From positions 1-64,000 of the forward strand of contig NZ_JBANRJ010000001.1 in NCBI RefSeq assembly GCF_037154075.1: a stretch of 64,000 nt of DNA. Reading direction: 5' to 3'. Position 1 is the stretch's first letter; each line of letters begins with the position of its first letter. Positions 1 to 64,000 of the stretch are shown piece after piece. Below the pieces are notes generated by a model. The model made no database searches. It had not been told where the DNA came from and was given only the letters and a program-made list of their open reading frames with translations. Origin of the DNA: Sphingobium aromaticiconvertens. Its GTDB lineage: Bacteria; Pseudomonadota; Alphaproteobacteria; Sphingomonadales; Sphingomonadaceae. Both the position numbers and the translations under genes were made by a program.

Positions 1-61
1 GCCATTACTGCATCCCTTCTGGAGTGGTCGTAGCGCTCTTTCTCTTGCGGGATGTCTCTGT

Positions 62-754
62 TCAGCGACTTGGGCCACTTCTAGGATCAGAATTTTCTAT
101 CTTGGCTGACGAAGAAAGGTCGTGTGCGGGTAAAGCCCGCGACGATAGCGCTTCTACCAACATATCCACGGCTGTTGCGAGCCGATCGTCCAGCAGGGAA
201 AGAAGTTCGGTCCATTCCACAATGGCATTGAGTTCTCCGGGACCGTCGGAAACCCCTCGCAATCCCATGAGTGGAATGTCAAACTTTTCGCATGCGCGGG
301 CCACGGCAAATGTTTCCATATCCACCATGTCAGCGTCGATAGCGGCATAGGCGTCGCCCGAGACGATATTGGCTCCTGTTGAAAGGCGAGCCGTTTCCAG
401 AGCGAGCGGCGTCAAAAGTGGCAGCTCTATCGGGTGATCGATAAATGGGGTCACGCCCTTGGGGAAGCCAAGCGCTGAAGCGTCCATGTCGCGCCAGGAC
501 ACGGAGCGAATCTGGTAAACATGCCCTAATGCGCAAATCCGGGATCCTGCCGATCCTAAAGAGACCACCAAGTCTGGCAGATCACCTGTCCGACCCAGAT
601 CGGCAAGGGCGATGCCTGTGTGGAGCGCAGCTTCAATTGGGCCAACGCCCGTCATCAACGGCCTGAAGCGCTTTTGCAGATGCATGCCGTATTCCGCGCC
701 CACGGCCATAACGAATAGCACGCGCTTTCCACCAATGACTTCACAGCCTGCCAT
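62..754 (-). CDS. MTA/SAH nucleosidase-like phosphorylase-superfamily protein
   Basis: A protein of about 230 residues of the PNP/UDP-phosphorylase superfamily that most resembles alphaproteobacterial 5'-methylthioadenosine/S-adenosylhomocysteine nucleosidases. These hydrolyse the N-glycosidic bond of MTA or SAH in the cytosol and feed methionine salvage. Visible landmarks are an N-terminal strand LLFVMAV-like segment followed by AEYG, the MTGVGPIEAA loop, LVVSLGSAGS, and near the C-terminus the MVDMETFAVARAC segment with the Met-Glu pair that binds ribose, then LRGVSDG with the catalytic-type Asp. A TTG 57 nt upstream keeps the frame open, but the ATG at 754 has a good AAGGGA ribosome site, so I chose it. 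The hopanoid-linked HpnG is a relative, but no hopanoid genes lie nearby. Function is by family; substrate preference is not settled. Confidence 0.8.
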   Translation of the reverse strand: MAGCEVIGGKRVLFVMAVGAEYGMHLQKRFRPLMTGVGPIEAALHTGIALADLGRTGDLPDLVVSLGSAGSRICALGHVYQIRSVSWRDMDASALGFPKGVTPFIDHPIELPLLTPLALETARLSTGANIVSGDAYAAIDADMVDMETFAVARACEKFDIPLMGLRGVSDGPGELNAIVEWTELLSLLDDRLATAVDMLVEALSSRALPAHDLSSSAKIENSDPRSGPSR

Positions 755-1096
755 GCCATTCCCTTTCGCGCGCGCCTTGATCTGCTGCAGCACATCTTTG
801 TCGCAGGTCAATCACCAGTGCCAAAACAAGTGCGGGGGTTTCGGCGTTGCGATAGGTTCCGGAGACTATGATATGCGCGCTCTTCGTCGAACGAAGGGTT
901 CGATCGTGTCAGCGGCGGACTAATCTTCCAGAAAGATCGCGCCCTTGTGGTCGCCAACCAGCGGGCCATCGAGCCGATTGTCGGCGAAAATACCCACTGC
1001 CCTTCCCGCTTCGCCCCGAGCCACTCGGATAACATGATCTCGCGCTTTGGGAGCACATCTTCGGCAGGTGCTTGGAACAGCCTGTTGCAGAAATCT
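755..1096. other. Intergenic stretch, no gene recognised
   Basis: About 340 bp between the nucleosidase start and the RES-Xre promoter. Open frames exist on both strands but none has recognisable family features or a convincing ribosome site. It must hold the divergent upstream region of the nucleosidase. Confidence 0.4.
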
Positions 1097-1133
1097 TTGA
1101 CAATCGCACCACATGATGCGTATATAAGCATCA
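1097..1133 (+). promoter_or_regulatory. Promoter and overlapping operator of the RES-Xre operon
   Basis: A textbook sigma-70-type promoter: TTGACA at 1097-1102, an 18-bp spacer and TATATA at 1121-1126. The inverted repeat TGATGC (1114-1119) / GCATCA (1128-1133) brackets the -10 element, exactly where an antitoxin repressor would occlude polymerase. The ribosome site AGGAG (1134-1138) follows directly before the ATG at 1145. That the antitoxin binds here is inferred from how Xre/ParS-type antitoxins autoregulate. Confidence 0.65.
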
Positions 1134-1144
1134 GGAGAAGCGAC

Positions 1145-1582
1145 ATGGCAAGTAAAGCAGCAAGGGCAGCCGTGCCGGTAGTACATGCCGGGTTGCAGAC
1201 ATTTTCGGGCGAAGGGGATCGTCACCGGTTAACGGGAACGGCCGTGAAAGCTGTATTGCGCTTGATCAGTGCCTGGGGTGGCAGCAATGCCGAAGGCGCA
1301 ACGCTTCTGGGCGTTTCTGAAAGCACATGGGATCGAATGAAGTCCGGTAAATGGGATGGTGTGTTGAGCCAGGACCAGATGACACGGGCTTCCGCGCTTA
1401 TCGGTGTGTTCAAAGGTCTGCATCTGCTTTTCGCCGATGACATGGCGGATCGTTGGCCCAGACTCGTCAATCGTGGACCAATCTTCGACCGCCGTGCGCC
1501 CATTCATGCGATGATGGAAGGCGGCATTCCCCGCATGCTCGAAACGCGCCAATATATCGACGCGCTGCGTGGCGGTCTCTGA
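1145..1582 (+). CDS. Xre/MbcA/ParS-type antitoxin of a RES toxin
   Basis: About 145 residues. The N-terminal half (roughly 20-75) is an Xre-like helix-turn-helix region (LTGTAVKAVLRLISAWGGS, GVSESTWDRMKSGKW), and the C-terminal half carries the DUF2384/MbcA-ParS-Xre toxin-binding domain (ALIGVFKGLHLLF, ...WPRLVNRGPIFDRRAPIHAM). Together they define the antitoxin of RES-Xre modules: it neutralises the downstream NADase toxin and represses the operon. The ATG at 1145 is preceded by AGGAG and lies just behind the promoter/operator; longer upstream reading is possible but would overlap the promoter. It overlaps the toxin gene by 14 nt, typical of co-translated toxin-antitoxin pairs. Confidence 0.9.
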   Translation: MASKAARAAVPVVHAGLQTFSGEGDRHRLTGTAVKAVLRLISAWGGSNAEGATLLGVSESTWDRMKSGKWDGVLSQDQMTRASALIGVFKGLHLLFADDMADRWPRLVNRGPIFDRRAPIHAMMEGGIPRMLETRQYIDALRGGL

Positions 1583-2270
1583 TAACGGGCAAACCTTACC
1601 AGTGGCGCGAGAAGCATTTTCGCGCACGGTCCGGCTTGTCTCGAGCGCAAGGCTACGCGAAGCGGTCTTGGCGCCACTGGCAGATTCTCCGGAAGAACTG
1701 GACCTGATCGCTGAAATTGAAGCCGCTACAAGCAGCAGGCGGATCGCTGAGGATCGCGGCCTCAGCGCGCTCTCGGTCGACGAACTCGTGCATGGCGTGC
1801 CACATGCCCATTTCATTAATGCGAGTTTTGCCTACGCCAAGCCGCGCTCGCCAATGCGGTTCAATCCGGCCGAACGCGGTGCATGGTATGCGGCGCTCGC
1901 TGTAGATACGTGCATTGCCGAAGTGGGGCATCATTTGACCCAGGCACTGATCGATGTCGACGACTTCAACGCCGTCGTCGAATATGGCGAAATGCTTGCG
2001 AGCATGTCGGGAGTCTTTGTCGACCTGCGCGCGATTCACGACCATCCCAGCCTTCATCCCGACCCGGCAACGGGCTATGCCGCTGGCAACGCCGTTGCCG
2101 CTTTGGCGCGCGCCCAAGGCCATAATGGCATCATCTATCCTTCGGTACGCCATTCCGGAGGGATTTGCATTGCCGCCCTCTGGCCCAATGTCGTTCAGTC
2201 TGTCGTACAGGGCGCGATGTATCGCCTGACCTGGACCGGGACGCCAAATTTTGCGGTCGAAGCTCTTTAG
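1569..2270 (+). CDS. RES-domain toxin (NAD+-degrading)
   Basis: A 233-residue protein starting at a GTG that overlaps the end of the antitoxin gene. The RES domain occupies roughly residues 85-215: RFNPAERGAWYAAL with the conserved Arg and Tyr, CIAEVGHH with the conserved Glu, and VRHSGGICIAAL with the conserved Ser that give the domain its name. Characterised RES toxins of RES-Xre pairs deplete cellular NAD+, causing growth arrest until the antitoxin is restored. The non-ATG start and overlap would keep toxin output below antitoxin output. All signature residues are present, so the toxin appears intact. Confidence 0.9.
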   Translation: MAVSDNGQTLPVAREAFSRTVRLVSSARLREAVLAPLADSPEELDLIAEIEAATSSRRIAEDRGLSALSVDELVHGVPHAHFINASFAYAKPRSPMRFNPAERGAWYAALAVDTCIAEVGHHLTQALIDVDDFNAVVEYGEMLASMSGVFVDLRAIHDHPSLHPDPATGYAAGNAVAALARAQGHNGIIYPSVRHSGGICIAALWPNVVQSVVQGAMYRLTWTGTPNFAVEAL

Positions 2271-2344
2271 CTTTCGTCACGCGAATTGCTCCCCACTTTC
2301 CATTCGGATGGACTTCGTTTGGGATGTCGTTTTTAGCTAAACCG

Positions 2345-2527
2345 TCACCTTTCAGGGCCATGATCAAGAATTTCTGGAAGTGAGTCGTCGCCGACGTGCA
2401 TACCCGTGATGATGATCTGGTCCGCAGGACTGTCGTTCGCGGCCGGCGCTTGTGCATGGACTGGCAGCGGTGCCAGATATGCGATTGCCATCCAGCTTGC
2501 CGTCAAAGGCCACTTGGTCATCGTCAA
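2345..2527 (-). pseudogene. N-terminal stump of a TonB-dependent receptor
   Basis: A 60-residue frame whose first 42 residues are an unmistakable TonB-receptor start: a signal peptide ending ...PLPVHAQA, a short linker and the DQIIITG segment that precedes the plug domain. After this the frame runs into unrelated residues and stops. The ATG is preceded by GGGGAG, and a Fur-like box lies 29 nt upstream, so the 5' control region of an iron-regulated receptor survived while the gene body was deleted. The break is on the side facing the RES toxin, not at the nearby insertion sequence. The lost body could be related to the receptor remains at 29.4-31.2 kb, but nothing here proves it. Confidence 0.6.
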
Positions 2528-2555
2528 CTCCCCATTCTTTGTCGGAGAGGCTGGT

Positions 2556-2574
2556 AATGCGACTTAGTGGCAAT
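2556..2574 (-). promoter_or_regulatory. Candidate Fur box
   Basis: On the minus strand the 19-mer ATTGCCACTAAGTCGCATT has seven of nine base pairs matching around its centre. It shares the ATTGNNANTNANTCGCAT pattern with the feoA upstream site at 25592-25610 and, with two mismatches, with the site at 34417-34435 upstream of the siderophore receptor. It stands 29 nt before the receptor stump's ATG. Confidence 0.45.
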
Positions 2575-2700
2575 AGCAACATATGGAAACATTAGCTTTG
2601 ATCGCGGTTGCTCCAATCATGCAGGTACGTTTCAGAAAAAACATTGGGATCCAAGCTTAATGGAGTTGGGAGCCGACATATCGCTTCTCGTGAATGCCTA

Positions 2701-3545
2701 GGGTCAGGACTCATTGATTGATCCAGAATATAACGGTCGCGGCGATGCAGATGGCGGACATGAAGGTATGGGCGCAACGATCGTAGCGCGTGTGGATGCG
2801 CCGCCAGTCCTTGATCCTGCCGAACATATTCTCGACTTTGTGCCGCTGTCTATAGAGCGCCGTGTCGTGTGGAATGGGCACTTTCCGGTTCCCCTTTGAC
2901 GGGATGCAGGCCGTGATCTTGCGGTCGGCCAGTGCCGCGCGGAACCAGTCGGCGTCATAGCCCTTGTCGCCCAGCAGGACCTTTGCCTTCGGGAAGGCAT
3001 CGATCATCAGTGCAGCGCCCTTATAATCGCTCATCTGCCCTTCACTGAGCAGCATGATGAGCGGTCGGCCTTTGCCATCGCATACGGCATGTAGCTTGGA
3101 GTTCAGGCCGCCTTTGGTGCGTCCGATACGTCGGGGAACATCCCCTTTTTAAGCAGGCTTGCCGCCGTCCGGTGTGCTTTCAGGTGGGTTGCATCGATCA
3201 TCAACTGGTCGGGCTTGCCGCCCTTTGCTGCCAAGCCAGCGAAGATTTTGTTGAACACGCCGAGCCTGCTCCAGCGGATGAAACGATTGTAGATCGTCTT
3301 GTGTGGGCCATACTCCTTGGGCGCGTCGCGCCACATCAGCCCGTGCTTGATGACGTAAATGATCCCAGACACTATCCGCCGATCATCCACTCTTGGCACC
3401 CCATGAGACAAGGGAAAATACGGCTCGATCCGGCGCATCTGCGCCTCACTCAGCAGAAACGGAACATCCATCGGCAGCGCCTCCTAACGCTGCTATTGAA
3501 TCAACCCATCACCCAATGCGCAAGCAATTTAACAGGTCCTGACCC
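2701..3545 (-). mobile_element. IS5-family element, copy 1 (845 bp)
   Basis: Ends are the 10-bp perfect inverted repeats GGGTCAGGAC / GTCCTGACCC. The flanks read C-TA on the left and TA-G on the right, i.e. insertion into a CTAG site with a TA duplication, as expected for the IS427-like group of the IS5 family. The sequence appears identical to the copies at 28478-29322 and 31367-32211; this copy is inverted relative to them. Confidence 0.93.
2711..3471 (-). CDS. IS5-family transposase (OrfA/OrfB, -1 frameshift), copy 1
   Basis: Two overlapping frames make one transposase. The upstream frame (3103-3471, 122 residues) has the DUF4096-type N-terminal domain and the first catalytic Asp (MIDATHLKAH). 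The second frame (2711 to about 3140) supplies LLGDKGYDAD with the second Asp and KVENMFGRIKDW with the catalytic Glu. Reading continues from KKG into DVPRRIGRTKGG if the ribosome slips back one base at the AAAAAGGGG run (3142-3150), which restores the family's usual sequence. All three DDE residues are intact, so the element could be active. Confidence 0.88.
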
Positions 3546-3698
3546 TAGGAAGGGTCGAGGTGAAGCCTGATGGTTCACGGATCAAATCAGGAGCCTGATG
3601 CCCTTGGCAACCGCCATCGCGGGCTGGCAAGCGATGTGCTATCTTCCCGCCGCGCACGCCTGCTACGGAGTCGGGCGTCTGGCGAGAGGAGGGCAGCC

Positions 3699-4760
3699 AT
3701 GTCCGCACCGATCGACGAAGATAAACTGCACGCATTTGTAGGAAAGATGTTGGGCGATCTGGGGGGCGCGATGAGCGTGCCCACCGTAAGGCTAGGCGTC
3801 AGGCTGGGGCTGTTTGATGCCCTTTCGAAAGGGCCTGCTACCGCAGCAGAGCTGGCGCAGCGCGCGGACGGGTTGCATGAACGTTATGTGCGGGAATGGG
3901 CGCTGGCGCAGGCGGCAAATGGCTATGTCGATTTCGACCCGGGGACCGACCGTTTCAGCCTGTCGCCCGAACAGGCGATGGTGTTCCACAATCCTGACAG
4001 CCCGGTCCATCTGGTTGCCGCTTTCGAAATGGTGGCCGCGATGATCGAGGCGGAACCCAAGGTGGAAGAATGTTTCCGCAACGGAACAGGGGTACGTTGG
4101 GGTGATCATGCGGGCTGCCTGTTTTGCGCGACTGGCGCATTCTTCCGGCCAGGGTATGTCAACAATATCGTGCAGGCCTGGATTCCGGCGTTGGATGGCA
4201 TGGAAGCCAAGCTTCGGGCGGGCGCAAAGGTCGCTGATGTCGGATGCGGCGTTGGCTTCTCCACGCTGCTAATGGCGGAGGCTTATCCCGAGAGCCGGTT
4301 TTTCGGCTATGACTTCCACGCACCGTCCATTGAGGAAGCGCGCCATCATGCGGAAGCGCATGGACTAGGTGAGCAGGTGCGTTTCGAGGTAGCAACGGCA
4401 AAGGACGTTCCAGAGCGGGATTTCGACCTCGTCACCATGTATGACTGCTTGCACGATATGGGTGATCCGCGCGGCTGTGCGGCACATATGCGCGAGATAT
4501 TGGCGGCGGACGGAAGCTGGATGATCGTAGAGCCGATCGCCGGGGACAAGCCGGAGGCGAACTTCAATCCGGTGGGGCGACTCTTTTATAATGCGTCTAC
4601 GATGATCTGTGTGCCGACCTCGCTGGATCAGGAGGTGGGCGAAGGGCTGGGCGCGCAAGCGGGGGAAGCACGATTGACGAAGGTTGTACGCGAGGGCGGT
4701 TTCGAACGCGTTCGGCGCGCGATCGAGGGGCCTTTTAATATGGTGCTGGAGGCAAGGTAA
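3699..4760 (+). CDS. Class I SAM-dependent methyltransferase
   Basis: About 353 residues. The N-terminal 120 residues resemble the dimerisation/winged-helix region of small-molecule methyltransferases (VRLGVRLGLFDAL, TAAELAQRADGLHERYVREWA). The Rossmann part starts near residue 175 with the SAM motif VADVGCGVGFST, then FFGYDFHAPSIEEAR, and VTMYDCLHDMGDP (motif IV). It would transfer a methyl group from SAM to an unidentified acceptor in the cytosol. The frame is open upstream, but the ATG at 3699 has a strong GAGAGGAGGG ribosome site. It stands alone just beyond the insertion sequence; no partner gene indicates its substrate. Confidence 0.8.
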   Translation: MSAPIDEDKLHAFVGKMLGDLGGAMSVPTVRLGVRLGLFDALSKGPATAAELAQRADGLHERYVREWALAQAANGYVDFDPGTDRFSLSPEQAMVFHNPDSPVHLVAAFEMVAAMIEAEPKVEECFRNGTGVRWGDHAGCLFCATGAFFRPGYVNNIVQAWIPALDGMEAKLRAGAKVADVGCGVGFSTLLMAEAYPESRFFGYDFHAPSIEEARHHAEAHGLGEQVRFEVATAKDVPERDFDLVTMYDCLHDMGDPRGCAAHMREILAADGSWMIVEPIAGDKPEANFNPVGRLFYNASTMICVPTSLDQEVGEGLGAQAGEARLTKVVREGGFERVRRAIEGPFNMVLEAR

Positions 4761-4982
4761 AGACCAGTTTCGCGATGGGTCATAAGGTAATCTGAACGTC
4801 TGTTGCTGGGGAGAGAATTTGCTCGCTGAGCGGCAAAAATGGGTCGAAGGCGGTCGCGGCTGCTTCAAGTTTTTCTACTGCCGGTTATGCACTGATCTCC
4901 TTTTCCTTCGGGCAGGAATAGTGGGTTCCTGACTAGCGCCTGCGCTGCATTCGGTCTGCAACCACAGGCCGCCAGCCCTGGG

Positions 4983-5888
4983 TCATGTCAATTGCTCGGC
5001 CAGAAAGTCTACGAACACACGGACTCGCGTGGGCACATTGCCGCCGCCAAGGAAGACCGCATGGATGGTCTCTATATCGCCGGGATTACAGTCTTCCAAT
5101 AGCGCCACCAACTGGCCGGACGCCAGTTCGGGCTCCACGCTGAAGCGGCCGACCCGGGTGATGCCCACCCCGTCGGCCGCTAACTGGCCCAGCGTCTCGC
5201 CGCTATTCGCCTCGATTGTGCCCCGGACGCTGAGCGCATAGTCACGCCCGTCCCGCCGGAAGGGCCAGACGGGCTCCATACGGCGGAAATTGAAGTTCAG
5301 ACAGTTATGGTTGTGCAGATCCTCGGGTATGGTCGGGGTCCCATGGCGCATCAGATAATCGGGCGATGCCACGATGACCCGCCGGTTTTCGCCTAGCTTG
5401 CGGGCAGTGAGCGGGCTGTCGGCGAGCGGCCCGAAACGGATAGCGACATCGGCCTGGCCAGCGGCGATGTCGACCAGCCGATCGCTGAGGCTGATATCGA
5501 CCAATATGTGCGGATAGCGCCGCGCAAATTCTCCAAGTAGCGGCACGATGCAAAGCCGGCCATGGGAATGGGCGGCGCTGACGCGCAGACGGCCGCGCGG
5601 CGCCCCCTGGTTCGCGATCGACTGCTCGGCATCATCCAGGTCTGCCAGTATCCGCTTGGCACTACTGAGATAGGCCTGACCTTCGGCCGTCAGCGTCAGC
5701 GCGCGGGTCGAGCGCAGCAGCAGCCGGACGCCCAGCCGATCCTCGATCCGGTCGACGGCGCGACTGACCGCCGAAGGGGTGAGGCCCAGCAGGCGGCCGG
5801 CGGCCGAGAAACTGCCTTCGGCGACGACGGTCGCGAAGGTTTCCAGCGCCCGGGCCCGGTCCGCGTGAAAGGGTATCTTTTCATCCAT
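4983..5888 (-). CDS. LysR-family transcriptional regulator (AKR/MFS unit)
   Basis: A 301-residue LysR regulator. Residues about 10-70 form the winged helix-turn-helix (LETFATVVAEGSFSAAGRLLGLTPSAVSRAVDRIEDRLGVRLLLRS), followed by the linker helix and a periplasmic-binding-type effector domain. It is divergent from an aldo-keto reductase and MFS pair 88 bp away. This is the classic arrangement in which the regulator controls both itself and the neighbouring operon in response to a small molecule, possibly an electrophile or antibiotic. Effector unknown. Confidence 0.88.
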   Translation of the reverse strand: MDEKIPFHADRARALETFATVVAEGSFSAAGRLLGLTPSAVSRAVDRIEDRLGVRLLLRSTRALTLTAEGQAYLSSAKRILADLDDAEQSIANQGAPRGRLRVSAAHSHGRLCIVPLLGEFARRYPHILVDISLSDRLVDIAAGQADVAIRFGPLADSPLTARKLGENRRVIVASPDYLMRHGTPTIPEDLHNHNCLNFNFRRMEPVWPFRRDGRDYALSVRGTIEANSGETLGQLAADGVGITRVGRFSVEPELASGQLVALLEDCNPGDIETIHAVFLGGGNVPTRVRVFVDFLAEQLT

Positions 5889-5936
5889 TGCAAAGATCCT
5901 TCGCCTTGCCGCCCCCTAAACGAGGGCTGTCCGTCA

Positions 5937-5966
5937 TTCCATTTATGCGCGCATCAATGAATGGAA
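5937..5966. promoter_or_regulatory. Inverted repeat in LysR divergent region
   Basis: TTCCATT (5937-5943) and AATGGAA (5960-5966) form a perfect inverted repeat around the internal palindrome ATGCGCGCAT (5945-5954). It lies between the divergent lysR and reductase starts and is the likely LysR binding region. Confidence 0.45.
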
Positions 5967-5976
5967 AGGTACGCAG

Positions 5977-7011
5977 ATGGAATATCGGCAATTGGGGGCA
6001 TCGGGCCTGCGCGTGCCGGCGCTGAGTTTCGGCACCGGGACCTTCGGCGGTTCCGGCCCCTTATTCGGTGCCTGGGGCAATAGCGACGCGCAGGAAGCGC
6101 GCCGCCTGGTCGACATATGCCTGGACGCTGGCATCACCCTGTTCGACACGGCTGACGTCTATTCGAACGGTGCGTCCGAGGAGGTGTTGGGCGCGGCGAT
6201 CAAGGGACGGCGCGATGCCGTGTTGATCTCCACCAAGGCTGGCCTGCCGACCGGAGAGGGAGCCAATGACTGGGGTGTGTCACGTGATCGCCTGATCCGC
6301 GCGGTCGAGGCTGCACTGAAGCGTCTCGGCACCGACCATATCGACCTGCTGCAGTTGCATGCCTTCAATGCCTCGACGCCGGTGGAAGAGTTGCTAGCGA
6401 CACTCGACATACTGGTCCGGTCCGGCAAGCTGCGTCATGTCGGTGTGTCCAACTATCCCGGGTGGCAGTTGATGAAGGCGCTGGGCGTGGCGGATCGCCA
6501 TGGCTGGCCGCGCTTCGTTGCACATCAGGTCTACTATTCGCTGATCGGCCGCGCCTACGAGGCCGACCTGATGCCGTTGGCTGCCGATCAGGGCGTAGGG
6601 GCACTGGTGTGGAGTCCGCTGGGCTGGGGGCGGCTGACCGGCAAGATACGGCGCAGCAGTCCGATCCCGGACGGCAGCCGCCTGCACCAGACGGCGGCCT
6701 TCGCGCCGCCGGTTGAGGAGGAACATCTCTACCGCGTCGTTGATGCTCTGGACGCGGTTGCGGCGGAGACCGGCAAGACGGTGCCGCAGGTCGCGCTCAA
6801 CTGGCTGTTGCAGCGACCGACCGTGTCGTCGGTCATCATCGGCGCGCGGAACGAGGAACAGTTGCAGCAGAATTTGGGCGCGGTCGGCTGGGTGCTGACC
6901 GCCGAACAGAGCGCGCTGCTCGACCGGGCCAGCCACCTGATGCCGGCCTATCCTCACGCTCCCTATCATCAGCAGGAAGGCTTTGCCCGCCTGAATCCCC
7001 CGCTCGTCTGA
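5977..7011 (+). CDS. Aldo/keto reductase
   Basis: A 344-residue member of the aldo-keto reductase superfamily, a cytosolic NADPH-dependent (alpha/beta)8 barrel that reduces aldehydes and ketones. Catalytic-type residues are visible: the Asp and Tyr in FDTADVYSNGASEEVLG, the Lys in LISTKAGL and the position in LLQLHAF that follows the usual pattern (DLLQLH). The cofactor region near the C-terminus reads SSVIIGARNEEQLQQNL. It is followed after 14 bp by an MFS transporter, so the two are probably one operon switched by the divergent LysR regulator. The natural substrate is not evident. Confidence 0.88.
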   Translation: MEYRQLGASGLRVPALSFGTGTFGGSGPLFGAWGNSDAQEARRLVDICLDAGITLFDTADVYSNGASEEVLGAAIKGRRDAVLISTKAGLPTGEGANDWGVSRDRLIRAVEAALKRLGTDHIDLLQLHAFNASTPVEELLATLDILVRSGKLRHVGVSNYPGWQLMKALGVADRHGWPRFVAHQVYYSLIGRAYEADLMPLAADQGVGALVWSPLGWGRLTGKIRRSSPIPDGSRLHQTAAFAPPVEEEHLYRVVDALDAVAAETGKTVPQVALNWLLQRPTVSSVIIGARNEEQLQQNLGAVGWVLTAEQSALLDRASHLMPAYPHAPYHQQEGFARLNPPLV

Positions 7012-7025
7012 CAGGGAGGAACAGC

Positions 7026-8207
7026 ATGAAGATCAATCCACCGCTTCTGGCTCTTGCCGCCGGGGCCTTCGGCATCGGTGTTACCGAATTCGCGCCGATG
7101 GGCCTGCTGCCCGTCATCGCCACCGACCTTGGCGTCTCAATTCCTGCCGTCGGCTTGCTGATCAGCGCCTATGCGATCGGCGTGATGCTGGGCGCACCGC
7201 TGATGACGCTGACCACCGGCCGACTGCCGCGTCGCACCCTGCTGATCGGCTTGACCGCCATCTTCACGATCGGCAACCTGATTGCCGCGCTGTCGAACAG
7301 CTATGCCATGTTGCTGTTCGCGCGGATCATCACGTCGCTCAACCACGGCGCTTTCTTCGGCGTCGGATCAATCGTCGCAGCCAGCCTGGTCCCGCCGCAG
7401 CGGCAGGCCGGCGCGGTCGCCGCGATGTTCATGGGGCTGACGATCGCCAATGTCGTCGGCGTGCCACTGGCGACCTGGGCCGGCGAGTTGGTTGGGTGGC
7501 GTGCCGCCTTCTGGGGTATTTCGGCGCTCGGCCTGCTCACCATCGCGGCACTGCGCTTGACCTTGCCCGACATGAAGGCGTCGACGGACGGTGACGCGCG
7601 GTCCGAACTGCGCGTGCTGGTGCGCGGACCGGTGCTGGCGGCACTGGGCTTGACCGTTGTCGGCGCCAGCGCGATGTTCACCGTCTTCACCTATATCACG
7701 CCGATCCTGCGCGAACAGACCCATGGTTCGATCGGGTTCGTGACGGCGATGCTTGTACTCTATGGCGTAGGGCTGACCATCGGTAACTGGCTGGGTGGGC
7801 GTTTTGCCGATCGCTCGGTCGACATGACCCTGATCGTGACGCTGGCCGCGCTGACAGCGATCCTCGTCGCCTTCGCCTTTGCCATGCCCCATGCCGGGCC
7901 AACCGCGATCCTGATCTTCCTGTGGGGCATTGCCAGCTTCGCCCTGGTGCCACCGCTACAGGTGCGCGTGATGAGTGCCGCAGCGGATGCACCGAACCTG
8001 GCATCGTCGATGAATATCGGCGCCTTTAATCTGGGCAATGCGATCGGTGCGGCGCTGGGCGGCGGCGTCATCACCGCGGGGCTGAGCCTGCCGTTCGTTT
8101 CGTTCGCAGGAGCGGCTGCATCAGGTCTTGGTCTGATTGCCATCTTCATCAGTCGTCGCATCGGTTCGGCGCGTCATGCGGCGGCTTTGTGCGGTGAGGC
8201 TGGATGA
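7026..8207 (+). CDS. MFS transporter, DHA1-type drug/sugar efflux
   Basis: A 393-residue inner-membrane protein with twelve hydrophobic segments. The start LALAAGAFGIGVTEFAPMGLLPVIA and the loop after helix 2-3 (GAPLMTLTTGRLPRRTLL) match the arabinose-efflux/AraJ-YdhP branch of the DHA1 drug-proton antiporters. A strong AGGGAGG ribosome site sits before the ATG. Co-transcribed with the aldo-keto reductase, it may export the compound or its reduced product. Substrate is not predictable from sequence. Confidence 0.87.
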   Translation: MKINPPLLALAAGAFGIGVTEFAPMGLLPVIATDLGVSIPAVGLLISAYAIGVMLGAPLMTLTTGRLPRRTLLIGLTAIFTIGNLIAALSNSYAMLLFARIITSLNHGAFFGVGSIVAASLVPPQRQAGAVAAMFMGLTIANVVGVPLATWAGELVGWRAAFWGISALGLLTIAALRLTLPDMKASTDGDARSELRVLVRGPVLAALGLTVVGASAMFTVFTYITPILREQTHGSIGFVTAMLVLYGVGLTIGNWLGGRFADRSVDMTLIVTLAALTAILVAFAFAMPHAGPTAILIFLWGIASFALVPPLQVRVMSAAADAPNLASSMNIGAFNLGNAIGAALGGGVITAGLSLPFVSFAGAAASGLGLIAIFISRRIGSARHAAALCGEAG

Positions 8208-8495
8208 AACGCTTGGAGAAAAGGGCATCCCTTCGCCAAGCTTTGAAGCGGTCATACGGGTTCCGGGGATAGCAGCTCGTCGTCCGAACGGCTGACTTGG
8301 ATCGGAGTGGATCGGGAGTGCTTCCGGCGGCACTCGCCCAAGGGGGGGGTGATCTGGACGAGCGATTGATCGGATGCGTCAAGCCCGGTCGCCATCAGGG
8401 TGTTGCGCAGACCGCAACAGGTGGTTCCCACTCCGCGATACCTCGCTCCTCGCAAAATGGTTAGGCGGGCGGTGCTCAGAGGGGAGACCGCAACC

Positions 8496-10796
8496 ATGCA
8501 CCGCATCTTGTTCCTGGCGGGGACCGCGCTTGCCGCACCTGCCGTTTACGCCCAGCCTGTTTCCCATGCCCAGCCTGTTTCCGATGAAGGGGGCGTGGAT
8601 ATCATTGTAACCGGCACCCGGACCACTGGTCGCTCCGCCACGCAGTCATCGGCGCCCGTCGATGTCGTGAGTGCGGAGGCGATTGCCGGGACGGGCTATA
8701 ACGACCTCAACCGCGCGCTCAATTTTCTTCAGCCATCGGTCAACTTCGCCCGTGCGGCGACGACTGCCAGTGCGGCCAATACGCGCCCGATCACGCTGCG
8801 CGGGCTGTCGCCGGACCAGACCCTCGTCCTCGTCAATGGCAAGCGTCGTCATGCCAATGCCGTGCTGAACGTCAATAACAGCATCGGACGGGGATCTGCG
8901 GGCGTCGACCTCGACACCATCCCGCAAAATGCCATTGCCCGCATCGAAATCCTGCGCGATGGCGCTGCGGCCCAATATGGGTCGGACGCGATTGCCGGCG
9001 TCGTCAACATCATCCTTAAATCCAATGCGGAAGGTGGGTCGGCTGAACTGCTCGGCGGGATTACGGAAGAAGGCGACGGCCTCAACGGGTTGGCGAGCGC
9101 GAGCGCGGGATTCCCGTTGGGCGCAGGGGGCCATGTGACGCTCAGTGTGCTGGCGCGTGGGCAGGAAGCGACCAATCGTGCTTTCGTCGATCAGCGTTTC
9201 GATCGGGTGACATACCGGATCGGCGATCCCGAAAGCCGGCTTGCGAGCCTTGCCTTCGACGCGGCGCTGCCGCTGGGCGCGGCGGAACTCTACAGCTTTG
9301 GCACGCTCACGCGAAAGATTTCCAACAATGGCGCTGGCTTCCGCGTGCCAGGCTATTCGCCGCTCTATCCTGAAGGGTTCCTGCCGATCATCGAGCCGCG
9401 CATCTGGGATGTTGGCGGCACCATAGGCTTGCGGGGCGAAGTTGCCGGGATACGTGCCGACCTCAGCCAGAGCTATGGCTATAACAAGGCGGATTTCTCA
9501 GTCCATGATACCGCCAATGTCTCGCTCGGCCTCGACAGCCCGACCCGGTTTGATTCAGGCGGCGTCACCTATCGGCAATATGTGACCGACCTCCTGCTCT
9601 CGCGCCCGCTTGCCCTGCTGGCGGGTGGCAATGTCGCCGTGGGTGGCCAATATCGCCATGAAAGCTATAGCATCCGCAATGGTGATCCGGCCGCCTATTT
9701 CGGCCTCGGCGCCGATGGTTTTGCCGGGTTCAATCCGCGCAATCCCACAGATGCGGGCCGGAATGCCTATGCGGGCTTTCTCGATGTCGAGCTTCGCCCT
9801 GTCCAGCCGCTCCTCCTTGGCGGGGCCATCCGTCATGACCATTATGACGATTTCGGCGGCAAGACGACCTGGCGGCTGACGGCGCGTCTGGAGCCGGTGA
9901 AAGGACTGGCGATCCGGGGGACGATCGGCACCGGCTTCAAGGCACCCTCGCTCCAGCAGCAATATTACAGCGCTGTGCAGGGCGCGCTTTCCGGCGGTAA
10001 TCTGGTAAGTGTCGCCACGCTTCCCGTGTCCGACCCGATCGCCCGCGCTGTAGGTGGAGCCGATCTGAAGCCCGAGCGATCGCGCAATGCGACTGTGGGT
10101 TTCGTTGTCGGCCCGGTCGAGGGGTTCAGCTTCGCCGCCGACTATTTCCATATCCGCATTCGTGATCGCATTGCGCTCACCGAGCAATTGGGCGGTGCGG
10201 CCGTGACGGCGATCCTCGCAAGGGCGGGCGTCACTGGCTTCTCGCAAGTGCGCTTCTTCACCAATGCCGTGGATACCACGACGCAGGGCCTTGAATTGAC
10301 CGCGAACTGGTCGGGTTCGCTGGGGCCGGACACGCGGCTGTCGGTCAATGCCGGCTATGGCTGGTTCAAGAACCGGCTCGACACACTGCGCCCCAACCCG
10401 GTGCTGCCGTCGTTGCCCTTGCTCGCGACGCGCTCCATCCTGTTTCTCACGCAAGCGCAGCCATCCAACAAATTCACCCTGCAATCGACGCTCACTCATC
10501 GCCGGTTGGAATTGCAGGCCAATGTCACCGCCTTTGGTCCCTATACAGCAGCGCCGATCGCCGCGACCCAGACCTTTGGCGGCGGCGAGTCGATCGATCT
10601 GTCGGTCGGCTATGCGATATTGGACGGCGTGCGCCTGACCGGGGGCGTGCAGAATATTTTCGACGCCCGGCCCGACACGGTGGCCGATCAGGGGCGCTTC
10701 ATCAGCGCGACCGGCGGCAGTTTCCCGACGGGGGAGGAAACGCCGCTGGGCCTCAATGGCCGCAGCTATTATCTGCGCCTCTCGGCACGCTTCTGA
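8496..10796 (+). CDS. TonB-dependent receptor linked to PhoD
   Basis: An outer-membrane receptor of about 766 residues. A signal peptide (LFLAGTALAAPAVYAQ) is followed by a TonB-box region (DIIVTGTRTTG), the plug domain (about residues 45-170, with RGLSPDQTLVLVNGKRRH and AIARIEILRDGAAAQYGSDAIAGVVNI) and a 22-strand barrel ending in the typical terminal Phe (RLSARF). The start at 8496 follows a GAGGGGAG ribosome site. Its stop codon overlaps the start of a PhoD phosphatase (TGATG), so the two are translationally coupled. This suggests uptake of a phosphate ester or of the organic part released by PhoD rather than of iron; no Fur-like site is seen upstream. Confidence 0.9.
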   Translation: MHRILFLAGTALAAPAVYAQPVSHAQPVSDEGGVDIIVTGTRTTGRSATQSSAPVDVVSAEAIAGTGYNDLNRALNFLQPSVNFARAATTASAANTRPITLRGLSPDQTLVLVNGKRRHANAVLNVNNSIGRGSAGVDLDTIPQNAIARIEILRDGAAAQYGSDAIAGVVNIILKSNAEGGSAELLGGITEEGDGLNGLASASAGFPLGAGGHVTLSVLARGQEATNRAFVDQRFDRVTYRIGDPESRLASLAFDAALPLGAAELYSFGTLTRKISNNGAGFRVPGYSPLYPEGFLPIIEPRIWDVGGTIGLRGEVAGIRADLSQSYGYNKADFSVHDTANVSLGLDSPTRFDSGGVTYRQYVTDLLLSRPLALLAGGNVAVGGQYRHESYSIRNGDPAAYFGLGADGFAGFNPRNPTDAGRNAYAGFLDVELRPVQPLLLGGAIRHDHYDDFGGKTTWRLTARLEPVKGLAIRGTIGTGFKAPSLQQQYYSAVQGALSGGNLVSVATLPVSDPIARAVGGADLKPERSRNATVGFVVGPVEGFSFAADYFHIRIRDRIALTEQLGGAAVTAILARAGVTGFSQVRFFTNAVDTTTQGLELTANWSGSLGPDTRLSVNAGYGWFKNRLDTLRPNPVLPSLPLLATRSILFLTQAQPSNKFTLQSTLTHRRLELQANVTAFGPYTAAPIAATQTFGGGESIDLSVGYAILDGVRLTGGVQNIFDARPDTVADQGRFISATGGSFPTGEETPLGLNGRSYYLRLSARF

Positions 10797-12304
10797 TGCT
10801 GTCGCGACGCCGCTTGCTGGCGGGCGCCGCCGCGCTCGCCGCGACGCGCTTCCTCGAAGCGCCATTGCGGGCGCGTCCGGTTTCGGGGCGTCCGCACCTT
10901 GGTCGCGATCCCTTCGCGCTCGGTGTCGCTTCAGGCGATCCGGGTACGGATAGCGTCATTCTATGGACCCGGCTGACGGGCATCACGGAAGACCGCATGA
11001 TCGGCTGGGAACTGGCCGAGGATGCGCAATTTCGCAGGATCGTCCGCACCGGCACGGCGCTGGCGAGCGCCGGCCGTGGCCATGCCGTGCATGTCGAGCC
11101 GCAGGGTCTGCGGGCGGGACGCCCCTATCATTACCGCTTCCACATCGGCGACGCCGTCAGCAGAACCGGGCAGACCGCGACGATCGATCCAGGCGCCCAA
11201 CGGTTGCGGATCGCGCTCGCCTCCTGCCAGCATTGGGAACAGGGCTGGTTCAGCGCCTATCGCGACATGGTCGCAGCCATGCCCGACGCGGTGCTGCATG
11301 TCGGCGATTATATCTATGAGAAATCCTTCGGCGGGGGGCCGGACGTGCGCCGTTTCGACGCGCCTCAGCCGGAAACGCTGGACGATTACCGTGCCAGGCA
11401 CGCGCTCTATCGTACCGATCCCGATCTGGCGCAGGCCCATGCCAGCCTGCCTTTCATCGTCACCTGGGACGATCATGAGGTCGAGAATGATTATGCCGGA
11501 TCGCAAGGCGTGGCGACCCAGGAGCCCGCCGTCTTCCTGCGCCGCCGGGCCGCTGCCTATCAGGCCTATTTCGAACATATGCCGATCGCGCCCGCGCGAT
11601 TGCGCGCGGATGGCGAGGCGCGGCTGTACCGACGGTTCGACTGGGGCAGGCTTGCCAGCCTGCATGTCCTGGACACGCGGCAGTATCGAACACCGCATCC
11701 GTGCAGCAGCGGCGGACAGATCATCGAGGAATGCGACGCGGTTTCAGACCCGGCGGCAACCATGCTTGGCGGCGCGCAGGAGCGGTGGCTGGCCGAAGGG
11801 CTTGGCCGGTCCCGCGCGCCTCAATGGACCCTGTTGGGGCAGCAGACGCTGTTTTCCCGCCTGCATCTGCCGCAGGGACCGCAGGCCCGCTATTCGGACA
11901 TATGGGACGGCTATGAATCGACGCGGCGGCGGGTGACGGCGATGCTGGAACAGCCGTCGGTACATAATTCGGTGTTTCTGGGCGGCGACGTGCATTCCTT
12001 CTGGGTCAACGACGTACAGCGCGATTTCGACAGGCCGGATTCTGGAACCATCGCGACGGAGATCGTCACCTCCTGCCTTGCCTCGCGCAATGGCCCCGAA
12101 GCGCTGTTCGCACCGGCGCGGGCACTCAATTCGCATGTGCGTTTCCTCAACAATAGCCGGGCTGGTTATGTCCTGCTCGATGTGACGAAGGAGCGGCTGT
12201 CGGCGCAGTTGCGCGCCGTCGACGATCTTGCCGATCCGTCGAGCGGCTGCGCCTCGCTCGCCTCCTTCGTCGTGGAAGCGGGGCGGGCAGGGGCCATCGC
12301 CTGA
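10796..12304 (+). CDS. phoD: PhoD-family alkaline phosphatase/phosphodiesterase, Tat-exported
   Basis: A 502-residue PhoD-like enzyme. The N-terminus LSRRRLLAGAAALAA is a twin-arginine signal, so it is exported folded to the periplasm or surface. The family's N-terminal domain (FALGVASGDPGTDSVILWTRL) precedes the metallophosphatase domain with GDYIYE (about residue 170), WDDHEVENDYAG (about 224) and GGDVHSFW (about 395), which hold the metal ligands. PhoD enzymes use Fe/Ca and release phosphate from mono- and diesters. It is coupled to the upstream TonB receptor. Its last 139 bp overlap the 3' end of the convergent MFS gene. Confidence 0.9.
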   Translation: MLSRRRLLAGAAALAATRFLEAPLRARPVSGRPHLGRDPFALGVASGDPGTDSVILWTRLTGITEDRMIGWELAEDAQFRRIVRTGTALASAGRGHAVHVEPQGLRAGRPYHYRFHIGDAVSRTGQTATIDPGAQRLRIALASCQHWEQGWFSAYRDMVAAMPDAVLHVGDYIYEKSFGGGPDVRRFDAPQPETLDDYRARHALYRTDPDLAQAHASLPFIVTWDDHEVENDYAGSQGVATQEPAVFLRRRAAAYQAYFEHMPIAPARLRADGEARLYRRFDWGRLASLHVLDTRQYRTPHPCSSGGQIIEECDAVSDPAATMLGGAQERWLAEGLGRSRAPQWTLLGQQTLFSRLHLPQGPQARYSDIWDGYESTRRRVTAMLEQPSVHNSVFLGGDVHSFWVNDVQRDFDRPDSGTIATEIVTSCLASRNGPEALFAPARALNSHVRFLNNSRAGYVLLDVTKERLSAQLRAVDDLADPSSGCASLASFVVEAGRAGAIA

Positions 12305-13536
12305 GCGGCGCTCCGATGCGCTCGTGCGCCCGCGAGTGCCGCCAGCATCGACAGAATGAGAGCGCCGGGGACCGCCACGGTGAGCATGGCGCCGACGCCG
12401 CCTTCCGTCGCATCGCTTGCGGCGCCGAAAAGCAGGGGCATCGCGCCCAGCGCAACCAGATTGATGACGAAGACCGCAAGGCCATGCTGTCTGCCGCGCA
12501 GCGCCGTCGGCGTGATCTCCTGAAGCGCACCCGGACCGATCGCATGTGCCGCCGCCAGCAGGAAGATCAGCGGCAGCAGGCAGGCAAGGCTCCACGCGAC
12601 AGTTGGCGCAAGGAAGGTCGCAACGCCAGCGCCCCCCGCTGTCGCAGCAGCCATGGCAAGACCGATGAGGCGCGGTTGACCACGCCGCACCAGGCGATCG
12701 CCCCAGGCGCCTCCAACCAGCGTGCCGGGTACACCGCCCAACAACAACGCTGTGCCGAAAAGGAGGCTGGCTTGCGGCAGGGAAAGGCCATGGCCACGCA
12801 TCAGCCAGACCATTGTCCAGCCCAGCAGCAGATGCCCGGCGATGGCCGTCGTCAGCATGGCGGCCATGACCGGCAGGATGGCGCGGGCGTGAACGCGCAT
12901 ATGTGGCAGCAGCGGCTGGGACGGCTGCCTGGTCCGGCGCGCGTGCGGTTCGGGGACCAGGAGAAGGAGGAAGGCCAGGGCGGCACCCGCGACAGCAAGC
13001 ATCAGAAACGGCGCTTGCCATCCTTCTGTGCCCGTCAAAATTCCGCTGCCCAGCGCAGCCCCGCCCGCGCCCAGAAAGGGACCGGCGGCAAAGCCGGCGA
13101 CGGCCAACCCCAGATGATCGCGCCGCCCCGCATCACCAAGCAATGCATAGGCAGCGGGGACGAGTGTGGATTGTCCGATAGCTACCAGGACGCGGCAGGC
13201 CATCAGCGCTTCGAAGGAAGGCGCATGCGACGACAGCGCCGTCCCAAGCGCCGATAGCCCCAGTCCCGCTGCGAGCAGACGGCCCCTTGAGAAACGATCG
13301 ACAAGCCAACCGGCTGGCAAGGCGAGCATTGCGTAAATGAGGCCGAAACTCGAACCGTGGAGTGCGCCCAGCGCCATGTCCGTCACCGCGAATTTCGCCG
13401 CGATCGGGACGCTCAGGATGGCAATAAGCTGGCGCTGTGCGAAGGCGATTACATAGGCGCACAACAGCAGCAGCGCGAGCAGCCGAAAACGGCCTGGGGC
13501 CTGGGAAGCCAGTCTGCTAGTGTAAGGACAGCGCAT
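12166..13536 (-). CDS. MFS transporter
   Basis: A 456-residue major facilitator with twelve hydrophobic helices. The start LLLCAYVIAFAQRQLIAILSVPIAAKF and the loop GWLVDRFSRGRLL are typical of the spinster-like / anion-cation-symporter branch common in sphingomonads. The gene overlaps the upstream lysR gene by 20 nt, so both are one transcript. The last ~46 codons (Ala/Ser/Thr-rich, no membrane helix) lie antisense to phoD and look like a non-conserved extension past the natural end around HRSAAQAMAPARPA. Substrate unknown. Confidence 0.82.
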   Translation of the reverse strand: MRCPYTSRLASQAPGRFRLLALLLLCAYVIAFAQRQLIAILSVPIAAKFAVTDMALGALHGSSFGLIYAMLALPAGWLVDRFSRGRLLAAGLGLSALGTALSSHAPSFEALMACRVLVAIGQSTLVPAAYALLGDAGRRDHLGLAVAGFAAGPFLGAGGAALGSGILTGTEGWQAPFLMLAVAGAALAFLLLLVPEPHARRTRQPSQPLLPHMRVHARAILPVMAAMLTTAIAGHLLLGWTMVWLMRGHGLSLPQASLLFGTALLLGGVPGTLVGGAWGDRLVRRGQPRLIGLAMAAATAGGAGVATFLAPTVAWSLACLLPLIFLLAAAHAIGPGALQEITPTALRGRQHGLAVFVINLVALGAMPLLFGAASDATEGGVGAMLTVAVPGALILSMLAALAGARAHRSAAQAMAPARPASTTKEASEAQPLDGSARSSTARNCADSRSFVTSSRT

Positions 13537-14422
13537 CGAAAACGGCCACCGATTGGGCCGTCTCGCGTCGCAACCAGTGCAGGAATCGCGTTTCGGTCGT
13601 TGAGGGGTTTACGCGGCCGCGATTGCGGAAAAGCTTGTAACTCTCGCCGATCGGCAGGGTAGGCCCACAGGGAATGAGCGCACCCGACTTGAGCTGTGGC
13701 TCGCACAGCATCGGCACGGCAAGGGCAATGCCCATGCCCGTCAGCGCGGCCTCGACCATCATCGCCATGGTCGCAAATTCGATGATGGTGTCAGCGCTGC
13801 GCTCGACATTGGCAGCCGCCAGCCAGCGCTGCCACATGCCGCTCGGCTGCTTTACCGACAGGAGTGGATAATGGATCAGTTCCCGCACATCGGTCGGTGG
13901 AAGCCGGCCATCGGCCAGCATCGGCAGGCTGACGGGGCAGCCTCGAGCGCTGACCATGGTTTCGCTCATAAGATCGGGCGCCTCCAGTGAACCCCAGAGA
14001 GCGAAATGCGCCTCGCCCGATCGCAGGACATCGGGATCGCGTGTCGGCATGACCTCCAGCACGATGTCGTCGCTTTTACGGAGCTGTGTCAGCCGTGGCA
14101 TCAGCCAGCGGGTCGCCAGGCTGTGCGATGTCGCCATGACGAGCCGGTTGCCGTCCTCGTCGACCGCGGTCGTTGCGCGGTGAATGGCCTGGATGGCAGG
14201 CGATACAAGGTCCAGATAGCGGCGTCCCGCCGCGTTCAGCCTCACGCCCTGTTCGGTACGGTCGAACAGCATGCGCCCAAGAAATGTCTCCAACCCGGCG
14301 ATGCGCCGGCTGACGCCGGAAGGGCTGAGCTTGAGCGTTTCTGCCGCCGCGCGAATACCATGGTGACGAGCCACAGCGACAAACGCTTCGATGCATTCGA
14401 GCGGAGGAGAACGGCGGGACAT
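13517..14422 (-). CDS. LysR-family regulator (GcvA-like)
   Basis: A 301-residue LysR protein with the helix-turn-helix at about residues 8-65 (CIEAFVAVARHHGIRAAAETLKLSPSGVSRRIAGLE, continuing FLGRMLFDRTEQGVRL) and a GcvA-type effector domain. The preceding region contains no divergent gene within 140 bp. It is co-transcribed with the downstream MFS transporter (20-nt overlap), suggesting that it controls that transporter. Confidence 0.88.
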   Translation of the reverse strand: MSRRSPPLECIEAFVAVARHHGIRAAAETLKLSPSGVSRRIAGLETFLGRMLFDRTEQGVRLNAAGRRYLDLVSPAIQAIHRATTAVDEDGNRLVMATSHSLATRWLMPRLTQLRKSDDIVLEVMPTRDPDVLRSGEAHFALWGSLEAPDLMSETMVSARGCPVSLPMLADGRLPPTDVRELIHYPLLSVKQPSGMWQRWLAAANVERSADTIIEFATMAMMVEAALTGMGIALAVPMLCEPQLKSGALIPCGPTLPIGESYKLFRNRGRVNPSTTETRFLHWLRRETAQSVAVFDALSLH

Positions 14423-14566
14423 ACGTTCCTCTTAGCTGTCGTTTATATCAATTCTGCGACAGAATTTCTCACCGATTGGATTCTGAACGAACAGCAGGTT
14501 TCGGAATGCAAATTTCACGGTTGAAGGGGCGATAAGGGTCGGAGCCGGGACAGGCCAGGAACATTT

Positions 14567-15604
14567 TTAGCTGCCTTGCGGCGCCAGCGTTGCTGGGGTG
14601 TCGGCACGATGGCGCTTCCACCAGGCCAGGATCACGTCAGCCGCCGGGCGCTCGACCAGGCGATTGATGAGCGCTCCCAGCATCAGCGCGACCAGAAAGG
14701 CCAGGGAAAAGGCGGTCCATGGGCCAAAGCCTGCTGCGCTTGCCTTCAGCATGACCACAAAGCCGATATGCTGGTGGATGAGGTAGAAGGAATAGCTGAT
14801 CCCGCCGATCCAGGTCAGCGGCCGCACGGCGATGAAGTGCAACCAGCCCTGCATCATCGCGACAAAGGTCGCCAGCAGCAGGCAGGCGACGATGGCAATG
14901 TCGATCGCCTCCGTCGCGGCCACCGTCAACAGCGCCGCCGCGCAATAGGGTGCCTGTTGCCGCCAACTGCGTCGTCCGGACCAGAGGCGATGGCACAAAA
15001 TCCCGATAATGAAAAAAGGCACATAGCGCAGCACCAGCAGCATCACGACCCGTTCCGGCATGTCCGGCCAGATGACATACAGCCAGCGCAGGGCCAGCCA
15101 GCCAAGCAGCAAAGGCTCCAGCCGTCGCATCCTGGTAAACTTCCACAGTGCGATCATGCAGACGTAAAAGGCAATCTCCACCGTCAACGTCCAGTAGGCG
15201 CCGTCCACTTCGGGTAGAAAGGCGAACCCCTGGAGCATCGTCAGGTTGGCAAGGATGGCCCCCGGTCCGACCATCAGCGACCAGGCATGAGCGCTATATT
15301 CGACCGTCAAGGTCAGCAGCATCGCTGTCAGGTAGGCCGGATAGAGCCGCGCGATCCGGTTGACCGCAAAGTCCGCCACGGTGCCGATCCGGTCGAGCGT
15401 GAAGAAGATCGAAAAGCCCGATATGGTGAAGAACAGCAGCACACGATAATTGCCGCCGGGAAAGCTGAAAGGCACATGGGCCGCGGCGGGAAAAATCTCA
15501 TGAAAGCGCGTGGAATAGTGGAAAATCAATACGCATAATGCGCCGACGCCCCGCAGTGCATCGAGTTCGGTTAACCGACTCCGGGCTTTTTCGGGGGCGA
15601 CCAT
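14567..15604 (-). CDS. Acyltransferase family 3 membrane protein (OafA-like)
   Basis: About 345 residues with ten or more membrane helices. The N-terminal RLTELDALRGVGALCVLIFHY segment contains the conserved Arg and His of acyltransferase family 3, and FFTISGFSIFFTLDR follows in the second helix. These proteins acetylate or succinylate extracytoplasmic sugars such as O-antigen, exopolysaccharide or Nod factor. The ATG at 15604 puts the first motif about ten residues in, as usual; a further in-frame ATG at 15661 is less likely. No sugar genes adjoin, so the acceptor is unknown. Confidence 0.82.
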   Translation of the reverse strand: MVAPEKARSRLTELDALRGVGALCVLIFHYSTRFHEIFPAAAHVPFSFPGGNYRVLLFFTISGFSIFFTLDRIGTVADFAVNRIARLYPAYLTAMLLTLTVEYSAHAWSLMVGPGAILANLTMLQGFAFLPEVDGAYWTLTVEIAFYVCMIALWKFTRMRRLEPLLLGWLALRWLYVIWPDMPERVVMLLVLRYVPFFIIGILCHRLWSGRRSWRQQAPYCAAALLTVAATEAIDIAIVACLLLATFVAMMQGWLHFIAVRPLTWIGGISYSFYLIHQHIGFVVMLKASAAGFGPWTAFSLAFLVALMLGALINRLVERPAADVILAWWKRHRADTPATLAPQGS

Positions 15605-15769
15605 TGTTACGCCATAGCAATATAAAAGACATAAACCACGGGATTTTGTGGTTAATTCCATGTCGTAACTGCGGTTTTGTTGCTGTTCTATGTCCTGAAC
15701 CGAAACATGGCCTGTGCAAAAATGGTTAGTAGCAATGCCGTTATCGACAGCTATCTTGTGGTTGGAGGC

Positions 15770-15855
15770 GATCAGGGATCGACGCGGTGCGGGTTGAAGA
15801 GGATCGATCAGAGATCAACGGAGCGCGGTTGAAGAGGGTCGATCAGAGATCGACC
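15770..15855. repeat. Degenerate ~36-bp tandem repeat at psp operon end
   Basis: Two and a half units, starting at 15770, 15806 and 15841 with GATCAGGGATC or GATCAGAGATC, each followed in units 1 and 2 by a GGTTGAAGAGG block. The third unit overlaps the stop codon of the last psp-operon gene, so the array looks like a stuttered duplication of that gene's 3' end. Confidence 0.6.
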
Positions 15856-16079
15856 CCGGCAGCAATCGCCTCCAGCTTGCGAATGCGTTCCTTGAGGTCC
15901 GCAACCTCGATCCGCGTCGCGGCGGAGGGCGGCGGCGCGCTGTCATCGGTGCGACGCAGCAGTTCGGCACGCTTCAGGTCCAGCCAGCCATTCCAGCCGC
16001 GCAAGGCTGTCAGGGCGACGATGGCGAGGCCGCACAGGCTGGCCGCTGCCGTGGTGAAGTAGAGGATGGGATCGGGCAT
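15843..16079 (-). CDS. Small PspB-like membrane protein, third extra copy
   Basis: A 78-residue protein with one N-terminal membrane helix (ILYFTTAAASLCGLAIVALTAL) and a C-terminal coiled coil ending LKERIRKLEAIAAGVDL. That tail repeats the (L)-E/K-x-R-(I)-x(2-3)-LE-x(2)-A pattern seen in PspB and in the two genes just upstream. It is the last gene of the psp operon and the most degenerate member of the series. A role in sensing or tuning envelope stress with PspB/PspC is inferred only from position and resemblance. Confidence 0.65.
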   Translation of the reverse strand: MPDPILYFTTAAASLCGLAIVALTALRGWNGWLDLKRAELLRRTDDSAPPPSAATRIEVADLKERIRKLEAIAAGVDL

Positions 16080-16122
16080 GACGATGTCTCCCTTCGTAAT
16101 TCAGGCCGTGCGCCTTGAGCGC

Positions 16123-16380
16123 TCAATCGCGGCCCTTGAGTTTTTCAAATTCGCGATCCAGCGCGCTGCTACTGTCGGTGGCGAGCCGTTCGAGCACGGC
16201 CACCCGGTCCTTGAGCGCCTTCACTTCCGCGCGCAGCCGCTCGGCCTCCGGATCGGGACCGCGCTGGACCAGTTCCTCGCCCCGGTGGCGGCGCACGACG
16301 CCATATTTTGCCTTGAGCACCTGCGCGATCATGACGATCCCGACGATGAAGACGACCATGGTGAACGGATTGTCGATCAT
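16123..16380 (-). CDS. Small PspB-like membrane protein, second extra copy
   Basis: 85 residues: a membrane helix (MVVFIVGIVMIAQVLKAKYG), then a charged linker and a coiled coil containing LKDRVAVLERLATD, matching LEERIAVLERIATD of the next gene upstream and LEERIVTVERIVAAD of PspB. It lies 43 bp before the third copy and 56 bp after the first. Likely a PspB paralogue anchored in the inner membrane. No catalytic motif is visible. Confidence 0.68.
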   Translation of the reverse strand: MIDNPFTMVVFIVGIVMIAQVLKAKYGVVRRHRGEELVQRGPDPEAERLRAEVKALKDRVAVLERLATDSSSALDREFEKLKGRD

Positions 16381-16436
16381 CTCTTCATTCCTTCTGCATG
16401 TCTGATGCGGCGCGTGTCCGGCACAATTGAGTGGCG

Positions 16437-16727
16437 TCAGCGCAACGCGTCGATTTCGCGGGCAGTGCGGGCGGCAGGATCGGTCGCGATCCTCTCCAGC
16501 ACGGCGATACGTTCCTCAAGGTGGCTGATGCGGCCCGTCAGCTTTTCGTTTTCACCCGAAAGCAGGTCGATTTTTCGATCAGCGTCAGGACTGGTTCGAC
16601 TAACGGCACCGCTCCACTCATTCTCGACTGGATAACCGTGGCGCGCACGCACCCATGTGGTGAACATCCAGCCCAGCGTGGACAGGGCCACGATGGCGAC
16701 GATGAAGGACGGTCCGGCAAAGCTCAT
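16437..16727 (-). CDS. Small PspB-like membrane protein, first extra copy
   Basis: 96 residues: a membrane helix (FIVAIVALSTLGWMFTTWVRA), an acidic linker and a coiled coil with LEERIAVLERIATD, the closest match in the operon to PspB's own tail. It follows pspC by 29 bp. Same topology and order as PspB (short periplasmic N-terminus, helix, cytosolic coiled coil), so it probably arose by duplication and may form mixed complexes with PspB or PspC. Confidence 0.7.
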   Translation of the reverse strand: MSFAGPSFIVAIVALSTLGWMFTTWVRARHGYPVENEWSGAVSRTSPDADRKIDLLSGENEKLTGRISHLEERIAVLERIATDPAARTAREIDALR

Positions 16728-16756
16728 GGCACGATAGCTCCCTGTTTGGCGGCGCG

Positions 16757-17137
16757 TCAGCGCAGGCGGTCAATCTCGTCAGACAGGCGCGTGTTGCGAC
16801 TGGTGTAATAGGTTTCGATGTCGGCAAGACGGCGGTCGATGTCGCGGAACTTGGAGCGGACATCGCGGGTAGAGCGTGCCGGATTGGTGCGCACACCCTG
16901 CCAGAATTTTTCGTCGTCGCGGTCGGCATAGAGGCCCAGCGGCTTTGCATCGGCGAAATAGGCGGCGGCGAAATAGGCGATCAGCGTCCAGGGAAAGGCC
17001 CCCATCAGCGTCACCAGCACCGCGCCGACCCGGACCCAGACCACGTCGATCCCGGTATAGTCGGCTATCCCTGAGCAGACGCCCAGCCATTTGCCATTCT
17101 GTTTGTCGACATAGAATTTTGTGCGGCGGGCGGTCAT
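16757..17137 (-). CDS. pspC: PspC, phage-shock-protein membrane component
   Basis: About 126 residues. The PspC domain is clear: FYVDKQNGKWLGVCSGIADYTGIDVVWVRV, followed by a membrane helix (VLVTLMGAFPWTLIAYFAAAYF). In enterobacteria PspC with PspB relays envelope damage to PspA, freeing the activator PspF. The extended C-terminal tail carries a cytosolic coiled coil (VRSKFRDIDRRLADIETYY). The ATG at 17137 has GAGGAGG just upstream and sits one base after the pspB stop codon, so the genes are coupled; an ATG 11 codons earlier would overlap pspB. Confidence 0.9.
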   Translation of the reverse strand: MTARRTKFYVDKQNGKWLGVCSGIADYTGIDVVWVRVGAVLVTLMGAFPWTLIAYFAAAYFADAKPLGLYADRDDEKFWQGVRTNPARSTRDVRSKFRDIDRRLADIETYYTSRNTRLSDEIDRLR

Positions 17138-17138
17138 C

Positions 17139-17420
17139 TCAGTTCCTCCTCTCGAAACGATAGTCGTCATCCGGCTCGTCCGTGCGGTCAGAGCGGAAAT
17201 CGGGCCGGAAATCAGGGTTGTCGGCAGCGACGATGCGTTCGACCGTCACGATCCGCTCTTCCAGCCGACGGGCGAGCAGGTGGAGTTCATCCAGCAGCCG
17301 CTCATCCTCGTCCGTGATCTTGGGGGCCTGTTTCCACTTGGTGACATAGTGGAAGATCAGCCAGGGCATGCCGATGAAAAGCATGCCCACGACGGCGATG
17401 GGGACCAGAACCTCTTCCAT
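17139..17420 (-). CDS. pspB: PspB, envelope stress membrane protein
   Basis: 93 residues with the PspB architecture: an N-terminal membrane helix (VLVPIAVVGMLFIGMPWLIFHYVTKW) and a cytosolic coiled coil (LLDELHLLARRLEERIVTVERIVAAD), plus an Asp/Arg-rich tail (NPDFRPDF). PspB and PspC form the membrane sensor of the phage-shock response. It starts 4 bp after the pspA stop codon and is followed immediately by pspC. Confidence 0.9.
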   Translation of the reverse strand: MEEVLVPIAVVGMLFIGMPWLIFHYVTKWKQAPKITDEDERLLDELHLLARRLEERIVTVERIVAADNPDFRPDFRSDRTDEPDDDYRFERRN

Positions 17421-17424
17421 GGCG

Positions 17425-18105
17425 TCAGGCTCCCGCGGTCTTGTCAGCGTTCATCGAGGCCTTGAGCGCGGCGAGATCGGCATCGACCTTGTCGCTGGCC
17501 TGGAGTTCGGCGATTTCTTCCTCCAGCGTCCTGGGCGCGGCGCCCAGACCCATGCTGTCGGCGCGGCCCTCGGCCATGTCCACGCGGCGCTCCAATATGT
17601 CGAAGCGGGCGAAGGCATCGTTGACCTTCTCGCCGGCATAGGCTTCGCGAACCTTCAGGCGGTTCTGCGCGCTTTCCATGCGGGTGATCAGGCTGTTCTG
17701 GCGCGCACGCGCCTCACGCAGCTTGGCCTGGAGCTTGGCGATATCTTCCTCCGAAGCGCGGAGCGCATCGTCCAGCACCGTGATTTCCTGGATTAGCTGC
17801 TCGGCCATGTCGGCCGCCTTCTGACGCTCCGTCAGCGCGGCCTTGGCCAGATCCTCGCGATCCTTGCTGAGCGCCAGTTGCGCCTTTTCCGTCCAGCTTG
17901 ACTGAAGCTGGTCGAGGCGAGTGATGTGGCGCCGCATTTCCTTTTGGTCGGCGATCGTGCGGGCAGCGGATGCGCGCACCTCGACCAAAGTCTCCTCCAT
18001 TTCGAGGATGATCATGCGGATCATCTTCGCCGGATCTTCCGCCTTGTCGAGCAAGTCGGTGACATTGGCGGCGATGATGTCGCGGGTGCGGGAAAAAATA
18101 CCCAT
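17425..18105 (-). CDS. pspA: PspA, membrane-stabilising ESCRT-III-like protein and PspF inhibitor
   Basis: 226 residues, the usual PspA length. The N-terminal amphipathic helix (GIFSRTRDIIAANVTDLLDKAEDPAKMIR) binds membranes; the rest is the long helical hairpin of the PspA/IM30 family (LDQLQSSWTEKAQLALSKDREDLAKAAL). PspA oligomers coat damaged inner membrane and, when idle, hold the activator PspF. It is the second gene behind the sigma-54 promoter, after a 59-residue membrane protein. Confidence 0.95.
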   Translation of the reverse strand: MGIFSRTRDIIAANVTDLLDKAEDPAKMIRMIILEMEETLVEVRASAARTIADQKEMRRHITRLDQLQSSWTEKAQLALSKDREDLAKAALTERQKAADMAEQLIQEITVLDDALRASEEDIAKLQAKLREARARQNSLITRMESAQNRLKVREAYAGEKVNDAFARFDILERRVDMAEGRADSMGLGAAPRTLEEEIAELQASDKVDADLAALKASMNADKTAGA

Positions 18106-18188
18106 CTGAACTTCACTCCTGGTCTTCTATTAGGGTGCCGGGGCGGGCGAAAGGGGGCTGTCTCCCGTCCCGGCCGATTGTGCGACCG

Positions 18189-18368
18189 TTACGCCAGATA
18201 GCGCACGGTCGCGGGGGTGGTTTGGCAGGCGGCAAGGGTGACGGCTTCGCTTGCCCGGGCCGGGCCGACGGCGGAAAGGATCATGGTCGATCCAAACAGC
18301 ACGGCGGCAATGGCGACGGACAGGGTCTGGCCGATCTGACGCACTTCGAATTTGGTTTCCTTGCTCAT
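18189..18368 (-). CDS. Small single-span protein leading the psp operon
   Basis: 59 residues starting at MSKETKFEVRQ, with AGGGAG at the right distance upstream. One hydrophobic segment (TLSVAIAAVLFGSTMILSAVGPARA) could be a membrane anchor or a cleavable signal (ending ARA-S). It is the first gene behind the sigma-54 promoter and 83 bp ahead of pspA. I do not recognise a named family. A role in envelope stress is inferred from its place in the operon. Confidence 0.6.
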   Translation of the reverse strand: MSKETKFEVRQIGQTLSVAIAAVLFGSTMILSAVGPARASEAVTLAACQTTPATVRYLA

Positions 18369-18439
18369 CCTATACACTCCCTGAAACTTGGCCTTCATAC
18401 TTGATCCGCCTGTATGTTCGGCGGGGTTGTCCAAGATAA

Positions 18440-18456
18440 TGCAGGGCGCGTGCCAA
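18440..18456 (-). promoter_or_regulatory. Sigma-54 (-24/-12) promoter of the psp operon
   Basis: Minus strand TTGGCACGCGCCCTGCA: TGGCACG and CTGCA with exactly the required spacing between the GG (-24) and GC (-12) pairs, one mismatch to the TTGCA consensus. It lies 72 bp before the first psp gene. The divergent pspF encodes the enhancer-binding activator such a promoter needs, and the 100 bp up to pspF would hold its upstream sites. Confidence 0.85.
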
Positions 18457-18557
18457 TTTTGATTTTCCGCGGAAATTCGTTGCTTTCTGGCAGATGAACG
18501 GATTCCGTAGCCCATTTTCTCTTGCCGAAAGTTGGGAAATATGACCAACTATTGGGG

Positions 18558-19589
18558 ATGGAGAAGAATACCCAATTTGTCGGACAATCCTTTGCCTTCC
18601 TCGACGCGGTGGAACTGGCGGGACGCGCGGCGGAACTCAATCGGCCGGTGCTGGTGATCGGGGAACGCGGGACGGGCAAGGAGTTGATCGCCGAGCGGCT
18701 GCACCACCTTTCCCCGCGCTGGGGCGAGCCGCTGATCGTGATGAACTGCGCAGCCCTGCCCGAAACGTTGATCGAAGCGGAACTGTTCGGCCATGAACAG
18801 GGCGCCTTTACCGGCGCGACGCGCGCGCGACCGGGGCGGTTTGAGGAAGCGGACGGCGGCACGCTGTTTCTGGACGAACTGGGCACATTGTCGATGGCGG
18901 CGCAGGAACGGCTGTTGCGCGTCATCGAATATGGCGAAGTGACGCGGATCGGCGCGTCGCGGCCCATGATGGTGGATGTACGGATCGTCGCGGCCACCAA
19001 TGAAGATCTGCCCGCCGCTGCCGAGGCGGGGCGCTTTCGCCCGGACTTGCTCGACCGATTGAGTTTCGAGGTCATCACCCTGCCCCCGCTGCGCGCGCGG
19101 GAGGGCGACGTGGCGGTGCTGGCCGACCATTTCGGGCGGCGGATGGCAGCGGAGATCAACTGGCCGCAATGGCCCGGCTTTGCCAGGGCGATCATGGCGG
19201 AGATGGAAGGCTATGGCTGGCCCGGCAATGTGCGCGAACTGCGCAATGTCGTGGAGCGGGCGGTGTATCGCTGGGATGACCCCAACCGCCCGATCGACCG
19301 GATCACTTTCGACCCCTTCGCCTCCCCCTGGAAGCCAAGCCCGATGGTGGAGCGCCCCTGTGTCGATGCTGCGTCGCCGCCTGCACTGGGCGACAGACGC
19401 CCTTCGCCCATGCCCTATGACGGCGAGATCAACGACCTGAAGGCTGCGGTCGACGCGCATGAGGCGGCGATCGTGCGCGCAGCGCTGGAACGTTTTCGCT
19501 ACAATCAGCGGGCGACGGCGAAGGGGCTGGGCCTCAGTTATGACCAATTGCGGCATTGCATGAAGAAGCACGGATTGATGGCGGGGTGA
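18558..19589 (+). CDS. pspF: PspF, sigma-54 enhancer-binding activator
   Basis: About 343 residues. AAA+ domain: Walker A GERGTGKE (about residue 36), the GAFTGA sigma-54 contact loop, Walker B GGTLFLDELG, and RFRPDLLDRLSFEV. The C-terminal helix-turn-helix reads AALERFRYNQRATAKGLGLSYDQLRHCMKKHG. Like Escherichia coli PspF it has no N-terminal receiver domain, so it is controlled by PspA binding. The start at 18558 aligns with E. coli PspF; a TTG at 18522 would add 12 residues. It is divergent from the psp operon it activates. Confidence 0.93.
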   Translation: MEKNTQFVGQSFAFLDAVELAGRAAELNRPVLVIGERGTGKELIAERLHHLSPRWGEPLIVMNCAALPETLIEAELFGHEQGAFTGATRARPGRFEEADGGTLFLDELGTLSMAAQERLLRVIEYGEVTRIGASRPMMVDVRIVAATNEDLPAAAEAGRFRPDLLDRLSFEVITLPPLRAREGDVAVLADHFGRRMAAEINWPQWPGFARAIMAEMEGYGWPGNVRELRNVVERAVYRWDDPNRPIDRITFDPFASPWKPSPMVERPCVDAASPPALGDRRPSPMPYDGEINDLKAAVDAHEAAIVRAALERFRYNQRATAKGLGLSYDQLRHCMKKHGLMAG

Positions 19590-19976
19590 TCCTGCTCGAC
19601 ATCAGCTTGCGCACGACAGTAGAGCAGCGCGCTGACTTTCTGGCGGTGAGCGGGCGATGACCGCCGGGTCGGTAGCGGAGGCCGGATGCCTCACTTATCG
19701 ATTGACGAGCGAATCGACGACCCATTGATCTTTCGGTGCCCGAAAAAAGGTGATCGAGTGGCCCGGCACGGTCTTCGGGAGGCTGAGGGGGGGGAAAGCC
19801 TGCCGAACCGATGCCGGGTCCACTCGATGCGACCCAAGCCTATTCCGAATGCCTTAAGGGGGAGGGCAATCCGGTGCTGAGCCGCATCAAGGATATGGGA
19901 TGGGCGAAAGACGTTTCAAGGGCAGATCATCCTGCCCTGTTGACGCTTGAGGCCAATCGCCGCATGGCTTTCCGCC
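19590..19976. other. Intergenic region between pspF and cysS with a long hairpin
   Basis: No gene is recognisable in these 387 bp. The notable structure is an imperfect inverted repeat, 19754-19767 against 19813-19827 (arms TCGAGTGG-CCCGGC, one bulged base), enclosing about 45 nt. A short open frame runs across the region but matches no family I know. The cysS promoter must lie here. Confidence 0.4.
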
Positions 19977-21494
19977 ATGTTCGACCAAAAAAATTCCGAT
20001 CAGCAACATAGCGACGCGCCCCTGCGCCTGTTCAACAGCCTGACCCGCACGATCGAGCCGTTTTCGCCGATCGAACCGAACCATGCGCGCGTCTATAGCT
20101 GTGGTCCGACCGTCTATAATTACGCCCATATCGGAAACCTGCGCGCCTATGTCTTTACTGATACGTTACGGCGGACGCTGCTGTGGAAGGGGCTGGACGT
20201 CACCCACATCATCAACATCACCGATGTAGGCCATCTGACCAGCGATGCGGATGCGGGCGACGACAAGATGGAGGCGGCGGCGCGCGCGCAGGCCAGAAGC
20301 ATCTGGGACATTGCGGCCCATTATACCGATGCGTTCAAGCGCAATATCGCCGATCTCAACATCCTGCCGCCGAGCGAATGGACGGTCGCGACCGACTATG
20401 TGCCGCAGATGATCGCCTTTGCGCAGACGATCGCCCCTACCCATTGCTATGAACTGGAGAGCGGCCTGTATTTTGACACCGCCACCGTGCCCGATTATGG
20501 CGCGCTGGCGGGTGGGCGTGACGATGCGGCGCATGCCCGGATCGATCCGGTCGCGGGCAAGCGCAACGCGTCCGATTTCGCCATCTGGCGCAAGTCGCCT
20601 GCTGGCGAGCAACGGCAGATGGAATGGGACAGCCCCTGGGGCAAGGGCGCGCCGGGATGGCATCTGGAATGTTCGGTGATGAGTCAGGCCCGCCTTGGCC
20701 AGCCGTTCGACATCCACACCGGCGGCATCGACCATCGGGAAATCCATCATCCCAACGAGATTGCCCAGAACCAGGCCTATTGCGGCTGCACGGATACGCA
20801 ACCGGGCTTCACCGGCGCGCGCTGGTGGATGCACAATAATTTTCTTGTCGACCGGCAGGGCAAGATGAGCAAGTCGAAGGGCGGCTTCACCACCCTCTTT
20901 TCGCTGATCGACCGGGGCGTGCATCCGATCGCCTATCGCCTGCTGTGCCTTGGCGCGCATTATCGCAGCGAGTTGGAGTTCAGTGCGGAAAATCTGGGCG
21001 CGGCGGTGACGCGATTGAAGCGGCTGGTGATGGCGATCGAAGCACTCAAGAACCGGGCCGAGGGCATCACCTGGCAATCACCGCGCCTCGATTATCTGCG
21101 CGCCAACCTGCATCCCAAGCTGGTGCCGCTGCTGGAGCAGTTCGACGCTGCCATCGCCGACGACCTGATGACGCCGCGCGCCCTTCCCCTGCTGGAAGAA
21201 GTCTGCGGCATGAAGAAGGTCCCGGTGGACGAGCGATTGTGCCTGATCGCCGCGTTCGATCAGGCGTTGGGCCTCAACCTGCTCACCCTTGCCCGCGCCG
21301 ACCTGCGCATTGCGCCCAGGGATGCGGCCATCACCGGGCAGGAGATTGAAGCGGAACTGGATCGCAGACAGGCCGCGCGCGCCGATAAGGATTTCGCGCT
21401 GTCGGACGAAATTCGCGACGCCCTGATCGCGCGCGGGGTCGAGGTGATGGACGGTGATCCATTGCGCTGGGAATGGCGGCTGGCGTTCGACTGA
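19977..21494 (+). CDS. cysS: Cysteinyl-tRNA synthetase
   Basis: About 505 residues of a class I aminoacyl-tRNA synthetase that charges tRNA-Cys. The catalytic motifs are present: the HIGH signature as [11 protein letters not shown] after the zinc-ligand Cys in [19 protein letters not shown] with the second zinc Cys, [13 protein letters not shown] with zinc His, and the KMSKS loop in GKMSKSKGG. The C-terminal part ends with the usual [32 protein letters not shown]. The ATG at 19977 is chosen; a TTG at 19947 would add ten residues. No strong ribosome site is seen for either. Confidence 0.95.
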
Positions 21495-21618
21495 CGTAGC
21501 ACAATATTCTGTCGCCAAAGCGCGGCTTGGGGATGGACAAGAGCGCATCCCCTTGCCTTGCGCGCCCCACGGGCGTAGAGGCGGCCCCTATTTTTCTTTG
21601 GATGCAGGAGAGTGCCCC

Positions 21619-22989
21619 GTGGCGGCGAACTGGACGCCGGAAAGCTGGAGATCCCATGAGGGATTGCAGATGCCCGAATATAAGGATGCAGCGGCATTGG
21701 CCGCAGCAGAGGCCCAGCTTGGCACCTATCCCCCGCTGGTCTTTGCGGGCGAAGCGCGCAACCTGAAGGCAGATCTGGGTAAGGTCGTGCGCGGCGAGGC
21801 GTTCCTGCTTCAGGGCGGCGACTGCGCCGAGAGCTTTGCCGAGTTCCATCCGAACAACATCCGCGACACGTTCCGCGTGCTGCTCCAGATGGCCGTCGTG
21901 CTGACCTTTGCGTCCAAGCTGCCGGTGGTGAAGGTCGGTCGCATGGCGGGCCAGTTCGCCAAGCCCCGCTCTGCGGGCACCGAGACGATCGATGGCGTGG
22001 AACTGCCCAGCTATCGCGGCGACAATGTAAACGACATCGCCTTCACTGCGGAAGGGCGCGAGCCGAACCCGCAGCGGATGGTGCAGGCCTATAATCAGTC
22101 GGCGGCGACGCTGAACCTGCTGCGCGCCTTCTCCGCCGGTGGTTATGCCAATCTGCATCAGGTGCATCGCTGGACGCTGGATTTCATGGGCCGCAGCCCG
22201 TGGGCCGCGAAGTTCGAGGTGATGGCCGACCGGATCGGCGAGGCGCTCGACTTCATGAAGGCGTGCGGCATCGACGCGGACAGCGTGCCGCAATTGCAGG
22301 GCACCAACTTCTACACCAGCCACGAAGCGCTGTTGCTCCCCTATGAGCAGGCGCTGACGCGCCGCGATTCGCTGACCAACGACTGGTATGCGCTGTCGGC
22401 GCACATGCTGTGGATCGGCGATCGCACCCGGTTCGAGGGGTCGGCCCATGTCGAATATCTGCGGGGCGTCGACAACCCCATCGGCATGAAGTGCGGCCCC
22501 AGCCTGGAGCCGGACGCGCTGCTGCGCCTGCTGGATGTGCTGAACCCCCGTCGTGAGGAAGGGCGGATGACGCTCATCACCCGCTATGGCTATGACAAGA
22601 TCGAAGCGGGCTTGCCCAAGCTGGTCCGCGCGGTCCAGCGCGAGGGGCATCCGGTCATCTGGTCCTGCGACCCGATGCACGGCAATGTCGTCAAGGCGGC
22701 CAATGGCTACAAGACGCGGCCTTTCGAGCGCATCCTGGCCGAAGTGCGCGGCTTCTTTGCCGTCCACCGGGCAGAGGGCAGCTTTGGCGGCGGCATCCAT
22801 GCGGAGATGACGGGCCAGGACGTGACCGAGTGCACCGGCGGCGCCATTGCCATCACCGATGAGGGGCTGGCGGATCGCTATCACACCCATTGCGACCCGC
22901 GCCTCAACGCCGGACAGAGCCTGGAACTGGCCTTCCTGCTCGCCGAAATGCTGAACGAGGAACTGAAGGAGCGTCGGGCAGCCGCCTGA
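21619..22989 (+). CDS. Class II 3-deoxy-7-phosphoheptulonate (DAHP) synthase
   Basis: 456 residues of the plant-like class II DAHP synthase family, the first step of the shikimate pathway (PEP + erythrose-4-phosphate). Typical segments are [31 protein letters not shown] (metal-ligand Cys), [31 protein letters not shown] stretch, [15 protein letters not shown] and ECTGG. The start is a GTG at 21619 behind a clear AGGAG; upstream reading is open but unsupported. A hairpin follows the stop codon. Confidence 0.95.
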
Positions 22990-23018
22990 GCAACTGAAGC
23001 CCTATTTTTTGCGCAAAA

Positions 23019-23053
23019 TAAGAGCGGGTCGGCTATTAGCTAACCCGCTCTTA
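23019..23053 (+). terminator. Hairpin after DAHP synthase
   Basis: Perfect 11-bp stem TAAGAGCGGGT (23019-23029) / ACCCGCTCTTA (23043-23053) with a 13-nt loop. There is no long T-run after it, so it is terminator-like but not a classic intrinsic terminator. Confidence 0.5.
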
Positions 23054-23070
23054 ATGCATGGTATCTAGTC

Positions 23071-24045
23071 ATGCGTCATGATCTTCCTTCGCCTGATTCC
23101 CGGCTGATGGGCTTTTTCGATTCCAAGTGGATCGGCCGCGTCCGCGCGGGCCGACGGGATCATGCCTTGCTGTGGGACAGCGCCGCCGCGCTGGCACAAG
23201 TCGGCGCGTTCGAATGCGACCTTGACGATGAACACCTGCGCTGGACCGACGGCGTTTTCGCGCTATTCGGCATGGAGCGCGATGTCCTGCTGGACCGGCG
23301 GGATATCGTAACCCTCTATGACGAGGAATCGCGCGAAACACTCCACCGCCTGCGCAGTCACGCGATCGCCACGCGTGGCAACTTTCAGATGGAAGCGCGG
23401 ATCGTGCGCCCCGATGGCGAGGCGCGCTGGCTTCGCATTCACGCGGCCGTGCGCTGCGAAGCGGGGCGGGCGACACAATTATACGGGATGAAGCAGGACA
23501 TCAGCGAAGATCGTACGCGTTTCGACGAGATGCGGCGGCTGGCCGAGCTGGACGGCCTTACCGGCCTGCCTGGCCGCATGCCGTTTCAACGCGATTTCCT
23601 GGATGCGCCGCAGGGGCATGGGATGCGGGCGCATGTTGGCGCGCTGGTGCTGATCGATGTCGACGGGTTCAAACAGGTCAACGACCGGCACGGCCATGAC
23701 GCGGGCGATGCCTGCCTGAAGGCCGTCGCGGCGCGCCTGTCGGCGGCCTTTCCCGATGCACGGCTGATCGCCCGAATCGGCGGCGACGAATTTGCGCTGA
23801 TCTTCGATCAGTTGAGCGCAGCCAGCGATCGACTGGAGCCGCGCCTGAGCGCCGCGCTGCGCGTCATCGCCCGGCCAGTGCAGTGGCGCGGCGACGCCAT
23901 GACGTTCAGTGCCTCGGCGGGAATCGCCTATCCCGATGATGAAGCGGAAGACGCAACAACCCTTTTTGCCAGCGCCGACGCTGCACTTTATGCGGCCAAG
24001 CGCGGGGGGCGTAACGGCTATCGCGTGCGGCGACGAGTCGCCTGA
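23071..24045 (+). CDS. PAS-GGDEF diguanylate cyclase
   Basis: 324 residues. A PAS-type sensor (about residues 35-145: ALAQVGAFECDLDDEHLRWTDGVFALFGM, ending QLYGMKQDISEDR) is followed by a GGDEF domain (about 155-320) with the intact active loop ARIGGDEFALIF and the opening LAELDGLTGLPGR. It should make cyclic di-GMP in response to an unknown cytosolic signal. No transmembrane segment is visible. The inhibitory RxxD site is not obvious. A second ATG at 23107 is possible. Confidence 0.88.
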   Translation: MRHDLPSPDSRLMGFFDSKWIGRVRAGRRDHALLWDSAAALAQVGAFECDLDDEHLRWTDGVFALFGMERDVLLDRRDIVTLYDEESRETLHRLRSHAIATRGNFQMEARIVRPDGEARWLRIHAAVRCEAGRATQLYGMKQDISEDRTRFDEMRRLAELDGLTGLPGRMPFQRDFLDAPQGHGMRAHVGALVLIDVDGFKQVNDRHGHDAGDACLKAVAARLSAAFPDARLIARIGGDEFALIFDQLSAASDRLEPRLSAALRVIARPVQWRGDAMTFSASAGIAYPDDEAEDATTLFASADAALYAAKRGGRNGYRVRRRVA

Positions 24046-24072
24046 CGATCTCGTTCTTTGGGCATAATCCGC

Positions 24073-25020
24073 CTATTCCGCTGCCATCGCATAATTGGCG
24101 CGCGGTAACTCCTGCGCCAATGCCTCCGCCAGCACCGTGATCAGCGCCTGGACACGCGGCAATCCCGATCCCGGTTCGTCCAGTGCGGCATCCAGATAGA
24201 GCGCGCGATCAATCTCGATCTGGAGCGCGTGAAACCCCGCCCCCGGTCGACCATGCCGCTCTATCAGGTGATCGCCCGCATAGGGATGATTTTGTGCGCT
24301 CGCAAAACCGCGGGCCGTGGCGATATCCCCCACCAGCGTGCCCAGACGCGGGGCGGCGCTGCGCCCGAAGCGATCCCCCAGCACCAGCATTGGCCCCGCT
24401 TCCCCATCGGGCGCGAAGGGAAGAGACGGCATCGAGTGCAGGTCAATGAGGATGGCGTGGCCGTGCGCGGCATGGGCGGCGTGCATCAGCCTGGTCAACG
24501 CTGCGTGATAGGGGCGGTGGATTGTCGCGATCCGCCGCTCCAGTTCCACGAAGGGCAAAGGACGCAGCCAGAGATCACCCACGCCCTGAAGGCGACGAGG
24601 GACAAGGCCGAGGCCGCCCCGCAGCTTGACGCTCGACTGGAGCGCGTGCGTGCGCGGCAGGTCGCTGACCATGGCAGGATCTATTTCACATTCATGCCGG
24701 TTGAGGTCCATCATCGCGCGCGGCGCGCGGGCGACCAGCACGGACCAGCCAGCCGCGATCAGCGGATCGACAAGCAGGTCCGCATAGCGATCCTCCAGCC
24801 GTCGCAGCACGGACGGACGAACCCGGGCCAATGCCGACAAGCCGGGCGGATAGTGGCGCCCGGCATGCGGGACGGACAGGATGATGGGTGTCGACGGCAC
24901 ATCGGGGCCATAGCGATCATAGGCCAGGCACTGTTCGATCGGCGCGGTGCGCGGACCATCGCGCGGGGCGGGCTGTTCCAATGCGGCTCCTTTCCCGCCA
25001 ATATCCAGACCAATAATCAT
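24073..25020 (-). CDS. N-formylglutamate amidohydrolase-family protein
   Basis: About 315 residues of the N-formylglutamate deformylase family, zinc-type hydrolases that release glutamate in histidine degradation. Matching segments: PIILSVPHAGRHYP, DRYADLLVDPL, RAMMDLNRHECEID, ILIDLHSMPSLP and HALQIEIDRALYLD, the family's conserved His/Asp/Glu positions. No other hut genes are nearby, so its amide substrate could differ. The frame extends far upstream, but the ATG at 25020 fits the family length and avoids the cpdR promoter region. Confidence 0.8.
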   Translation of the reverse strand: MIIGLDIGGKGAALEQPAPRDGPRTAPIEQCLAYDRYGPDVPSTPIILSVPHAGRHYPPGLSALARVRPSVLRRLEDRYADLLVDPLIAAGWSVLVARAPRAMMDLNRHECEIDPAMVSDLPRTHALQSSVKLRGGLGLVPRRLQGVGDLWLRPLPFVELERRIATIHRPYHAALTRLMHAAHAAHGHAILIDLHSMPSLPFAPDGEAGPMLVLGDRFGRSAAPRLGTLVGDIATARGFASAQNHPYAGDHLIERHGRPGAGFHALQIEIDRALYLDAALDEPGSGLPRVQALITVLAEALAQELPRANYAMAAE

Positions 25021-25146
25021 GCTGGCCAAAAAAAGTGGCCGGGCTGGATAATCCTTAAGGGTTGTCGCATATTGTGCCCTCCAACGCCACCCCGCGCGCA
25101 GGGGCGGTGAACCATGGTCGAGCGCGTTAGGGATAGTACGGGGCAA

Positions 25147-25524
25147 ATGATTCGCATTTTGCTGGCAGAAGATGATGAAAGCATGCGGCATTATCTGGCG
25201 CGTGCGCTGGAACGCTCCGGCTATGAGGTTGTCGCCGTCGCGACGGGTACGCAGGCCGTGCCGCTGATCGAATCCGACCGATTCGACCTGTTGCTGACCG
25301 ACATCGTCATGCCGGAAATGGACGGCATCGAACTGGCGCAGCATGCCGTCACTGCCGCGCCGGACATGCGCGTGATGTTCATCACCGGCTTTGCCGCCGT
25401 TACGTTGAAGGCAGGCAAGGCCGTGCCCCAGGCTAAGGTGCTGTCAAAACCCTTCCACCTGCGCGATCTGGTGCTGGAGGTTGAGCGGATGTTCGGGACC
25501 GAAACCATGAGTGGCCTCAACTGA
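25147..25524 (+). CDS. cpdR: CpdR, single-domain response regulator for ClpXP proteolysis
   Basis: 125 residues, almost superimposable on Caulobacter CpdR: IRILLAEDDESMRHYLARALE, phosphoacceptor Asp in LLLTDIVMPEMDGIELA, VMFITGFAAVTL and the C-terminal KVLSKPFHLRDLVLEVERM. Unphosphorylated CpdR primes ClpXP for cell-cycle substrates; phosphorylation through CckA-ChpT blocks it. The ATG at 25147 aligns with the family start. It is divergent from the N-formylglutamate amidohydrolase gene. Confidence 0.93.
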   Translation: MIRILLAEDDESMRHYLARALERSGYEVVAVATGTQAVPLIESDRFDLLLTDIVMPEMDGIELAQHAVTAAPDMRVMFITGFAAVTLKAGKAVPQAKVLSKPFHLRDLVLEVERMFGTETMSGLN

Positions 25525-25591
25525 TCGTCTGCCAACCCTTGCTCCCCTTAACGGCCACCGGCCATAATCGGGCTGGCCTTTCCTAGTCGTA

Positions 25592-25610
25592 ATTGATAGT
25601 CACTCGCATC
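25592..25610 (+). promoter_or_regulatory. Candidate Fur box upstream of feoAB
   Basis: ATTGATAGTCACTCGCATC, with the dyad core AGT-C-ACT and outer TTG/CA pairs. It shares ATTGATA...TCGCA with the site between the siderophore receptor and its reductase operon, and the broader pattern with the receptor stump at 2556-2574. Fur control of feo operons is general in proteobacteria; this specific site is inferred. Confidence 0.5.
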
Positions 25611-25635
25611 TTCCTTGAGACCGAGTATATTTCAA

Positions 25636-25896
25636 TTGCGCCTTATTGACCTGCCGTTGCGCCAGCCTGCCTTTGTAGACATGATCGACTGGGAGCGGTT
25701 GTCTCCCGCCGAGGGGCAGCGGCTGCGCGAGTTCGGCCTGTGCGAAGGCGCAAGCGTCGAAGCCCTGCATCATGGCGGCCTGCTGGGTCATGGGCCGATC
25801 GCCTGCCGCGTCGGGCGAATGACCATCGCCATGCGCCGTGCCCATGCCGCCGCGATCGTCGTGCGGACGGGTCCCGCCGTCGGAGACGTCGCATGA
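25636..25896 (+). CDS. feoA: FeoA, ferrous iron transport accessory protein
   Basis: About 86 residues with the SH3-like FeoA fold: LRLIDLPLRQPAFVDMIDW, RLREFGLCEGASVEALHHGG, GPIACRVGRMTIAMRRAHAAAIVV. FeoA binds and modulates the FeoB permease. No ATG fits: family alignment requires the segment before the ATG at 25681, so the TTG at 25636 is the most plausible start (another TTG lies at 25615). The stop codon overlaps the feoB start (ATGA). Confidence 0.82.
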   Translation: MRLIDLPLRQPAFVDMIDWERLSPAEGQRLREFGLCEGASVEALHHGGLLGHGPIACRVGRMTIAMRRAHAAAIVVRTGPAVGDVA

Positions 25897-27767
25897 GCAC
25901 GCTGCCGCTGGTCGCGCTGGTCGGCAATCCGAACGCTGGTAAGAGCGCGCTGTTCAACGCGCTGACCGGCGCGCGGCAGAAGCTGGGCAATTATCCGGGC
26001 GTCACCGTGGAACGCAAGGCAGGGCGGCTGGCGCTGTCCGACGGACGGCCCGTCGAACTGGTCGACCTGCCCGGCACCTACAGTCTAAACCCCAATAGCC
26101 CCGATGAGCAGGTCACGCGCGATTTCGTGCTGGGCAAGCAACAGGGCGAGCGGCTGCCCGATGTGCTGGTCATCGTCGTCGATGCCGCCAACCTCGACAA
26201 TCATCTGCGCTTCGCTTTGGAATTGATCGCACTGGGGATGCCGACCGTGGTGGCGCTCAACATGGTCGACCTGGCCACCCGCGACGGGCTGGAACTGGAT
26301 GCGGCGATCCTGTCGCGCGAACTGGGTGTGCCGGTCGTGCCAACCGTTGCCGTCCGCAAGCGGGGCCTCGATCATCTCAAGACCGAGCTGGAGGGGTTGA
26401 TCGGCGTGGCCGTCGCGCCCAATCCCGTCCCCATGCGCGCATCCGATGGTCCGCAGGATTTCGACAGCCTGCGCAAGAGCGCCCAAAGGATCGCCCGCGC
26501 AGGCATCGTGCGCGAAACCCCTTCCCGCCGGTGGACCGCTGCGGTCGATCGCGTGGCGTTGCACCCTGTCTTTGGCCTGGCTTTGCTGCTGGGTCTGATG
26601 TTCGTTATGTTTCAGGCAGTCTATGCCTGGTCGGAAGCACCGATCGCGATGATCGAGGGCTGGGCGGAGGCGATGAGCAATGCCGTCACCGCCACCTTGC
26701 CCGACGGAATTTTCCGATCCTTCCTGGTCGATGGCGTCATCAATGGCGTCGGATCAGTCGTCGTCTTCCTGCCGCAAATTCTGATTCTCTTCTTCTTCAT
26801 CCTGATGCTGGAGGCGACCGGCTATATGGTCCGCGCCGCCTTCCTGATGGATGGCCTGATGGCGCGCGTGGGCCTGTCGGGACGAGCGTTCATCCCCCTC
26901 CTCTCCTCCTTTGCCTGCGCCATTCCGGGCATCATGGCGACGCGCACCATATCCGACCCGCGCGACCGGCTGACCACCATATTGATTGCGCCGCTGATGA
27001 CCTGTTCGGCCCGGCTGCCGGTCTATGCGGTGATCATCGGCGCCTTCATCCCGGCGCGGATCGTGGGGCCGGGGATCGGCCTGCAAGGGCTGGTGCTGTT
27101 CCTGCTTTATGTCGCGGGCATCATCGGCGCGCTGGTCGTGGCCCTGATTTTGCGGCTGACCGTGACCAAGGGGAAAAGCAGCGGTTTCCTGATGGAAATG
27201 CCCAAATATCAATGGCCGCGTCCGCGCGACATATTGACGGGCCTGTGGCAGCGCGCCGTCACCTTCCTGAAGCGGGCAGGCACCATCATCTTCGCGTCGA
27301 CCGTCATCCTGTGGCTGCTGCTCAGCTTCCCGCGCGTGCCCGATGGCAATCCTGCCAGCCAGGTCGACCATTCGATCGCGGGACGCATTGCCAGCGGCCT
27401 CAATGTCATATTGGAGCCGATCGGCTTCAACCGCGACATTTCGCTGGCACTGATCCCCGCAATGGCCGCGCGTGAGGTCGCCGTGTCGGCGCTCGCCACC
27501 GTCTATTCGATCGACGCTGGGGACGACGAAGCCGCGCTGGAACGGAGTCTTGGCGACCGGCTGAAGGACCGCTGGCCGCTGCCGACCGCGCTGGCGTTCC
27601 TTGCCTGGTTCGTGTTCGCGCCGCAGTGCATCTCCACCATCGCCGTTACCCGGCGCGAGACCAATGGCTGGAAATGGCCACTGTTCATGGTCGGATATCT
27701 GTTTGTGCTGGCTTATATCGCGGCAGGCATAACCTTCTGGACCGCCACGGCCCTAGGTTTGGGTTAG
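25893..27767 (+). CDS. feoB: FeoB, ferrous iron permease
   Basis: 624 residues. The N-terminal G-protein domain shows G1 GNPNAGKSALFNALTG, G3 DLPGTYSL and G4 LNMVD, followed by the GDI-like helices. The membrane part has two Gate motifs (for example FLPQILILFFFILMLEATGYMVRAAF and ...AREVAVSALATVYSI) with the conserved CAIPGIMATRTI and LMTCSARLPVY segments, whose Cys is implicated in Fe(II) passage. It is co-translated with feoA and probably iron-repressed through the box at 25592. Confidence 0.95.
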   Translation: MSTLPLVALVGNPNAGKSALFNALTGARQKLGNYPGVTVERKAGRLALSDGRPVELVDLPGTYSLNPNSPDEQVTRDFVLGKQQGERLPDVLVIVVDAANLDNHLRFALELIALGMPTVVALNMVDLATRDGLELDAAILSRELGVPVVPTVAVRKRGLDHLKTELEGLIGVAVAPNPVPMRASDGPQDFDSLRKSAQRIARAGIVRETPSRRWTAAVDRVALHPVFGLALLLGLMFVMFQAVYAWSEAPIAMIEGWAEAMSNAVTATLPDGIFRSFLVDGVINGVGSVVVFLPQILILFFFILMLEATGYMVRAAFLMDGLMARVGLSGRAFIPLLSSFACAIPGIMATRTISDPRDRLTTILIAPLMTCSARLPVYAVIIGAFIPARIVGPGIGLQGLVLFLLYVAGIIGALVVALILRLTVTKGKSSGFLMEMPKYQWPRPRDILTGLWQRAVTFLKRAGTIIFASTVILWLLLSFPRVPDGNPASQVDHSIAGRIASGLNVILEPIGFNRDISLALIPAMAAREVAVSALATVYSIDAGDDEAALERSLGDRLKDRWPLPTALAFLAWFVFAPQCISTIAVTRRETNGWKWPLFMVGYLFVLAYIAAGITFWTATALGLG

Positions 27768-27789
27768 CTTTCGTCTGGACGACGAAAGC
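27767..27789 (+). terminator. Hairpin after feoB
   Basis: Perfect 9-bp stem GCTTTCGTC / GACGAAAGC with a 5-nt loop, starting at the feoB stop codon. It is followed by a G-run, not a T-run, so termination is plausible but not certain. Confidence 0.45.
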
Positions 27790-27829
27790 GGGGGGCCTAT
27801 AAGGACCGTTTTCACGCTTCGGAGGAATC

Positions 27830-28399
27830 ATGGCTGGCTCGGTCAACAAGGTCATATTGGTAGGCAATCTGGGCGCTGACCCGGAAGTGAAGAGCTTCCA
27901 GAATGGCGGTAAGGTCTGCAACCTGCGCATAGCCACGTCCGAAAGCTGGAAGGATCGCAACAGCGGCGAGAAGAAGGAACGCACGGAGTGGCACACGGTC
28001 GCGATCTTCTCCGAAGGGCTGGTCGGCGTGGCCGAACGCTTCCTGCGCAAGGGGTCGAAGGTCTATATCGAGGGTCAGTTGCGCACCCGCAAATGGCAGG
28101 ACCAGTCGGGTAACGATCGCTACTCGACCGAGGTCGTGCTGCAGGGCCTGGGATCAGTGCTGACGATGCTGGATGGCGCGCCGGGCGGCGGGCAAGGCGG
28201 TGGCGGCGGTGGCCGTTCGTCATCGGGCGGCGGCGACTGGAGTGGCGGATCGAGCGGTTATGGCGGCGGCGACTATGATGATGGCGGCTTTGGCGGCGGC
28301 GCCAGCAGCGGCGGTCGTTCATCCGGGGGGGGCGGCAATCGGGGCGGCGGTTCGGCCCCCAATTTTGACAATGACCTCGACGATGAAGTTCCGTTCTGA
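27830..28399 (+). CDS. ssb: Single-stranded DNA-binding protein
   Basis: 189 residues. The OB fold fills residues 1-110 ([20 protein letters not shown], then [18 protein letters not shown] and RKWQDQSG). A long Gly/Ser-rich linker (about 115-178) leads to the acidic tip DDEVPF that docks replication and repair proteins. A GGAGG ribosome site precedes the ATG. It is monocistronic; the second copy of the IS5-family element lies 79 bp downstream. Confidence 0.95.
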
Positions 28400-28477
28400 T
28401 CATGGGTATGGCTACTCAGGTAGCTAATACCAATAAGCATAACGAGTACGCCATTTTTGTTAAGTTCCCTGTAACTA

Positions 28478-29322
28478 GGGTCAGGACCTGTTAAATTGCT
28501 TGCGCATTGGGTGATGGGTTGATTCAATAGCAGCGTTAGGAGGCGCTGCCGATGGATGTTCCGTTTCTGCTGAGTGAGGCGCAGATGCGCCGGATCGAGC
28601 CGTATTTTCCCTTGTCTCATGGGGTGCCAAGAGTGGATGATCGGCGGATAGTGTCTGGGATCATTTACGTCATCAAGCACGGGCTGATGTGGCGCGACGC
28701 GCCCAAGGAGTATGGCCCACACAAGACGATCTACAATCGTTTCATCCGCTGGAGCAGGCTCGGCGTGTTCAACAAAATCTTCGCTGGCTTGGCAGCAAAG
28801 GGCGGCAAGCCCGACCAGTTGATGATCGATGCAACCCACCTGAAAGCACACCGGACGGCGGCAAGCCTGCTTAAAAAGGGGATGTTCCCCGACGTATCGG
28901 ACGCACCAAAGGCGGCCTGAACTCCAAGCTACATGCCGTATGCGATGGCAAAGGCCGACCGCTCATCATGCTGCTCAGTGAAGGGCAGATGAGCGATTAT
29001 AAGGGCGCTGCACTGATGATCGATGCCTTCCCGAAGGCAAAGGTCCTGCTGGGCGACAAGGGCTATGACGCCGACTGGTTCCGCGCGGCACTGGCCGACC
29101 GCAAGATCACGGCCTGCATCCCGTCAAAGGGGAACCGGAAAGTGCCCATTCCACACGACACGGCGCTCTATAGACAGCGGCACAAAGTCGAGAATATGTT
29201 CGGCAGGATCAAGGACTGGCGGCGCATCCACACGCGCTACGATCGTTGCGCCCATACCTTCATGTCCGCCATCTGCATCGCCGCGACCGTTATATTCTGG
29301 ATCAATCAATGAGTCCTGACCC
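28478..29322 (+). mobile_element. IS5-family element, copy 2 (845 bp)
   Basis: Same ends (GGGTCAGGAC / GTCCTGACCC) and same sequence as copy 1, in the opposite orientation, and direct to copy 3. Flanks read C-TA and TA-G: a CTAG target with TA duplicated. Its right end abuts the decayed TonB receptor. Confidence 0.93.
28552..29312 (+). CDS. IS5-family transposase (OrfA/OrfB, -1 frameshift), copy 2
   Basis: OrfA at 28552-28920 and OrfB ending at 29312, fused by a -1 slip at AAAAAGGGG (28873-28881). DDE residues lie in MIDATH, GDKGYDAD and KVENMFG. A GGAGG-like ribosome site precedes the ATG. Confidence 0.88.
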
Positions 29323-29350
29323 TAGGGAATATGCACGTTGGCCAATTTAT

Positions 29351-29385
29351 AACGGGCAACAGTTGTGTAACTGTTGCCCGTTTTT
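29351..29385 (+). terminator. Intrinsic terminator between IS copy 2 and receptor remains
   Basis: A perfect 13-bp stem, ACGGGCAACAGTT (29352-29364) / AACTGTTGCCCGT (29369-29381), with loop GTGT and a T-tract directly after. This is a strong rho-independent terminator placed where the N-terminus of the receptor should be, so it also marks the truncation point. Confidence 0.75.
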
Positions 29386-29392
29386 ATTCCAT

Positions 29393-31219
29393 GAAGCCAA
29401 TGCCGCCAAATCGGATGTGCCGCTCGTTGAAATGCCGCAGGCCATTTCCGTGGTCACTGCCGAGTCCCTGAAGGAACGTGGGGTGACCCGCCTGGCCGAC
29501 GCGCTGCGCAGCGTGGCTGGCGTCTCGCGCAGCAGCACCTATGGTTTCTTCGACGCCTACACAATCCGGGGATACGATGCGGCCCATGGCAGCGTCTATC
29601 TGGACGGGATATTGAGCGAGGCCGGCGTTGCCAGCAACAATGAGCTGGCTGGCCTGCAGCAGGTGGAGGTGGTCAAAGGGCCGGCATCGGCGCTCTTCGG
29701 CTCGGCACCGTTGGGCGGAATCGTCAATCTCGTCAGCAAGTGGCCACAGGCCGAAGCGTTCATGGATGCCACGCTTTCGACCGGCTCCTATGATCTGATC
29801 GAAGGCGCGGTGGGCGCCAATGCGCCGCTGGCCAGTGATGGCGCCCTCACCGCCCGGCTCAACCTCGTCTATCGCGATGTCGATCTTCGTGCGCAATTCC
29901 GGGCAGAACCGCATCTATGCGTCTCCCTCCCTAAAATGGCAGATAGCGCCAGACACCAGCCTGACACTGCTGGGCGTCTATCAGCGCGATCATGACAATC
30001 CTTTCTCGCCGCTGAGCGTCTGGGGCACCATATTGCCAAGCGCCAATGGCCCGACGCCGATCGATTTCTCGGTCAATAACCGCGGCAGTCAGAAACCCGT
30101 CTACAACCAGAACCGCAAGTCCATCAGCGCGATGTTCGACCATCGCTTCAGCGATTCCTTCGGGATCAGCCAGACGATGCGCTACACCCACCGCACCACC
30201 TATTGGGATCGCTGGATGTTCGTAGCGGGCTATCTGGACGACAATGTCGTGAATGGCGCGCAGCAGGGGCGCACCCTGGGTCGCATGTATTATGGCCCCT
30301 ACAGTGCAACGGACAAGGATTTCGCTGTCGACAATCGGGCGACAGGCAAATTCACGACCGGGACCGTCCGCCACAACATTCTGGCCGATGTCGATTATCG
30401 TCGTAGCACGGGAAGCTATCGCGGCGATGGGGATTTCGACGCCACCCATTTCCCCCTGGACATGGTCGCGCACGACTATGACGAGACGCTGGTGCCCACC
30501 CCCGCGCCCTATTCCGGCGGCTCGAAAAACAGTCAGATCGGCTTCTATCTTCAGGATCATATCAATCTGACCGATCGCCTGACGGTGACGTTAAGCGGTC
30601 GGTGGGATCGCGCAAAGTCCGACGGCGAATTGCAGACCGCCTTCAGCCCGCGCGTGGGGGCATCCTATGAGATCATCTCCGATGTGAACGTCTATGCCAC
30701 CTGGGCGAAATCCTTCACCCCGCAGTTTGGATCGCAGATCGTCCTGGAGACTGGTGCTGACGGAGCGCCCAGCGTCATCGGTCAGGCGCCGCCGGAACGC
30801 GGCCGGAATATCGAGGACGGCATCAAGTTCGCGCCAGCCAACGGCACTGTCAGCGGCATGATCTCGCTTTACGATCTCAAGCGTGTGTTGACCAGCGACC
30901 CCGACTTTCCCAATTTTTCCCGCGTCACGGGCAAGCAGCGTAGCCGGGGCGTTGAGGTGGAGGGCCAGTGGCGCCCGACCCCCGGCGCGACCGTCAGCCT
31001 CGCCTATGCCTATATCCGGATGACGAGACAATCCCGGTCGGCACCGAGTTGCAGAATATCCCATGCCATAATGTGAGCCTGTACGGCAGCTACGTCGTTC
31101 CGTCAGGGCCACTCGCCAATCTGCTGGACGAACGCGATTTCCCGGACTCCTGCTGCGCCGACCGCATCACGCCGGGACAGCCGCGCAACTGGCGCCTATC
31201 GCTCAGCCGTCATTTCTGA
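29393..31219 (+). pseudogene. Decayed TonB-dependent siderophore receptor
   Basis: The plug begins mid-gene at KSDVPLVEMPQAISVVTAES and continues through RGYDAAHGSVYLDG and VEVVKGPASALFGSAPLGGIV. It has at least four lesions. The signal peptide and TonB box are missing. A one-base shift occurs near 29890 (frame 2 to frame 0; RDVDLR then SGQNRIYASPSLKW). Another occurs near 31020 before DDETIPVGTELQNIP. Then about 60 residues are absent between SGPLANL and LDERDFPDSCCADRITPGQ. The true C-terminus (LSLSRHF) survives. It once imported a ferric siderophore. It lies between two direct copies of the IS5-family element. Confidence 0.85.
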
Positions 31220-31238
31220 GCTTTCCGACATAAGAACC

Positions 31239-31269
31239 GTTCAATGACGGGTGCGTCCCGTCATTGAAC
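31239..31269 (+). terminator. Hairpin after the receptor pseudogene
   Basis: Perfect 13-bp stem GTTCAATGACGGG / CCCGTCATTGAAC with a 5-nt loop, 19 bp after the receptor's stop codon. No T-run follows. Probably the old gene's terminator. Confidence 0.5.
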
Positions 31270-31366
31270 AGGGATTACCGCCAATGATCGCCCAGACCGG
31301 CTTCTGGAGTTCAATCAGACCGTCCGCCTTTATTGGCAATCGAAAACGCGGTAAAACAAAGACCTA

Positions 31367-32211
31367 GGGTCAGGACCTGTTAAATTGCTTGCGCATTGGG
31401 TGATGGGTTGATTCAATAGCAGCGTTAGGAGGCGCTGCCGATGGATGTTCCGTTTCTGCTGAGTGAGGCGCAGATGCGCCGGATCGAGCCGTATTTTCCC
31501 TTGTCTCATGGGGTGCCAAGAGTGGATGATCGGCGGATAGTGTCTGGGATCATTTACGTCATCAAGCACGGGCTGATGTGGCGCGACGCGCCCAAGGAGT
31601 ATGGCCCACACAAGACGATCTACAATCGTTTCATCCGCTGGAGCAGGCTCGGCGTGTTCAACAAAATCTTCGCTGGCTTGGCAGCAAAGGGCGGCAAGCC
31701 CGACCAGTTGATGATCGATGCAACCCACCTGAAAGCACACCGGACGGCGGCAAGCCTGCTTAAAAAGGGGATGTTCCCCGACGTATCGGACGCACCAAAG
31801 GCGGCCTGAACTCCAAGCTACATGCCGTATGCGATGGCAAAGGCCGACCGCTCATCATGCTGCTCAGTGAAGGGCAGATGAGCGATTATAAGGGCGCTGC
31901 ACTGATGATCGATGCCTTCCCGAAGGCAAAGGTCCTGCTGGGCGACAAGGGCTATGACGCCGACTGGTTCCGCGCGGCACTGGCCGACCGCAAGATCACG
32001 GCCTGCATCCCGTCAAAGGGGAACCGGAAAGTGCCCATTCCACACGACACGGCGCTCTATAGACAGCGGCACAAAGTCGAGAATATGTTCGGCAGGATCA
32101 AGGACTGGCGGCGCATCCACACGCGCTACGATCGTTGCGCCCATACCTTCATGTCCGCCATCTGCATCGCCGCGACCGTTATATTCTGGATCAATCAATG
32201 AGTCCTGACCC
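31367..32211 (+). mobile_element. IS5-family element, copy 3 (845 bp)
   Basis: Same ends, length and sequence as copies 1 and 2, direct to copy 2 at a distance of 2,889 bp. Flanks again read C-TA and TA-G. Its right boundary lies exactly at the edge of a palindromic repeat. Confidence 0.93.
31441..32201 (+). CDS. IS5-family transposase (OrfA/OrfB, -1 frameshift), copy 3
   Basis: OrfA 31441-31809 and OrfB ending 32201, joined by a -1 slip at AAAAAGGGG (31762-31770). Residues are identical to the other two copies, so this one too appears intact. Confidence 0.88.
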
Positions 32212-32253
32212 TAGAGCATCCGGTCTGATGCAATCAGAACGGAATATGCTCTA
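32212..32253. repeat. Palindromic repeat (GAGCAT...ATGCTC type)
   Basis: TAGAGCAT (32212-32219) and ATGCTCTA (32246-32253) bracket the inner complementary parts TCTGAT / ATCAGA. It resembles short interspersed palindromes common in alphaproteobacterial intergenic DNA. Its outer CTAG is where IS copy 3 inserted. Confidence 0.5.
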
Positions 32254-32315
32254 GTGGCAGAGTGTTGAACATCATACCTCACGAAAAAGCCTGAAATTAT
32301 CGCCTCTCCCTATGA

Positions 32316-34376
32316 TCAGAAGCGCACGCCCACGGTCGCCATGACGTTGCGGGGCGCGCCGATGAAGCAGTCACCGCGCGCCAGGCAGGAGGCGAAATAT
32401 TTGTTGTTGAGGAGGTTGGTGGCGTTGAGGGCGAAGCGCCAGTTGGTCCAGTTGATTTCCGCCAGCGCGTCAACCGTGGTGCGCGAAGGCGTGACGATCG
32501 ACCAGATGTCGCTGGTTGACACGCTCTTCCCGCTGTAGACGACGCCCCCGCCCAGGCGCAGCTGGGCTTCGTCGACGAGGCCGAAGGTCTTGGTCGACCA
32601 GAGCGACGCGGTGTGGCGCGGCATATAGTCGAGGCTGGTGTTGCTTTCCGATTTGAGCTTGGAATAGCCATAATTGGCCAGCAGTTCGAAATTGCCCGGA
32701 AGGGTATGGCTGGCCTCGATTTCGAAGCCCTTGGTGTTCAGTTCGCCCGACTGAGTGGTGCCGCCCGCGGCCAGATACAGGACGCGATTGCGTTCCTTGA
32801 TCTTGAAGACGGTGGCGGTGACGAGAGTGCTGGGCGCGGGCTGCCATTTCACGCCCGCTTCATATTGGGTGCCGGTCTGCGGCCGGTAGGGATCGCCGAA
32901 GCTGCCGTCGACATTTTCGATCCGGCCGGCGACCGGCAGGAAGCTTTCAGTATAGCTGAAGAAGGGCGAGATACCCGCGCCGATCTCGCCGATGATGCCG
33001 GCGCGGAAGGTGGTGGCATTGTCCTTTTGCCCCGAGGAGCCGGTGACACGGTCGCGGCGGGCGCCCAGCACGACCGAGACGCGGTCGTAGAAACGGATCT
33101 GATCCTGTACGTAGATGCCGAGCTGCTTCTGGCTGTCGGTCGTGAAGGGACCGGTGGCCTCGAAGGTCGGCAGCGCGTCATAGTCGATGTCGTAGAGGTC
33201 GACGATGTCGAAATCGTCGGCGGAGCGCTTGGCAACCTTGTTCCAGCTATAATCGATACCGACCAGCAGCTTGTGCTCGATATTGGCGCCGGTGTTGAAG
33301 CCGATCTGAAAATTATTGTCGGTCGAAAAGACGTTCATCCGTGCGTCGTTGGCACCCGCGAACAGGCCGATAGTGCGCCCATCGGTGCCGTAGACCGAGA
33401 AGGGATCCTGCGGGTTGGAATAGCTGTCGGCATAATGGGTGTTATATTCAAGGTCGCTGTCGATATAGCGGGCCTTGAGGTTGAGCTTGATCGCGTCCGA
33501 GAAATTGTGGGTGATGGAACCGCCGCCCTGAAGCGAGCGACCATTATAACGGTCCCAGCCAGCCTTGCCGACGAACGTATATTTATCCAGCCTGCCCGAC
33601 GGATTGGCGGCGTTCGGCAGGAATGTGCCGACGATCGGCAGGAATTGCGAGGTCGAGCCGGTGTCGTCCTCCTGATAGAGGCCGGTCAGGACGATGTCGG
33701 TGTCCGGGGTGGGCTTCCAGCGGATCGAGGGCGCGAACATCATGCGGTCGTCGGGGACATGGTCGACATAGGTGTCGGCGTCGCGGACGCGGCCGACGAA
33801 GCGGACCGCCAGATTGTCGGCGAGCGCGAAGTTGACGTCGCCCATTGCTTCCTTGCGGTCATAGCTGCCGTAGACGAGGTTGAGTTCGCCGCGCGTCTCG
33901 AAATCCGGCGTCTTGGACACCAGGTTGACGAGGCCGCCGATCGACCCTTGGCCAAAGAGCACCGAGGCCGGGCCGCGCACGATTTCAACGCGCGAGAAAT
34001 TATACGGGTCCGACGTGATGCTGGCATAATAGGAGAAGACGTCGCGCATGCCGTCGCGGAACTGGAGCGCGTCAAGACCGCGCACGTTGAAACCGTCGAC
34101 GCGGGTGTCGCGGCCATAGGGGTTGGCGAGGACACCGGCGGCATATTTCACCGTGTCGCTGATGCTGATCGCGCCTTGCGAGAGATATTGCTCGGAACTG
34201 ATGACCTTGATCGGTTGGGGAAGTTCGACGAGCGGCGTTTCCGTCTTCGTGCCCGTGCTGGCGGCAGTGACGACGATCATGTCCTGATCTTCGTCCGCCG
34301 GTGCGCCCTGGTCGGCCCAGGCCGGTTGGCTGGCCAGCATTCCTGCTATCCCTGCCATCATGATTATTTTCGCCAT
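32316..34376 (-). CDS. TonB-dependent siderophore receptor
   Basis: 686 residues, intact. Signal peptide (IIMMAGIAGMLASQPAWA), TonB-box region (DMIVVTAAS), plug with TETPLVELPQPIKVISSEQYL, RVDGFNVRGLDALQFRDGM and VEIVRGPASVLFGQGSIGGLVNLVSK, and a barrel ending MATVGVRF. The plug is of the FpvA/FhuE siderophore type, so it should import a ferric siderophore using TonB energy. A Fur-like box 41 bp upstream is shared with the divergent PepSY reductase operon. Confidence 0.92.
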   Translation of the reverse strand: MAKIIMMAGIAGMLASQPAWADQGAPADEDQDMIVVTAASTGTKTETPLVELPQPIKVISSEQYLSQGAISISDTVKYAAGVLANPYGRDTRVDGFNVRGLDALQFRDGMRDVFSYYASITSDPYNFSRVEIVRGPASVLFGQGSIGGLVNLVSKTPDFETRGELNLVYGSYDRKEAMGDVNFALADNLAVRFVGRVRDADTYVDHVPDDRMMFAPSIRWKPTPDTDIVLTGLYQEDDTGSTSQFLPIVGTFLPNAANPSGRLDKYTFVGKAGWDRYNGRSLQGGGSITHNFSDAIKLNLKARYIDSDLEYNTHYADSYSNPQDPFSVYGTDGRTIGLFAGANDARMNVFSTDNNFQIGFNTGANIEHKLLVGIDYSWNKVAKRSADDFDIVDLYDIDYDALPTFEATGPFTTDSQKQLGIYVQDQIRFYDRVSVVLGARRDRVTGSSGQKDNATTFRAGIIGEIGAGISPFFSYTESFLPVAGRIENVDGSFGDPYRPQTGTQYEAGVKWQPAPSTLVTATVFKIKERNRVLYLAAGGTTQSGELNTKGFEIEASHTLPGNFELLANYGYSKLKSESNTSLDYMPRHTASLWSTKTFGLVDEAQLRLGGGVVYSGKSVSTSDIWSIVTPSRTTVDALAEINWTNWRFALNATNLLNNKYFASCLARGDCFIGAPRNVMATVGVRF

Positions 34377-34416
34377 CGTTCGCCCCTTCGTCTTCTCTTG
34401 CAGCGCGAGTAGTATC

Positions 34417-34435
34417 GTTGCGATCGATTATCAAT
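34417..34435 (-). promoter_or_regulatory. Candidate Fur box between siderophore receptor and PepSY operon
   Basis: Minus strand ATTGATAATCGATCGCAAC. It shares ATTGATA...TCGCA with the feoA site. It lies 41 bp from the receptor start and 46 bp from the start of the divergent operon, well placed to repress both. Confidence 0.5.
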
Positions 34436-34480
34436 AGCGTTTTTCTTGCAAATCGCGATTGAGCTGCCTACCCAGACGAA

Positions 34481-34807
34481 ATGGCCGATCAGACGGAAAT
34501 ATCGCGCGCGTCCCGTCGCCGCCTTTGGATACGCGTCGTCCTGGCCGGGCCGGTTGCGATCCTGGTGGCGTTGACGCTGCTGGCGGGCATGCCGCTATGG
34601 CTACCCGGCGGCGCTGCTGGCATCGACAATCTGGCCTTGCCCCTGATATTCGCGCCCTTGATCTGGGCCGGCCTGTTCTTCCACGCCTGCCTTGACCGCA
34701 GCCTCATGCGCGTGGCGCTGGTCGCGGCCGCGCTGTTTCTGGTGCACGGCGGATTGGTCGCGTCGCGCCTGCTCGCCCCGATGCCACCTGCGGAGAAAGT
34801 TGGATGA
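34481..34807 (+). CDS. Small membrane protein of siderophore-reductase operon (DUF3649-like position)
   Basis: 108 residues, with three membrane helices (VLAGPVAILVALTLLAGMPLW, LALPLIFAPLIWAGLFFHAC, ALVAAALFLVHGGLVASRLL). In many proteobacteria the order is receptor, a small DUF3649-type protein, a PepSY protein and a DUF3325-type protein; this gene holds the first small position. Its stop overlaps the PepSY start (ATGA). The exact domain assignment is by context and topology only. Confidence 0.65.
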   Translation: MADQTEISRASRRRLWIRVVLAGPVAILVALTLLAGMPLWLPGGAAGIDNLALPLIFAPLIWAGLFFHACLDRSLMRVALVAAALFLVHGGLVASRLLAPMPPAEKVG

Positions 34808-36393
34808 TTCATCTCAAGAAAGATGAGACCAAGGCGATGGTGGCGGTGCACGGCTGGTCCGGCATCCTGCTGGGCCTGCTGCTCTATGCCGTGGTCCTGA
34901 CCGGCACCGCGGCTGTGTTCGCTGAGGAGATCGGTGCCTGGTCGGCGGGCCATGTCGCGACGCGCTCCGTCTTCGAAACGCCGATCGACGCCACGGTACG
35001 ACGCCTGGCAGCGCAGACGCCCGCCCAATATCATGAGGGCGTCAACCTGTTCGAGATCGGCGATCACCATCTCGGCGCCTTCTTCCACCGACACGAGATC
35101 GACGCGAAGGGCGTGCCGGTCGAGCGCGGCATCTACTACCAGCTCGACGGTGACGGCCGGATCGCCCGCACGATCCACGGCACCGACGAGGAGGTCTTCG
35201 GCCCGCGCAACGACGATGCGCTCAGCAGCTTCCTGGTCGATACCCATGTCCGGCTGCATGTGCCCAATCCCTGGGGGCTGCTGCTGACCGGCATATTGGG
35301 CCTTGCCATGCTGGTGGCGGCTATTTCCGGACTGCTGATCCACCGGCATCTGTTCAAGGACATCTTCACCCTGCGCACCCGCGCCAATCCGGTGCTGGTG
35401 GACCGCGACCGCCATAGCGTCGCGGGCACCTGGAGCCTGCCCTTCGCGTTCATTCTCGCCTTCACGGGCAGCTTCTTCTCCTTCTTCGGCACCATCGGCG
35501 TGCCCGTCGTCGCGATGGCGGCGTTCAGCGGCAATGTTCAGGCCTTGAGCGACGCGGTGTTCGGCAATCCCGGCGCGCCCGATCCGCGCCCCACGGCCAT
35601 CGGCAACCTCGACCGGATCACGTCGGACTCCATCCGCCGCGCCGGTGGGGCGCCGACCTTCGTCGCGATAGAGAATTTCGGCCGGGCAGATGCGAAGATC
35701 ACCAGCTTTCACAACCCCAGGTCGAGCGACATCGAACCCGTATCGCTGCTATATAATGGCGCCTCTGCCACCTTCGTCCATGCCAAGCCCGCGGTGGGCA
35801 CGCGCCCGTCGGTGGGAGGCACGCTGACGGGGATCATGGGGCCGCTGCATTTCGGCAATTTCGCCGGCATGATTTCGAAGGCGATCTGGTTCGGGCTGGG
35901 TTTCGCCATGTGCTACGTCACCTTCACCGGCATGTGCCTGTGGGTGGTCCGGCGCAAGGACGATGCGCGTTCGTTCGCGTGGCTTGAACGGACAGTGACG
36001 GTCGTCGGCTTCGGCCTGCCTTTCGGTCTGACCGTATCGGCCGCCGCCTTCCTGGTGGCCATGCCGCTAGGATTGGCGGTCTATTGGACGACTGCGGCAT
36101 TTCTGATCGGATCAGCGCTGGCCATCGCCATGGGCATTTTCGCGTCCTCCAACGATATGCTCGCCAGGATGCTGAAGGGCGCGACCGGGCTCGTCATGCT
36201 GGCATTGCCAGCGCTTCGCCTGTTCGCCGCCGGCGGTCCCGGCTGGAGCGAAGCAATCGCCGTCAATCAACCGATCATCGCGGCGCTCGACATCGCGTTC
36301 CTGTTGACCGGCGCCTGGCTCATCCATAGTTGCCGGGAGGCGGGCATCTGGCGGAAGGCCGAGCCGCGCATGGAACAAGCGGTTCAGCTATGA
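34804..36393 (+). CDS. PepSY-associated transmembrane protein, putative siderophore-iron reductase
   Basis: 529 residues, four or more membrane helices with periplasmic loops of the PepSY-TM (PiuB-like) family: HGWSGILLGLLLYAVVLTGTAAVF at the N-terminus, DTHVRLHVPNPWGLLLTGILGLAMLVAAISGLLIHRHLFKDIF-type second helix with conserved His, SLPFAFILAFTGSFFSF, and a long hydrophobic C-terminal half. Such proteins are thought to reduce ferric siderophores at the inner membrane using membrane electrons, releasing Fe(II). It is coupled at both ends (ATGA) to its small neighbours. Confidence 0.88.
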   Translation: MIHLKKDETKAMVAVHGWSGILLGLLLYAVVLTGTAAVFAEEIGAWSAGHVATRSVFETPIDATVRRLAAQTPAQYHEGVNLFEIGDHHLGAFFHRHEIDAKGVPVERGIYYQLDGDGRIARTIHGTDEEVFGPRNDDALSSFLVDTHVRLHVPNPWGLLLTGILGLAMLVAAISGLLIHRHLFKDIFTLRTRANPVLVDRDRHSVAGTWSLPFAFILAFTGSFFSFFGTIGVPVVAMAAFSGNVQALSDAVFGNPGAPDPRPTAIGNLDRITSDSIRRAGGAPTFVAIENFGRADAKITSFHNPRSSDIEPVSLLYNGASATFVHAKPAVGTRPSVGGTLTGIMGPLHFGNFAGMISKAIWFGLGFAMCYVTFTGMCLWVVRRKDDARSFAWLERTVTVVGFGLPFGLTVSAAAFLVAMPLGLAVYWTTAAFLIGSALAIAMGIFASSNDMLARMLKGATGLVMLALPALRLFAAGGPGWSEAIAVNQPIIAALDIAFLLTGAWLIHSCREAGIWRKAEPRMEQAVQL

Positions 36394-36686
36394 CCATGGC
36401 AGGTACAACCCTGGCCACCGTCGTTTTCTCCGCAGTGCCAATCCTTCTTCTTTGCATCGGGGATCCGAAGCGCCGGCGATCGGTGAAGAAAAGCGATGGA
36501 ATGGCCAAGGGCATGCGGCGGCTGCTCGTAGCGATAGCCGTGATACCAGGCATCGTCTGCGCTGCGGCCGGCGATTCAGCTGCCTTCCTGATGTGGCTTG
36601 GCGGATGCGCGCTGTTGGGATGGGCTGCGACATTTTGCTTCCGCGTTGCCGATCGCTCTTCTCCTCAGCCTGGCATCACAGACTGA
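36390..36686 (+). CDS. Small membrane protein, DUF3325-like
   Basis: 98 residues, three membrane helices (TLATVVFSAVPILLLCIG, LLVAIAVIPGIVCAAAG, AAFLMWLGGCALLGWAATFCF) with the basic loop DPKRRRSVKK after the first. Size, topology and place directly after the PepSY gene (ATGA overlap) fit DUF3325, the usual last gene of such operons. Role unknown; probably supports the reductase. Confidence 0.7.
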   Translation: MTMAGTTLATVVFSAVPILLLCIGDPKRRRSVKKSDGMAKGMRRLLVAIAVIPGIVCAAAGDSAAFLMWLGGCALLGWAATFCFRVADRSSPQPGITD

Positions 36687-36709
36687 ACATAGTAATTGGA
36701 GAGTTTTGG

Positions 36710-37058
36710 ATGTCCGCGAACGACCCTTTGTCGTCGTTCCGCAACGAAACCAGCGATTACCACTATGCTGTGCCGCCTGGAGCCACGCTTCTCTATGATT
36801 TTGTCAACAGCTTGGATGCCCGGCATTATGTCGCCGATGGCGCGCGCCGACCCCGGCTGTCGGTGGATATTCCTCGACCGGTCGAAGCCCGGCTCCCGGC
36901 GCTGGTGCTCGTCCACCGGCTGCGGCAATCGTCAGAAAACACGGGCCTCTCGTGCGCGCCGCAGTCGCGGGGATCCGGCGTCCATCAGCGACGACGAAAC
37001 GCGTTGCCCCGCTTTCGGAGCAAGCCTCCGGACAGCGAATCTTCGGGAAATCGGTTAA
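36710..37058 (+). pseudogene. Remnant of a CGNR zinc-finger protein
   Basis: The start (ATG 36710, GGAGAG upstream) reads GATLLYDFVNSLDARHYV, the N-terminal signature of CGNR/ABATE-domain proteins. In another frame the C-terminal finger follows: DPGCRWIFLDRSKPGSRRWC then STGCGNRQKTRASRARR, a near-perfect CGNR motif. Intact members have about 190 residues; here some 100 central residues are missing and the two parts are in different frames. It is therefore a deletion pseudogene of a putative transcription regulator. Confidence 0.7.
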
Positions 37059-37882
37059 GGCGCAGGGTGCTTGTTTCGGGCGCGAAATGCGATCGGCGTG
37101 GTTCCCATTAATCGCCGAAATCGCCTGTTGAATTCCGACAGGTCACCGAAACCCGCATCGAAAGCCACCTCACTCACCGGTGCATCATCCTCCCGGAGAT
37201 GCGCGGCGGCGCGACGAAGCCGTTGTGCGAGTACGAACTGGTGCGGGGTCATGCCGGTCAAACCCTTGAACTCACGCAGGAAGTGGAATGGACTCATGCC
37301 TGCGCTCTCGGCAAGCGCCGAAAGCCCCTGACGCTGATGCGGTGCCTGCTCGATCCAATGCACGACATCCTGGATGCGCTTTGCTGTGGTTTTCGGACAT
37401 GGGCCACCAAATCGCGCCGACACTTCGGTCGATGCGACGGCCGCTAGTAACATATAGCTGAACTCTTCGGCCGATCCGCCGCTGCTCGTGAGAAGTCCGT
37501 CCGCCTGTACCAGCAAGGCGATATGGTCAGCTTGCGGTGGCAGGGCGGGACGACCGGACATGGCAGTGCTCAATCCCGGAACCTCCATCATCTGGCTTTC
37601 GCAAAAATCGGAATCGAAGTGAAACGCAATACAGCGGTCGCCTATGCTATGTTCATGCCGACATTCGAAGCCATCGCCTGGTTGGCCCAGAAGAATCGCG
37701 CCAGGCACGAGCGTCGCAGACCCTTTCGACGATCGATATTCGAAGCTGCCTTCGACGACGATTGCCACGCAAATTTGACCATGTTCCTCTTCGAAAGCCG
37801 CGTCATGGGGACCAGCGCAGCATCGCATGTGAGAGGCCGTCCAACCATCGCCAAGCGCGATGAGGTCTGCAGAAATCGTCAT
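37055..37882 (-). CDS. AraC-family transcriptional regulator
   Basis: About 275 residues. The N-terminal part has a cupin-like sensor (GQICVAIVVEGSFEYRSS, VPGAILLGQPGDGFECRHEH). The C-terminal ~100 residues carry the two AraC helix-turn-helix motifs (GLSALAESAGMSPFHFLREFK and PVSEVAFDAGFGDLSEFNRRF, then GTTPIAFR). It is divergent from the SRPBCC gene and may control it. The ATG at 37882 is preferred over an earlier start at 37939. Confidence 0.88.
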   Translation of the reverse strand: MTISADLIALGDGWTASHMRCCAGPHDAAFEEEHGQICVAIVVEGSFEYRSSKGSATLVPGAILLGQPGDGFECRHEHSIGDRCIAFHFDSDFCESQMMEVPGLSTAMSGRPALPPQADHIALLVQADGLLTSSGGSAEEFSYMLLAAVASTEVSARFGGPCPKTTAKRIQDVVHWIEQAPHQRQGLSALAESAGMSPFHFLREFKGLTGMTPHQFVLAQRLRRAAAHLREDDAPVSEVAFDAGFGDLSEFNRRFRRLMGTTPIAFRARNKHPAP

Positions 37883-37967
37883 CAGCCCAATATAGCAATT
37901 TTCCCCAAGTCTCCTCCAGCAAAACGTCTTAGCCAGCACGCAATGGTGTGGAACAAGGAAACCAAAA

Positions 37968-38444
37968 ATGGCAACGATACGTCATGAACAACTCGTCGCA
38001 GTCCCCGTCGAGGCAGCATGGGGAATGTTGAGGCAGGCGGACCGTGCGGACCGATTGTTCGCGCCAGTGCTGGCCGGATGTACGATGCAGGACGATATCC
38101 GCACGGTCACCTTCGCCAACGGCCTTGTTGCGAGCGAACAGATTGTCACCATTGATGATGCCGATCGACGCTTCGCCTATCATGTGATGGGTGAGATGTT
38201 CGAACATCATTCGGCGTCGATGCAGATCGTACCAGTCGATGATAGAAGCTGCCGCTTCATATGGATCAGTGACTTTCTGCCCGGAGATCGTGTCGAGACA
38301 GTTCAGCCACTCGTAATAGCAGGGGCAAGCGCCTTGGCACGAAATATGGAAGCAGGAGCAGCGAATCTAGTTCAGTGCGTGCCGACCGTTCACGCAAGCC
38401 GACCGGAATCGCCTGCCGAAAGTGATAGATGCCACCGCGCCTGA
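37968..38444 (+). CDS. SRPBCC-family protein
   Basis: 158 residues with the START/Bet-v1-like fold typical of small SRPBCC proteins in sphingomonads: HEQLVAVPVEAAWGMLRQAD, VTFANGLVASEQIVTIDDADRRFAYHV, RFIWISDFLPGD. These bind hydrophobic ligands in a central cavity. The last ~20 residues (after LARNMEAGAANLV) do not look like the family and may be an altered C-terminus at the island edge. Divergent AraC regulator 85 bp away. Confidence 0.75.
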   Translation: MATIRHEQLVAVPVEAAWGMLRQADRADRLFAPVLAGCTMQDDIRTVTFANGLVASEQIVTIDDADRRFAYHVMGEMFEHHSASMQIVPVDDRSCRFIWISDFLPGDRVETVQPLVIAGASALARNMEAGAANLVQCVPTVHASRPESPAESDRCHRA

Positions 38445-38568
38445 CCGTATTCGGGATGCCTCCCATCCGTACAAAGCCCCAACTTTGTGGCAGGGTTCTG
38501 TAGCAAATGCCTCACCACGGTTCCGGCGCCATCCGAAAATCAAGGTTTTGCGGTAGGTAGGAGAAAAC

Positions 38569-38616
38569 TGGCTGGGGCGGCAGGATTCGAACCTGCGCAT
38601 GGCGGCATCAAAAACC
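38569..38616 (-). repeat. 3' fragment of tRNA-Gln (probable attachment-site repeat)
   Basis: Reading the minus strand, the last 48 nt of a tRNA-Gln are present: the TTTTTGAT anticodon loop (anticodon TTG), the variable loop, the T-arm GCAGG-TTCGAAT-CCTGC, the acceptor strand CGCCCCA, G and CCA. The D-arm and 5' acceptor strand (TGGGGCG) are absent; the sequence diverges after the anticodon region. This is the signature of a duplicated 3' end left by integration into a tRNA-Gln gene, not a functional tRNA. Confidence 0.75.
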
Positions 38617-38931
38617 TCAAGCCGCCTCAAACCATGTCCCGACAGGCCCGTCGAAAGCCGCAGAAATTTGCGGATTTTTTGATCCTGTTCCAATTTCAAA
38701 ATCGTGTCAACAATGGCCGTGGGCACAATATGGGCATAAATTTTCTGTTAAAATAAACCGCTGCCCGGTCATTCCTGGCCCAGCCTCAAGGCCTGATAAT
38801 GGGCTCTAGCTTCCTTCATTAATGGCATGATGCCATTAGGGTTCAGCTCAATTTCGCCGCCAAACTGTCAAAATCATGGCAGCCGGAATCTCAATCGCGC
38901 TCGTCCACTTTGTACCAGCGTGCGCTGCAGA
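38617..38931. other. Intergenic stretch inside the presumed island edge
   Basis: About 315 bp with no recognisable gene. An integrase would be expected near such a junction, but none is seen here or elsewhere in the window. Confidence 0.4.
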
Positions 38932-39246
38932 TCAGTTCGGCGCATCATCCCGGAATCGATCGATCTGATGCATCCGCTCGTGAAGCACTGTCACGATGCC
39001 CATTGTACCATCTGACAGGACACGCCAATAAATATAATGGTGTTCGTACCGACAGTAGAAGCCATCGACCCCCAAATTCTTGGGAACGTCTCGCCAAGCC
39101 ACTCGACATGCAGCAATGTCGTCGAACCGCCCAAAGAGGCCGCGAATATAACGCTGGGCTTGATCCTCACCCCAGGCTTCGCGCGTATAAATGTAGATGT
39201 CATCAATCCGCCGACCGGCGGCTGTCTGCACACGATAGGTGCTCAT
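38932..39246 (-). CDS. ParE/RelE-superfamily toxin
   Basis: 104 residues of the ParE type: ARRIDDIYIYTREAWGEDQAQRYI-like N-terminal helices, then RYEHHYIYWRVLSDGTMGIVTVLHERMHQ, the central beta sheet and conserved C-terminal segment of the family. ParE toxins poison DNA gyrase. It follows the antitoxin gene by 5 bp. Likely a stabilising module of the accessory region. Confidence 0.85.
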   Translation of the reverse strand: MSTYRVQTAAGRRIDDIYIYTREAWGEDQAQRYIRGLFGRFDDIAACRVAWRDVPKNLGVDGFYCRYEHHYIYWRVLSDGTMGIVTVLHERMHQIDRFRDDAPN

Positions 39247-39251
39247 GAGGA

Positions 39252-39509
39252 TCAGCCGCGGGCGTTACGCGCCATTATGAGGTCGGCATCGAGCGGCTTA
39301 TAGTCCGACTCCGGCGCTGCGAAAGCAGCTGTCAATTCAGCTCGGAGAGCGACAAGCCTTTCAGACTCAACCCGTTCCTTGTCGCGGCGGATCAGATCGC
39401 GGACATATTCGCTGACATTCTCATATGTGCCGACATCGCCGACATTAGCGGCGACGAAATCGCTAAGCGCGCCACTGACGCGCACATTCAAGGTCATCTG
39501 CTTAGACAT
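39252..39509 (-). CDS. ParD-type ribbon-helix-helix antitoxin
   Basis: 85 residues. The N-terminal half is a ribbon-helix-helix DNA-binding fold (MTLNVRVSGALSDFVAANV, TYENVSEYVRDLIRRDKE); the C-terminal half (LTAAFAAPESDYKPLDADLI) wraps the toxin. GGAGG lies before the ATG at 39509. It is first in the operon and should repress it with ParE. Confidence 0.85.
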   Translation of the reverse strand: MSKQMTLNVRVSGALSDFVAANVGDVGTYENVSEYVRDLIRRDKERVESERLVALRAELTAAFAAPESDYKPLDADLIMARNARG

Positions 39510-39527
39510 TGGAAATCGCCTCCATGT

Positions 39528-39540
39528 CCTTAAAATAAGG
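39528..39540 (-). promoter_or_regulatory. Candidate ParD operator
   Basis: Perfect dyad CCTTA-N3-TAAGG placed 19 bp upstream of the antitoxin start, a usual position for ribbon-helix-helix autorepression. Inferred. Confidence 0.4.
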
Positions 39541-39740
39541 GATATTGTGGATAATGGCAAGAAAATCGCTTGATTCGCATCGGCTAATTCAGGCGAAATT
39601 TATCTCAAGAACCAAATAGCACCGACGAAACACTCGCTACATATATGCAACAAGCGAAACGGGCGCATCCGCCATCCCATCATTGCGTCGCGCAATCTTT
39701 TGGGCAGCACCCTTCAAAGGCACCGCTTGCGCGTGTCGGC

Positions 39741-40060
39741 TCAGGCGGTCGGCGCCACAATTTTCAGTGTCGCGCGCGGCTTTCGGGCGGGTTTCGCCGC
39801 TGCAACAGCCGCCAGCGCTGCCTGGACAGTATCCGCTTTGGGCGCGGCCTTCTGCCGCGGATCCCGGACAGCCTTTGCGTCAACAGCTGGGGGTGTCGAT
39901 AATGACGGCCTCAACCGGAGCATGAGCGTCCATGGCCGTCCTCAGGTTGGGCGTATTTACGCGGAGCTTAGCTTTTGGCTTGGTCTTGGTAGCAGTTGCC
40001 GTTTTCGCGGTGCCGGCGTTTTCGTGCCGCACCTTCTTGCCAACCTTAGTGCGGGTGCCG
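39741..40060 (-). pseudogene. Frameshifted Lys/Ala-rich tail beyond mucR
   Basis: Downstream of the mucR 3' part two further minus-strand frames show low-complexity, basic, coding-like sequence: TKVGKKVRHENAGTAKTATA with TKPKAKLRV, and DTVQAALAAVAAAKPARKPR with the end LKIVAPTA. They lie in different frames. They could be a histone-like tail once continuous with mucR or a separate decayed gene. Low certainty. Confidence 0.3.
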
Positions 40061-40215
40061 CTAGAACTTCCGAATGATCGCTGCGTCTGCAGCCGTCGGC
40101 TCTGCAGGCATAGGAGCGGCCGCTGCGCGACGATTGCCCAGACCAATGCGGCTTGCTGTTTCGCGGCACGCTTCCGAATAGGATCGTGCAACGGTCGGAT
40201 AGTTTGCAGGAAGCT

Positions 40216-41524
40216 GGACACCTCGAAAAACTCTGGCGTTTGATGGGCAGATTTGATTCACTTCGCCGACGATGTGGCGGAGGCGGTGATGATAGGGCAG
40301 CCGGGTTTCTTCGATCTTTCAGACCGGTACGATGCACTGAGCGCGGCGGGTGATCCGCTGGAGCGATTGGCGGCTGTTGTGGATTTCGGGGTTTTCCGTG
40401 GACCATTGGTGGCGGCCTTGCGCCGCAGTGTTCGGAGCAAAGGCGGGCGCCCGCCGTTCGACCCGGTTTTGATGTTCAAGATTTTGGTGCTGCAGGCGCT
40501 CTACTCGCTGTCAGAAGAGGCAACCGAGTTCCAGATCAAGGACCGCCTGTCGTTCCAACGCTTCCTGGGGCTTGGGCTGGACGGCACCGTGCCCGATGCC
40601 ACGACGGTCTGGCTATTCCGGGAGCGCCTCGTACAGGCCAGAGTGATCGACCGGCTCTTCGCTCGCTTCGACGCCGCGCTCAAGGACCGGGGCTATCTCG
40701 CTATGGGCGGGCAGATCATCGACGCCACTATCGTGCCGGCACCCAAACAGCGCAACACGGAGGTGGAGAAAGCAGCGATCAAGGAGGGCCGGATGCCGGA
40801 GGACTGGAAGCCGGCCAAGGCGCGGCAGAAAGATCGCGACGCACGCTGGTCGATCAAGTACAGCAAGGCCAAGGTCAGGGAGGGCGCCGATCCGAAAGCG
40901 GCCAAGCCTGTTGATTTGGCCATCCCGATGTTCGGCTATAAGAATCACATCGGCATCGACAAAACCCATGGGCTGATCCGCACCTGGGATGCCAGCGCCG
41001 CCAATGCCCATGACGGCGCAAGGCTGCCGGTTCTCATCAGCAAGGACAACACTGCCTCCGGCGTCTGGGCTGATACCGCCTATCGATCCAAGAAGAACGA
41101 GGCGTTCCTGGCGAGTGGCATGTTTACCAGCCACATTCACCAGAGGCGCAAACCGCGGCGACCGTTGCCCGAGCGGATCGCCAAGGCCAATACCCGGCGC
41201 TCAAAGATCCGCGCCCAGGTTGAGCATGTGTTCGCCGGGCAAAAGCACCGGATGGGGCTCGTCGTGCGCACCATCGGCATCGCCCGCGCCACCATCAAGA
41301 TCGGCATGGCCAACCTGGCCTATAACTTCCAGCGCCTGGCCTGGCTCGAGGGGCGAACTGCGCCTGCTTGATGTGAGCCGATGGCCACCGAAGGTAATTC
41401 CAGCCCCTGCGGCACCGGCAATATGGAAATCACCGACAAATACGCCGCAACGTCACTCCTGCCTTGCCGCCGCAATCCGCGCCGTCGAACCTACGCACAA
41501 ATCAAGCGGTTCTTCGAGGTGTCC
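40216..41524 (+). mobile_element. IS5-family element inside mucR (1,309 bp)
   Basis: Terminal inverted repeats GGACACCTCGAA / TTCGAGGTGTCC, flanked by a 4-bp duplication AGCT (40212-40215 and 41525-41528). It carries a single intact transposase gene. Different from the 845-bp element. The duplication is intact, so the insertion has not been rearranged. Confidence 0.92.
40289..41371 (+). CDS. IS5-family transposase, single frame
   Basis: About 360 residues. N-terminal helical domain with GGRPPFDPVLMFKILVLQAL and FLGLGLDGTVPDATTVWLFRERL; catalytic DDE: Asp in IIDATIVPAP, Asp in VWADTAYRSKKNE, Glu in RAQVEHVFAGQKHRMG. This matches the IS5 group proper. The ATG at 40289 lies after a purine-rich stretch; a TTG at 40253 would add 12 residues. 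It runs opposite to mucR. Confidence 0.9.
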   Translation: MIGQPGFFDLSDRYDALSAAGDPLERLAAVVDFGVFRGPLVAALRRSVRSKGGRPPFDPVLMFKILVLQALYSLSEEATEFQIKDRLSFQRFLGLGLDGTVPDATTVWLFRERLVQARVIDRLFARFDAALKDRGYLAMGGQIIDATIVPAPKQRNTEVEKAAIKEGRMPEDWKPAKARQKDRDARWSIKYSKAKVREGADPKAAKPVDLAIPMFGYKNHIGIDKTHGLIRTWDASAANAHDGARLPVLISKDNTASGVWADTAYRSKKNEAFLASGMFTSHIHQRRKPRRPLPERIAKANTRRSKIRAQVEHVFAGQKHRMGLVVRTIGIARATIKIGMANLAYNFQRLAWLEGRTAPA

Positions 41525-42076
41525 AGCTTGTAGCGTTCCTTATACTCGGCAATCGTCAAACCATCCGATGTCAAATGACGCTTCAATGTCTTGTAGGGCT
41601 TGCCGTCGATGAGATTGATGAGATGATCCGCGCTCGCGATGCTCTTCTTGATGCTGACGGCTGGCTTATGGACGGGCGCGTCGGGCTTTTCGTCGTCCGG
41701 TGCCGAAGTTCCAGCCAGCGCGGAACGCGTTGACTGGATAAGGCCTGCGAGATCTTCGCTCGCAACGACGTTATTCGCAAAATAGGCGGACAGAAGTTCG
41801 ACGGTAAGCGTCGTCAGATCGAACGTTTCGGCTTCGGACATTTCAGATCTTTCCAATCAGACAATCATGAGGCCAGCAGGTGCTCGGCTATTGCAGAAAG
41901 GCTCTAATCTTTGTGTTTCCAATCACAACACGGCCTGTGCACTCGATCCCAAACCAGCAAAAGGCAGTTCAATCGGGACGGCCCCGAGGTGCTGTCCGGC
42001 GATTATGAAAAAAACCGGCCTTTGAGCCTGCCCCCCAAGGCTATCTCAACGGCGCAGCCGTCCGGGATCGCCAACC

Positions 42077-43279
42077 TCACCTGATCTCCCGTTCGCGTTC
42101 CAGTGAGCGGATCATCGCCTGGTTCATCATATATTCGCGGCGCAGGTCACGATCGCTGGCCAGCTGCTCCATATGCTGTTCCTGGGCACTGGGACCGTCC
42201 GTGTCTGAAGCTTCCATCGCCTTCTTGTTCTTGATCGTCTGCGCCTGCACGAATTCGGATGCGATCGTGCGCCGCTGGCGATCGTAAAGGCCCAACCGTT
42301 CGTCAGCCTTGCCACCGTCCAGCAGGATATCGCGCAGTTTGTCGGTCAGGTTCCAGGCATCGTGGATGCCCGAATTCATGCCGAAGCCACCCAATGGATT
42401 GTTGAGATGCGCGGCATCGCCCGCCAGAATCACGCGGCCGTGATCGAAGCTCCGGGCCACGCGCTGGTGCACCCGGTACAAAGTGCGGTGATAGGTCTGG
42501 ACCGCTTCGCCATCGGGGATCAGCCGGGAAAAGACGGCTGACTTTTTTGCGTCGGACAGCAACATAGCGTCGCTTTCCTGCTCATGCGAGGGCACCAGCA
42601 CGCGCCACAAGGTGGGTACGCGCAGCAGCACGCACCATTCAGCGGCATCCGACATGTAGCTGACGTTCGCCAAATTCTCATAATGCTGCTCAACCGGATA
42701 GGCGGTCGAAAGCGTCAGGAACCGCTCGGGATAGGTAAAGCCGTCGAACTCGACGCCCATCCATTTTCGCACGGTCGAACTCGCGCCATCTGCTCCGATC
42801 AGATAATCGCATCGATAGGTCGCGATGGCCAACGGCCCCTCGACATGCACAGTCACTCCGTCGCCATCTTGTTCGTAGGACAGTAGCTGGTGTTGGAACA
42901 ATACCGTGCCATGCGGATGAGCGGCGAGGCGCCCGGTCAGCAGACGGGCCAGCTTATATTGTTCACACTGCAGCCGGTAGGGGTGCGGCGTCATGTCGGC
43001 AATGTCAGCCAGATCCAGGCTGATGACATTACCGCTACGCCGATTGCGATATTGATAGACCGGTGCTTTCAACCCGTCGGCCAACAGTTCGTCCAGGACG
43101 CCCAGTTCCTCCATCATCGCAAGCGTCGGCGGATGGAAGGTTGAGGCGCGCATATCCTCGGCACAATGGGTGGCCGGTTCGACCAGTACGACGTCGATGC
43201 CCATTTCCGCCAGCCGATAGGCGATGACGGCGCCAACCGGCCCGGCCCCCGCGACGAGGACGCGTGTTCTTTCGGTCAT
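42077..43279 (-). CDS. FAD-dependent aromatic/heterocyclic ring monooxygenase
   Basis: 400 residues, group A flavin hydroxylase (FAD_binding_3; PobA/UbiH/MhpA-like). The Rossmann motif VLVAGAGPVGAVIAYRLAEMG, the middle DG motif LIGADGASSTVRK, and the C-terminal GD motif VILAGDAAHLNNPLGGFGMN are intact. Such enzymes hydroxylate aromatic or N-heterocyclic rings with NAD(P)H and O2. It follows a DUF1330 gene by 61 bp and is divergent from the amidase/isomerase operon. It is the most likely first oxidative step, but no substrate can be assigned. Confidence 0.88.
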   Translation of the reverse strand: MTERTRVLVAGAGPVGAVIAYRLAEMGIDVVLVEPATHCAEDMRASTFHPPTLAMMEELGVLDELLADGLKAPVYQYRNRRSGNVISLDLADIADMTPHPYRLQCEQYKLARLLTGRLAAHPHGTVLFQHQLLSYEQDGDGVTVHVEGPLAIATYRCDYLIGADGASSTVRKWMGVEFDGFTYPERFLTLSTAYPVEQHYENLANVSYMSDAAEWCVLLRVPTLWRVLVPSHEQESDAMLLSDAKKSAVFSRLIPDGEAVQTYHRTLYRVHQRVARSFDHGRVILAGDAAHLNNPLGGFGMNSGIHDAWNLTDKLRDILLDGGKADERLGLYDRQRRTIASEFVQAQTIKNKKAMEASDTDGPSAQEQHMEQLASDRDLRREYMMNQAMIRSLEREREIR

Positions 43280-43340
43280 GTTCAGTTCCTGAAATCAGAT
43301 ATGCAGTGGTGCTACGGCCAAAAAGCTAGATCGGGCGCGC

Positions 43341-43634
43341 TCAGGCCGGATCGACCAGCAGCCGCATGGAAACGGTCGCCGCGCCTTCGCGCAGCTTGAG
43401 CGCCACCTGATATTCGGGCGACGCGATATAGGCGCGGGCGGATTGGGCATCGGGGAAGCGGGTCACGACGATCCGCTCGCCGGGCACCGGCGCACCTTCC
43501 AGCATTTCCGCGACCAGCCCTTTGACGACCGACGTTCCCCCAAAGCGTTCGCTCAAGCCAACGATGCCCTTGCCATAGGCGGCAAACGCCTCAGCATCAT
43601 TGATGCTGACTGTCGCCACTATATATGCTGCCAT
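43341..43634 (-). CDS. DUF1330 protein
   Basis: 97 residues of the ferredoxin-like, dimeric alpha/beta barrel DUF1330 family: YIVATVSINDAEAFAAYGKG, GGTSVVKGLVAEMLEG, ERIVVTRFPDAQSARAYIASPEY. Such small proteins often accompany catabolic oxygenases and may act on or shield unstable intermediates. AGGAGG lies right before the ATG. First gene of the minus-strand unit with the flavin monooxygenase. Confidence 0.85.
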   Translation of the reverse strand: MAAYIVATVSINDAEAFAAYGKGIVGLSERFGGTSVVKGLVAEMLEGAPVPGERIVVTRFPDAQSARAYIASPEYQVALKLREGAATVSMRLLVDPA

Positions 43635-43704
43635 CCCTGCCTCCTGTTAACGGCCCGGAATCACTGTGGCACCAACCGGCGGATCGGGCGTCAGGGTCTG
43701 ATCA

Positions 43705-43727
43705 TTTTATTCGCCAGTCGATAAAAC
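43705..43727 (+). promoter_or_regulatory. Candidate operator of the right-hand catabolic operon
   Basis: TTTTAT (43705-43710) and ATAAAA (43721-43726) form a perfect inverted repeat around TCGCCAGTCG. The core CGCCAGTCGATAAAAC recurs in related form upstream of two other transcripts of the locus (50272-50287; 56419-56434 minus). Confidence 0.4.
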
Positions 43728-43807
43728 CCGCTTTGTCGGATGACGGCACACCACTCGCGACCGCACAAGCAGGGCCACATTCCCGAACATCCTTGCAAGG
43801 ACAGAAC

Positions 43808-44566
43808 ATGGTCGATTCCCTTGGTTATCGCATGAAGTTCGCGGTCATCGCGCCGTCGACGAACACCAGCGTGCAGCCGGAATATGAGGATATGCGCCCC
43901 CGCGGCGTCACCAACCATTTCTCCCGCATCGCCATTCCCGATACGAAGGTGACGGACGACGACAGCTTCATGGTAATGCTGCAATCGATCCGGGACGCGA
44001 CCTTCGACGCGGTCGATGTGTCGATGTCGATGGAACCGGGCTGCGTCATCATGGGTATGTCGGCTGAAACCTTTTGGGACGGGGCGGAGGGCGCGGATCG
44101 TCTGCACAAGAAAATGCTGGAGCGTACCGGCGGCGTACCCGTCATCATGGGATCGACCGCCGTCGATGCCGCGATCAAAGCCTATGAGAGCAAGGGCAAG
44201 CCGATCAGGAAGATCGGCATCATCACGCCTTATATGCCCGTGGGCGATAACAACGTGAAGAAGTTCTTCGAGGATCAGGGCTATGAGGTCGTAAACTTGG
44301 TCGGCCTGCAATCCCCCTCCCCCATGATGATCGCGCATGAATCGAAGCAGACGCTCAAACACGCCGCTATCGAAGCGAGCGAAGGAGTGGACGCCATCAT
44401 CCAGGCCGGCACCAACCTGGCTTTTGCGGAAGTCGCTGCAATGGCGGAATTCTGGCTGGAAAAGCCGGTCATCGCCATCAATACCGCCACCTATTGGCAC
44501 GCCCTGCGGAGCATGGGCATCAACGACCAGATGGACGGCTTTGGCCGCCTAGTGGCCGAATTTTAA
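43808..44566 (+). CDS. Asp/Glu racemase superfamily protein (maleate isomerase / arylmalonate decarboxylase-like)
   Basis: 252 residues. The fold signature is clear: FAVIAPSTNTSVQPEYEDM, KIGIITPYMPVGDNNVKKFFEDQGYEV, KPVIAINTATYWHALRSMGI. Relatives are maleate cis-trans isomerase (NicE, two catalytic Cys) and arylmalonate decarboxylase (one Cys). Here the first Cys position falls in VIMGMSAETFW and the second in IIQAGTNLAF; neither is Cys as I align them. It may therefore use other chemistry. First gene of a tightly packed five-gene operon with amidase-type enzymes. Confidence 0.8.
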   Translation: MVDSLGYRMKFAVIAPSTNTSVQPEYEDMRPRGVTNHFSRIAIPDTKVTDDDSFMVMLQSIRDATFDAVDVSMSMEPGCVIMGMSAETFWDGAEGADRLHKKMLERTGGVPVIMGSTAVDAAIKAYESKGKPIRKIGIITPYMPVGDNNVKKFFEDQGYEVVNLVGLQSPSPMMIAHESKQTLKHAAIEASEGVDAIIQAGTNLAFAEVAAMAEFWLEKPVIAINTATYWHALRSMGINDQMDGFGRLVAEF

Positions 44567-44607
44567 GCTATAGCGCCACCAGAATAGAGAGCCGAAGGAA
44601 TCGCATC

Positions 44608-45522
44608 ATGGATTATGACTATATCCCGCTTCCCCAACGCCAGCCGCTCAAATGGCCTAATGGCGCCCAGGTCGCGCTGATCCTGACGTTCAACCTGGAA
44701 ACCTGGGACCTGACCAAGGATACCGACAAGCCCTATTATGCCGGTGGCCCGTCGATTCTACCCGACATCCTGCCGGGCAATACGCCCGATTTTCCCAACT
44801 ATAGCTGGCGCGAATATGGTCAGCGGGTGGGCCTATGGCGTCTGATCGACCTGTTCGACGAACTGGGCGTGAAGGCCAGTTGCACCACCAACGCCGTCAC
44901 CTTCGACCGGCGCAAGGCGATGACCGACGCGGTGCTGGAGCGCGGCTGGGAATTACTGACGCATAATTGGGAGCAGGGCGAGTTGCTCACCAATTTCGCC
45001 GGCGATCCGGCCAAGGAGCGCGAGATCGTGCTGCGTACCCTCGACCAGTTCGAGAAGTTCACCGGTCGCAAGTCGAAGGGCTGGCTCTCCTCCTCGTTGC
45101 GTGGCACGCTACAGACAGCCGACATCCTCGCCGAATATGGCTGCACCTTCTACTGCGACATCATGAACGACGATCAGCCTTACCTGTTGCGTACGCCGCA
45201 TGGGCCGATCGTGTCGGTGCCCTATTCCAACGAGATCAACGACTTCACCTTCATCACCCGCAAGAATTACACGACCGACGAATATCGTGACGTGCTGATC
45301 GAGGAGCTGGACGTGCTCTATGCAGAAGGCGCGAAGACCGGACGGATCATGAATCTGGGCCTTCATCCCCATGTGTCGGGCCGCGCCCATCGCATCCGGG
45401 CGCTGCGCGAGTTCATGGAACATGCCAAGTCGCTACCCGGCGTGTGGTGGGCGACGCGCGAGGAGATTGCCGAATGGTATCTCCAGAACCATGAAAGCCA
45501 TATTCCCGGCCAGTTGGGATGA
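44608..45522 (+). CDS. NodB-fold hydrolase, PuuE/cyclic-imidase type
   Basis: 304 residues of the polysaccharide-deacetylase fold: ALILTFNLETWDLTKD at the metal-ligand strand, GVKASCTTNAVTF, WELLTHNWEQGELL, KGWLSSSLRGTLQTADILAEYG, FYCDIMNDDQPYLL and LGLHPHVSGRAHRI. The DxxxNDD.P and LHPHxxGR features place it with PuuE allantoinase and cyclic imide hydrolases rather than sugar deacetylases. The likely reaction is opening of a cyclic amide or imide. GAAGGAA precedes the ATG at 44608. Its stop overlaps the next start. Confidence 0.82.
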   Translation: MDYDYIPLPQRQPLKWPNGAQVALILTFNLETWDLTKDTDKPYYAGGPSILPDILPGNTPDFPNYSWREYGQRVGLWRLIDLFDELGVKASCTTNAVTFDRRKAMTDAVLERGWELLTHNWEQGELLTNFAGDPAKEREIVLRTLDQFEKFTGRKSKGWLSSSLRGTLQTADILAEYGCTFYCDIMNDDQPYLLRTPHGPIVSVPYSNEINDFTFITRKNYTTDEYRDVLIEELDVLYAEGAKTGRIMNLGLHPHVSGRAHRIRALREFMEHAKSLPGVWWATREEIAEWYLQNHESHIPGQLG

Positions 45523-46403
45523 GTGAGCCTGCACATGTCGCCGCCCTCAAGGATCTGCTCCGCGCAGATCCCGACGGACGGCGGCTGCATAGCGTGCCGG
45601 GATGTTGGGACGGGCTGACCGCCCTGCTGATCGAGCGAGCGGACTTTCCCATCGCGTTCCTCTCCGGCGGCGCGCTGTCCATGGGCCGCTATGGCCGCCC
45701 GGACATGGGCTTGGTCACGGCCAGCGAAGTGACCGAGGCGGTGGCGGTGATCCGCGACCGTGTCGCCATCCCGCTGATCGTCGACGGCGACACCGGCTTC
45801 GGAAATGCCCTGACGCTACAGCGCAGCCTGCGCGCCTTCGAACGGGCGGGCGCCAGCGCGGTGCAAATCGAGGATCAGGGATTCCCCAAGCGCTGTGGCC
45901 ATATGGCGGGCAAGACGGTGGTGCCGGTCGCCGAAGCGGTCGGCCGGATCAGGGCGGCGCTGGACGCGCGCCACGACATGCTGGTCATCGCCCGGACCGA
46001 CGCGGTGTCCGTGGAGGGTTTCGACGCCGCGATAGACCGGGCAGAGGCTTATCTGGAAGCGGGCGCGGACCTGCTCTTCATCGAGGGGCCACGGACCATG
46101 GACGAACTGGAGCAAATTGCGGCCCACTTCGCTGGCCGCGTGCCGCTGGTGCATAATCTGGTAGAAGGCGGGGTCACGCCGATCGGTAATGGCGCGGCGC
46201 TCGAAGCGTTGGGCTTCGCCATCGCGCTGCATCCATTGCTACTGATGCACGGACTGGTCGCGCAAGCACCCGGCTGGCTCGATACGCTGGCACGCGAACG
46301 CGGCACCGTCAGCCTGTCGGCCGACATCGTCCAGCTTTCCGACATGAACGCCCTGCTGGGCGCATCCGACCTTATTGCCCTTGGGAAACGCTATGACGCC
46401 TGA
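45519..46403 (+). CDS. Isocitrate lyase/PEP mutase-family C-C lyase
   Basis: 294 residues of the PEP mutase/isocitrate lyase superfamily: FLSGGALSMGRYGRPDMGLVT, DGDTGFGNALTLQRSLRAFERAGA, QIEDQGFPKRCGHMAGK (with the catalytic Cys-Gly-His motif), VIARTDA. Members cleave 2-methylisocitrate, dimethylmalate or oxaloacetate-type acids. It sits between the cyclic amidase and an isochorismatase-type hydrolase, consistent with a late step on a branched C4-C6 diacid. Coupled on both sides (ATGA; 11-nt overlap). Confidence 0.86.
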   Translation: MSEPAHVAALKDLLRADPDGRRLHSVPGCWDGLTALLIERADFPIAFLSGGALSMGRYGRPDMGLVTASEVTEAVAVIRDRVAIPLIVDGDTGFGNALTLQRSLRAFERAGASAVQIEDQGFPKRCGHMAGKTVVPVAEAVGRIRAALDARHDMLVIARTDAVSVEGFDAAIDRAEAYLEAGADLLFIEGPRTMDELEQIAAHFAGRVPLVHNLVEGGVTPIGNGAALEALGFAIALHPLLLMHGLVAQAPGWLDTLARERGTVSLSADIVQLSDMNALLGASDLIALGKRYDA

Positions 46404-47034
46404 AAAGCCCGATCTGAACGCCGATTATGCCGCTGCCGGTTTCGGTGGCAAGCTGGTCTTCGGCCAGCGCCCGGTGCTGCTGATCGTGGACGTGGTGATG
46501 GCCTATCTCGATCCCGCTTCGCCGCTCTATGCCGGGGTCGAGGATGCGCTGGCGTCCAACGAACGGTTGGCGGCCGCCGCGCGCGCTGCAGGCGTGCCGA
46601 TCATCTTCACCAACGTCGTTTATGAGCCAGGCGGCATCGATGGCGGGATGTTCTTTCGCAAGGTGCCTGCGCTGAAGGCGTTCGAGCGAGATTCACCAGC
46701 GGGCGCCTTCCCGCCCTCGCTCCAGCCCTTGCCCGGCGAAATGATCCTGTCGAAGCAATATCCATCCGCCTTCTTCGGCACGTCGCTCGCATCGACTCTT
46801 CACGCGGCCAGATTTGACACTTTGCTGATCACCGGTTTTTCCACCTCCGGCTGCGTGCGCGCGACGGCCCTCGACGCGCTTTGCCATGGCTTTGCGCCCT
46901 TCGTCGTACGCGAAGCGTGCGGCGATCGCGACGCCCGCCCGCACGAGCAAAATCTCTTCGACATCGCCGCCAAGATGGCTGAGGTCGTCAACGAGGATGA
47001 TGCCATTGCGCTGATGGCGACCGTCGCCAGATGA
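46393..47034 (+). CDS. Isochorismatase-family amidohydrolase (maleamate/carbamoyl amidase-like)
   Basis: 213 residues, cysteine hydrolase fold. The Asp-Lys-Cys triad is visible: Asp in LLIVDVVMAYLD, Lys in ILSKQYPSAFFGTSL, Cys in ITGFSTSGCVRATALDA. Close families are maleamate amidase (NicF), N-carbamoylsarcosine amidase and RutB; all release ammonia or carbamate from short amides. In this operon it probably opens the half-amide made by the upstream cyclic amidase. Overlaps both neighbours. Confidence 0.86.
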   Translation: MTPEKPDLNADYAAAGFGGKLVFGQRPVLLIVDVVMAYLDPASPLYAGVEDALASNERLAAAARAAGVPIIFTNVVYEPGGIDGGMFFRKVPALKAFERDSPAGAFPPSLQPLPGEMILSKQYPSAFFGTSLASTLHAARFDTLLITGFSTSGCVRATALDALCHGFAPFVVREACGDRDARPHEQNLFDIAAKMAEVVNEDDAIALMATVAR

Positions 47035-47846
47035 TCGACCGGGATTTCGTGTCGATCGCGGAGGGGCCGGTGCATATGCGGCGCCTGCGCGGACCCGGTC
47101 GACCGCTCCTGTTCTTCCACCCCTCACCCAATAGTTCGCGCGGACTCGTGCCCGTGATGGAAGCGCTGCGCGCGGCGGGTTGCGACGCCGACATGATCGC
47201 GATCGACACGCTGGGCAATGGCGATTCCCCGCCGCCCGGCCCCGAGGTGCCCGACATCGCCTATTTCGCCGACGCCATGCGGCGAGTAATGGATGCGCTG
47301 GGTCTCGACCGAGCCGATCTCTATGGATCGCATACCGGCGCACGGATCGCGTGCGAACTAGCCGCCACTTGCCCGGACCGGGTCGACAGGGTCATCTTTC
47401 AGGGGATCAGCGATTTCGATCCGGCGACCCGCGCGAAGCGGCTGGAAGCTTATGCCCCCGCAATGGAAGCCGACGATTATGGGCGGCAGTTCGTCTGGGC
47501 CTTCAACTTCGTGCGCGACCAGTCGCTGCACACCCCCTATTTCCTGCGCGATCCCGAACATCGCCTGATGAACCGCGCGGTGCCGGATGCCGCCAACCTC
47601 CACGCTGCGGCGCTGGACGTGCTCAAGAATTTGACTTGCTACCACAAGCCTTATCGAGCGGCTTTCGCCTATCCCACGGCGGAGCGGATCAGGCTGGTCA
47701 TGGCGCCGACTCTGTTCATCCGCCTGCCCGGCCTGCCACCGCATATCGCGGCGGCGGCCCCGGAACTGGGGGCGATGATGGCGGACGCACGGGTCGTGGA
47801 CACAGCCGACGAAGCCTCGGCCATCACGACCTTTCTCAACCGATAG
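47031..47846 (+). CDS. Alpha/beta hydrolase with GSHTG elbow
   Basis: 271 residues, alpha/beta hydrolase fold: LLFFHPSPNSSRGLVPVME (oxyanion loop), DMIAIDTLGNGDSPPPG, and the nucleophile elbow LYGSHTGARIACELAA. The usual Ser of G-x-S-x-G is His here, as in the other alpha/beta hydrolase of the locus (GYHTG). It may be a variant esterase, amidase or C-C hydrolase; NicD-like deformylase is a family possibility. Last gene of the five-gene operon, with an 11-bp convergent overlap with the M24 gene. Confidence 0.82.
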   Translation: MIDRDFVSIAEGPVHMRRLRGPGRPLLFFHPSPNSSRGLVPVMEALRAAGCDADMIAIDTLGNGDSPPPGPEVPDIAYFADAMRRVMDALGLDRADLYGSHTGARIACELAATCPDRVDRVIFQGISDFDPATRAKRLEAYAPAMEADDYGRQFVWAFNFVRDQSLHTPYFLRDPEHRLMNRAVPDAANLHAAALDVLKNLTCYHKPYRAAFAYPTAERIRLVMAPTLFIRLPGLPPHIAAAAPELGAMMADARVVDTADEASAITTFLNR

Positions 47847-49137
47847 GCCGTACGCGCAGCGAGGTATCCATCGAGGATAACGCCTCGCAGCCATTTTTAG
47901 TGACCAGCATCATGTCCTCGACATGGGATGTGCCCCAGCCGAACTCATGATAGGGCATGTCCAGAGTGAAGACCATATTCTCTTCGAAAATAAGGGGATG
48001 GTGTCCCGGCATCTGCGCGCCGACCGACACCGGATGGTCTGTATGCTCCAGCCCGACCGAATGCGGCCCGGCGATGACGAAGCCGGGGAAGCCCTCGTCA
48101 TGAACGGCCTTAAGGGTGAGATCGACGATCTCCTTGAAGGTCTTCCCCGGCCGGATATTCTCATAGGCGATGTGTAAAGCCCGGCTGACGGCCACGTTGC
48201 GGTCGAGCATTTCCTTGGTCGGCTTACCGCAGATGACAGTGCGGCCGACATCGCCGCGATACTGTTTGTAGCTGCCGACAGAATCCAGCTTCATGATCTC
48301 GTTCGCCTCGACGCAGCCGGTGGCAAGACCGCGGATATTGGCGATGATCCATTCGGACTTGCCACCCTGATCGAGCATCGACTGCGCGTGGATACGGCTA
48401 ATATCGTCTAGCGGCATGCCAACATAGATCTGATCGATCACCGCATTTATCGCATTCTCGCTCATTCGCGCGGCGACCCGCAACAGTTCGATCTCCGCCG
48501 GGCTCTTCACCATGCGGATTTCCTTGAAAATGTTGAGCGCGTCGCAGCCGGTGAGTTCGGGCAGGCCCACTTCGTTCAGCCAGCCCAGCACGCGCGGATC
48601 GTCGAAACCGATGCGGCCATGCGACAGGCCCGCCGCCTCGATCGCGGCCTTGAGCGCGCGGGTGGAGGAAATGGCGGGATTTTCGCTGTGCATCGCGTAG
48701 CGGGCAAGCAGTTGCTGGTCGCGCGGCGCCATCCGTGCGCCCTCTCGCGTCGGATAGGGGGTCAGCGCCTGGCCTTTTGCGGACGCTTCGGTCACGACCT
48801 GATCGCCGCTGCTTTCTTCGATCGTCTCGGTCGTGAACTCGAAATCGCGCGGCGGCATTGGCTGGCCGGGCTTGATCCGGGTAATGTAGGTGGACACGTT
48901 GGGCATCCAGGTGGGCACATGTTCCAGATGATAGACGCCGGTGCCCGGCATGATCAGCGCGGCGGGTTTGCTCTCATCGCGCGGCAGGAAGGCATATAGC
49001 GTATAGTTGCGCGACATCAGGAACATCGATCCCCAATAGTCGCTCAGATAATAGATATTTTCCTTGAACGCCGCGACCAGGCCATCAAGACCGTGCCGGT
49101 CCATGACGGCGTTGGCGCGTTCCCTGTTGAGCAGCAT
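47836..49137 (-). CDS. M24 creatinase/aminopeptidase P-like protein, copy A
   Basis: 433 residues: an N-terminal creatinase-like domain (LDGLVAAFKENIYYLSDYWG) and a pita-bread M24 domain. Metal-ligand regions: LDSVGSYKQYRGDVGRTV (two Asp), AGPHSVGLEHTDHP (His), FTLDMPYHEFGW (Asp where most members have Glu) and SHVEDMMLVT (Glu). M24B proteins include Xaa-Pro peptidases, creatinase and ectoine hydrolase; here a small-molecule C-N hydrolase is more likely than a peptidase given the context. A paralogue lies at 52522-53790. Confidence 0.85.
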   Translation of the reverse strand: MLLNRERANAVMDRHGLDGLVAAFKENIYYLSDYWGSMFLMSRNYTLYAFLPRDESKPAALIMPGTGVYHLEHVPTWMPNVSTYITRIKPGQPMPPRDFEFTTETIEESSGDQVVTEASAKGQALTPYPTREGARMAPRDQQLLARYAMHSENPAISSTRALKAAIEAAGLSHGRIGFDDPRVLGWLNEVGLPELTGCDALNIFKEIRMVKSPAEIELLRVAARMSENAINAVIDQIYVGMPLDDISRIHAQSMLDQGGKSEWIIANIRGLATGCVEANEIMKLDSVGSYKQYRGDVGRTVICGKPTKEMLDRNVAVSRALHIAYENIRPGKTFKEIVDLTLKAVHDEGFPGFVIAGPHSVGLEHTDHPVSVGAQMPGHHPLIFEENMVFTLDMPYHEFGWGTSHVEDMMLVTKNGCEALSSMDTSLRVRPIG

Positions 49138-49235
49138 GATCTGGTCCTTCCTGGCCCGGGGGGCGGTTTACTCCCCCATGGTAGCGTGTCCCGGCACCGT
49201 CCGGCCACTCAACTGCGCCGCTATTCGCCAGACGG

Positions 49236-50120
49236 CTAGATGGGACGGACTTCTTCATCGACACCAGAGCGAGACAGGACCCTGCGGTGAACAAATTCCT
49301 CCCAGGGGCGGGCACGATGCATGGTGGTGCGATTGTCCCATATGAGGAAGTCGCCGATCGACCAGTGGTGCGTATAGACATGTTCGGATCGGGTCGCGAT
49401 GGCCGTCAGTTCGCGCACGAGCGCCCTGCCCTCGTCCACCGGCCAGCCGACGATATGCGAGGCATGGCTGGACAGATACAGATATTTACGGCCCGTCCTC
49501 GGGTGGGTCCGCACCAGCGGATGGTCGACCGGCACGTTTTTCGCCCGATCCTCATCGCTATAAGCAAGGCCCAGTTCGCTGCGGGAAAATTCCTGGGAAT
49601 GGACGACGCGAAGGTCGGCGATCCGGGCCTGTTCGTCCGCGTCCAACGTGTCATAGGCTGCACGCATATCGCACCATTCCGTGTCGCCCCCGGTTGGCGG
49701 CAGTTCCCGTGCACTCAGAAATGCCACTTTGGTCGGCACCGGCTTGTAGGTTGTGTCCGAATGCCAGACCTTGTTGGTGAAGCTGAAGATGCGGCGTGGG
49801 TCGCCCTCAGGCAGGAACTGGTTATTCTCGTCCAGATTGGCGACGTCCGACAGATCTGCCTGAGCAATGCGGCGGGCGAATATTCCCTCCACTGCGGCAT
49901 AGCTGCGCTGCACATTGCCCCAAAGGCCCGTAATCTCCAGTTGGCGGTCACCGCTGATCGGTTGATCGGGCAACAGCAAGAAGGCGAACCGGTCGAGCGC
50001 TTCTTTCAACTGGCCCACGATGGTATCGGGTAGCGGCTCGTCCAGGTTCAGGCCTGTCACGCGCGCACCGAAGTCGGCCTGTATTCCGCTGGGTGTCAGC
50101 GGCGATAGGGAAGGGAGCAT
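49236..50120 (-). CDS. TauD/TfdA-family Fe(II)/2-oxoglutarate dioxygenase
   Basis: 294 residues. The iron facial triad is visible: His and Asp in VWHSDTTYKPVP and the distal His in TTMHRARPWEEFVHRR, whose following Arg residues bind 2-oxoglutarate. The start (TPSGIQADFGARVTGLNLDEPL) is typical of the family, which oxidises taurine, 2,4-D or related ethers and sulfonates. It lies upstream of M24 copy A (98-bp gap) on the same strand and is divergent from the methyltransferase module. Substrate unknown. Confidence 0.9.
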   Translation of the reverse strand: MLPSLSPLTPSGIQADFGARVTGLNLDEPLPDTIVGQLKEALDRFAFLLLPDQPISGDRQLEITGLWGNVQRSYAAVEGIFARRIAQADLSDVANLDENNQFLPEGDPRRIFSFTNKVWHSDTTYKPVPTKVAFLSARELPPTGGDTEWCDMRAAYDTLDADEQARIADLRVVHSQEFSRSELGLAYSDEDRAKNVPVDHPLVRTHPRTGRKYLYLSSHASHIVGWPVDEGRALVRELTAIATRSEHVYTHHWSIGDFLIWDNRTTMHRARPWEEFVHRRVLSRSGVDEEVRPI

Positions 50121-50271
50121 GAGACAAATCCTTTGGTTGGATCAGGGCGTCACCCACGCTCATCATCAGCAAGACGCCGATGTAGGAGGCGTGGGCGCTA
50201 TCCGATTGCGTGCCATCGCCCCGATTGTTGCCGGTCGGCAACCGTTCCGAAATGGCAACTGTCGCCATCCT

Positions 50272-50287
50272 CACCAGACGATAAAAT
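50272..50287 (+). promoter_or_regulatory. Second copy of the locus motif
   Basis: CACCAGACGATAAAAT, 12 of 16 bases matching CGCCAGTCGATAAAAC at 43712-43727 within the core, 70 bp before the methyltransferase start (the other site is 80 bp before its gene). Probably a shared activator or repressor site. Confidence 0.35.
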
Positions 50288-50357
50288 CTTGCGCGCTCCA
50301 TGACGCGCGACAGTGTTGCGCCTATCACCGACCTTGCAAGCGACCGGAGATAGAACG

Positions 50358-51410
50358 ATGGACGAAGTAGTGCTGGGGCAGCGCGGTCGCGCGGCGATTG
50401 ATTTCCATTGTGCGGTGCGTGGCGCCGTCGCGAAGCTGCAAAGGGCGGTCGAGGCAGAGTTGAGCGACGCGGGCATCACCGCCCAGACGATGCCCGAGAA
50501 GATGGACGACCGGCACAGGCTTGTGGATGCAACGCTGGCGGAGTCGGCCACTTATGGCGCCCGCGCGCTATTGGGCGAGTGGACAGCCAAAGACCATGGA
50601 CCGATTTGCCAGGATGCATTCGCCGAAATCCGCGAGGCTGTGGAGCCGATGCTCAAGGCATTGGAGGATGGTCCGGCGAGCCTAGAACTGGACGAAGCAC
50701 TGAAATTGCCCGCTTATTTCGAGCAGGTGTGGTTCCACCGCACCACCGGCGGCTGGGATGCCAGCCCGCATAATGGCTTCGTTCATGGCGAACTAATCCA
50801 CAAGCGCATCCTGACCCGGGTGTTCGGCGGCAATATCTTCGGACATCGCCGCACCGCTGCCCAGCGCGCGCCGCGGCGCGACTATCGCCATATCCTGGAT
50901 ATGGGCGCGTCGTCGGGCCATAATATGGTTGCGCTGACCGAGGCCTTCCCGGATGCCGAGGTTAGCGGCGTCGATTTCTCCGCACGAATGCTGGAGCAGG
51001 CGCGGCGGGTCGCAAACGCGCGGGGCTGGGCATGGAAACTCTATCAGCGGCCGTGCGAGGATACCGGCTTTGCCGACGAGAGTTTCGATCTGGTCAGCAG
51101 TTATAACCTGATCCACGAAATTCCGCCGCGCATCATACGCGCGGTCTTTGCCGAGGCATTCCGACTGCTGGAGCCAAGCGGAACCATCATCATGTCCGAC
51201 GTACCGCGCTATGCCGAGATCGACCGGATGGCGTCTTGGCGGTTCGACTGGATGGCGCGCTGGGGCGGCGAACCCTATTGGCGCGCAGCGTCGAGTACCG
51301 ACTTGGTGCAGGTGGCGACAGACGCCGGGTTCACCGATGTCGACGGAAGCGTACTACCCGGCGGCCAGCCCTATATACTGGTCGCGCGCAAACCGGAGGC
51401 AGCGTGGTGA
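50358..51410 (+). CDS. SAM-dependent methyltransferase, module A
   Basis: 350 residues. About 185 N-terminal residues (ending HNGFVHGELIHKRILTRVFGG) precede a class I Rossmann domain: ILDMGASSGHNMVALTEAF, VSGVDFSARMLEQARRVA, FDLVSSYNLIHEIPPR and EPSGTIIMSDVP. The large N-terminal domain is shared in outline with the second methyltransferase at 60242 (P-x-Y-x-E...H...GG). The stop codon overlaps the start of a small partner gene (GTGA). A methyltransferase in a breakdown locus could activate, detoxify or trap an intermediate; the substrate is unknown. Confidence 0.85.
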   Translation: MDEVVLGQRGRAAIDFHCAVRGAVAKLQRAVEAELSDAGITAQTMPEKMDDRHRLVDATLAESATYGARALLGEWTAKDHGPICQDAFAEIREAVEPMLKALEDGPASLELDEALKLPAYFEQVWFHRTTGGWDASPHNGFVHGELIHKRILTRVFGGNIFGHRRTAAQRAPRRDYRHILDMGASSGHNMVALTEAFPDAEVSGVDFSARMLEQARRVANARGWAWKLYQRPCEDTGFADESFDLVSSYNLIHEIPPRIIRAVFAEAFRLLEPSGTIIMSDVPRYAEIDRMASWRFDWMARWGGEPYWRAASSTDLVQVATDAGFTDVDGSVLPGGQPYILVARKPEAAW

Positions 51411-51688
51411 CGGCTAAACGCGCGTCCGACCCCGAACCGCGCCAGATGCTGCGTGACCGCCAGATCGACCATCTGGGCGAGGCGATGCTGACGCTGACGC
51501 GCGAGTTGTGGGTGCTGACGGATCGGGTACGGATATTGGAAGCCGTGCTTGAGGACCAGGGACTGGACGTGGGGGGGGCGATTGCGACCTATGTGCCGTC
51601 GGCGGAGATGGAAACGGAACTGGCGATCGCGCGCGCGAGACTGGTTGACGGCGTGGTCAAGGCGTTGACGGGGCCGGTCGAGGGATAG
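51407..51688 (+). CDS. Small partner protein of methyltransferase module A
   Basis: 93 residues starting at a GTG that overlaps the methyltransferase stop. Predicted helical: LGEAMLTLTRELWVLTDRVR, ILEAVLEDQGLDVGGAIATY, then an Arg/Glu-rich C-terminal helix. It shares the pattern ML-x-LT-x-EL...DR...E-x(3)-LE...G with the 104-residue protein coupled to the second methyltransferase (59931-60245). I know no named family. A subunit or allosteric partner of the methyltransferase is the simplest reading. A G8 run at 51571-51578 lies in the coding frame. Confidence 0.7.
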   Translation: MTAKRASDPEPRQMLRDRQIDHLGEAMLTLTRELWVLTDRVRILEAVLEDQGLDVGGAIATYVPSAEMETELAIARARLVDGVVKALTGPVEG

Positions 51689-51707
51689 GACAAGGAGAGG
51701 TGCCCCC

Positions 51708-52511
51708 TCACCGCTGCAAAAAATCCTCAATCAATTCGGAGATCTTCTTCGTTTCCAGATCGAACATGCCGTGCGAGAGACCCGGCATCTCTATATAGCG
51801 CGCCCCTCTTACGCGCGGCGCGTTCGCCCGCGTCAGATCCCACAAGTCATCCTGCGGATTGAGGATCAGCGTGTCGTGGGCCAGTACATCAAGCGCGGAT
51901 TGCAGATCGTGGCGGTAGACCGCGTCATAGCCCCAGGGCGCTCTGGACCCACAGCGCAGATTTTCGGTCAGCGATTCGTGCAGCCAACTGGTATCGACCC
52001 GCGCGTCCGACAGCGACCGCATGAGCGCCCACATGCGTTGCAGGTGCGATCCATCCTCAACCGGCATGGGCCAATGCGCCAGTGCAGCACGTTTTTCGGT
52101 GCGAACGGCAGGCTCATAGGCTGCGACCGAAACCAAAATGAGGCGGCGCACCTGCCGGGGCCTCAGATTGGCCATCGCCACGGCAATCGACGAGCCGGTA
52201 TGATAGCCCAATATATCGACCATATTGTCGGCGATCAGGCCATTGGCGGCGATCCGATCGACCACGCCGAACATCGCGTCGGCATGGTCCTCGATCGATG
52301 GTGGCGCGGGCGGCGGATCGCTGGCGCCATAGCCCGGTGTATCGGGCGCAAACGCTGTCCGTCCCGGTGCCAGATCCTTCATCAGCCGCTCATAGATCCA
52401 GCCTGACTTGGGCGTGGGATGCAGCATCAATAGGGGCGGTGCAGTGGGTTTTCCCGCCAGCCGCACATGGACCTGGCCCCAGCGACCGTCGATATAGGTT
52501 TTGGCAATCAT
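51708..52511 (-). CDS. Alpha/beta hydrolase with GYHTG elbow
   Basis: 267 residues: LLMLHPTPKSGWIYERLMKD, FAPDTPGYGASDPPPAPPSI, ILGYHTGSSIAVAMANLRP (elbow with His in the Ser place), and C-terminal PGLSHGMFD with the catalytic-type His. It resembles the hydrolase at 47031 (same HP-T/S-P opening and HTG elbow). It is the third gene of the minus-strand unit TonB receptor - M24 - hydrolase, 10 bp after M24 copy B. Confidence 0.82.
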   Translation of the reverse strand: MIAKTYIDGRWGQVHVRLAGKPTAPPLLMLHPTPKSGWIYERLMKDLAPGRTAFAPDTPGYGASDPPPAPPSIEDHADAMFGVVDRIAANGLIADNMVDILGYHTGSSIAVAMANLRPRQVRRLILVSVAAYEPAVRTEKRAALAHWPMPVEDGSHLQRMWALMRSLSDARVDTSWLHESLTENLRCGSRAPWGYDAVYRHDLQSALDVLAHDTLILNPQDDLWDLTRANAPRVRGARYIEMPGLSHGMFDLETKKISELIEDFLQR

Positions 52512-52521
52512 CGTAGGTAGT

Positions 52522-53790
52522 TCAGCCGGAAGCGCCCGGACGTATGCGAAGCGAGGTGTCGCAATTGGTCAGTGGCTCCACACCATTGGCGGTGACCAAT
52601 ATCTGGTCCTCGACATGCAGATTGCCCCAGCCGATCTCATAATAGGGCATGTCGAGCGAGAAGATCATATTCTCCTCGAACACAAAGGGGCCGTTGCCAC
52701 CGGGAAGGGTCGGCCCGATCGGAATCTTGTGGTCCGAATGTTCAAGGCCAATCGAGTGGGGCGTGGCGAAGAAGAAGCCGGGAAAACCGGCCGCCTGCAC
52801 CGCATCGATGACCGCGCTGGTCGCTTCCTGTCCGGTGACGCCGGGCTTGACCACTTCGAGTACGGTTTTGCAGCCGACTTCCAGCGCCTTCATGCGCCGG
52901 ACCAGTTCTGGCTTGGGTTCACCGCACACCGCTACGCGGCCGAGGTCGCCCAGATAATTCTTATACTCGCACAACCCATCAAAGGTAATGCTCTCCCCCT
53001 CCAACACGGTGCCCATGGCATGATGGGTGCCGTTCTGGCCGGTGTTGAGGTAGATCGCCTTGCCGCCGCGCTTGGCGACTTCGACATTGTAGAGGGTGTC
53101 GAGGTCGTCGCGCGGCATCCCGACCTCGATCGAATCCAGTACGACTTCGAGTGCCTCCTGGTTCATCGACGCGACCTTGCGCATCAAGGCGATCTCGGCA
53201 GGCGACTTGACCATGCGGATGTCACGGAAGGTTGTGGTGGCGTCCGTCACCTGCACGTCTGGCAGACCGATCTCCTGCAACCATGGGCCAACGCGCGGAT
53301 CGTCGGATCCCAGCTTGCCAGCGGGCAGCCCCGCCTCCACAATCGCCTTCTTGAGCGCGTAAATGGCATTGACCGAAGCATTGCCCCGATGGCTCTCTTG
53401 AAACAGCAGATATTGCTCATCGCGCGGCGAGAGCGTGTCGTGGTTGATCGGCCATTTCATGCCATATTCGACATGCTCGGGATCTTCGACGTCGGGATCG
53501 AAATCGCGACGGTCGAGATAGATGGGGTGCACATAGCTCTGGATACTGGGCATCCAGGTTAATTCGGGCTTGTGGAAGAAGCGCACATGCTCGACGCCGG
53601 TGACGATCAGCGCGGGCGGCGCGGTTTCGTCGCGCGGCAGGAACGCATAATTGTAGAAGGTACGGCGCATCCGCATCAGCGCGCCCCAGTAGTCGGACAG
53701 GTAATAAACATTGATCGGCGCGGTGGCGATCAGCCCGTCCAGCCCTTCCCGATCCATGATTTCATGGGCGCGGGTCTTGTTCAGCAGCAT
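52522..53790 (-). CDS. M24 creatinase/aminopeptidase P-like protein, copy B
   Basis: 422 residues, paralogue of the protein at 47836: same start (LLNKTRAHEIMDREGLDGLI), YYLSDYWGALM, FDGLCEYKNYLGDLGRVAVC (Asp ligands), TPHSIGLEHSDHKIPIG (His), FSLDMPYYEIGW (Asp instead of Glu) and LHVEDQILVT (Glu). Start at 53790; an earlier ATG at 53856 would nearly touch the receptor gene. The twin M24 proteins might form a heterodimer or act on successive intermediates. Confidence 0.85.
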   Translation of the reverse strand: MLLNKTRAHEIMDREGLDGLIATAPINVYYLSDYWGALMRMRRTFYNYAFLPRDETAPPALIVTGVEHVRFFHKPELTWMPSIQSYVHPIYLDRRDFDPDVEDPEHVEYGMKWPINHDTLSPRDEQYLLFQESHRGNASVNAIYALKKAIVEAGLPAGKLGSDDPRVGPWLQEIGLPDVQVTDATTTFRDIRMVKSPAEIALMRKVASMNQEALEVVLDSIEVGMPRDDLDTLYNVEVAKRGGKAIYLNTGQNGTHHAMGTVLEGESITFDGLCEYKNYLGDLGRVAVCGEPKPELVRRMKALEVGCKTVLEVVKPGVTGQEATSAVIDAVQAAGFPGFFFATPHSIGLEHSDHKIPIGPTLPGGNGPFVFEENMIFSLDMPYYEIGWGNLHVEDQILVTANGVEPLTNCDTSLRIRPGASG

Positions 53791-53865
53791 GACGGACTCC
53801 CGATGATCGAAGGAAAAAAGAAACCCCGGCGATCCTGGTCTGGATCGCCGGGGCATCGGGAAGGA

Positions 53866-56259
53866 TCAGAAGCGGACCGCGCCCCTGACGCCGATCGTGG
53901 CGCGTTCGGGTGCCGCTAGGACGATGGTGTTAAGGCCTTGAGCCACGCTGCCGTTTGGATTGGTGTTTCGCAGGACGTTCGACGGCGTCTTGTCGTCGAA
54001 GATATTGCGGCCGAAAAGTTCCAGCGTATATTTCCCCGTACTGGCGCCGATGCGGATGTTCACACGGCTGGCCGAGTTGATCCATGCCACATTGGCGGCC
54101 GTGGCATATTGTTTGCCGGTATAGATGTAATCGATACGGACAATGCCGGTCCAGTCGTCGTTGATTCTGGGCTGGTAGTTGATCGCCGCCGTACCGCTAT
54201 ATTCGGGGTAGCGTTCCATGGTGTTGCCAACCGGATTGATGATGCCGTCGATAGCGACGCATTCCGAACAGGCGACGTTGCGGATGTCGGTGGCCGCCCA
54301 GTTGAACGTCCCCTCCAGTGTCAGGTCATTGGTCGCCTGAAACGCCCCTTCCAGTTCCACGCCCCAGAGATTGGTCGATCCGTCGGGGAAGGTCAGCGTC
54401 GCCGTAGAGGTGGTGGTGCCCGTCAGATAGGCGATATTCTGGTTAATCTGGCGGTTACGCCATTCGCCATAATAGACCGCGCTCAGCACCCGCAGGCGAC
54501 GACCGAAAAATTCGCCCTTCAGGCCTGCTTCGTACATCGTCAGCTTTTCTTCGTCGACCGCAGTCGGGATTTCGCGCCCGGCGTTGGTGGTCAACTGGGC
54601 CTGGATGGCGGGGGAGAACAAAGCATAGTTGGTGTTGAAGGTGCCAGGACGCGTGCCGCGCGACCAGGATGCGTAGGTCGATACTGTCGGCGTGATCTCA
54701 TAGTTGAGGATGACACGCGGGGTGAAAGACTTGAACGTCTTCGCCAGATTGGCGGACTCGGCGCCCGTCACGGCTGAATAGCCGATATGGTTGACCCGAT
54801 CCCACTGGTAACGGGCCTCGCCACTCAACTTCAGGCCATCCAGCAGTTCATAGCTGGCCGAACCGAACACTCCGAAGGTGCGGGCGCGATAGTCGGTCGG
54901 CGCCCCCAGATTGGTCGGCGTGGCGCCCCGCGACGCGCGGGTGAAAAAGTCGATGCTTTCCCAATAATAATTGCCGCCGACCATATAGGTGAACTTGCCG
55001 TTGTCGGGCGAGGCCAGCCGCAACTCAGCCGAATTATTTTCGATATCATAAGGCAGATAAACGGTTGAATAATAGCCGGTGCCATCGGGCGGACGATTAT
55101 AGGTATCTGTCAGCGCAGCCCACCGGTTGCGGTTGTGCGAGAAGGCGGCGGACAGGGTGTGATCGCCCACTTCCTGGTCGATCATCAGCCGTGTCTGATA
55201 GGCTTTTCGTTCAATGCCCAGATGATCGATGAAGTCGGCCGGGACCGTCGCCCCGACTGCCGGATTGGTGACGCCGCCAAAGTTCAGGCTGCCCCCCCGA
55301 TCAATATTCTGCGCCATCTTGGACGGCACGATATTGCCGACATTGCCACAGATATAGTTAAACCCGGTGGTGCTCCCTGCGGGCACGCGACCGTTGCCGC
55401 CCGCATTGCAGTTATAATCCGCTTCGGTCAGCAGCGCCTGCGCCGAAGGACCGTCGCTATCTTCCCAATAGGTGGCATAACCGCGCACGGTCGTCGTTTC
55501 GGTCGGCTTGGCGATGAAGCTGAAATCGATCGACTGGGTGTCGCGCTCGCCCAGGCGACCGCTATACCCAACATTCTCATACTGCCCGTCGGTGTGATAA
55601 TAGCGACCAGCTAGGCGCACGGCGAGCTTGTCCTGGACAATCGGCCCCTCGACGCTCGCCTTGGCGTCGATGCTGTTATAAGAAGAATAGGAGATATCGA
55701 CGCTGCCCTTGACCTCTTCGAGCGAGGGTGCACGGGTGATGAAGTTAATCGCGCCGGCAAAGGTCGAGCGACCGAAATAGGCGCTCTGCGGTCCCTTCAC
55801 GACTTCGACCCGCTCGATATCGCCCATGCCCGATGTCGCGCCACCGGGGACCGCAACGCCATCGACGAAGATGGTGACGGCCTGACGATTGGGCGAGTCA
55901 CCGGGATACATACCGCGCATCGAGATCGTCTGGAAACCGCGATCGTTCCGGTTTGCCGAACTGTTCTGATAGCGCAGGCCGGGCACGAAATCATTGAGTT
56001 CGTTGAGGCCGGTGACGCCGCGCTGGTTCAGCGCGTCCCCACTCAGCGCCGTGATGGAGACGGGCACGTCGATCAGGTTCTCACCCCGCTTGCGAGCGGT
56101 GACGACAATTTCGGCCATGCCGCCGGTCGATGCGCTATCTCCGGCGCTGTCCTGGGCCAAAGCCGGGATGCTGGAGAGGGCCAGCGCGGTGCCCGCAGTG
56201 GTGACGCACAACAGTGCCTTGCGCGATAGTGACGACGGAACCTTTGGGGTCGTAAACAT
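53866..56259 (-). CDS. TonB-dependent receptor of the catabolic locus
   Basis: 797 residues. Signal peptide (TTAGTALALSSIPALAQ), TonB-box region (EIVVTARKRGENLIDVPVSI), plug with VPGLRYQNSSANRNDRGFQT, RQAVTIFVDGVAVPGG and VEVVKGPQSAYFGRSTFAGAINFITR, and a barrel ending TIGVRGAVRF. This is the sphingomonad catabolic type (CirA/FecA-like plug with VPVSITALSG), normally importing plant or xenobiotic compounds rather than iron. GGGAG precedes the ATG. It heads the minus-strand unit with M24 copy B and an alpha/beta hydrolase. Confidence 0.92.
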   Translation of the reverse strand: MFTTPKVPSSLSRKALLCVTTAGTALALSSIPALAQDSAGDSASTGGMAEIVVTARKRGENLIDVPVSITALSGDALNQRGVTGLNELNDFVPGLRYQNSSANRNDRGFQTISMRGMYPGDSPNRQAVTIFVDGVAVPGGATSGMGDIERVEVVKGPQSAYFGRSTFAGAINFITRAPSLEEVKGSVDISYSSYNSIDAKASVEGPIVQDKLAVRLAGRYYHTDGQYENVGYSGRLGERDTQSIDFSFIAKPTETTTVRGYATYWEDSDGPSAQALLTEADYNCNAGGNGRVPAGSTTGFNYICGNVGNIVPSKMAQNIDRGGSLNFGGVTNPAVGATVPADFIDHLGIERKAYQTRLMIDQEVGDHTLSAAFSHNRNRWAALTDTYNRPPDGTGYYSTVYLPYDIENNSAELRLASPDNGKFTYMVGGNYYWESIDFFTRASRGATPTNLGAPTDYRARTFGVFGSASYELLDGLKLSGEARYQWDRVNHIGYSAVTGAESANLAKTFKSFTPRVILNYEITPTVSTYASWSRGTRPGTFNTNYALFSPAIQAQLTTNAGREIPTAVDEEKLTMYEAGLKGEFFGRRLRVLSAVYYGEWRNRQINQNIAYLTGTTTSTATLTFPDGSTNLWGVELEGAFQATNDLTLEGTFNWAATDIRNVACSECVAIDGIINPVGNTMERYPEYSGTAAINYQPRINDDWTGIVRIDYIYTGKQYATAANVAWINSASRVNIRIGASTGKYTLELFGRNIFDDKTPSNVLRNTNPNGSVAQGLNTIVLAAPERATIGVRGAVRF

Positions 56260-56418
56260 GTTTCTCTGCTCCCTGCGCTGAAAAGACTTTTAAAGTCTCC
56301 TGCGAACCCCCGGGCACATCTTCTGCGGCTCCGGATTGTTGATGCGATCATCCGCAGCGAGGGGCCTTTCCGTCCAGTACCGCCATTCGATTATCCACCT
56401 GCCGGAGAGTTATAGCTC

Positions 56419-56434
56419 GTTTGTCCGACAGGCG
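56419..56434 (-). promoter_or_regulatory. Third copy of the locus motif
   Basis: Minus strand CGCCTGTCGGACAAAC, 12 of 16 identical to the site at 43712-43727. It lies in the 267-bp divergent region between the TonB receptor and the flavin monooxygenases and could serve both. Confidence 0.35.
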
Positions 56435-56526
56435 GTCAAGAGCAAGCGGGTGCTGGCCTGATGTCCGCGCCATGCCGATCAAACACTACCGGCACGGACG
56501 TCGGACAAGATGGAGCGGGCATTCCC

Positions 56527-57909
56527 ATGCGAGCCGAGATCGACAGGATAAGCCTTTTCGCCATGCCTATGGGCAGTGGCGCGCACTGCGCTGGATGGCG
56601 TCACCCGCTGGCCGGCGAGAGCCGCCTGCACTCTATAGGCCATTATCGCGCCATCGCCCAGATCGCCGAGCGTGGAAAATTCGATGCGATGTTCCTTGCC
56701 GATGCACAAGGCTTTCGGCCGATCGCCGGGCGCGACGCCTATGCCTGCGTCGATGCGATCAGGATGGACCCGGTGACGGTGCTGAGCGCGGTCGCGATGG
56801 CGACGTCACGGCTGGGCCTGATCGCCACCCTCTCCACCAGTTATAACGAACCTTATTCAGCGGCCCGCCGGCTGGCCACGCTCGATCATATCAGCGAAGG
56901 GCGAGCGGGCTGGAATGTCGTCACATCAACCACCGAGAACGAAGCACATAATTTCGGACGCGAGGGCCATTATGGCCATAGCGAACGCTATGCCCGCGCG
57001 GCCGAGTTCGTCGATGTCGCCAAGGCCTTGTGGGACAGTTGGGACGACGACGCCATTTTGGCAGATCGGACCGACGGACGCTATTTTGATCCAGACAAGG
57101 TGCATGCCATCGCGCATCAGGGAACGCATTTCAGTGTCGCCGGCCCGCTGACCATGGGGCGCCCTCCGCAAGGTCATCCAGTGATCGTACAGGCTGGCGC
57201 ATCCGACGCGGGCCTGGATCTGGCGGCGCAGACGGCCGAGGCGGTCTTTACCTCTCATCCGGCGCTGGAAAGCGCGCAGGCCTTCTATACCGACCTCAAG
57301 GACCGGGTCGCCGCCGCCGGACGGTCGCGCGACAGCCTGAAGATATTGACCGCGATCCAACCGGTCATCGCCGACACGGCCGATGAAGCCGAAGCGATCA
57401 CCCGGGAACTTGAAGCACTGATCCCGGCGGACCTTGCGATCGCATTGTTGCAAATGCAGTTTGGCGGCATAGACCTGTCCGGCTTCGATCCCGATGGCCC
57501 TTTACCCCCTGTCCCCGCCAACAATGCCTCACAGGGTTCGCAGAAGCGGATCATCGAACATGCCGCACGCGAGAATCTTTCGATCCTGCAGATCGCGCGA
57601 CATATCGCGGCCGGGCGAACCAGCAAGACAGCAACCGGCACAGCCGAGCAGGTCGCCGACATGCTGACCCAGTGGTTCGCCGGGTCCGCTGCCGATGGTT
57701 TTGTCATCGCCGCGCCGGTCCTGCCCGACATGCTGGCCCGCTTCGTCGACGGGGTCGTGCCGATCCTGCAGGCGCGCGGCCTGTTCCGCACCGACTATGA
57801 AGGCACGACCCTGCGCGAACATCTCGGGCTGGCGCGCCCTGCCAGCCGCCATGCCGGACGGCCCGAGTTGCATGTGGAACCCGAAATCTGGCGGGAGGCC
57901 GGCCGATGA
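56527..57909 (+). CDS. NtaA/SnaA/DszA-family FMN monooxygenase
   Basis: About 460 residues, luciferase-like flavin monooxygenase of the NtaA/DszA branch: GWRHPLAGESRLHSIGHYRA, AERGKFDAMFLADAQGF, TLSTSYNEPYSAARRLATLD, GRAGWNVVTSTTENEAHNFG, and GHPVIVQAGASDAGLDLAAQ. These use FMNH2 and O2 to cleave C-N or C-S bonds (nitrilotriacetate, dibenzothiophene sulfone). The ATG at 56527 has GGAGCGGG upstream; an ATG at 56461 is possible. Coupled to the next flavin enzyme (ATGA). A flavin reductase is not present in the locus. Confidence 0.88.
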   Translation: MRAEIDRISLFAMPMGSGAHCAGWRHPLAGESRLHSIGHYRAIAQIAERGKFDAMFLADAQGFRPIAGRDAYACVDAIRMDPVTVLSAVAMATSRLGLIATLSTSYNEPYSAARRLATLDHISEGRAGWNVVTSTTENEAHNFGREGHYGHSERYARAAEFVDVAKALWDSWDDDAILADRTDGRYFDPDKVHAIAHQGTHFSVAGPLTMGRPPQGHPVIVQAGASDAGLDLAAQTAEAVFTSHPALESAQAFYTDLKDRVAAAGRSRDSLKILTAIQPVIADTADEAEAITRELEALIPADLAIALLQMQFGGIDLSGFDPDGPLPPVPANNASQGSQKRIIEHAARENLSILQIARHIAAGRTSKTATGTAEQVADMLTQWFAGSAADGFVIAAPVLPDMLARFVDGVVPILQARGLFRTDYEGTTLREHLGLARPASRHAGRPELHVEPEIWREAGR

Positions 57910-58940
57910 AGGTTTTCGGGCTGCTCCCCTATGTGGACGAAAGCGAAATCAAGCGCGCCACCGGCACGTTCGACCCGGCCTTCATCAAGACGCTGGCGCA
58001 ATGCTATGACGCACTGGGCTATGAACGGGTGCTGATAGCTCAAAGCGCCAGTTCTCCCGACAGCATGACGGTCGCGGCGTCGGTCATGGCATGGACCAAT
58101 CAGTTGAAACTGATGATCGCCCACCGACCCGGCTTCATCGCACCGACCATGGCCGCACGGATGCTGGCGACCATCGACCAGATGAGCGGCGGCCGGTGCG
58201 GCGTGCATATCATCACCGCGACCAACGATGCGGAGACGCGCGGTGACGGCGACTTCCTGACCAAGGACCAGCGCTATGCCCGCAGCCGTGAATATGTGGA
58301 GCTGCTGCGCCGGACTTGGGCTTCAACCGAACCGTTCGACCATGACGGCGACGCATATCGCGTCGAGGGCGCGAAGACGATGATCCGGCCCTACGACGAG
58401 TCGATTCCGATCTTCTGGGGTGGGTCTTCGGGTCTGGGCATCGCCTATGGCGGCGAATGTGCCGACGTCTACGCCTTTGCCGGAACGACGCTGGAACGCA
58501 GCGCCGCGCTGATCACGCAGGTGCGCGCCGCCGCCGAACCCTTCGGCCGCAAGCCCCGCTTCCTGATGTCGATCCGGGTCGTGATCGCACCAGACGACGC
58601 AGCGGCGTGGCCGCGGGCCGACGCTATCGTCGCCGACATCCGGTCGCAGGGCGGCACGTCGAAGAAAGGCCTGGGCAGCGGCTCTGATGGAAGCGCCGCG
58701 CGCCGCATCGCCGAAGCGATGGCAGCACGCTCGACCGCCGACCCCTGCCTGTGGGGCGGGGTAATCGAGGCGACCGGCGGCACATCGCACGCGATGGCAC
58801 TCGTCGGCGGCCCCGATCAACTAGTCGAAACCTTGCGCGCCTATGAGGCGATCGGCGTGGACGATGTACTCCTACGCGGGTTCGACAATCTGGCGGATGC
58901 CGAGGCGGTCGGGCGGTTGCTCATTCCCAGGTTAGGCTGA
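57906..58940 (+). CDS. SsuD-like LLM-class FMN monooxygenase
   Basis: 344 residues, alkanesulfonate-monooxygenase-type LLM flavoenzyme: YDALGYERVLIAQSASSPDS, LKLMIAHRPGFIAPTMAARM, GGRCGVHIITATNDAETRGD, RYARSREYVELLRRTW, and IPIFWGGSSGLGIAYGGECA. In such enzymes FMNH2-derived peroxide attacks a C-S, C-N or carbonyl group. It is translated with the NtaA-like enzyme. The pair may act in sequence on one substrate. Converges on the LysR gene with a 9-bp overlap. Confidence 0.88.
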   Translation: MKVFGLLPYVDESEIKRATGTFDPAFIKTLAQCYDALGYERVLIAQSASSPDSMTVAASVMAWTNQLKLMIAHRPGFIAPTMAARMLATIDQMSGGRCGVHIITATNDAETRGDGDFLTKDQRYARSREYVELLRRTWASTEPFDHDGDAYRVEGAKTMIRPYDESIPIFWGGSSGLGIAYGGECADVYAFAGTTLERSAALITQVRAAAEPFGRKPRFLMSIRVVIAPDDAAAWPRADAIVADIRSQGGTSKKGLGSGSDGSAARRIAEAMAARSTADPCLWGGVIEATGGTSHAMALVGGPDQLVETLRAYEAIGVDDVLLRGFDNLADAEAVGRLLIPRLG

Positions 58941-59846
58941 ATCGAGTACCGCGCCGCGCAAAGCCTCCGTCACGATCCGCAGCAACGGCGTCGGCACGGC
59001 GACCGCACGGCGCAGCATTAGGCCAGCCAGATAGTCGAACCGCATGTCGGGCAGATCCAGCGGCGCGAGACGCCCCGCCGCGACATCCGGCTGCGCTTCG
59101 GAACGGGGCAGCATGGCGACGAGATCGCCCTGCATCGCTACCTGGCGAACCAGCGGCAGGTGCGCACTATTGAACGCCTGTTGCGGCGCGGTCAGCCCCA
59201 GTCGGAAAAACAGACTGGCGAAGCGATAGGATAAAGACAGTTCGAACGGGATCGCCCATCGCTGGTCGGCGACCTCCTGCACTGTGACCCTGCGCCCCAG
59301 GAGCGGATGGCCCGGCCGGACATAGGGTTCCAGAATGATGGTCGCGAGCGGCTCGAAACTCAGTTCCGCCGTCTCCCGCTGGCCCGCGCGCAGGAAGTCC
59401 GGGATCAGGCATAAGGCAGCGTCCAGTTCTCGCGCCATAAGGCCAGCGGCCAGTATCTCACGTGTGCCGGTGCTGACCTGTACATTGAGTTGCGGCGCGC
59501 GGGCGGCAAGCAGGGCCACTGCGCGCGGTATCGCATGATCCAGGAAATTGGGCGATACGCCGATCCGCACCTGCCCTTCGGCCGCCAGATGGCTGGAATC
59601 GAGTTCGGCGATCGCCCGACTGGCTTCGTTGAGAATCGAGAGAGCATGCGGCAACAGCTTGTCTCCCGCCACGCTGACCAACGCGCCGCGCGGTCCCCGC
59701 TCGAACAAGCGGGTTCCCAGTTCCGCCTCTAGCAGGGCAATGCCACGCGTGAGCGCGGGCTGGCTTATGCCCAGCCGCCGGGCCGCCCGACCAAAACCAC
59801 CCTCCTGCGCGACGGCGACGAACTGTTCGAGCCTCTTGGTATCCAT
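58932..59846 (-). CDS. LysR-family regulator of the catabolic locus
   Basis: 304 residues. Helix-turn-helix at about 1-60 (RLEQFVAVAQEGGFGRAARR, LGISQPALTRGIALLEAELG), effector domain from about 90. It is divergent from methyltransferase module B by 84 bp and is the only regulator gene in the locus, so it is the best candidate for pathway control. The intergenic TGCAT-N6-ATGCA repeat is a plausible binding site. Confidence 0.88.
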   Translation of the reverse strand: MDTKRLEQFVAVAQEGGFGRAARRLGISQPALTRGIALLEAELGTRLFERGPRGALVSVAGDKLLPHALSILNEASRAIAELDSSHLAAEGQVRIGVSPNFLDHAIPRAVALLAARAPQLNVQVSTGTREILAAGLMARELDAALCLIPDFLRAGQRETAELSFEPLATIILEPYVRPGHPLLGRRVTVQEVADQRWAIPFELSLSYRFASLFFRLGLTAPQQAFNSAHLPLVRQVAMQGDLVAMLPRSEAQPDVAAGRLAPLDLPDMRFDYLAGLMLRRAVAVPTPLLRIVTEALRGAVLDSA

Positions 59847-59867
59847 TGTCTCTACTCATAACCAATA

Positions 59868-59883
59868 TGCATGACTTTATGCA
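59868..59883. promoter_or_regulatory. Candidate LysR-box
   Basis: Inverted repeat TGCAT (59868-59872) - N6 - ATGCA (59879-59883) in the divergent region between lysR and module B. Confidence 0.4.
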
Positions 59884-59930
59884 CGACTTGCGGATTGTCT
59901 CAAGGCGCAAGTACATGGCAGTCGGGAAGC

Positions 59931-60245
59931 ATGACCCTATCCCCTCGCCCTTCGCTTCCCTCGCGTGCCAAGCGCCGAACCCTCGTGCCCGGCCAGTCAC
60001 CTTCCGAAGAAAGAATGCTGGCCATGATCACGGCGCTGGCCTCCGAACTGGCGGTGACTCGCGAACGGCTGGACAGCGTAGAGCGGCTGCTGGAAGCAGC
60101 AGGCGTGATGGAGCGAACTGCGGTCGAGGGCTTCGCCCCTGATGCAGCGCAGGCGGATGAGCGCGACGCCATCCGCCGCAGGGTGATCGCCCATGTCTTT
60201 GGACCGCTGCGCAGCGACATCGACCGCCAGGAGGATGCACGATGA
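59931..60245 (+). CDS. Small partner protein of methyltransferase module B
   Basis: 104 residues. Basic N-terminus (PSRAKRRTLVPG), then helices ERMLAMITALASELAVTRER and LDSVERLLEAAGVMERTAVE, then ADERDAIRRRVIAHVFGPL. The central pattern resembles the 93-residue partner of module A. Its stop overlaps the methyltransferase start (ATGA), the reverse gene order to module A. The ATG at 59931 is preceded by GGGAAG; an earlier in-frame ATG at 59871 would overlap the LysR-box. No named family recognised. Confidence 0.68.
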   Translation: MTLSPRPSLPSRAKRRTLVPGQSPSEERMLAMITALASELAVTRERLDSVERLLEAAGVMERTAVEGFAPDAAQADERDAIRRRVIAHVFGPLRSDIDRQEDAR

Positions 60246-61354
60246 TTCACCCCATGTTACCGGGCACGACCCATGACGAGACCGCCGCCCAATTGTTCGT
60301 CCGTGATTTCAAGCTGTTCCTGGCCGAGGGCGTGGAACCCGGCCACCGTGCGCGGGCCGAACAGCTCGATCCGGGCGTGAGAATCAATGCGCGCGTCGAA
60401 ACGGTCTATCAGAAGCTCCATGACGATGAAGGGTTCCGGGCCTGGGCGAGCCTGCGCCGCACGTCGCAGGAGATGCTGTGGGCGAGCGTCAGCGAGAGCG
60501 TGGCGCGGCAGGCGGACGCATTGGAAGCGCTGGCCGCCGCCGCCCCGGATATGGGATCGCTGACGCTCGATCCCGATTTTGTGCAGCCCGACTATCTGGA
60601 AGCCGGTGACGTCCATCTGATGCCGGGCGGCTATGCCCATGACGATGGGACTGTGTTGCAGGGCGCGGTGATGGATCGCGGGGGCGCGGTCTATATGCTG
60701 GGGCGCAATGGTGGCCTGATGAACGATGTACGCGGGCACACGGTCGCGGCGCATGTCTTTGCGCTATATCCTGACCTTGAACCTGGCCATATCCTGGAAC
60801 TGGGTTGCGGCGTTGGTGCAAGCCTGATCCCCGTCGCGGCCGCCTTTCCCGACGCAAAGGTCCATGGGATAGACGTTGGCGCGGCGATGCTGCGCTATGC
60901 ACTGGCCCGTGCGCGGCATCTGAGCACAAGCGTGCATCTGGTCCAGGGCAATGTCGAACAGGCCCCCTTCCCCGACGCTAGCTTCAACTTCGTATTCTCC
61001 AGCGTGCTGCTGCATGAAACATCGCCTACGGCGATCACCCGCATCATCGCCGAAAGTCACCGGCTGCTGAAGCCCGGCGGGGTCGTCGTCCATCTTGAAG
61101 TGCCCAATCGTTATGACGAGCTGGACCTGTGGGGCAAGATACGAGGCGAGATCGAAGCCGATTACAACAATGAGCCAAACTGGAAGGCCGCGATCAGTGC
61201 CGACTATCGCGCGTTGCTGGCGCAGGCGGGATTTGAGGATATCGCTGTCGGCTATCAGGCGGCGACATCGGCGCCGGCGCGGGGCGCGGGCGGTTTTTCG
61301 GAGAAATCGATGGGCACTTTCCGCTCCTGGTTCGTTGCGTCGGCGCGTAAATAG
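60242..61354 (+). CDS. SAM-dependent methyltransferase, module B
   Basis: 370 residues. A ~180-residue N-terminal domain (...QPDYLEAGDVHLMPGGYAHD) precedes the class I fold: HILELGCGVGASLIPVAAAF, VHGIDVGAAMLRYALARARH, FNFVFSSVLLHETSPTAITR, LKPGGVVVHLEVPN. Motifs are intact, so it should be an active SAM methyltransferase. Same organisation as module A, including a co-translated small protein. Followed by an MFS transporter after 9 bp. Confidence 0.85.
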   Translation: MIHPMLPGTTHDETAAQLFVRDFKLFLAEGVEPGHRARAEQLDPGVRINARVETVYQKLHDDEGFRAWASLRRTSQEMLWASVSESVARQADALEALAAAAPDMGSLTLDPDFVQPDYLEAGDVHLMPGGYAHDDGTVLQGAVMDRGGAVYMLGRNGGLMNDVRGHTVAAHVFALYPDLEPGHILELGCGVGASLIPVAAAFPDAKVHGIDVGAAMLRYALARARHLSTSVHLVQGNVEQAPFPDASFNFVFSSVLLHETSPTAITRIIAESHRLLKPGGVVVHLEVPNRYDELDLWGKIRGEIEADYNNEPNWKAAISADYRALLAQAGFEDIAVGYQAATSAPARGAGGFSEKSMGTFRSWFVASARK

Positions 61355-61363
61355 GGACGCGCT

Positions 61364-62545
61364 GTGCCAGGGTTGAGCGATAGCCGGACGCGAAACCGGG
61401 GGCGGAGGGTCGCGCCGCTTGTGGTCGGCGCCGCTACCTTCATGCAGGCATTCGACAGCAGCGCGATCATCGTCGCCTTGCCTGCCATGGCGCGCGATTT
61501 CGGTGCACCAATATTGTCTCTCAACCTGGTCGTGGTCGCCTATCTGGTTGCCGCCACTGCGGCCTTGCCGGCCTGCGGATGGGCGGCGGATCGTTTTGGC
61601 GCACGGCGCGTATTTCTGTTCGCAGTAGCGGGATTTGGATTGTCCTCGCTCGCCGCCATGCTCGCGCCCAGCTTTAGCTGGCTGATAGCAGCGCGAATCA
61701 TCCAGGGCTGCATGGGCGCGTTACTGCTGCCGGTTGGCCGGATCATCGTGCTGCGATCCGTGCCGCGTCGGGAATTCGTCAGCGCATTGGCGATGCTGAG
61801 TCTGCCGATCATGCTAGGGCCATTGCTGGGTCCGACGGTTGGCGGACTCGTTGTTACCGCCGGGTCATGGCGTTGGTTGTTTGCGATCAACATATTAGTG
61901 TCGATCGCCGGGCTGTTCGCTGTGCGCCACTATGTTGAGGACCTGCCGGGCGAAGATCCCCGGCCGCTCGATATGGTCGGGCTGCCCCTGATCGCCGCAG
62001 CGCTGATCGGAATCAGCTCTGGCATTACCGCGTTCACTCACCAAGGCACGTCGCCCGCTGTGGCCGCGCTGCTGCTGGCCGCGGGGCTTGCCTGCGCCGC
62101 GCTTTATGGCTGGCACGGGCGTCGGCATCCCCAGCCGGTGCTGGACCTTCGAATATTCCGCGTGCCATTGCTCGCCGCGACCAATGTGGGCGGGCTGTTC
62201 CAGCGGATGCTGGTCGGTGCTGCGCCCTTCCTTCTAACGATGCTGTTTCAGCCGGGGTTGGGACTGGATGCGGCAACTAGCGGCGGACTGATCTTCGCGA
62301 GCGCATTCGGCGCAATTCTGGGTCGGTGGCTGCTCCCGCCCCTGATCGCCCGTTTCGGGTTTCGCACCTTCCTGATCGGCAACAGTCTGGTGATGGCGCT
62401 GTCGATGGCGGTCTGCGCGTGGATCGACGCGGAGACGCCCTATGCGGTGATTATTATCATCCTGTTCCTGCAAGGGTTGATCCGCGCGGTGCAGTTGATG
62501 GGGCTGTCCGCCGTCAGCACCAATGGCACAGATTTGAGGTTGTAA
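61364..62545 (+). pseudogene. DHA2-type MFS transporter truncated by an IS3-family element
   Basis: 393 residues from a GTG start. Helix 1 APLVVGAATFMQAFDSSAII, VALPAMARDFGAPILSLNLV, motif A-like AADRFGARRVFLFAVAGFG, and motif C-like IMLGPLLGPTVGGLVV identify a 14-helix DHA2 drug/metabolite transporter. These usually run to 450-500 residues. Here the last native codons (NGTD...) run into the left end of the IS element, which supplies the stop codon TAA at 62543-62545. It probably exported or imported a pathway compound; it may no longer work. Confidence 0.75.
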
Positions 62546-62589
62546 ATTAAGGAGGGTTTGGGCTTCGTCGTAGTGACGAAGGAACGAAG

Positions 62590-62976
62590 ATGAAGCCCAA
62601 ACCCTCCTTGAAAAATTCGCCGACAAAGGCCCCTGCTGAGCGTGTTGTGAAGGATATCCGGCGGCAGACCCGGCGCCATTTCTCAGCCGAAGACAAGATC
62701 CGTATTGTGCTGGACGGTCTGCGCGGCGAGGACAGCATCGCCGAGTTGTGCCGCAAGGAAGGCATTGCCCAAAGCCTGTATTACACCTGGTCGAAGGAGT
62801 TCATGGAAGCGGGCAAGCGGCGCCTGGCCGGTGACACCGCCCGTGCTGCGACCACTGGCGAGGTGCAGGATCTGCGCCGCGAGGCCCGTGCCCTGAAGGA
62901 ATGCGTGGCCGACCTGACGCTGGAAAACCGCCTGCTTAAAAAAAGCATGATCGCGGATGGGGGCGACGACGAATGA
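62590..62976 (+). CDS. IS3-family transposase OrfA
   Basis: 128 residues: helix-turn-helix (FSAEDKIRIVLDGLRGEDSI, AELCRKEGIAQSLYYTW) and a leucine-zipper-like coiled coil (VQDLRREARALKECVADLTL, ENRLLKKSM). An A7G run at 62938-62945 near the end and an open -1 frame leading into OrfB suggest programmed frameshifting to an OrfAB fusion; the OrfB ATG also overlaps the OrfA stop. The first codons lie within an 18-bp inverted repeat (62549-62566 / 62592-62609). Confidence 0.9.
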   Translation: MKPKPSLKNSPTKAPAERVVKDIRRQTRRHFSAEDKIRIVLDGLRGEDSIAELCRKEGIAQSLYYTWSKEFMEAGKRRLAGDTARAATTGEVQDLRREARALKECVADLTLENRLLKKSMIADGGDDE

Positions 62977-63953
62977 GGTATCCCGCATCCGAAAAGCTCG
63001 AGATCATCCGGATCGTCGAGCAGTCGCACCTGCCCGCCAAGCACACGCTGGACAAACTCGGCATCCCCCGCCGGACGTTCTACCGCTGGTACGATCGCTT
63101 CGTCGAAGGCGGGCCGGAGGCGCTGGAAGATCGGCCATCGGCGCCGAGTCGGGTGTGGAACCGCATCGGCGACGATATCCAGGGCCAGATCGTCGAGATG
63201 GCGCTGGATTACAGCGAGCTGTCACCGCGCGAACTGGCGGTGCGCTTCACCGACGAGAAGCGCTACTTCGTGTCGGAGGCCACCGTTTACCGCCTGTTGA
63301 AGGCCCACGATCTGATTACCAGTCCGGCCTATGTGGTGATCAAGGCCGCCGATCGCTTCCATACCCAGACCACGCGTCCGAACGAGATGTGGCAGACCGA
63401 TTTTACCTACTTCAAGATCATCGGGTGGGGCTGGATGTACCTGTCGACCGTGCTCGACGACTTCTCGCGCTACATTATCGCCTGGAAACTGTGCACCAAC
63501 ATGCGCGCCGAGGATGTCACCGACACGCTGGACCTGGCCCTTAAGGCTTCCGGCTGCGACAGCGCCACCGTGCTGCACAAGCCCAGGCTGCTCAGCGATA
63601 ACGGCCCCAGCTACATCGCGGGCGAACTGGCGGAATACATCGATGCCCAGAAGATGAGCCATGTACGCGGCGCTCCGATGCACCCCCAGACCCAAGGCAA
63701 GATCGAGCGCTGGCACCAAACCCTGAAAAACCGCATCCTGCTGGAAAACTACTTCCTGCCCGGCGACCTTGAGGCCCAGATCGAGGCCTTCGTCGAGCAT
63801 TACAACAACCAGCGTTACCACGAGAGCCTGAACAACGTGACGCCCGCCGACGCCTACCTCGGCAGGGCTCCCGCCATCATCAAACAGCGCGAAAGGATCA
63901 AGCGAAAGACCATCGAATATCGGCGCTTGCAACACCGCAGGCTCGCCGCTTAA
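62973..63953 (+). CDS. IS3-family transposase OrfB (DDE integrase fold)
   Basis: 326 residues: helix-turn-helix (HTLDKLGIPRRTFYRWYDRF), HTH_21-like region, and the rve catalytic core with Asp in MWQTDFTYFKIIGWG, Asp in RLLSDNGPSYIAGELAEY and Glu in GKIERWHQTLKNRI, spaced as in retroviral integrases. The C-terminal YNNQRYHESLNNVTPADAY is characteristic of IS3 OrfB. Intact. Confidence 0.93.
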   Translation: MRYPASEKLEIIRIVEQSHLPAKHTLDKLGIPRRTFYRWYDRFVEGGPEALEDRPSAPSRVWNRIGDDIQGQIVEMALDYSELSPRELAVRFTDEKRYFVSEATVYRLLKAHDLITSPAYVVIKAADRFHTQTTRPNEMWQTDFTYFKIIGWGWMYLSTVLDDFSRYIIAWKLCTNMRAEDVTDTLDLALKASGCDSATVLHKPRLLSDNGPSYIAGELAEYIDAQKMSHVRGAPMHPQTQGKIERWHQTLKNRILLENYFLPGDLEAQIEAFVEHYNNQRYHESLNNVTPADAYLGRAPAIIKQRERIKRKTIEYRRLQHRRLAA

Positions 63954-64000
63954 CATCAACCCCAAGACGAGGCCCGCACTCCGCTAATTTACGACGCGAC

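What the first reader, a model, noticed from the sequence alone, without database searches (positions are those of the whole stretch)
50358..61354. Two methyltransferase + small-protein modules in one catabolic locus
At 50358-51688 and 59931-61354 a SAM methyltransferase with a large (~180-residue) extra N-terminal domain is translationally coupled (GTGA, ATGA) to a small helical protein. The small proteins share a pattern (ML-x-LT-x-EL...DR...E...LE...G) and the gene order is reversed between the copies, which argues against simple tandem duplication and for a selected partnership. I know of no described two-component methyltransferase of this kind in catabolism. It could be an obligate heteromeric enzyme that methylates a substrate or a leaving group.
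Basis: partly seen in the sequence, partly recalled or inferred. Interest (0 to 1): 0.72.

Follow-up and report, generated by a model that had tools for sequence, protein, structure and literature searches.

The report
Paired methyltransferase and small helical partner
The window carries two copies of an undescribed gene pair, a methyltransferase-like enzyme and a small helical protein, which stay side by side in very different bacteria and so probably work as one two-part enzyme.

Summary
MT1 (50358-51410) overlaps small1 (51407-51688) by GTGA; small2 (59931-60245) overlaps MT2 (60242-61354) by ATGA. BLASTP does not relate the smalls (E 0.17), but a profile built without either copy finds both (E 2.7e-23, 1.6e-16). 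Of 80 named loci found with methyltransferases alone, 69 carry a small gene within 600 nt, in Alpha- and Gammaproteobacteria, Cyanobacteria and a Myxococcota bin. Of 385 class genomes, 23 have both genes, 2 only the methyltransferase, 1 only the small, 359 neither. Their trees mirror each other, even among paralogues within genomes. Homologous pairs modelled as one chain reach pTM 0.89 and, in opposite order, 0.83. MT1 and MT2 are separate old branches, each with relatives beside similar catabolic genes elsewhere. No significant Pfam, NCBIfam or PDB relative of the small was found. Best reading: an undescribed two-component SAM-dependent methyltransferase family, a portable step of catabolic clusters. 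Complex, methyl transfer, substrate and obligate partnership are untested. Some genomes hold 42-65 methyltransferases but 7-8 smalls, so a small may be shared.

The parts
50358..51410 (+). MT1: class I SAM methyltransferase with helical N-terminal extension, 350 aa
   Evidence: family alignment; nearest relative L119 (56% over 317 columns)
51407..51688 (+). small1: helical partner protein, 93 aa, GTG start overlapping the MT1 stop by 4 nt
   Evidence: no Pfam match at E <= 1, two non-significant NCBIfam matches
59931..60245 (+). small2: helical partner protein, 104 aa (frame open from 59871; start not certain)
   Evidence: one non-significant Pfam match, no NCBIfam match
60242..61354 (+). MT2: class I SAM methyltransferase with helical N-terminal extension, 370 aa, ATG overlapping the small2 stop by 4 nt
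   Evidence: nearest relative among the 62 rows L136 in the same genus (54% over 362 columns); 60.5% to a Novosphingobium humi plasmid
61364..62545 (+). MFS transporter starting 10 nt behind MT2, probably the same transcription unit; ends next to a transposase gene
58932..59846 (-). LysR regulator divergent from small2-MT2
42077..46403 (.). sub-cluster A: FAD monooxygenase (-), Asp/Glu-racemase-like protein (EutA / arylmalonate decarboxylase kind) (+), PuuE-like deacetylase (+), PrpB/isocitrate-lyase-like (+); same order and strands near the MT1 relative in L119
   Evidence: 53.7-77.7% identity
47031..49137 (.). alpha/beta hydrolase (47031-47846 +) and M24 peptidase/creatinase-like protein (47836-49137 -); both kinds lie beside the MT2 relative in L136
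51708..52511 (-). alpha/beta hydrolase convergent with MT1-small1; its cluster occurs in 16 of 153 loci, window included
52522..58940 (.). M24-like protein (52522-53856 -), TonB receptor (53866-56259 -), two luciferase-like flavin monooxygenases (56461-57909 +, 57906-58940 +); the first three have relatives beside the MT2 relative in L136

Best explanation
Each pair encodes a two-component SAM-dependent methyltransferase: the large subunit binds SAM and holds the invariant residues, and the about 100-residue helical protein docks on it, most likely against its helical N-terminal domain, taking a place like that of the N-terminal helices of DnrK/RdmB-type enzymes, and so completes or caps the substrate pocket and stabilises the enzyme. 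Catabolic gene clusters take up such pairs as a portable step; MT1-small1 goes with the FAD-monooxygenase/racemase/deacetylase/lyase cluster, small2-MT2 with the hydrolase/M24/flavin-monooxygenase/TonB cluster. The likeliest chemistry is methyl transfer to an oxygen (enol, phenol or carboxylate) of a pathway intermediate. Shown by computation: homology of the smalls, conserved linkage, co-occurrence, co-evolution, intact SAM-binding sequence. Predicted: docking. Inferred: subunit role, dock site, methyl transfer, kind of substrate.
For: Profile homology of the two smalls. Linkage: 69 of 80 methyltransferase-found named loci carry a small within 600 nt on the same strand; 20 of 22 matches, the window's own two included (the others are L013, none, and L018, contig end); 4 of 4 non-window matches. 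In reverse, 49 of 65 non-window smalls have a methyltransferase within 600 nt. Co-occurrence in 385 class genomes 23 both / 2 / 1 / 359 (Fisher p about 1e-33). Mirror trees of 140 pairs r = 0.857; reassigning smalls among paralogues inside genomes gave at most 0.766 in 2000 trials. Seven residues invariant in 76 of 76 independent methyltransferases, among them H125, H258, E259 of MT2 (H127, H253, E254 of MT1); E311 in 75 of 76. One-chain models of two homologous pairs: pTM 0.89 and 0.83; with a freely placed small the ceiling would be near 0.76-0.81 (my estimate from the length share). In the small-first model 8 of 50 structural alignments begin inside the small, 7 of them at residue 11-13 against chain residues 6-21 of DnrK-, RdmB- and BchU-type enzymes. 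MT1 and MT2 each have relatives with like neighbours elsewhere.
Against: No activity, complex or substrate is known. pTM comes from fused chains of homologues, not from the window pairs, and fusion favours contact; no coordinates or interface scores were available, so the two models could not be compared. 42 of 50 alignments of the small-first model do not reach the small, one that does begins at chain residue 114, and in the other order only the methyltransferase is covered. 7 of 80 loci lack a nearby small away from a contig end. Genomes with 42-65 methyltransferases have 7-8 smalls. 16 of 65 smalls have no methyltransferase within 600 nt, 5 of them within 300 nt of a contig end. G284 has a methyltransferase match and no small. 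Flanking genes differ from locus to locus, so the pathway role is open. Column covariation was dominated by shared ancestry and gave no usable contacts.
Confidence: 0.62

Rival explanations
1. The pair is a SAM-binding enzyme that does not transfer a methyl group, like the hydroxylase RdmB or the decarboxylase TamK, which share the DnrK fold; the small protein is again a structural subunit.
Against: Plain methyltransferases (UbiG, Coq5, ToxA) reach nearly the same Z, 14.9-15.5, and structural resemblance shows no function. No homologue is known to do such chemistry.
Confidence: 0.15
2. The small protein is not an enzyme subunit but a dedicated chaperone, stabiliser or regulator that the methyltransferase needs only transiently.
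For: Some methyltransferases lack a nearby small and some genomes have many more methyltransferases than smalls, which suits a protein that acts on several clients.
Against: Pair-specific co-evolution inside genomes and pTM of the one-chain models favour a lasting cognate contact.
Confidence: 0.17
3. The small protein is the substrate: the large protein methylates its partner.
For: Linkage and co-evolution would look the same; E39, R46 and E51 of small2 are conserved in 72, 73 and 69 of 76 smalls.
Against: No residue of the small is fully invariant apart from the start; the families sit in metabolic, not regulatory, gene clusters; 65 enzymes to 8 smalls is odd for enzyme and substrate.
Confidence: 0.06

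Closest known systems
Trm112 and the methyltransferases it activates (largely recalled; PMC5372719 seen in a search listing, title and start of abstract only; the methyltransferase Hvo_0019 from a solved Trm112 complex, 6f5z, is a structural match)
   Different: The window smalls have no cysteine and no Trm112 Pfam match; clients of Trm112 act in translation, these lie mostly in catabolic clusters.
RNMT-RAM, mRNA cap methyltransferase with activating miniprotein (PMC3235549, PMC5137418: search listing and start of abstracts)
   Same: A small activating subunit on a methyltransferase.
   Different: Vertebrate cap methylation; RAM is called relatively unstructured there, whereas the small here is predicted helical.
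DnrK / RdmB / TamK (O-methyltransferase family 2, anthracycline enzymes)
   Same: Among the best structural matches; MT2 passes the Pfam Methyltransf_2 cut-off (29.1 against 22.3 bits).
   Different: Those are single-gene enzymes (recalled); here helices seem to be supplied by a second gene, MT1 has no listed Methyltransf_2 match, and no N-terminal dimerisation Pfam domain was found.
PsMT2-PsMT3 O-methyltransferase heterodimer of opium poppy (PMC4935968, passages read)
   Same: A metabolic O-methylation that needs two different polypeptides.
   Different: Both polypeptides are O-methyltransferases; here the partner is a small helical protein.
CpaM, corrinoid protein-associated methyltransferase (NCBIfam NF043040)
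   Same: Best NCBIfam match of both enzymes.
   Different: 48.7 and 58.1 bits against a cut-off of 180; only the general methyltransferase core matches.

Membership tests
Class I SAM-dependent methyltransferase superfamily | Pfam methyltransferase domain above its gathering score | tested here: met
   Methyltransf_25: 72.1 and 80.5 bits against 27
Class I SAM-dependent methyltransferase superfamily | SAM-binding glycine motif and acidic residue after strand 2 | tested here: met
   G192 in 76 of 76, G188 in 74 of 76, D211 in 71 of 76 with E in the other 5 (MT2 numbering); the motif names are recalled
Class I SAM-dependent methyltransferase superfamily | Transfers a methyl group from SAM | not testable with these tools
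   no biochemical data
Two-gene family described here (MT + small) | Small protein scores above chance with a profile built without the window copies | tested here: met
Two-gene family described here (MT + small) | Small gene next to the methyltransferase in unrelated genomes | tested here: met
   69 of 80 loci
Two-gene family described here (MT + small) | The two proteins form a complex | tested here: inconclusive
   fused-chain models of two homologous pairs, pTM 0.89 and 0.83; no interface scores, no experiment
Trm112 activators | Zinc-binding cysteines | tested here: not met
   no cysteine in either window small protein; the cysteine criterion is recalled
Trm112 activators | Trm112 Pfam match | tested here: not met
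   none in the window smalls at E <= 1 nor in 17 family members at E <= 0.1
O-methyltransferase family 2 (DnrK/COMT type) | Pfam Methyltransf_2 above gathering score | tested here: inconclusive
   met by MT2 (29.1 against 22.3 bits), no match listed for MT1
O-methyltransferase family 2 (DnrK/COMT type) | N-terminal dimerisation domain by sequence | tested here: not met
   no such Pfam domain in MT1 or MT2 at E <= 1
CpaM (NF043040) | Score above the curated cut-off of 180 bits | tested here: not met
   48.7 and 58.1 bits

The most novel reading that the evidence does not exclude
An undescribed class of two-component SAM enzyme in which a small hub subunit is plugged into, and in some lineages shared by, dozens of paralogous catalytic subunits (65 to 8, 42 to 8, 42 to 7, 16 to 5 in four genomes of one family), giving those bacteria a combinatorial methylation system for breaking down diverse organic compounds.
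Probability: 0.35. Interest if true: 0.82.

Novelty: new variant of a known kind. Interest (0 to 1): 0.63.

Why it matters
If true, a protein family annotated only as 'class I SAM-dependent methyltransferase' plus 'hypothetical protein' (the wording on plasmid pJE1) is really a two-part enzyme found in several phyla. Anyone who tests the large protein alone may see no activity. It would add small-molecule catabolism to the methyltransferases that need a small activating partner, and it gives a handle on the methylation steps of unassigned catabolic clusters, including lineages with 42-65 paralogues per genome.

Tried and rejected
Chance pairing of short ORFs: rejected by profile scores against 950 shuffles, by linkage and by co-occurrence. 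Local duplication: rejected by the tree. Known domain for the small: Pfam over 17 members gave only stray matches, best E 0.012; a PDB profile search gave best E 0.014 (uteroglobin constructs) and 0.025 for a nitrile hydratase alpha subunit, the latter over 26 positions only, not pursued. The structural searches barely tested the small by itself (notes), so 'no known fold' is not claimed. Natural gene fusions: none among the ORFs. Covariation between the two proteins: Neff 72, dominated by ancestry, not used. Assigning the pathway: neighbours differ widely; within 6.5 kb of 76 independent pairs (chosen by having a small) the commonest other cluster, SDR, occurs 15 times; the window genes suggest an N-containing or carboxylated ring compound (nicotinate-like logic, recalled), but nothing fixes the substrate. 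Papers: searches found none; others (10 papers, all listed; 30 of 43 listed) showed, by listing, no bacterial catabolic methyltransferase with a small partner; two searches found one paper each: PMC10653915 on tomato Sphingobium (passages; the word methyltransferase does not occur in its main text) and PMC5031334 (listing only); one search found PMC11069340 (passages; unrelated). The library lacks most subscription journals. Viral structure search: the top 50 are general methyltransferases or weak matches.
Full report
What is there. MT1 lies divergent from a TauD-like gene and convergent with an alpha/beta hydrolase; small2-MT2 lies behind a divergent LysR gene and in front of an MFS gene. Both enzymes pass the Pfam cut-offs of general methyltransferase families; the smalls match nothing in Pfam or NCBIfam significantly.

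Are the smalls related? Plain BLASTP says no (E 0.17). A profile made from the smalls of other genomes, without the window copies and the near relative L022, finds small2 at E 2.7e-23 and small1 at 1.6e-16, while the best of 950 shuffled sequences reaches 0.0035; the fragment L022 itself reaches only 0.0024. In leave-one-out tests the 19 smalls score between 2e-32 and 4.8e-5 with the rest, the weakest being L017 and the cut-off L022. So the shared pattern is homology.

Are they kept together? Searching 61 genomes with MT2 gave 22 matches in 9 genomes, the window's own two included; 20 of 22 have a small beside them, one (L013) has none and one (L018) ends at a contig edge. Searching 398 genomes of the phylum with the methyltransferase profile gave 4 matches outside the window in 3 genomes, all 4 with a small. 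The one scan of named genomes gave 80 loci: 69 of 80 have a small within 600 nt on the same strand, and 4 of the 11 misses lie within 500 nt of a contig end, one of them (L175) only on its upstream side. The 69 include sphingomonads, Kordiimonas, Pseudomonas and Stutzerimonas, Methylonatrum, Nostoc and other cyanobacteria, and a Myxococcota bin. In the pooled set, which includes loci found by the small itself and so is biased, 144 of 174 distinct methyltransferases have a small, 9 stand near another methyltransferase, 6 are near contig ends and 15 have none. From the side of the small, 49 of 65 non-window matches have a methyltransferase within 600 nt; of the 16 others 5 lie within 300 nt of a contig end. 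A start that overlaps the upstream stop by 4 or 1 nt is possible in 51 of 138 pairs outside the window, so tight overlap is common but not the rule.

Do the genes occur in the same genomes? In the same 385 class genomes the methyltransferase (E <= 1e-40) is in 25 and the small (E <= 1e-6) in 24; 23 have both, 2 only the methyltransferase, 1 only the small (77% complete), 359 neither (Fisher p about 1e-33). In these scans only the best 4 or 12 candidates per genome were scored. A more lenient search found weak small candidates (E about 1e-4), 3-4 kb from the methyltransferases, in one of the two exceptions, G120, and none in G284.

Do they evolve together? For 140 pairs the distances among methyltransferases and among smalls correlate at r = 0.857; for 89 paralogue comparisons inside genomes r = 0.854. 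Shuffling smalls among paralogues of the same genome 2000 times gave a mean of 0.688 and never more than 0.766. Gene order changed 6 times on a tree of 62 methyltransferases, at least 4 times on supported branches; MT1 and MT2 lie far apart, each with its own relatives. So the window pairs came from two old lineages.

Two clusters, two pairs. The nearest relative of MT1 (L119, another family of the class) has near it a FAD monooxygenase, an Asp/Glu-racemase-like protein, a PuuE-like deacetylase and a PrpB-like lyase, in the order and on the strands of window 42077-46403, 53.7-77.7% identical. The nearest tree relative of MT2 (L136, same genus) has an alpha/beta hydrolase (54%), an M24 protein (about 30%), a flavin monooxygenase (40%) and a TonB receptor (30%) like those of window 47031-57909. 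Elsewhere the neighbours vary: dehydrogenases, VAO-type FAD oxidases, hydantoinase-like HyuA/HyuB, MmgE/PrpD, luciferase-like enzymes. No other neighbour comes near the constancy of the partner gene.

Likely working. Seven residues are invariant in 76 independent methyltransferases, among them H125, H258 and E259 of MT2, and E311 in 75 of 76. H125 lies before the core, H258-E259 in the core and E311 behind it, so they could meet at the active site (inference). I propose a heteromeric SAM-dependent methyltransferase whose small subunit completes the pocket, used on oxygen nucleophiles in catabolism (0.62). Non-methylating SAM chemistry as in RdmB or TamK, a chaperone role, and the small as substrate are the rivals.

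Against a simple one-to-one partnership: G396 has 65 methyltransferase matches (83 of 107 candidates scored) and 8 small matches, G220 42 and 8, G089 42 and 7, G318 16 and 5; 25 further methyltransferases from 20 stretches of G318 and G396 had no small near them and fall in several places of the tree. Smalls with a lysine-rich tail occur both beside a methyltransferase (L068) and without one (L069, L073, L074). Either these lineages share smalls in trans or many of their methyltransferases work alone.

Known or new? No paper on such a pair was seen in the searches (the last listed 30 of 43 papers), in a library without most subscription journals. It works, on this reading, like methyltransferases with a small activator (Trm112, RNMT-RAM). 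For Trm112 membership was tested and not met: no cysteines, no matching domain.

Noticed in passing
   Followed up: partly
L068, L069, L073, L074: Some smalls carry a lysine/alanine-rich N-terminal tail; three of these four have no methyltransferase beside them.
   Followed up: no
window 40253-41371 and 62590-63953: Transposase genes bracket the whole catabolic island; the MFS gene 61364-62545 stops 45 nt before one of them and looks cut short.
   Followed up: partly
window 29246-31076: A TonB receptor lies in two overlapping frames, plug domain in 29246-29995 and barrel in 29820-31076, so it looks frameshifted.
   Followed up: no
L176, L208 and other cyanobacterial loci: In cyanobacteria trpB lies just in front of the methyltransferase (trpB cluster in 23 of 153 loci), a setting with no evident link to catabolism.
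   Followed up: no
genus of the window: Only 5 of 37 genomes of the genus, own included, have an MT2 relative at E <= 1e-20, so the pair is accessory and probably mobile; of 9 plasmid records with relatives 6 are Novosphingobium.
   Followed up: partly
L098, L095, L097, L221: Tandems of two or three methyltransferases close to one small gene.
   Followed up: no
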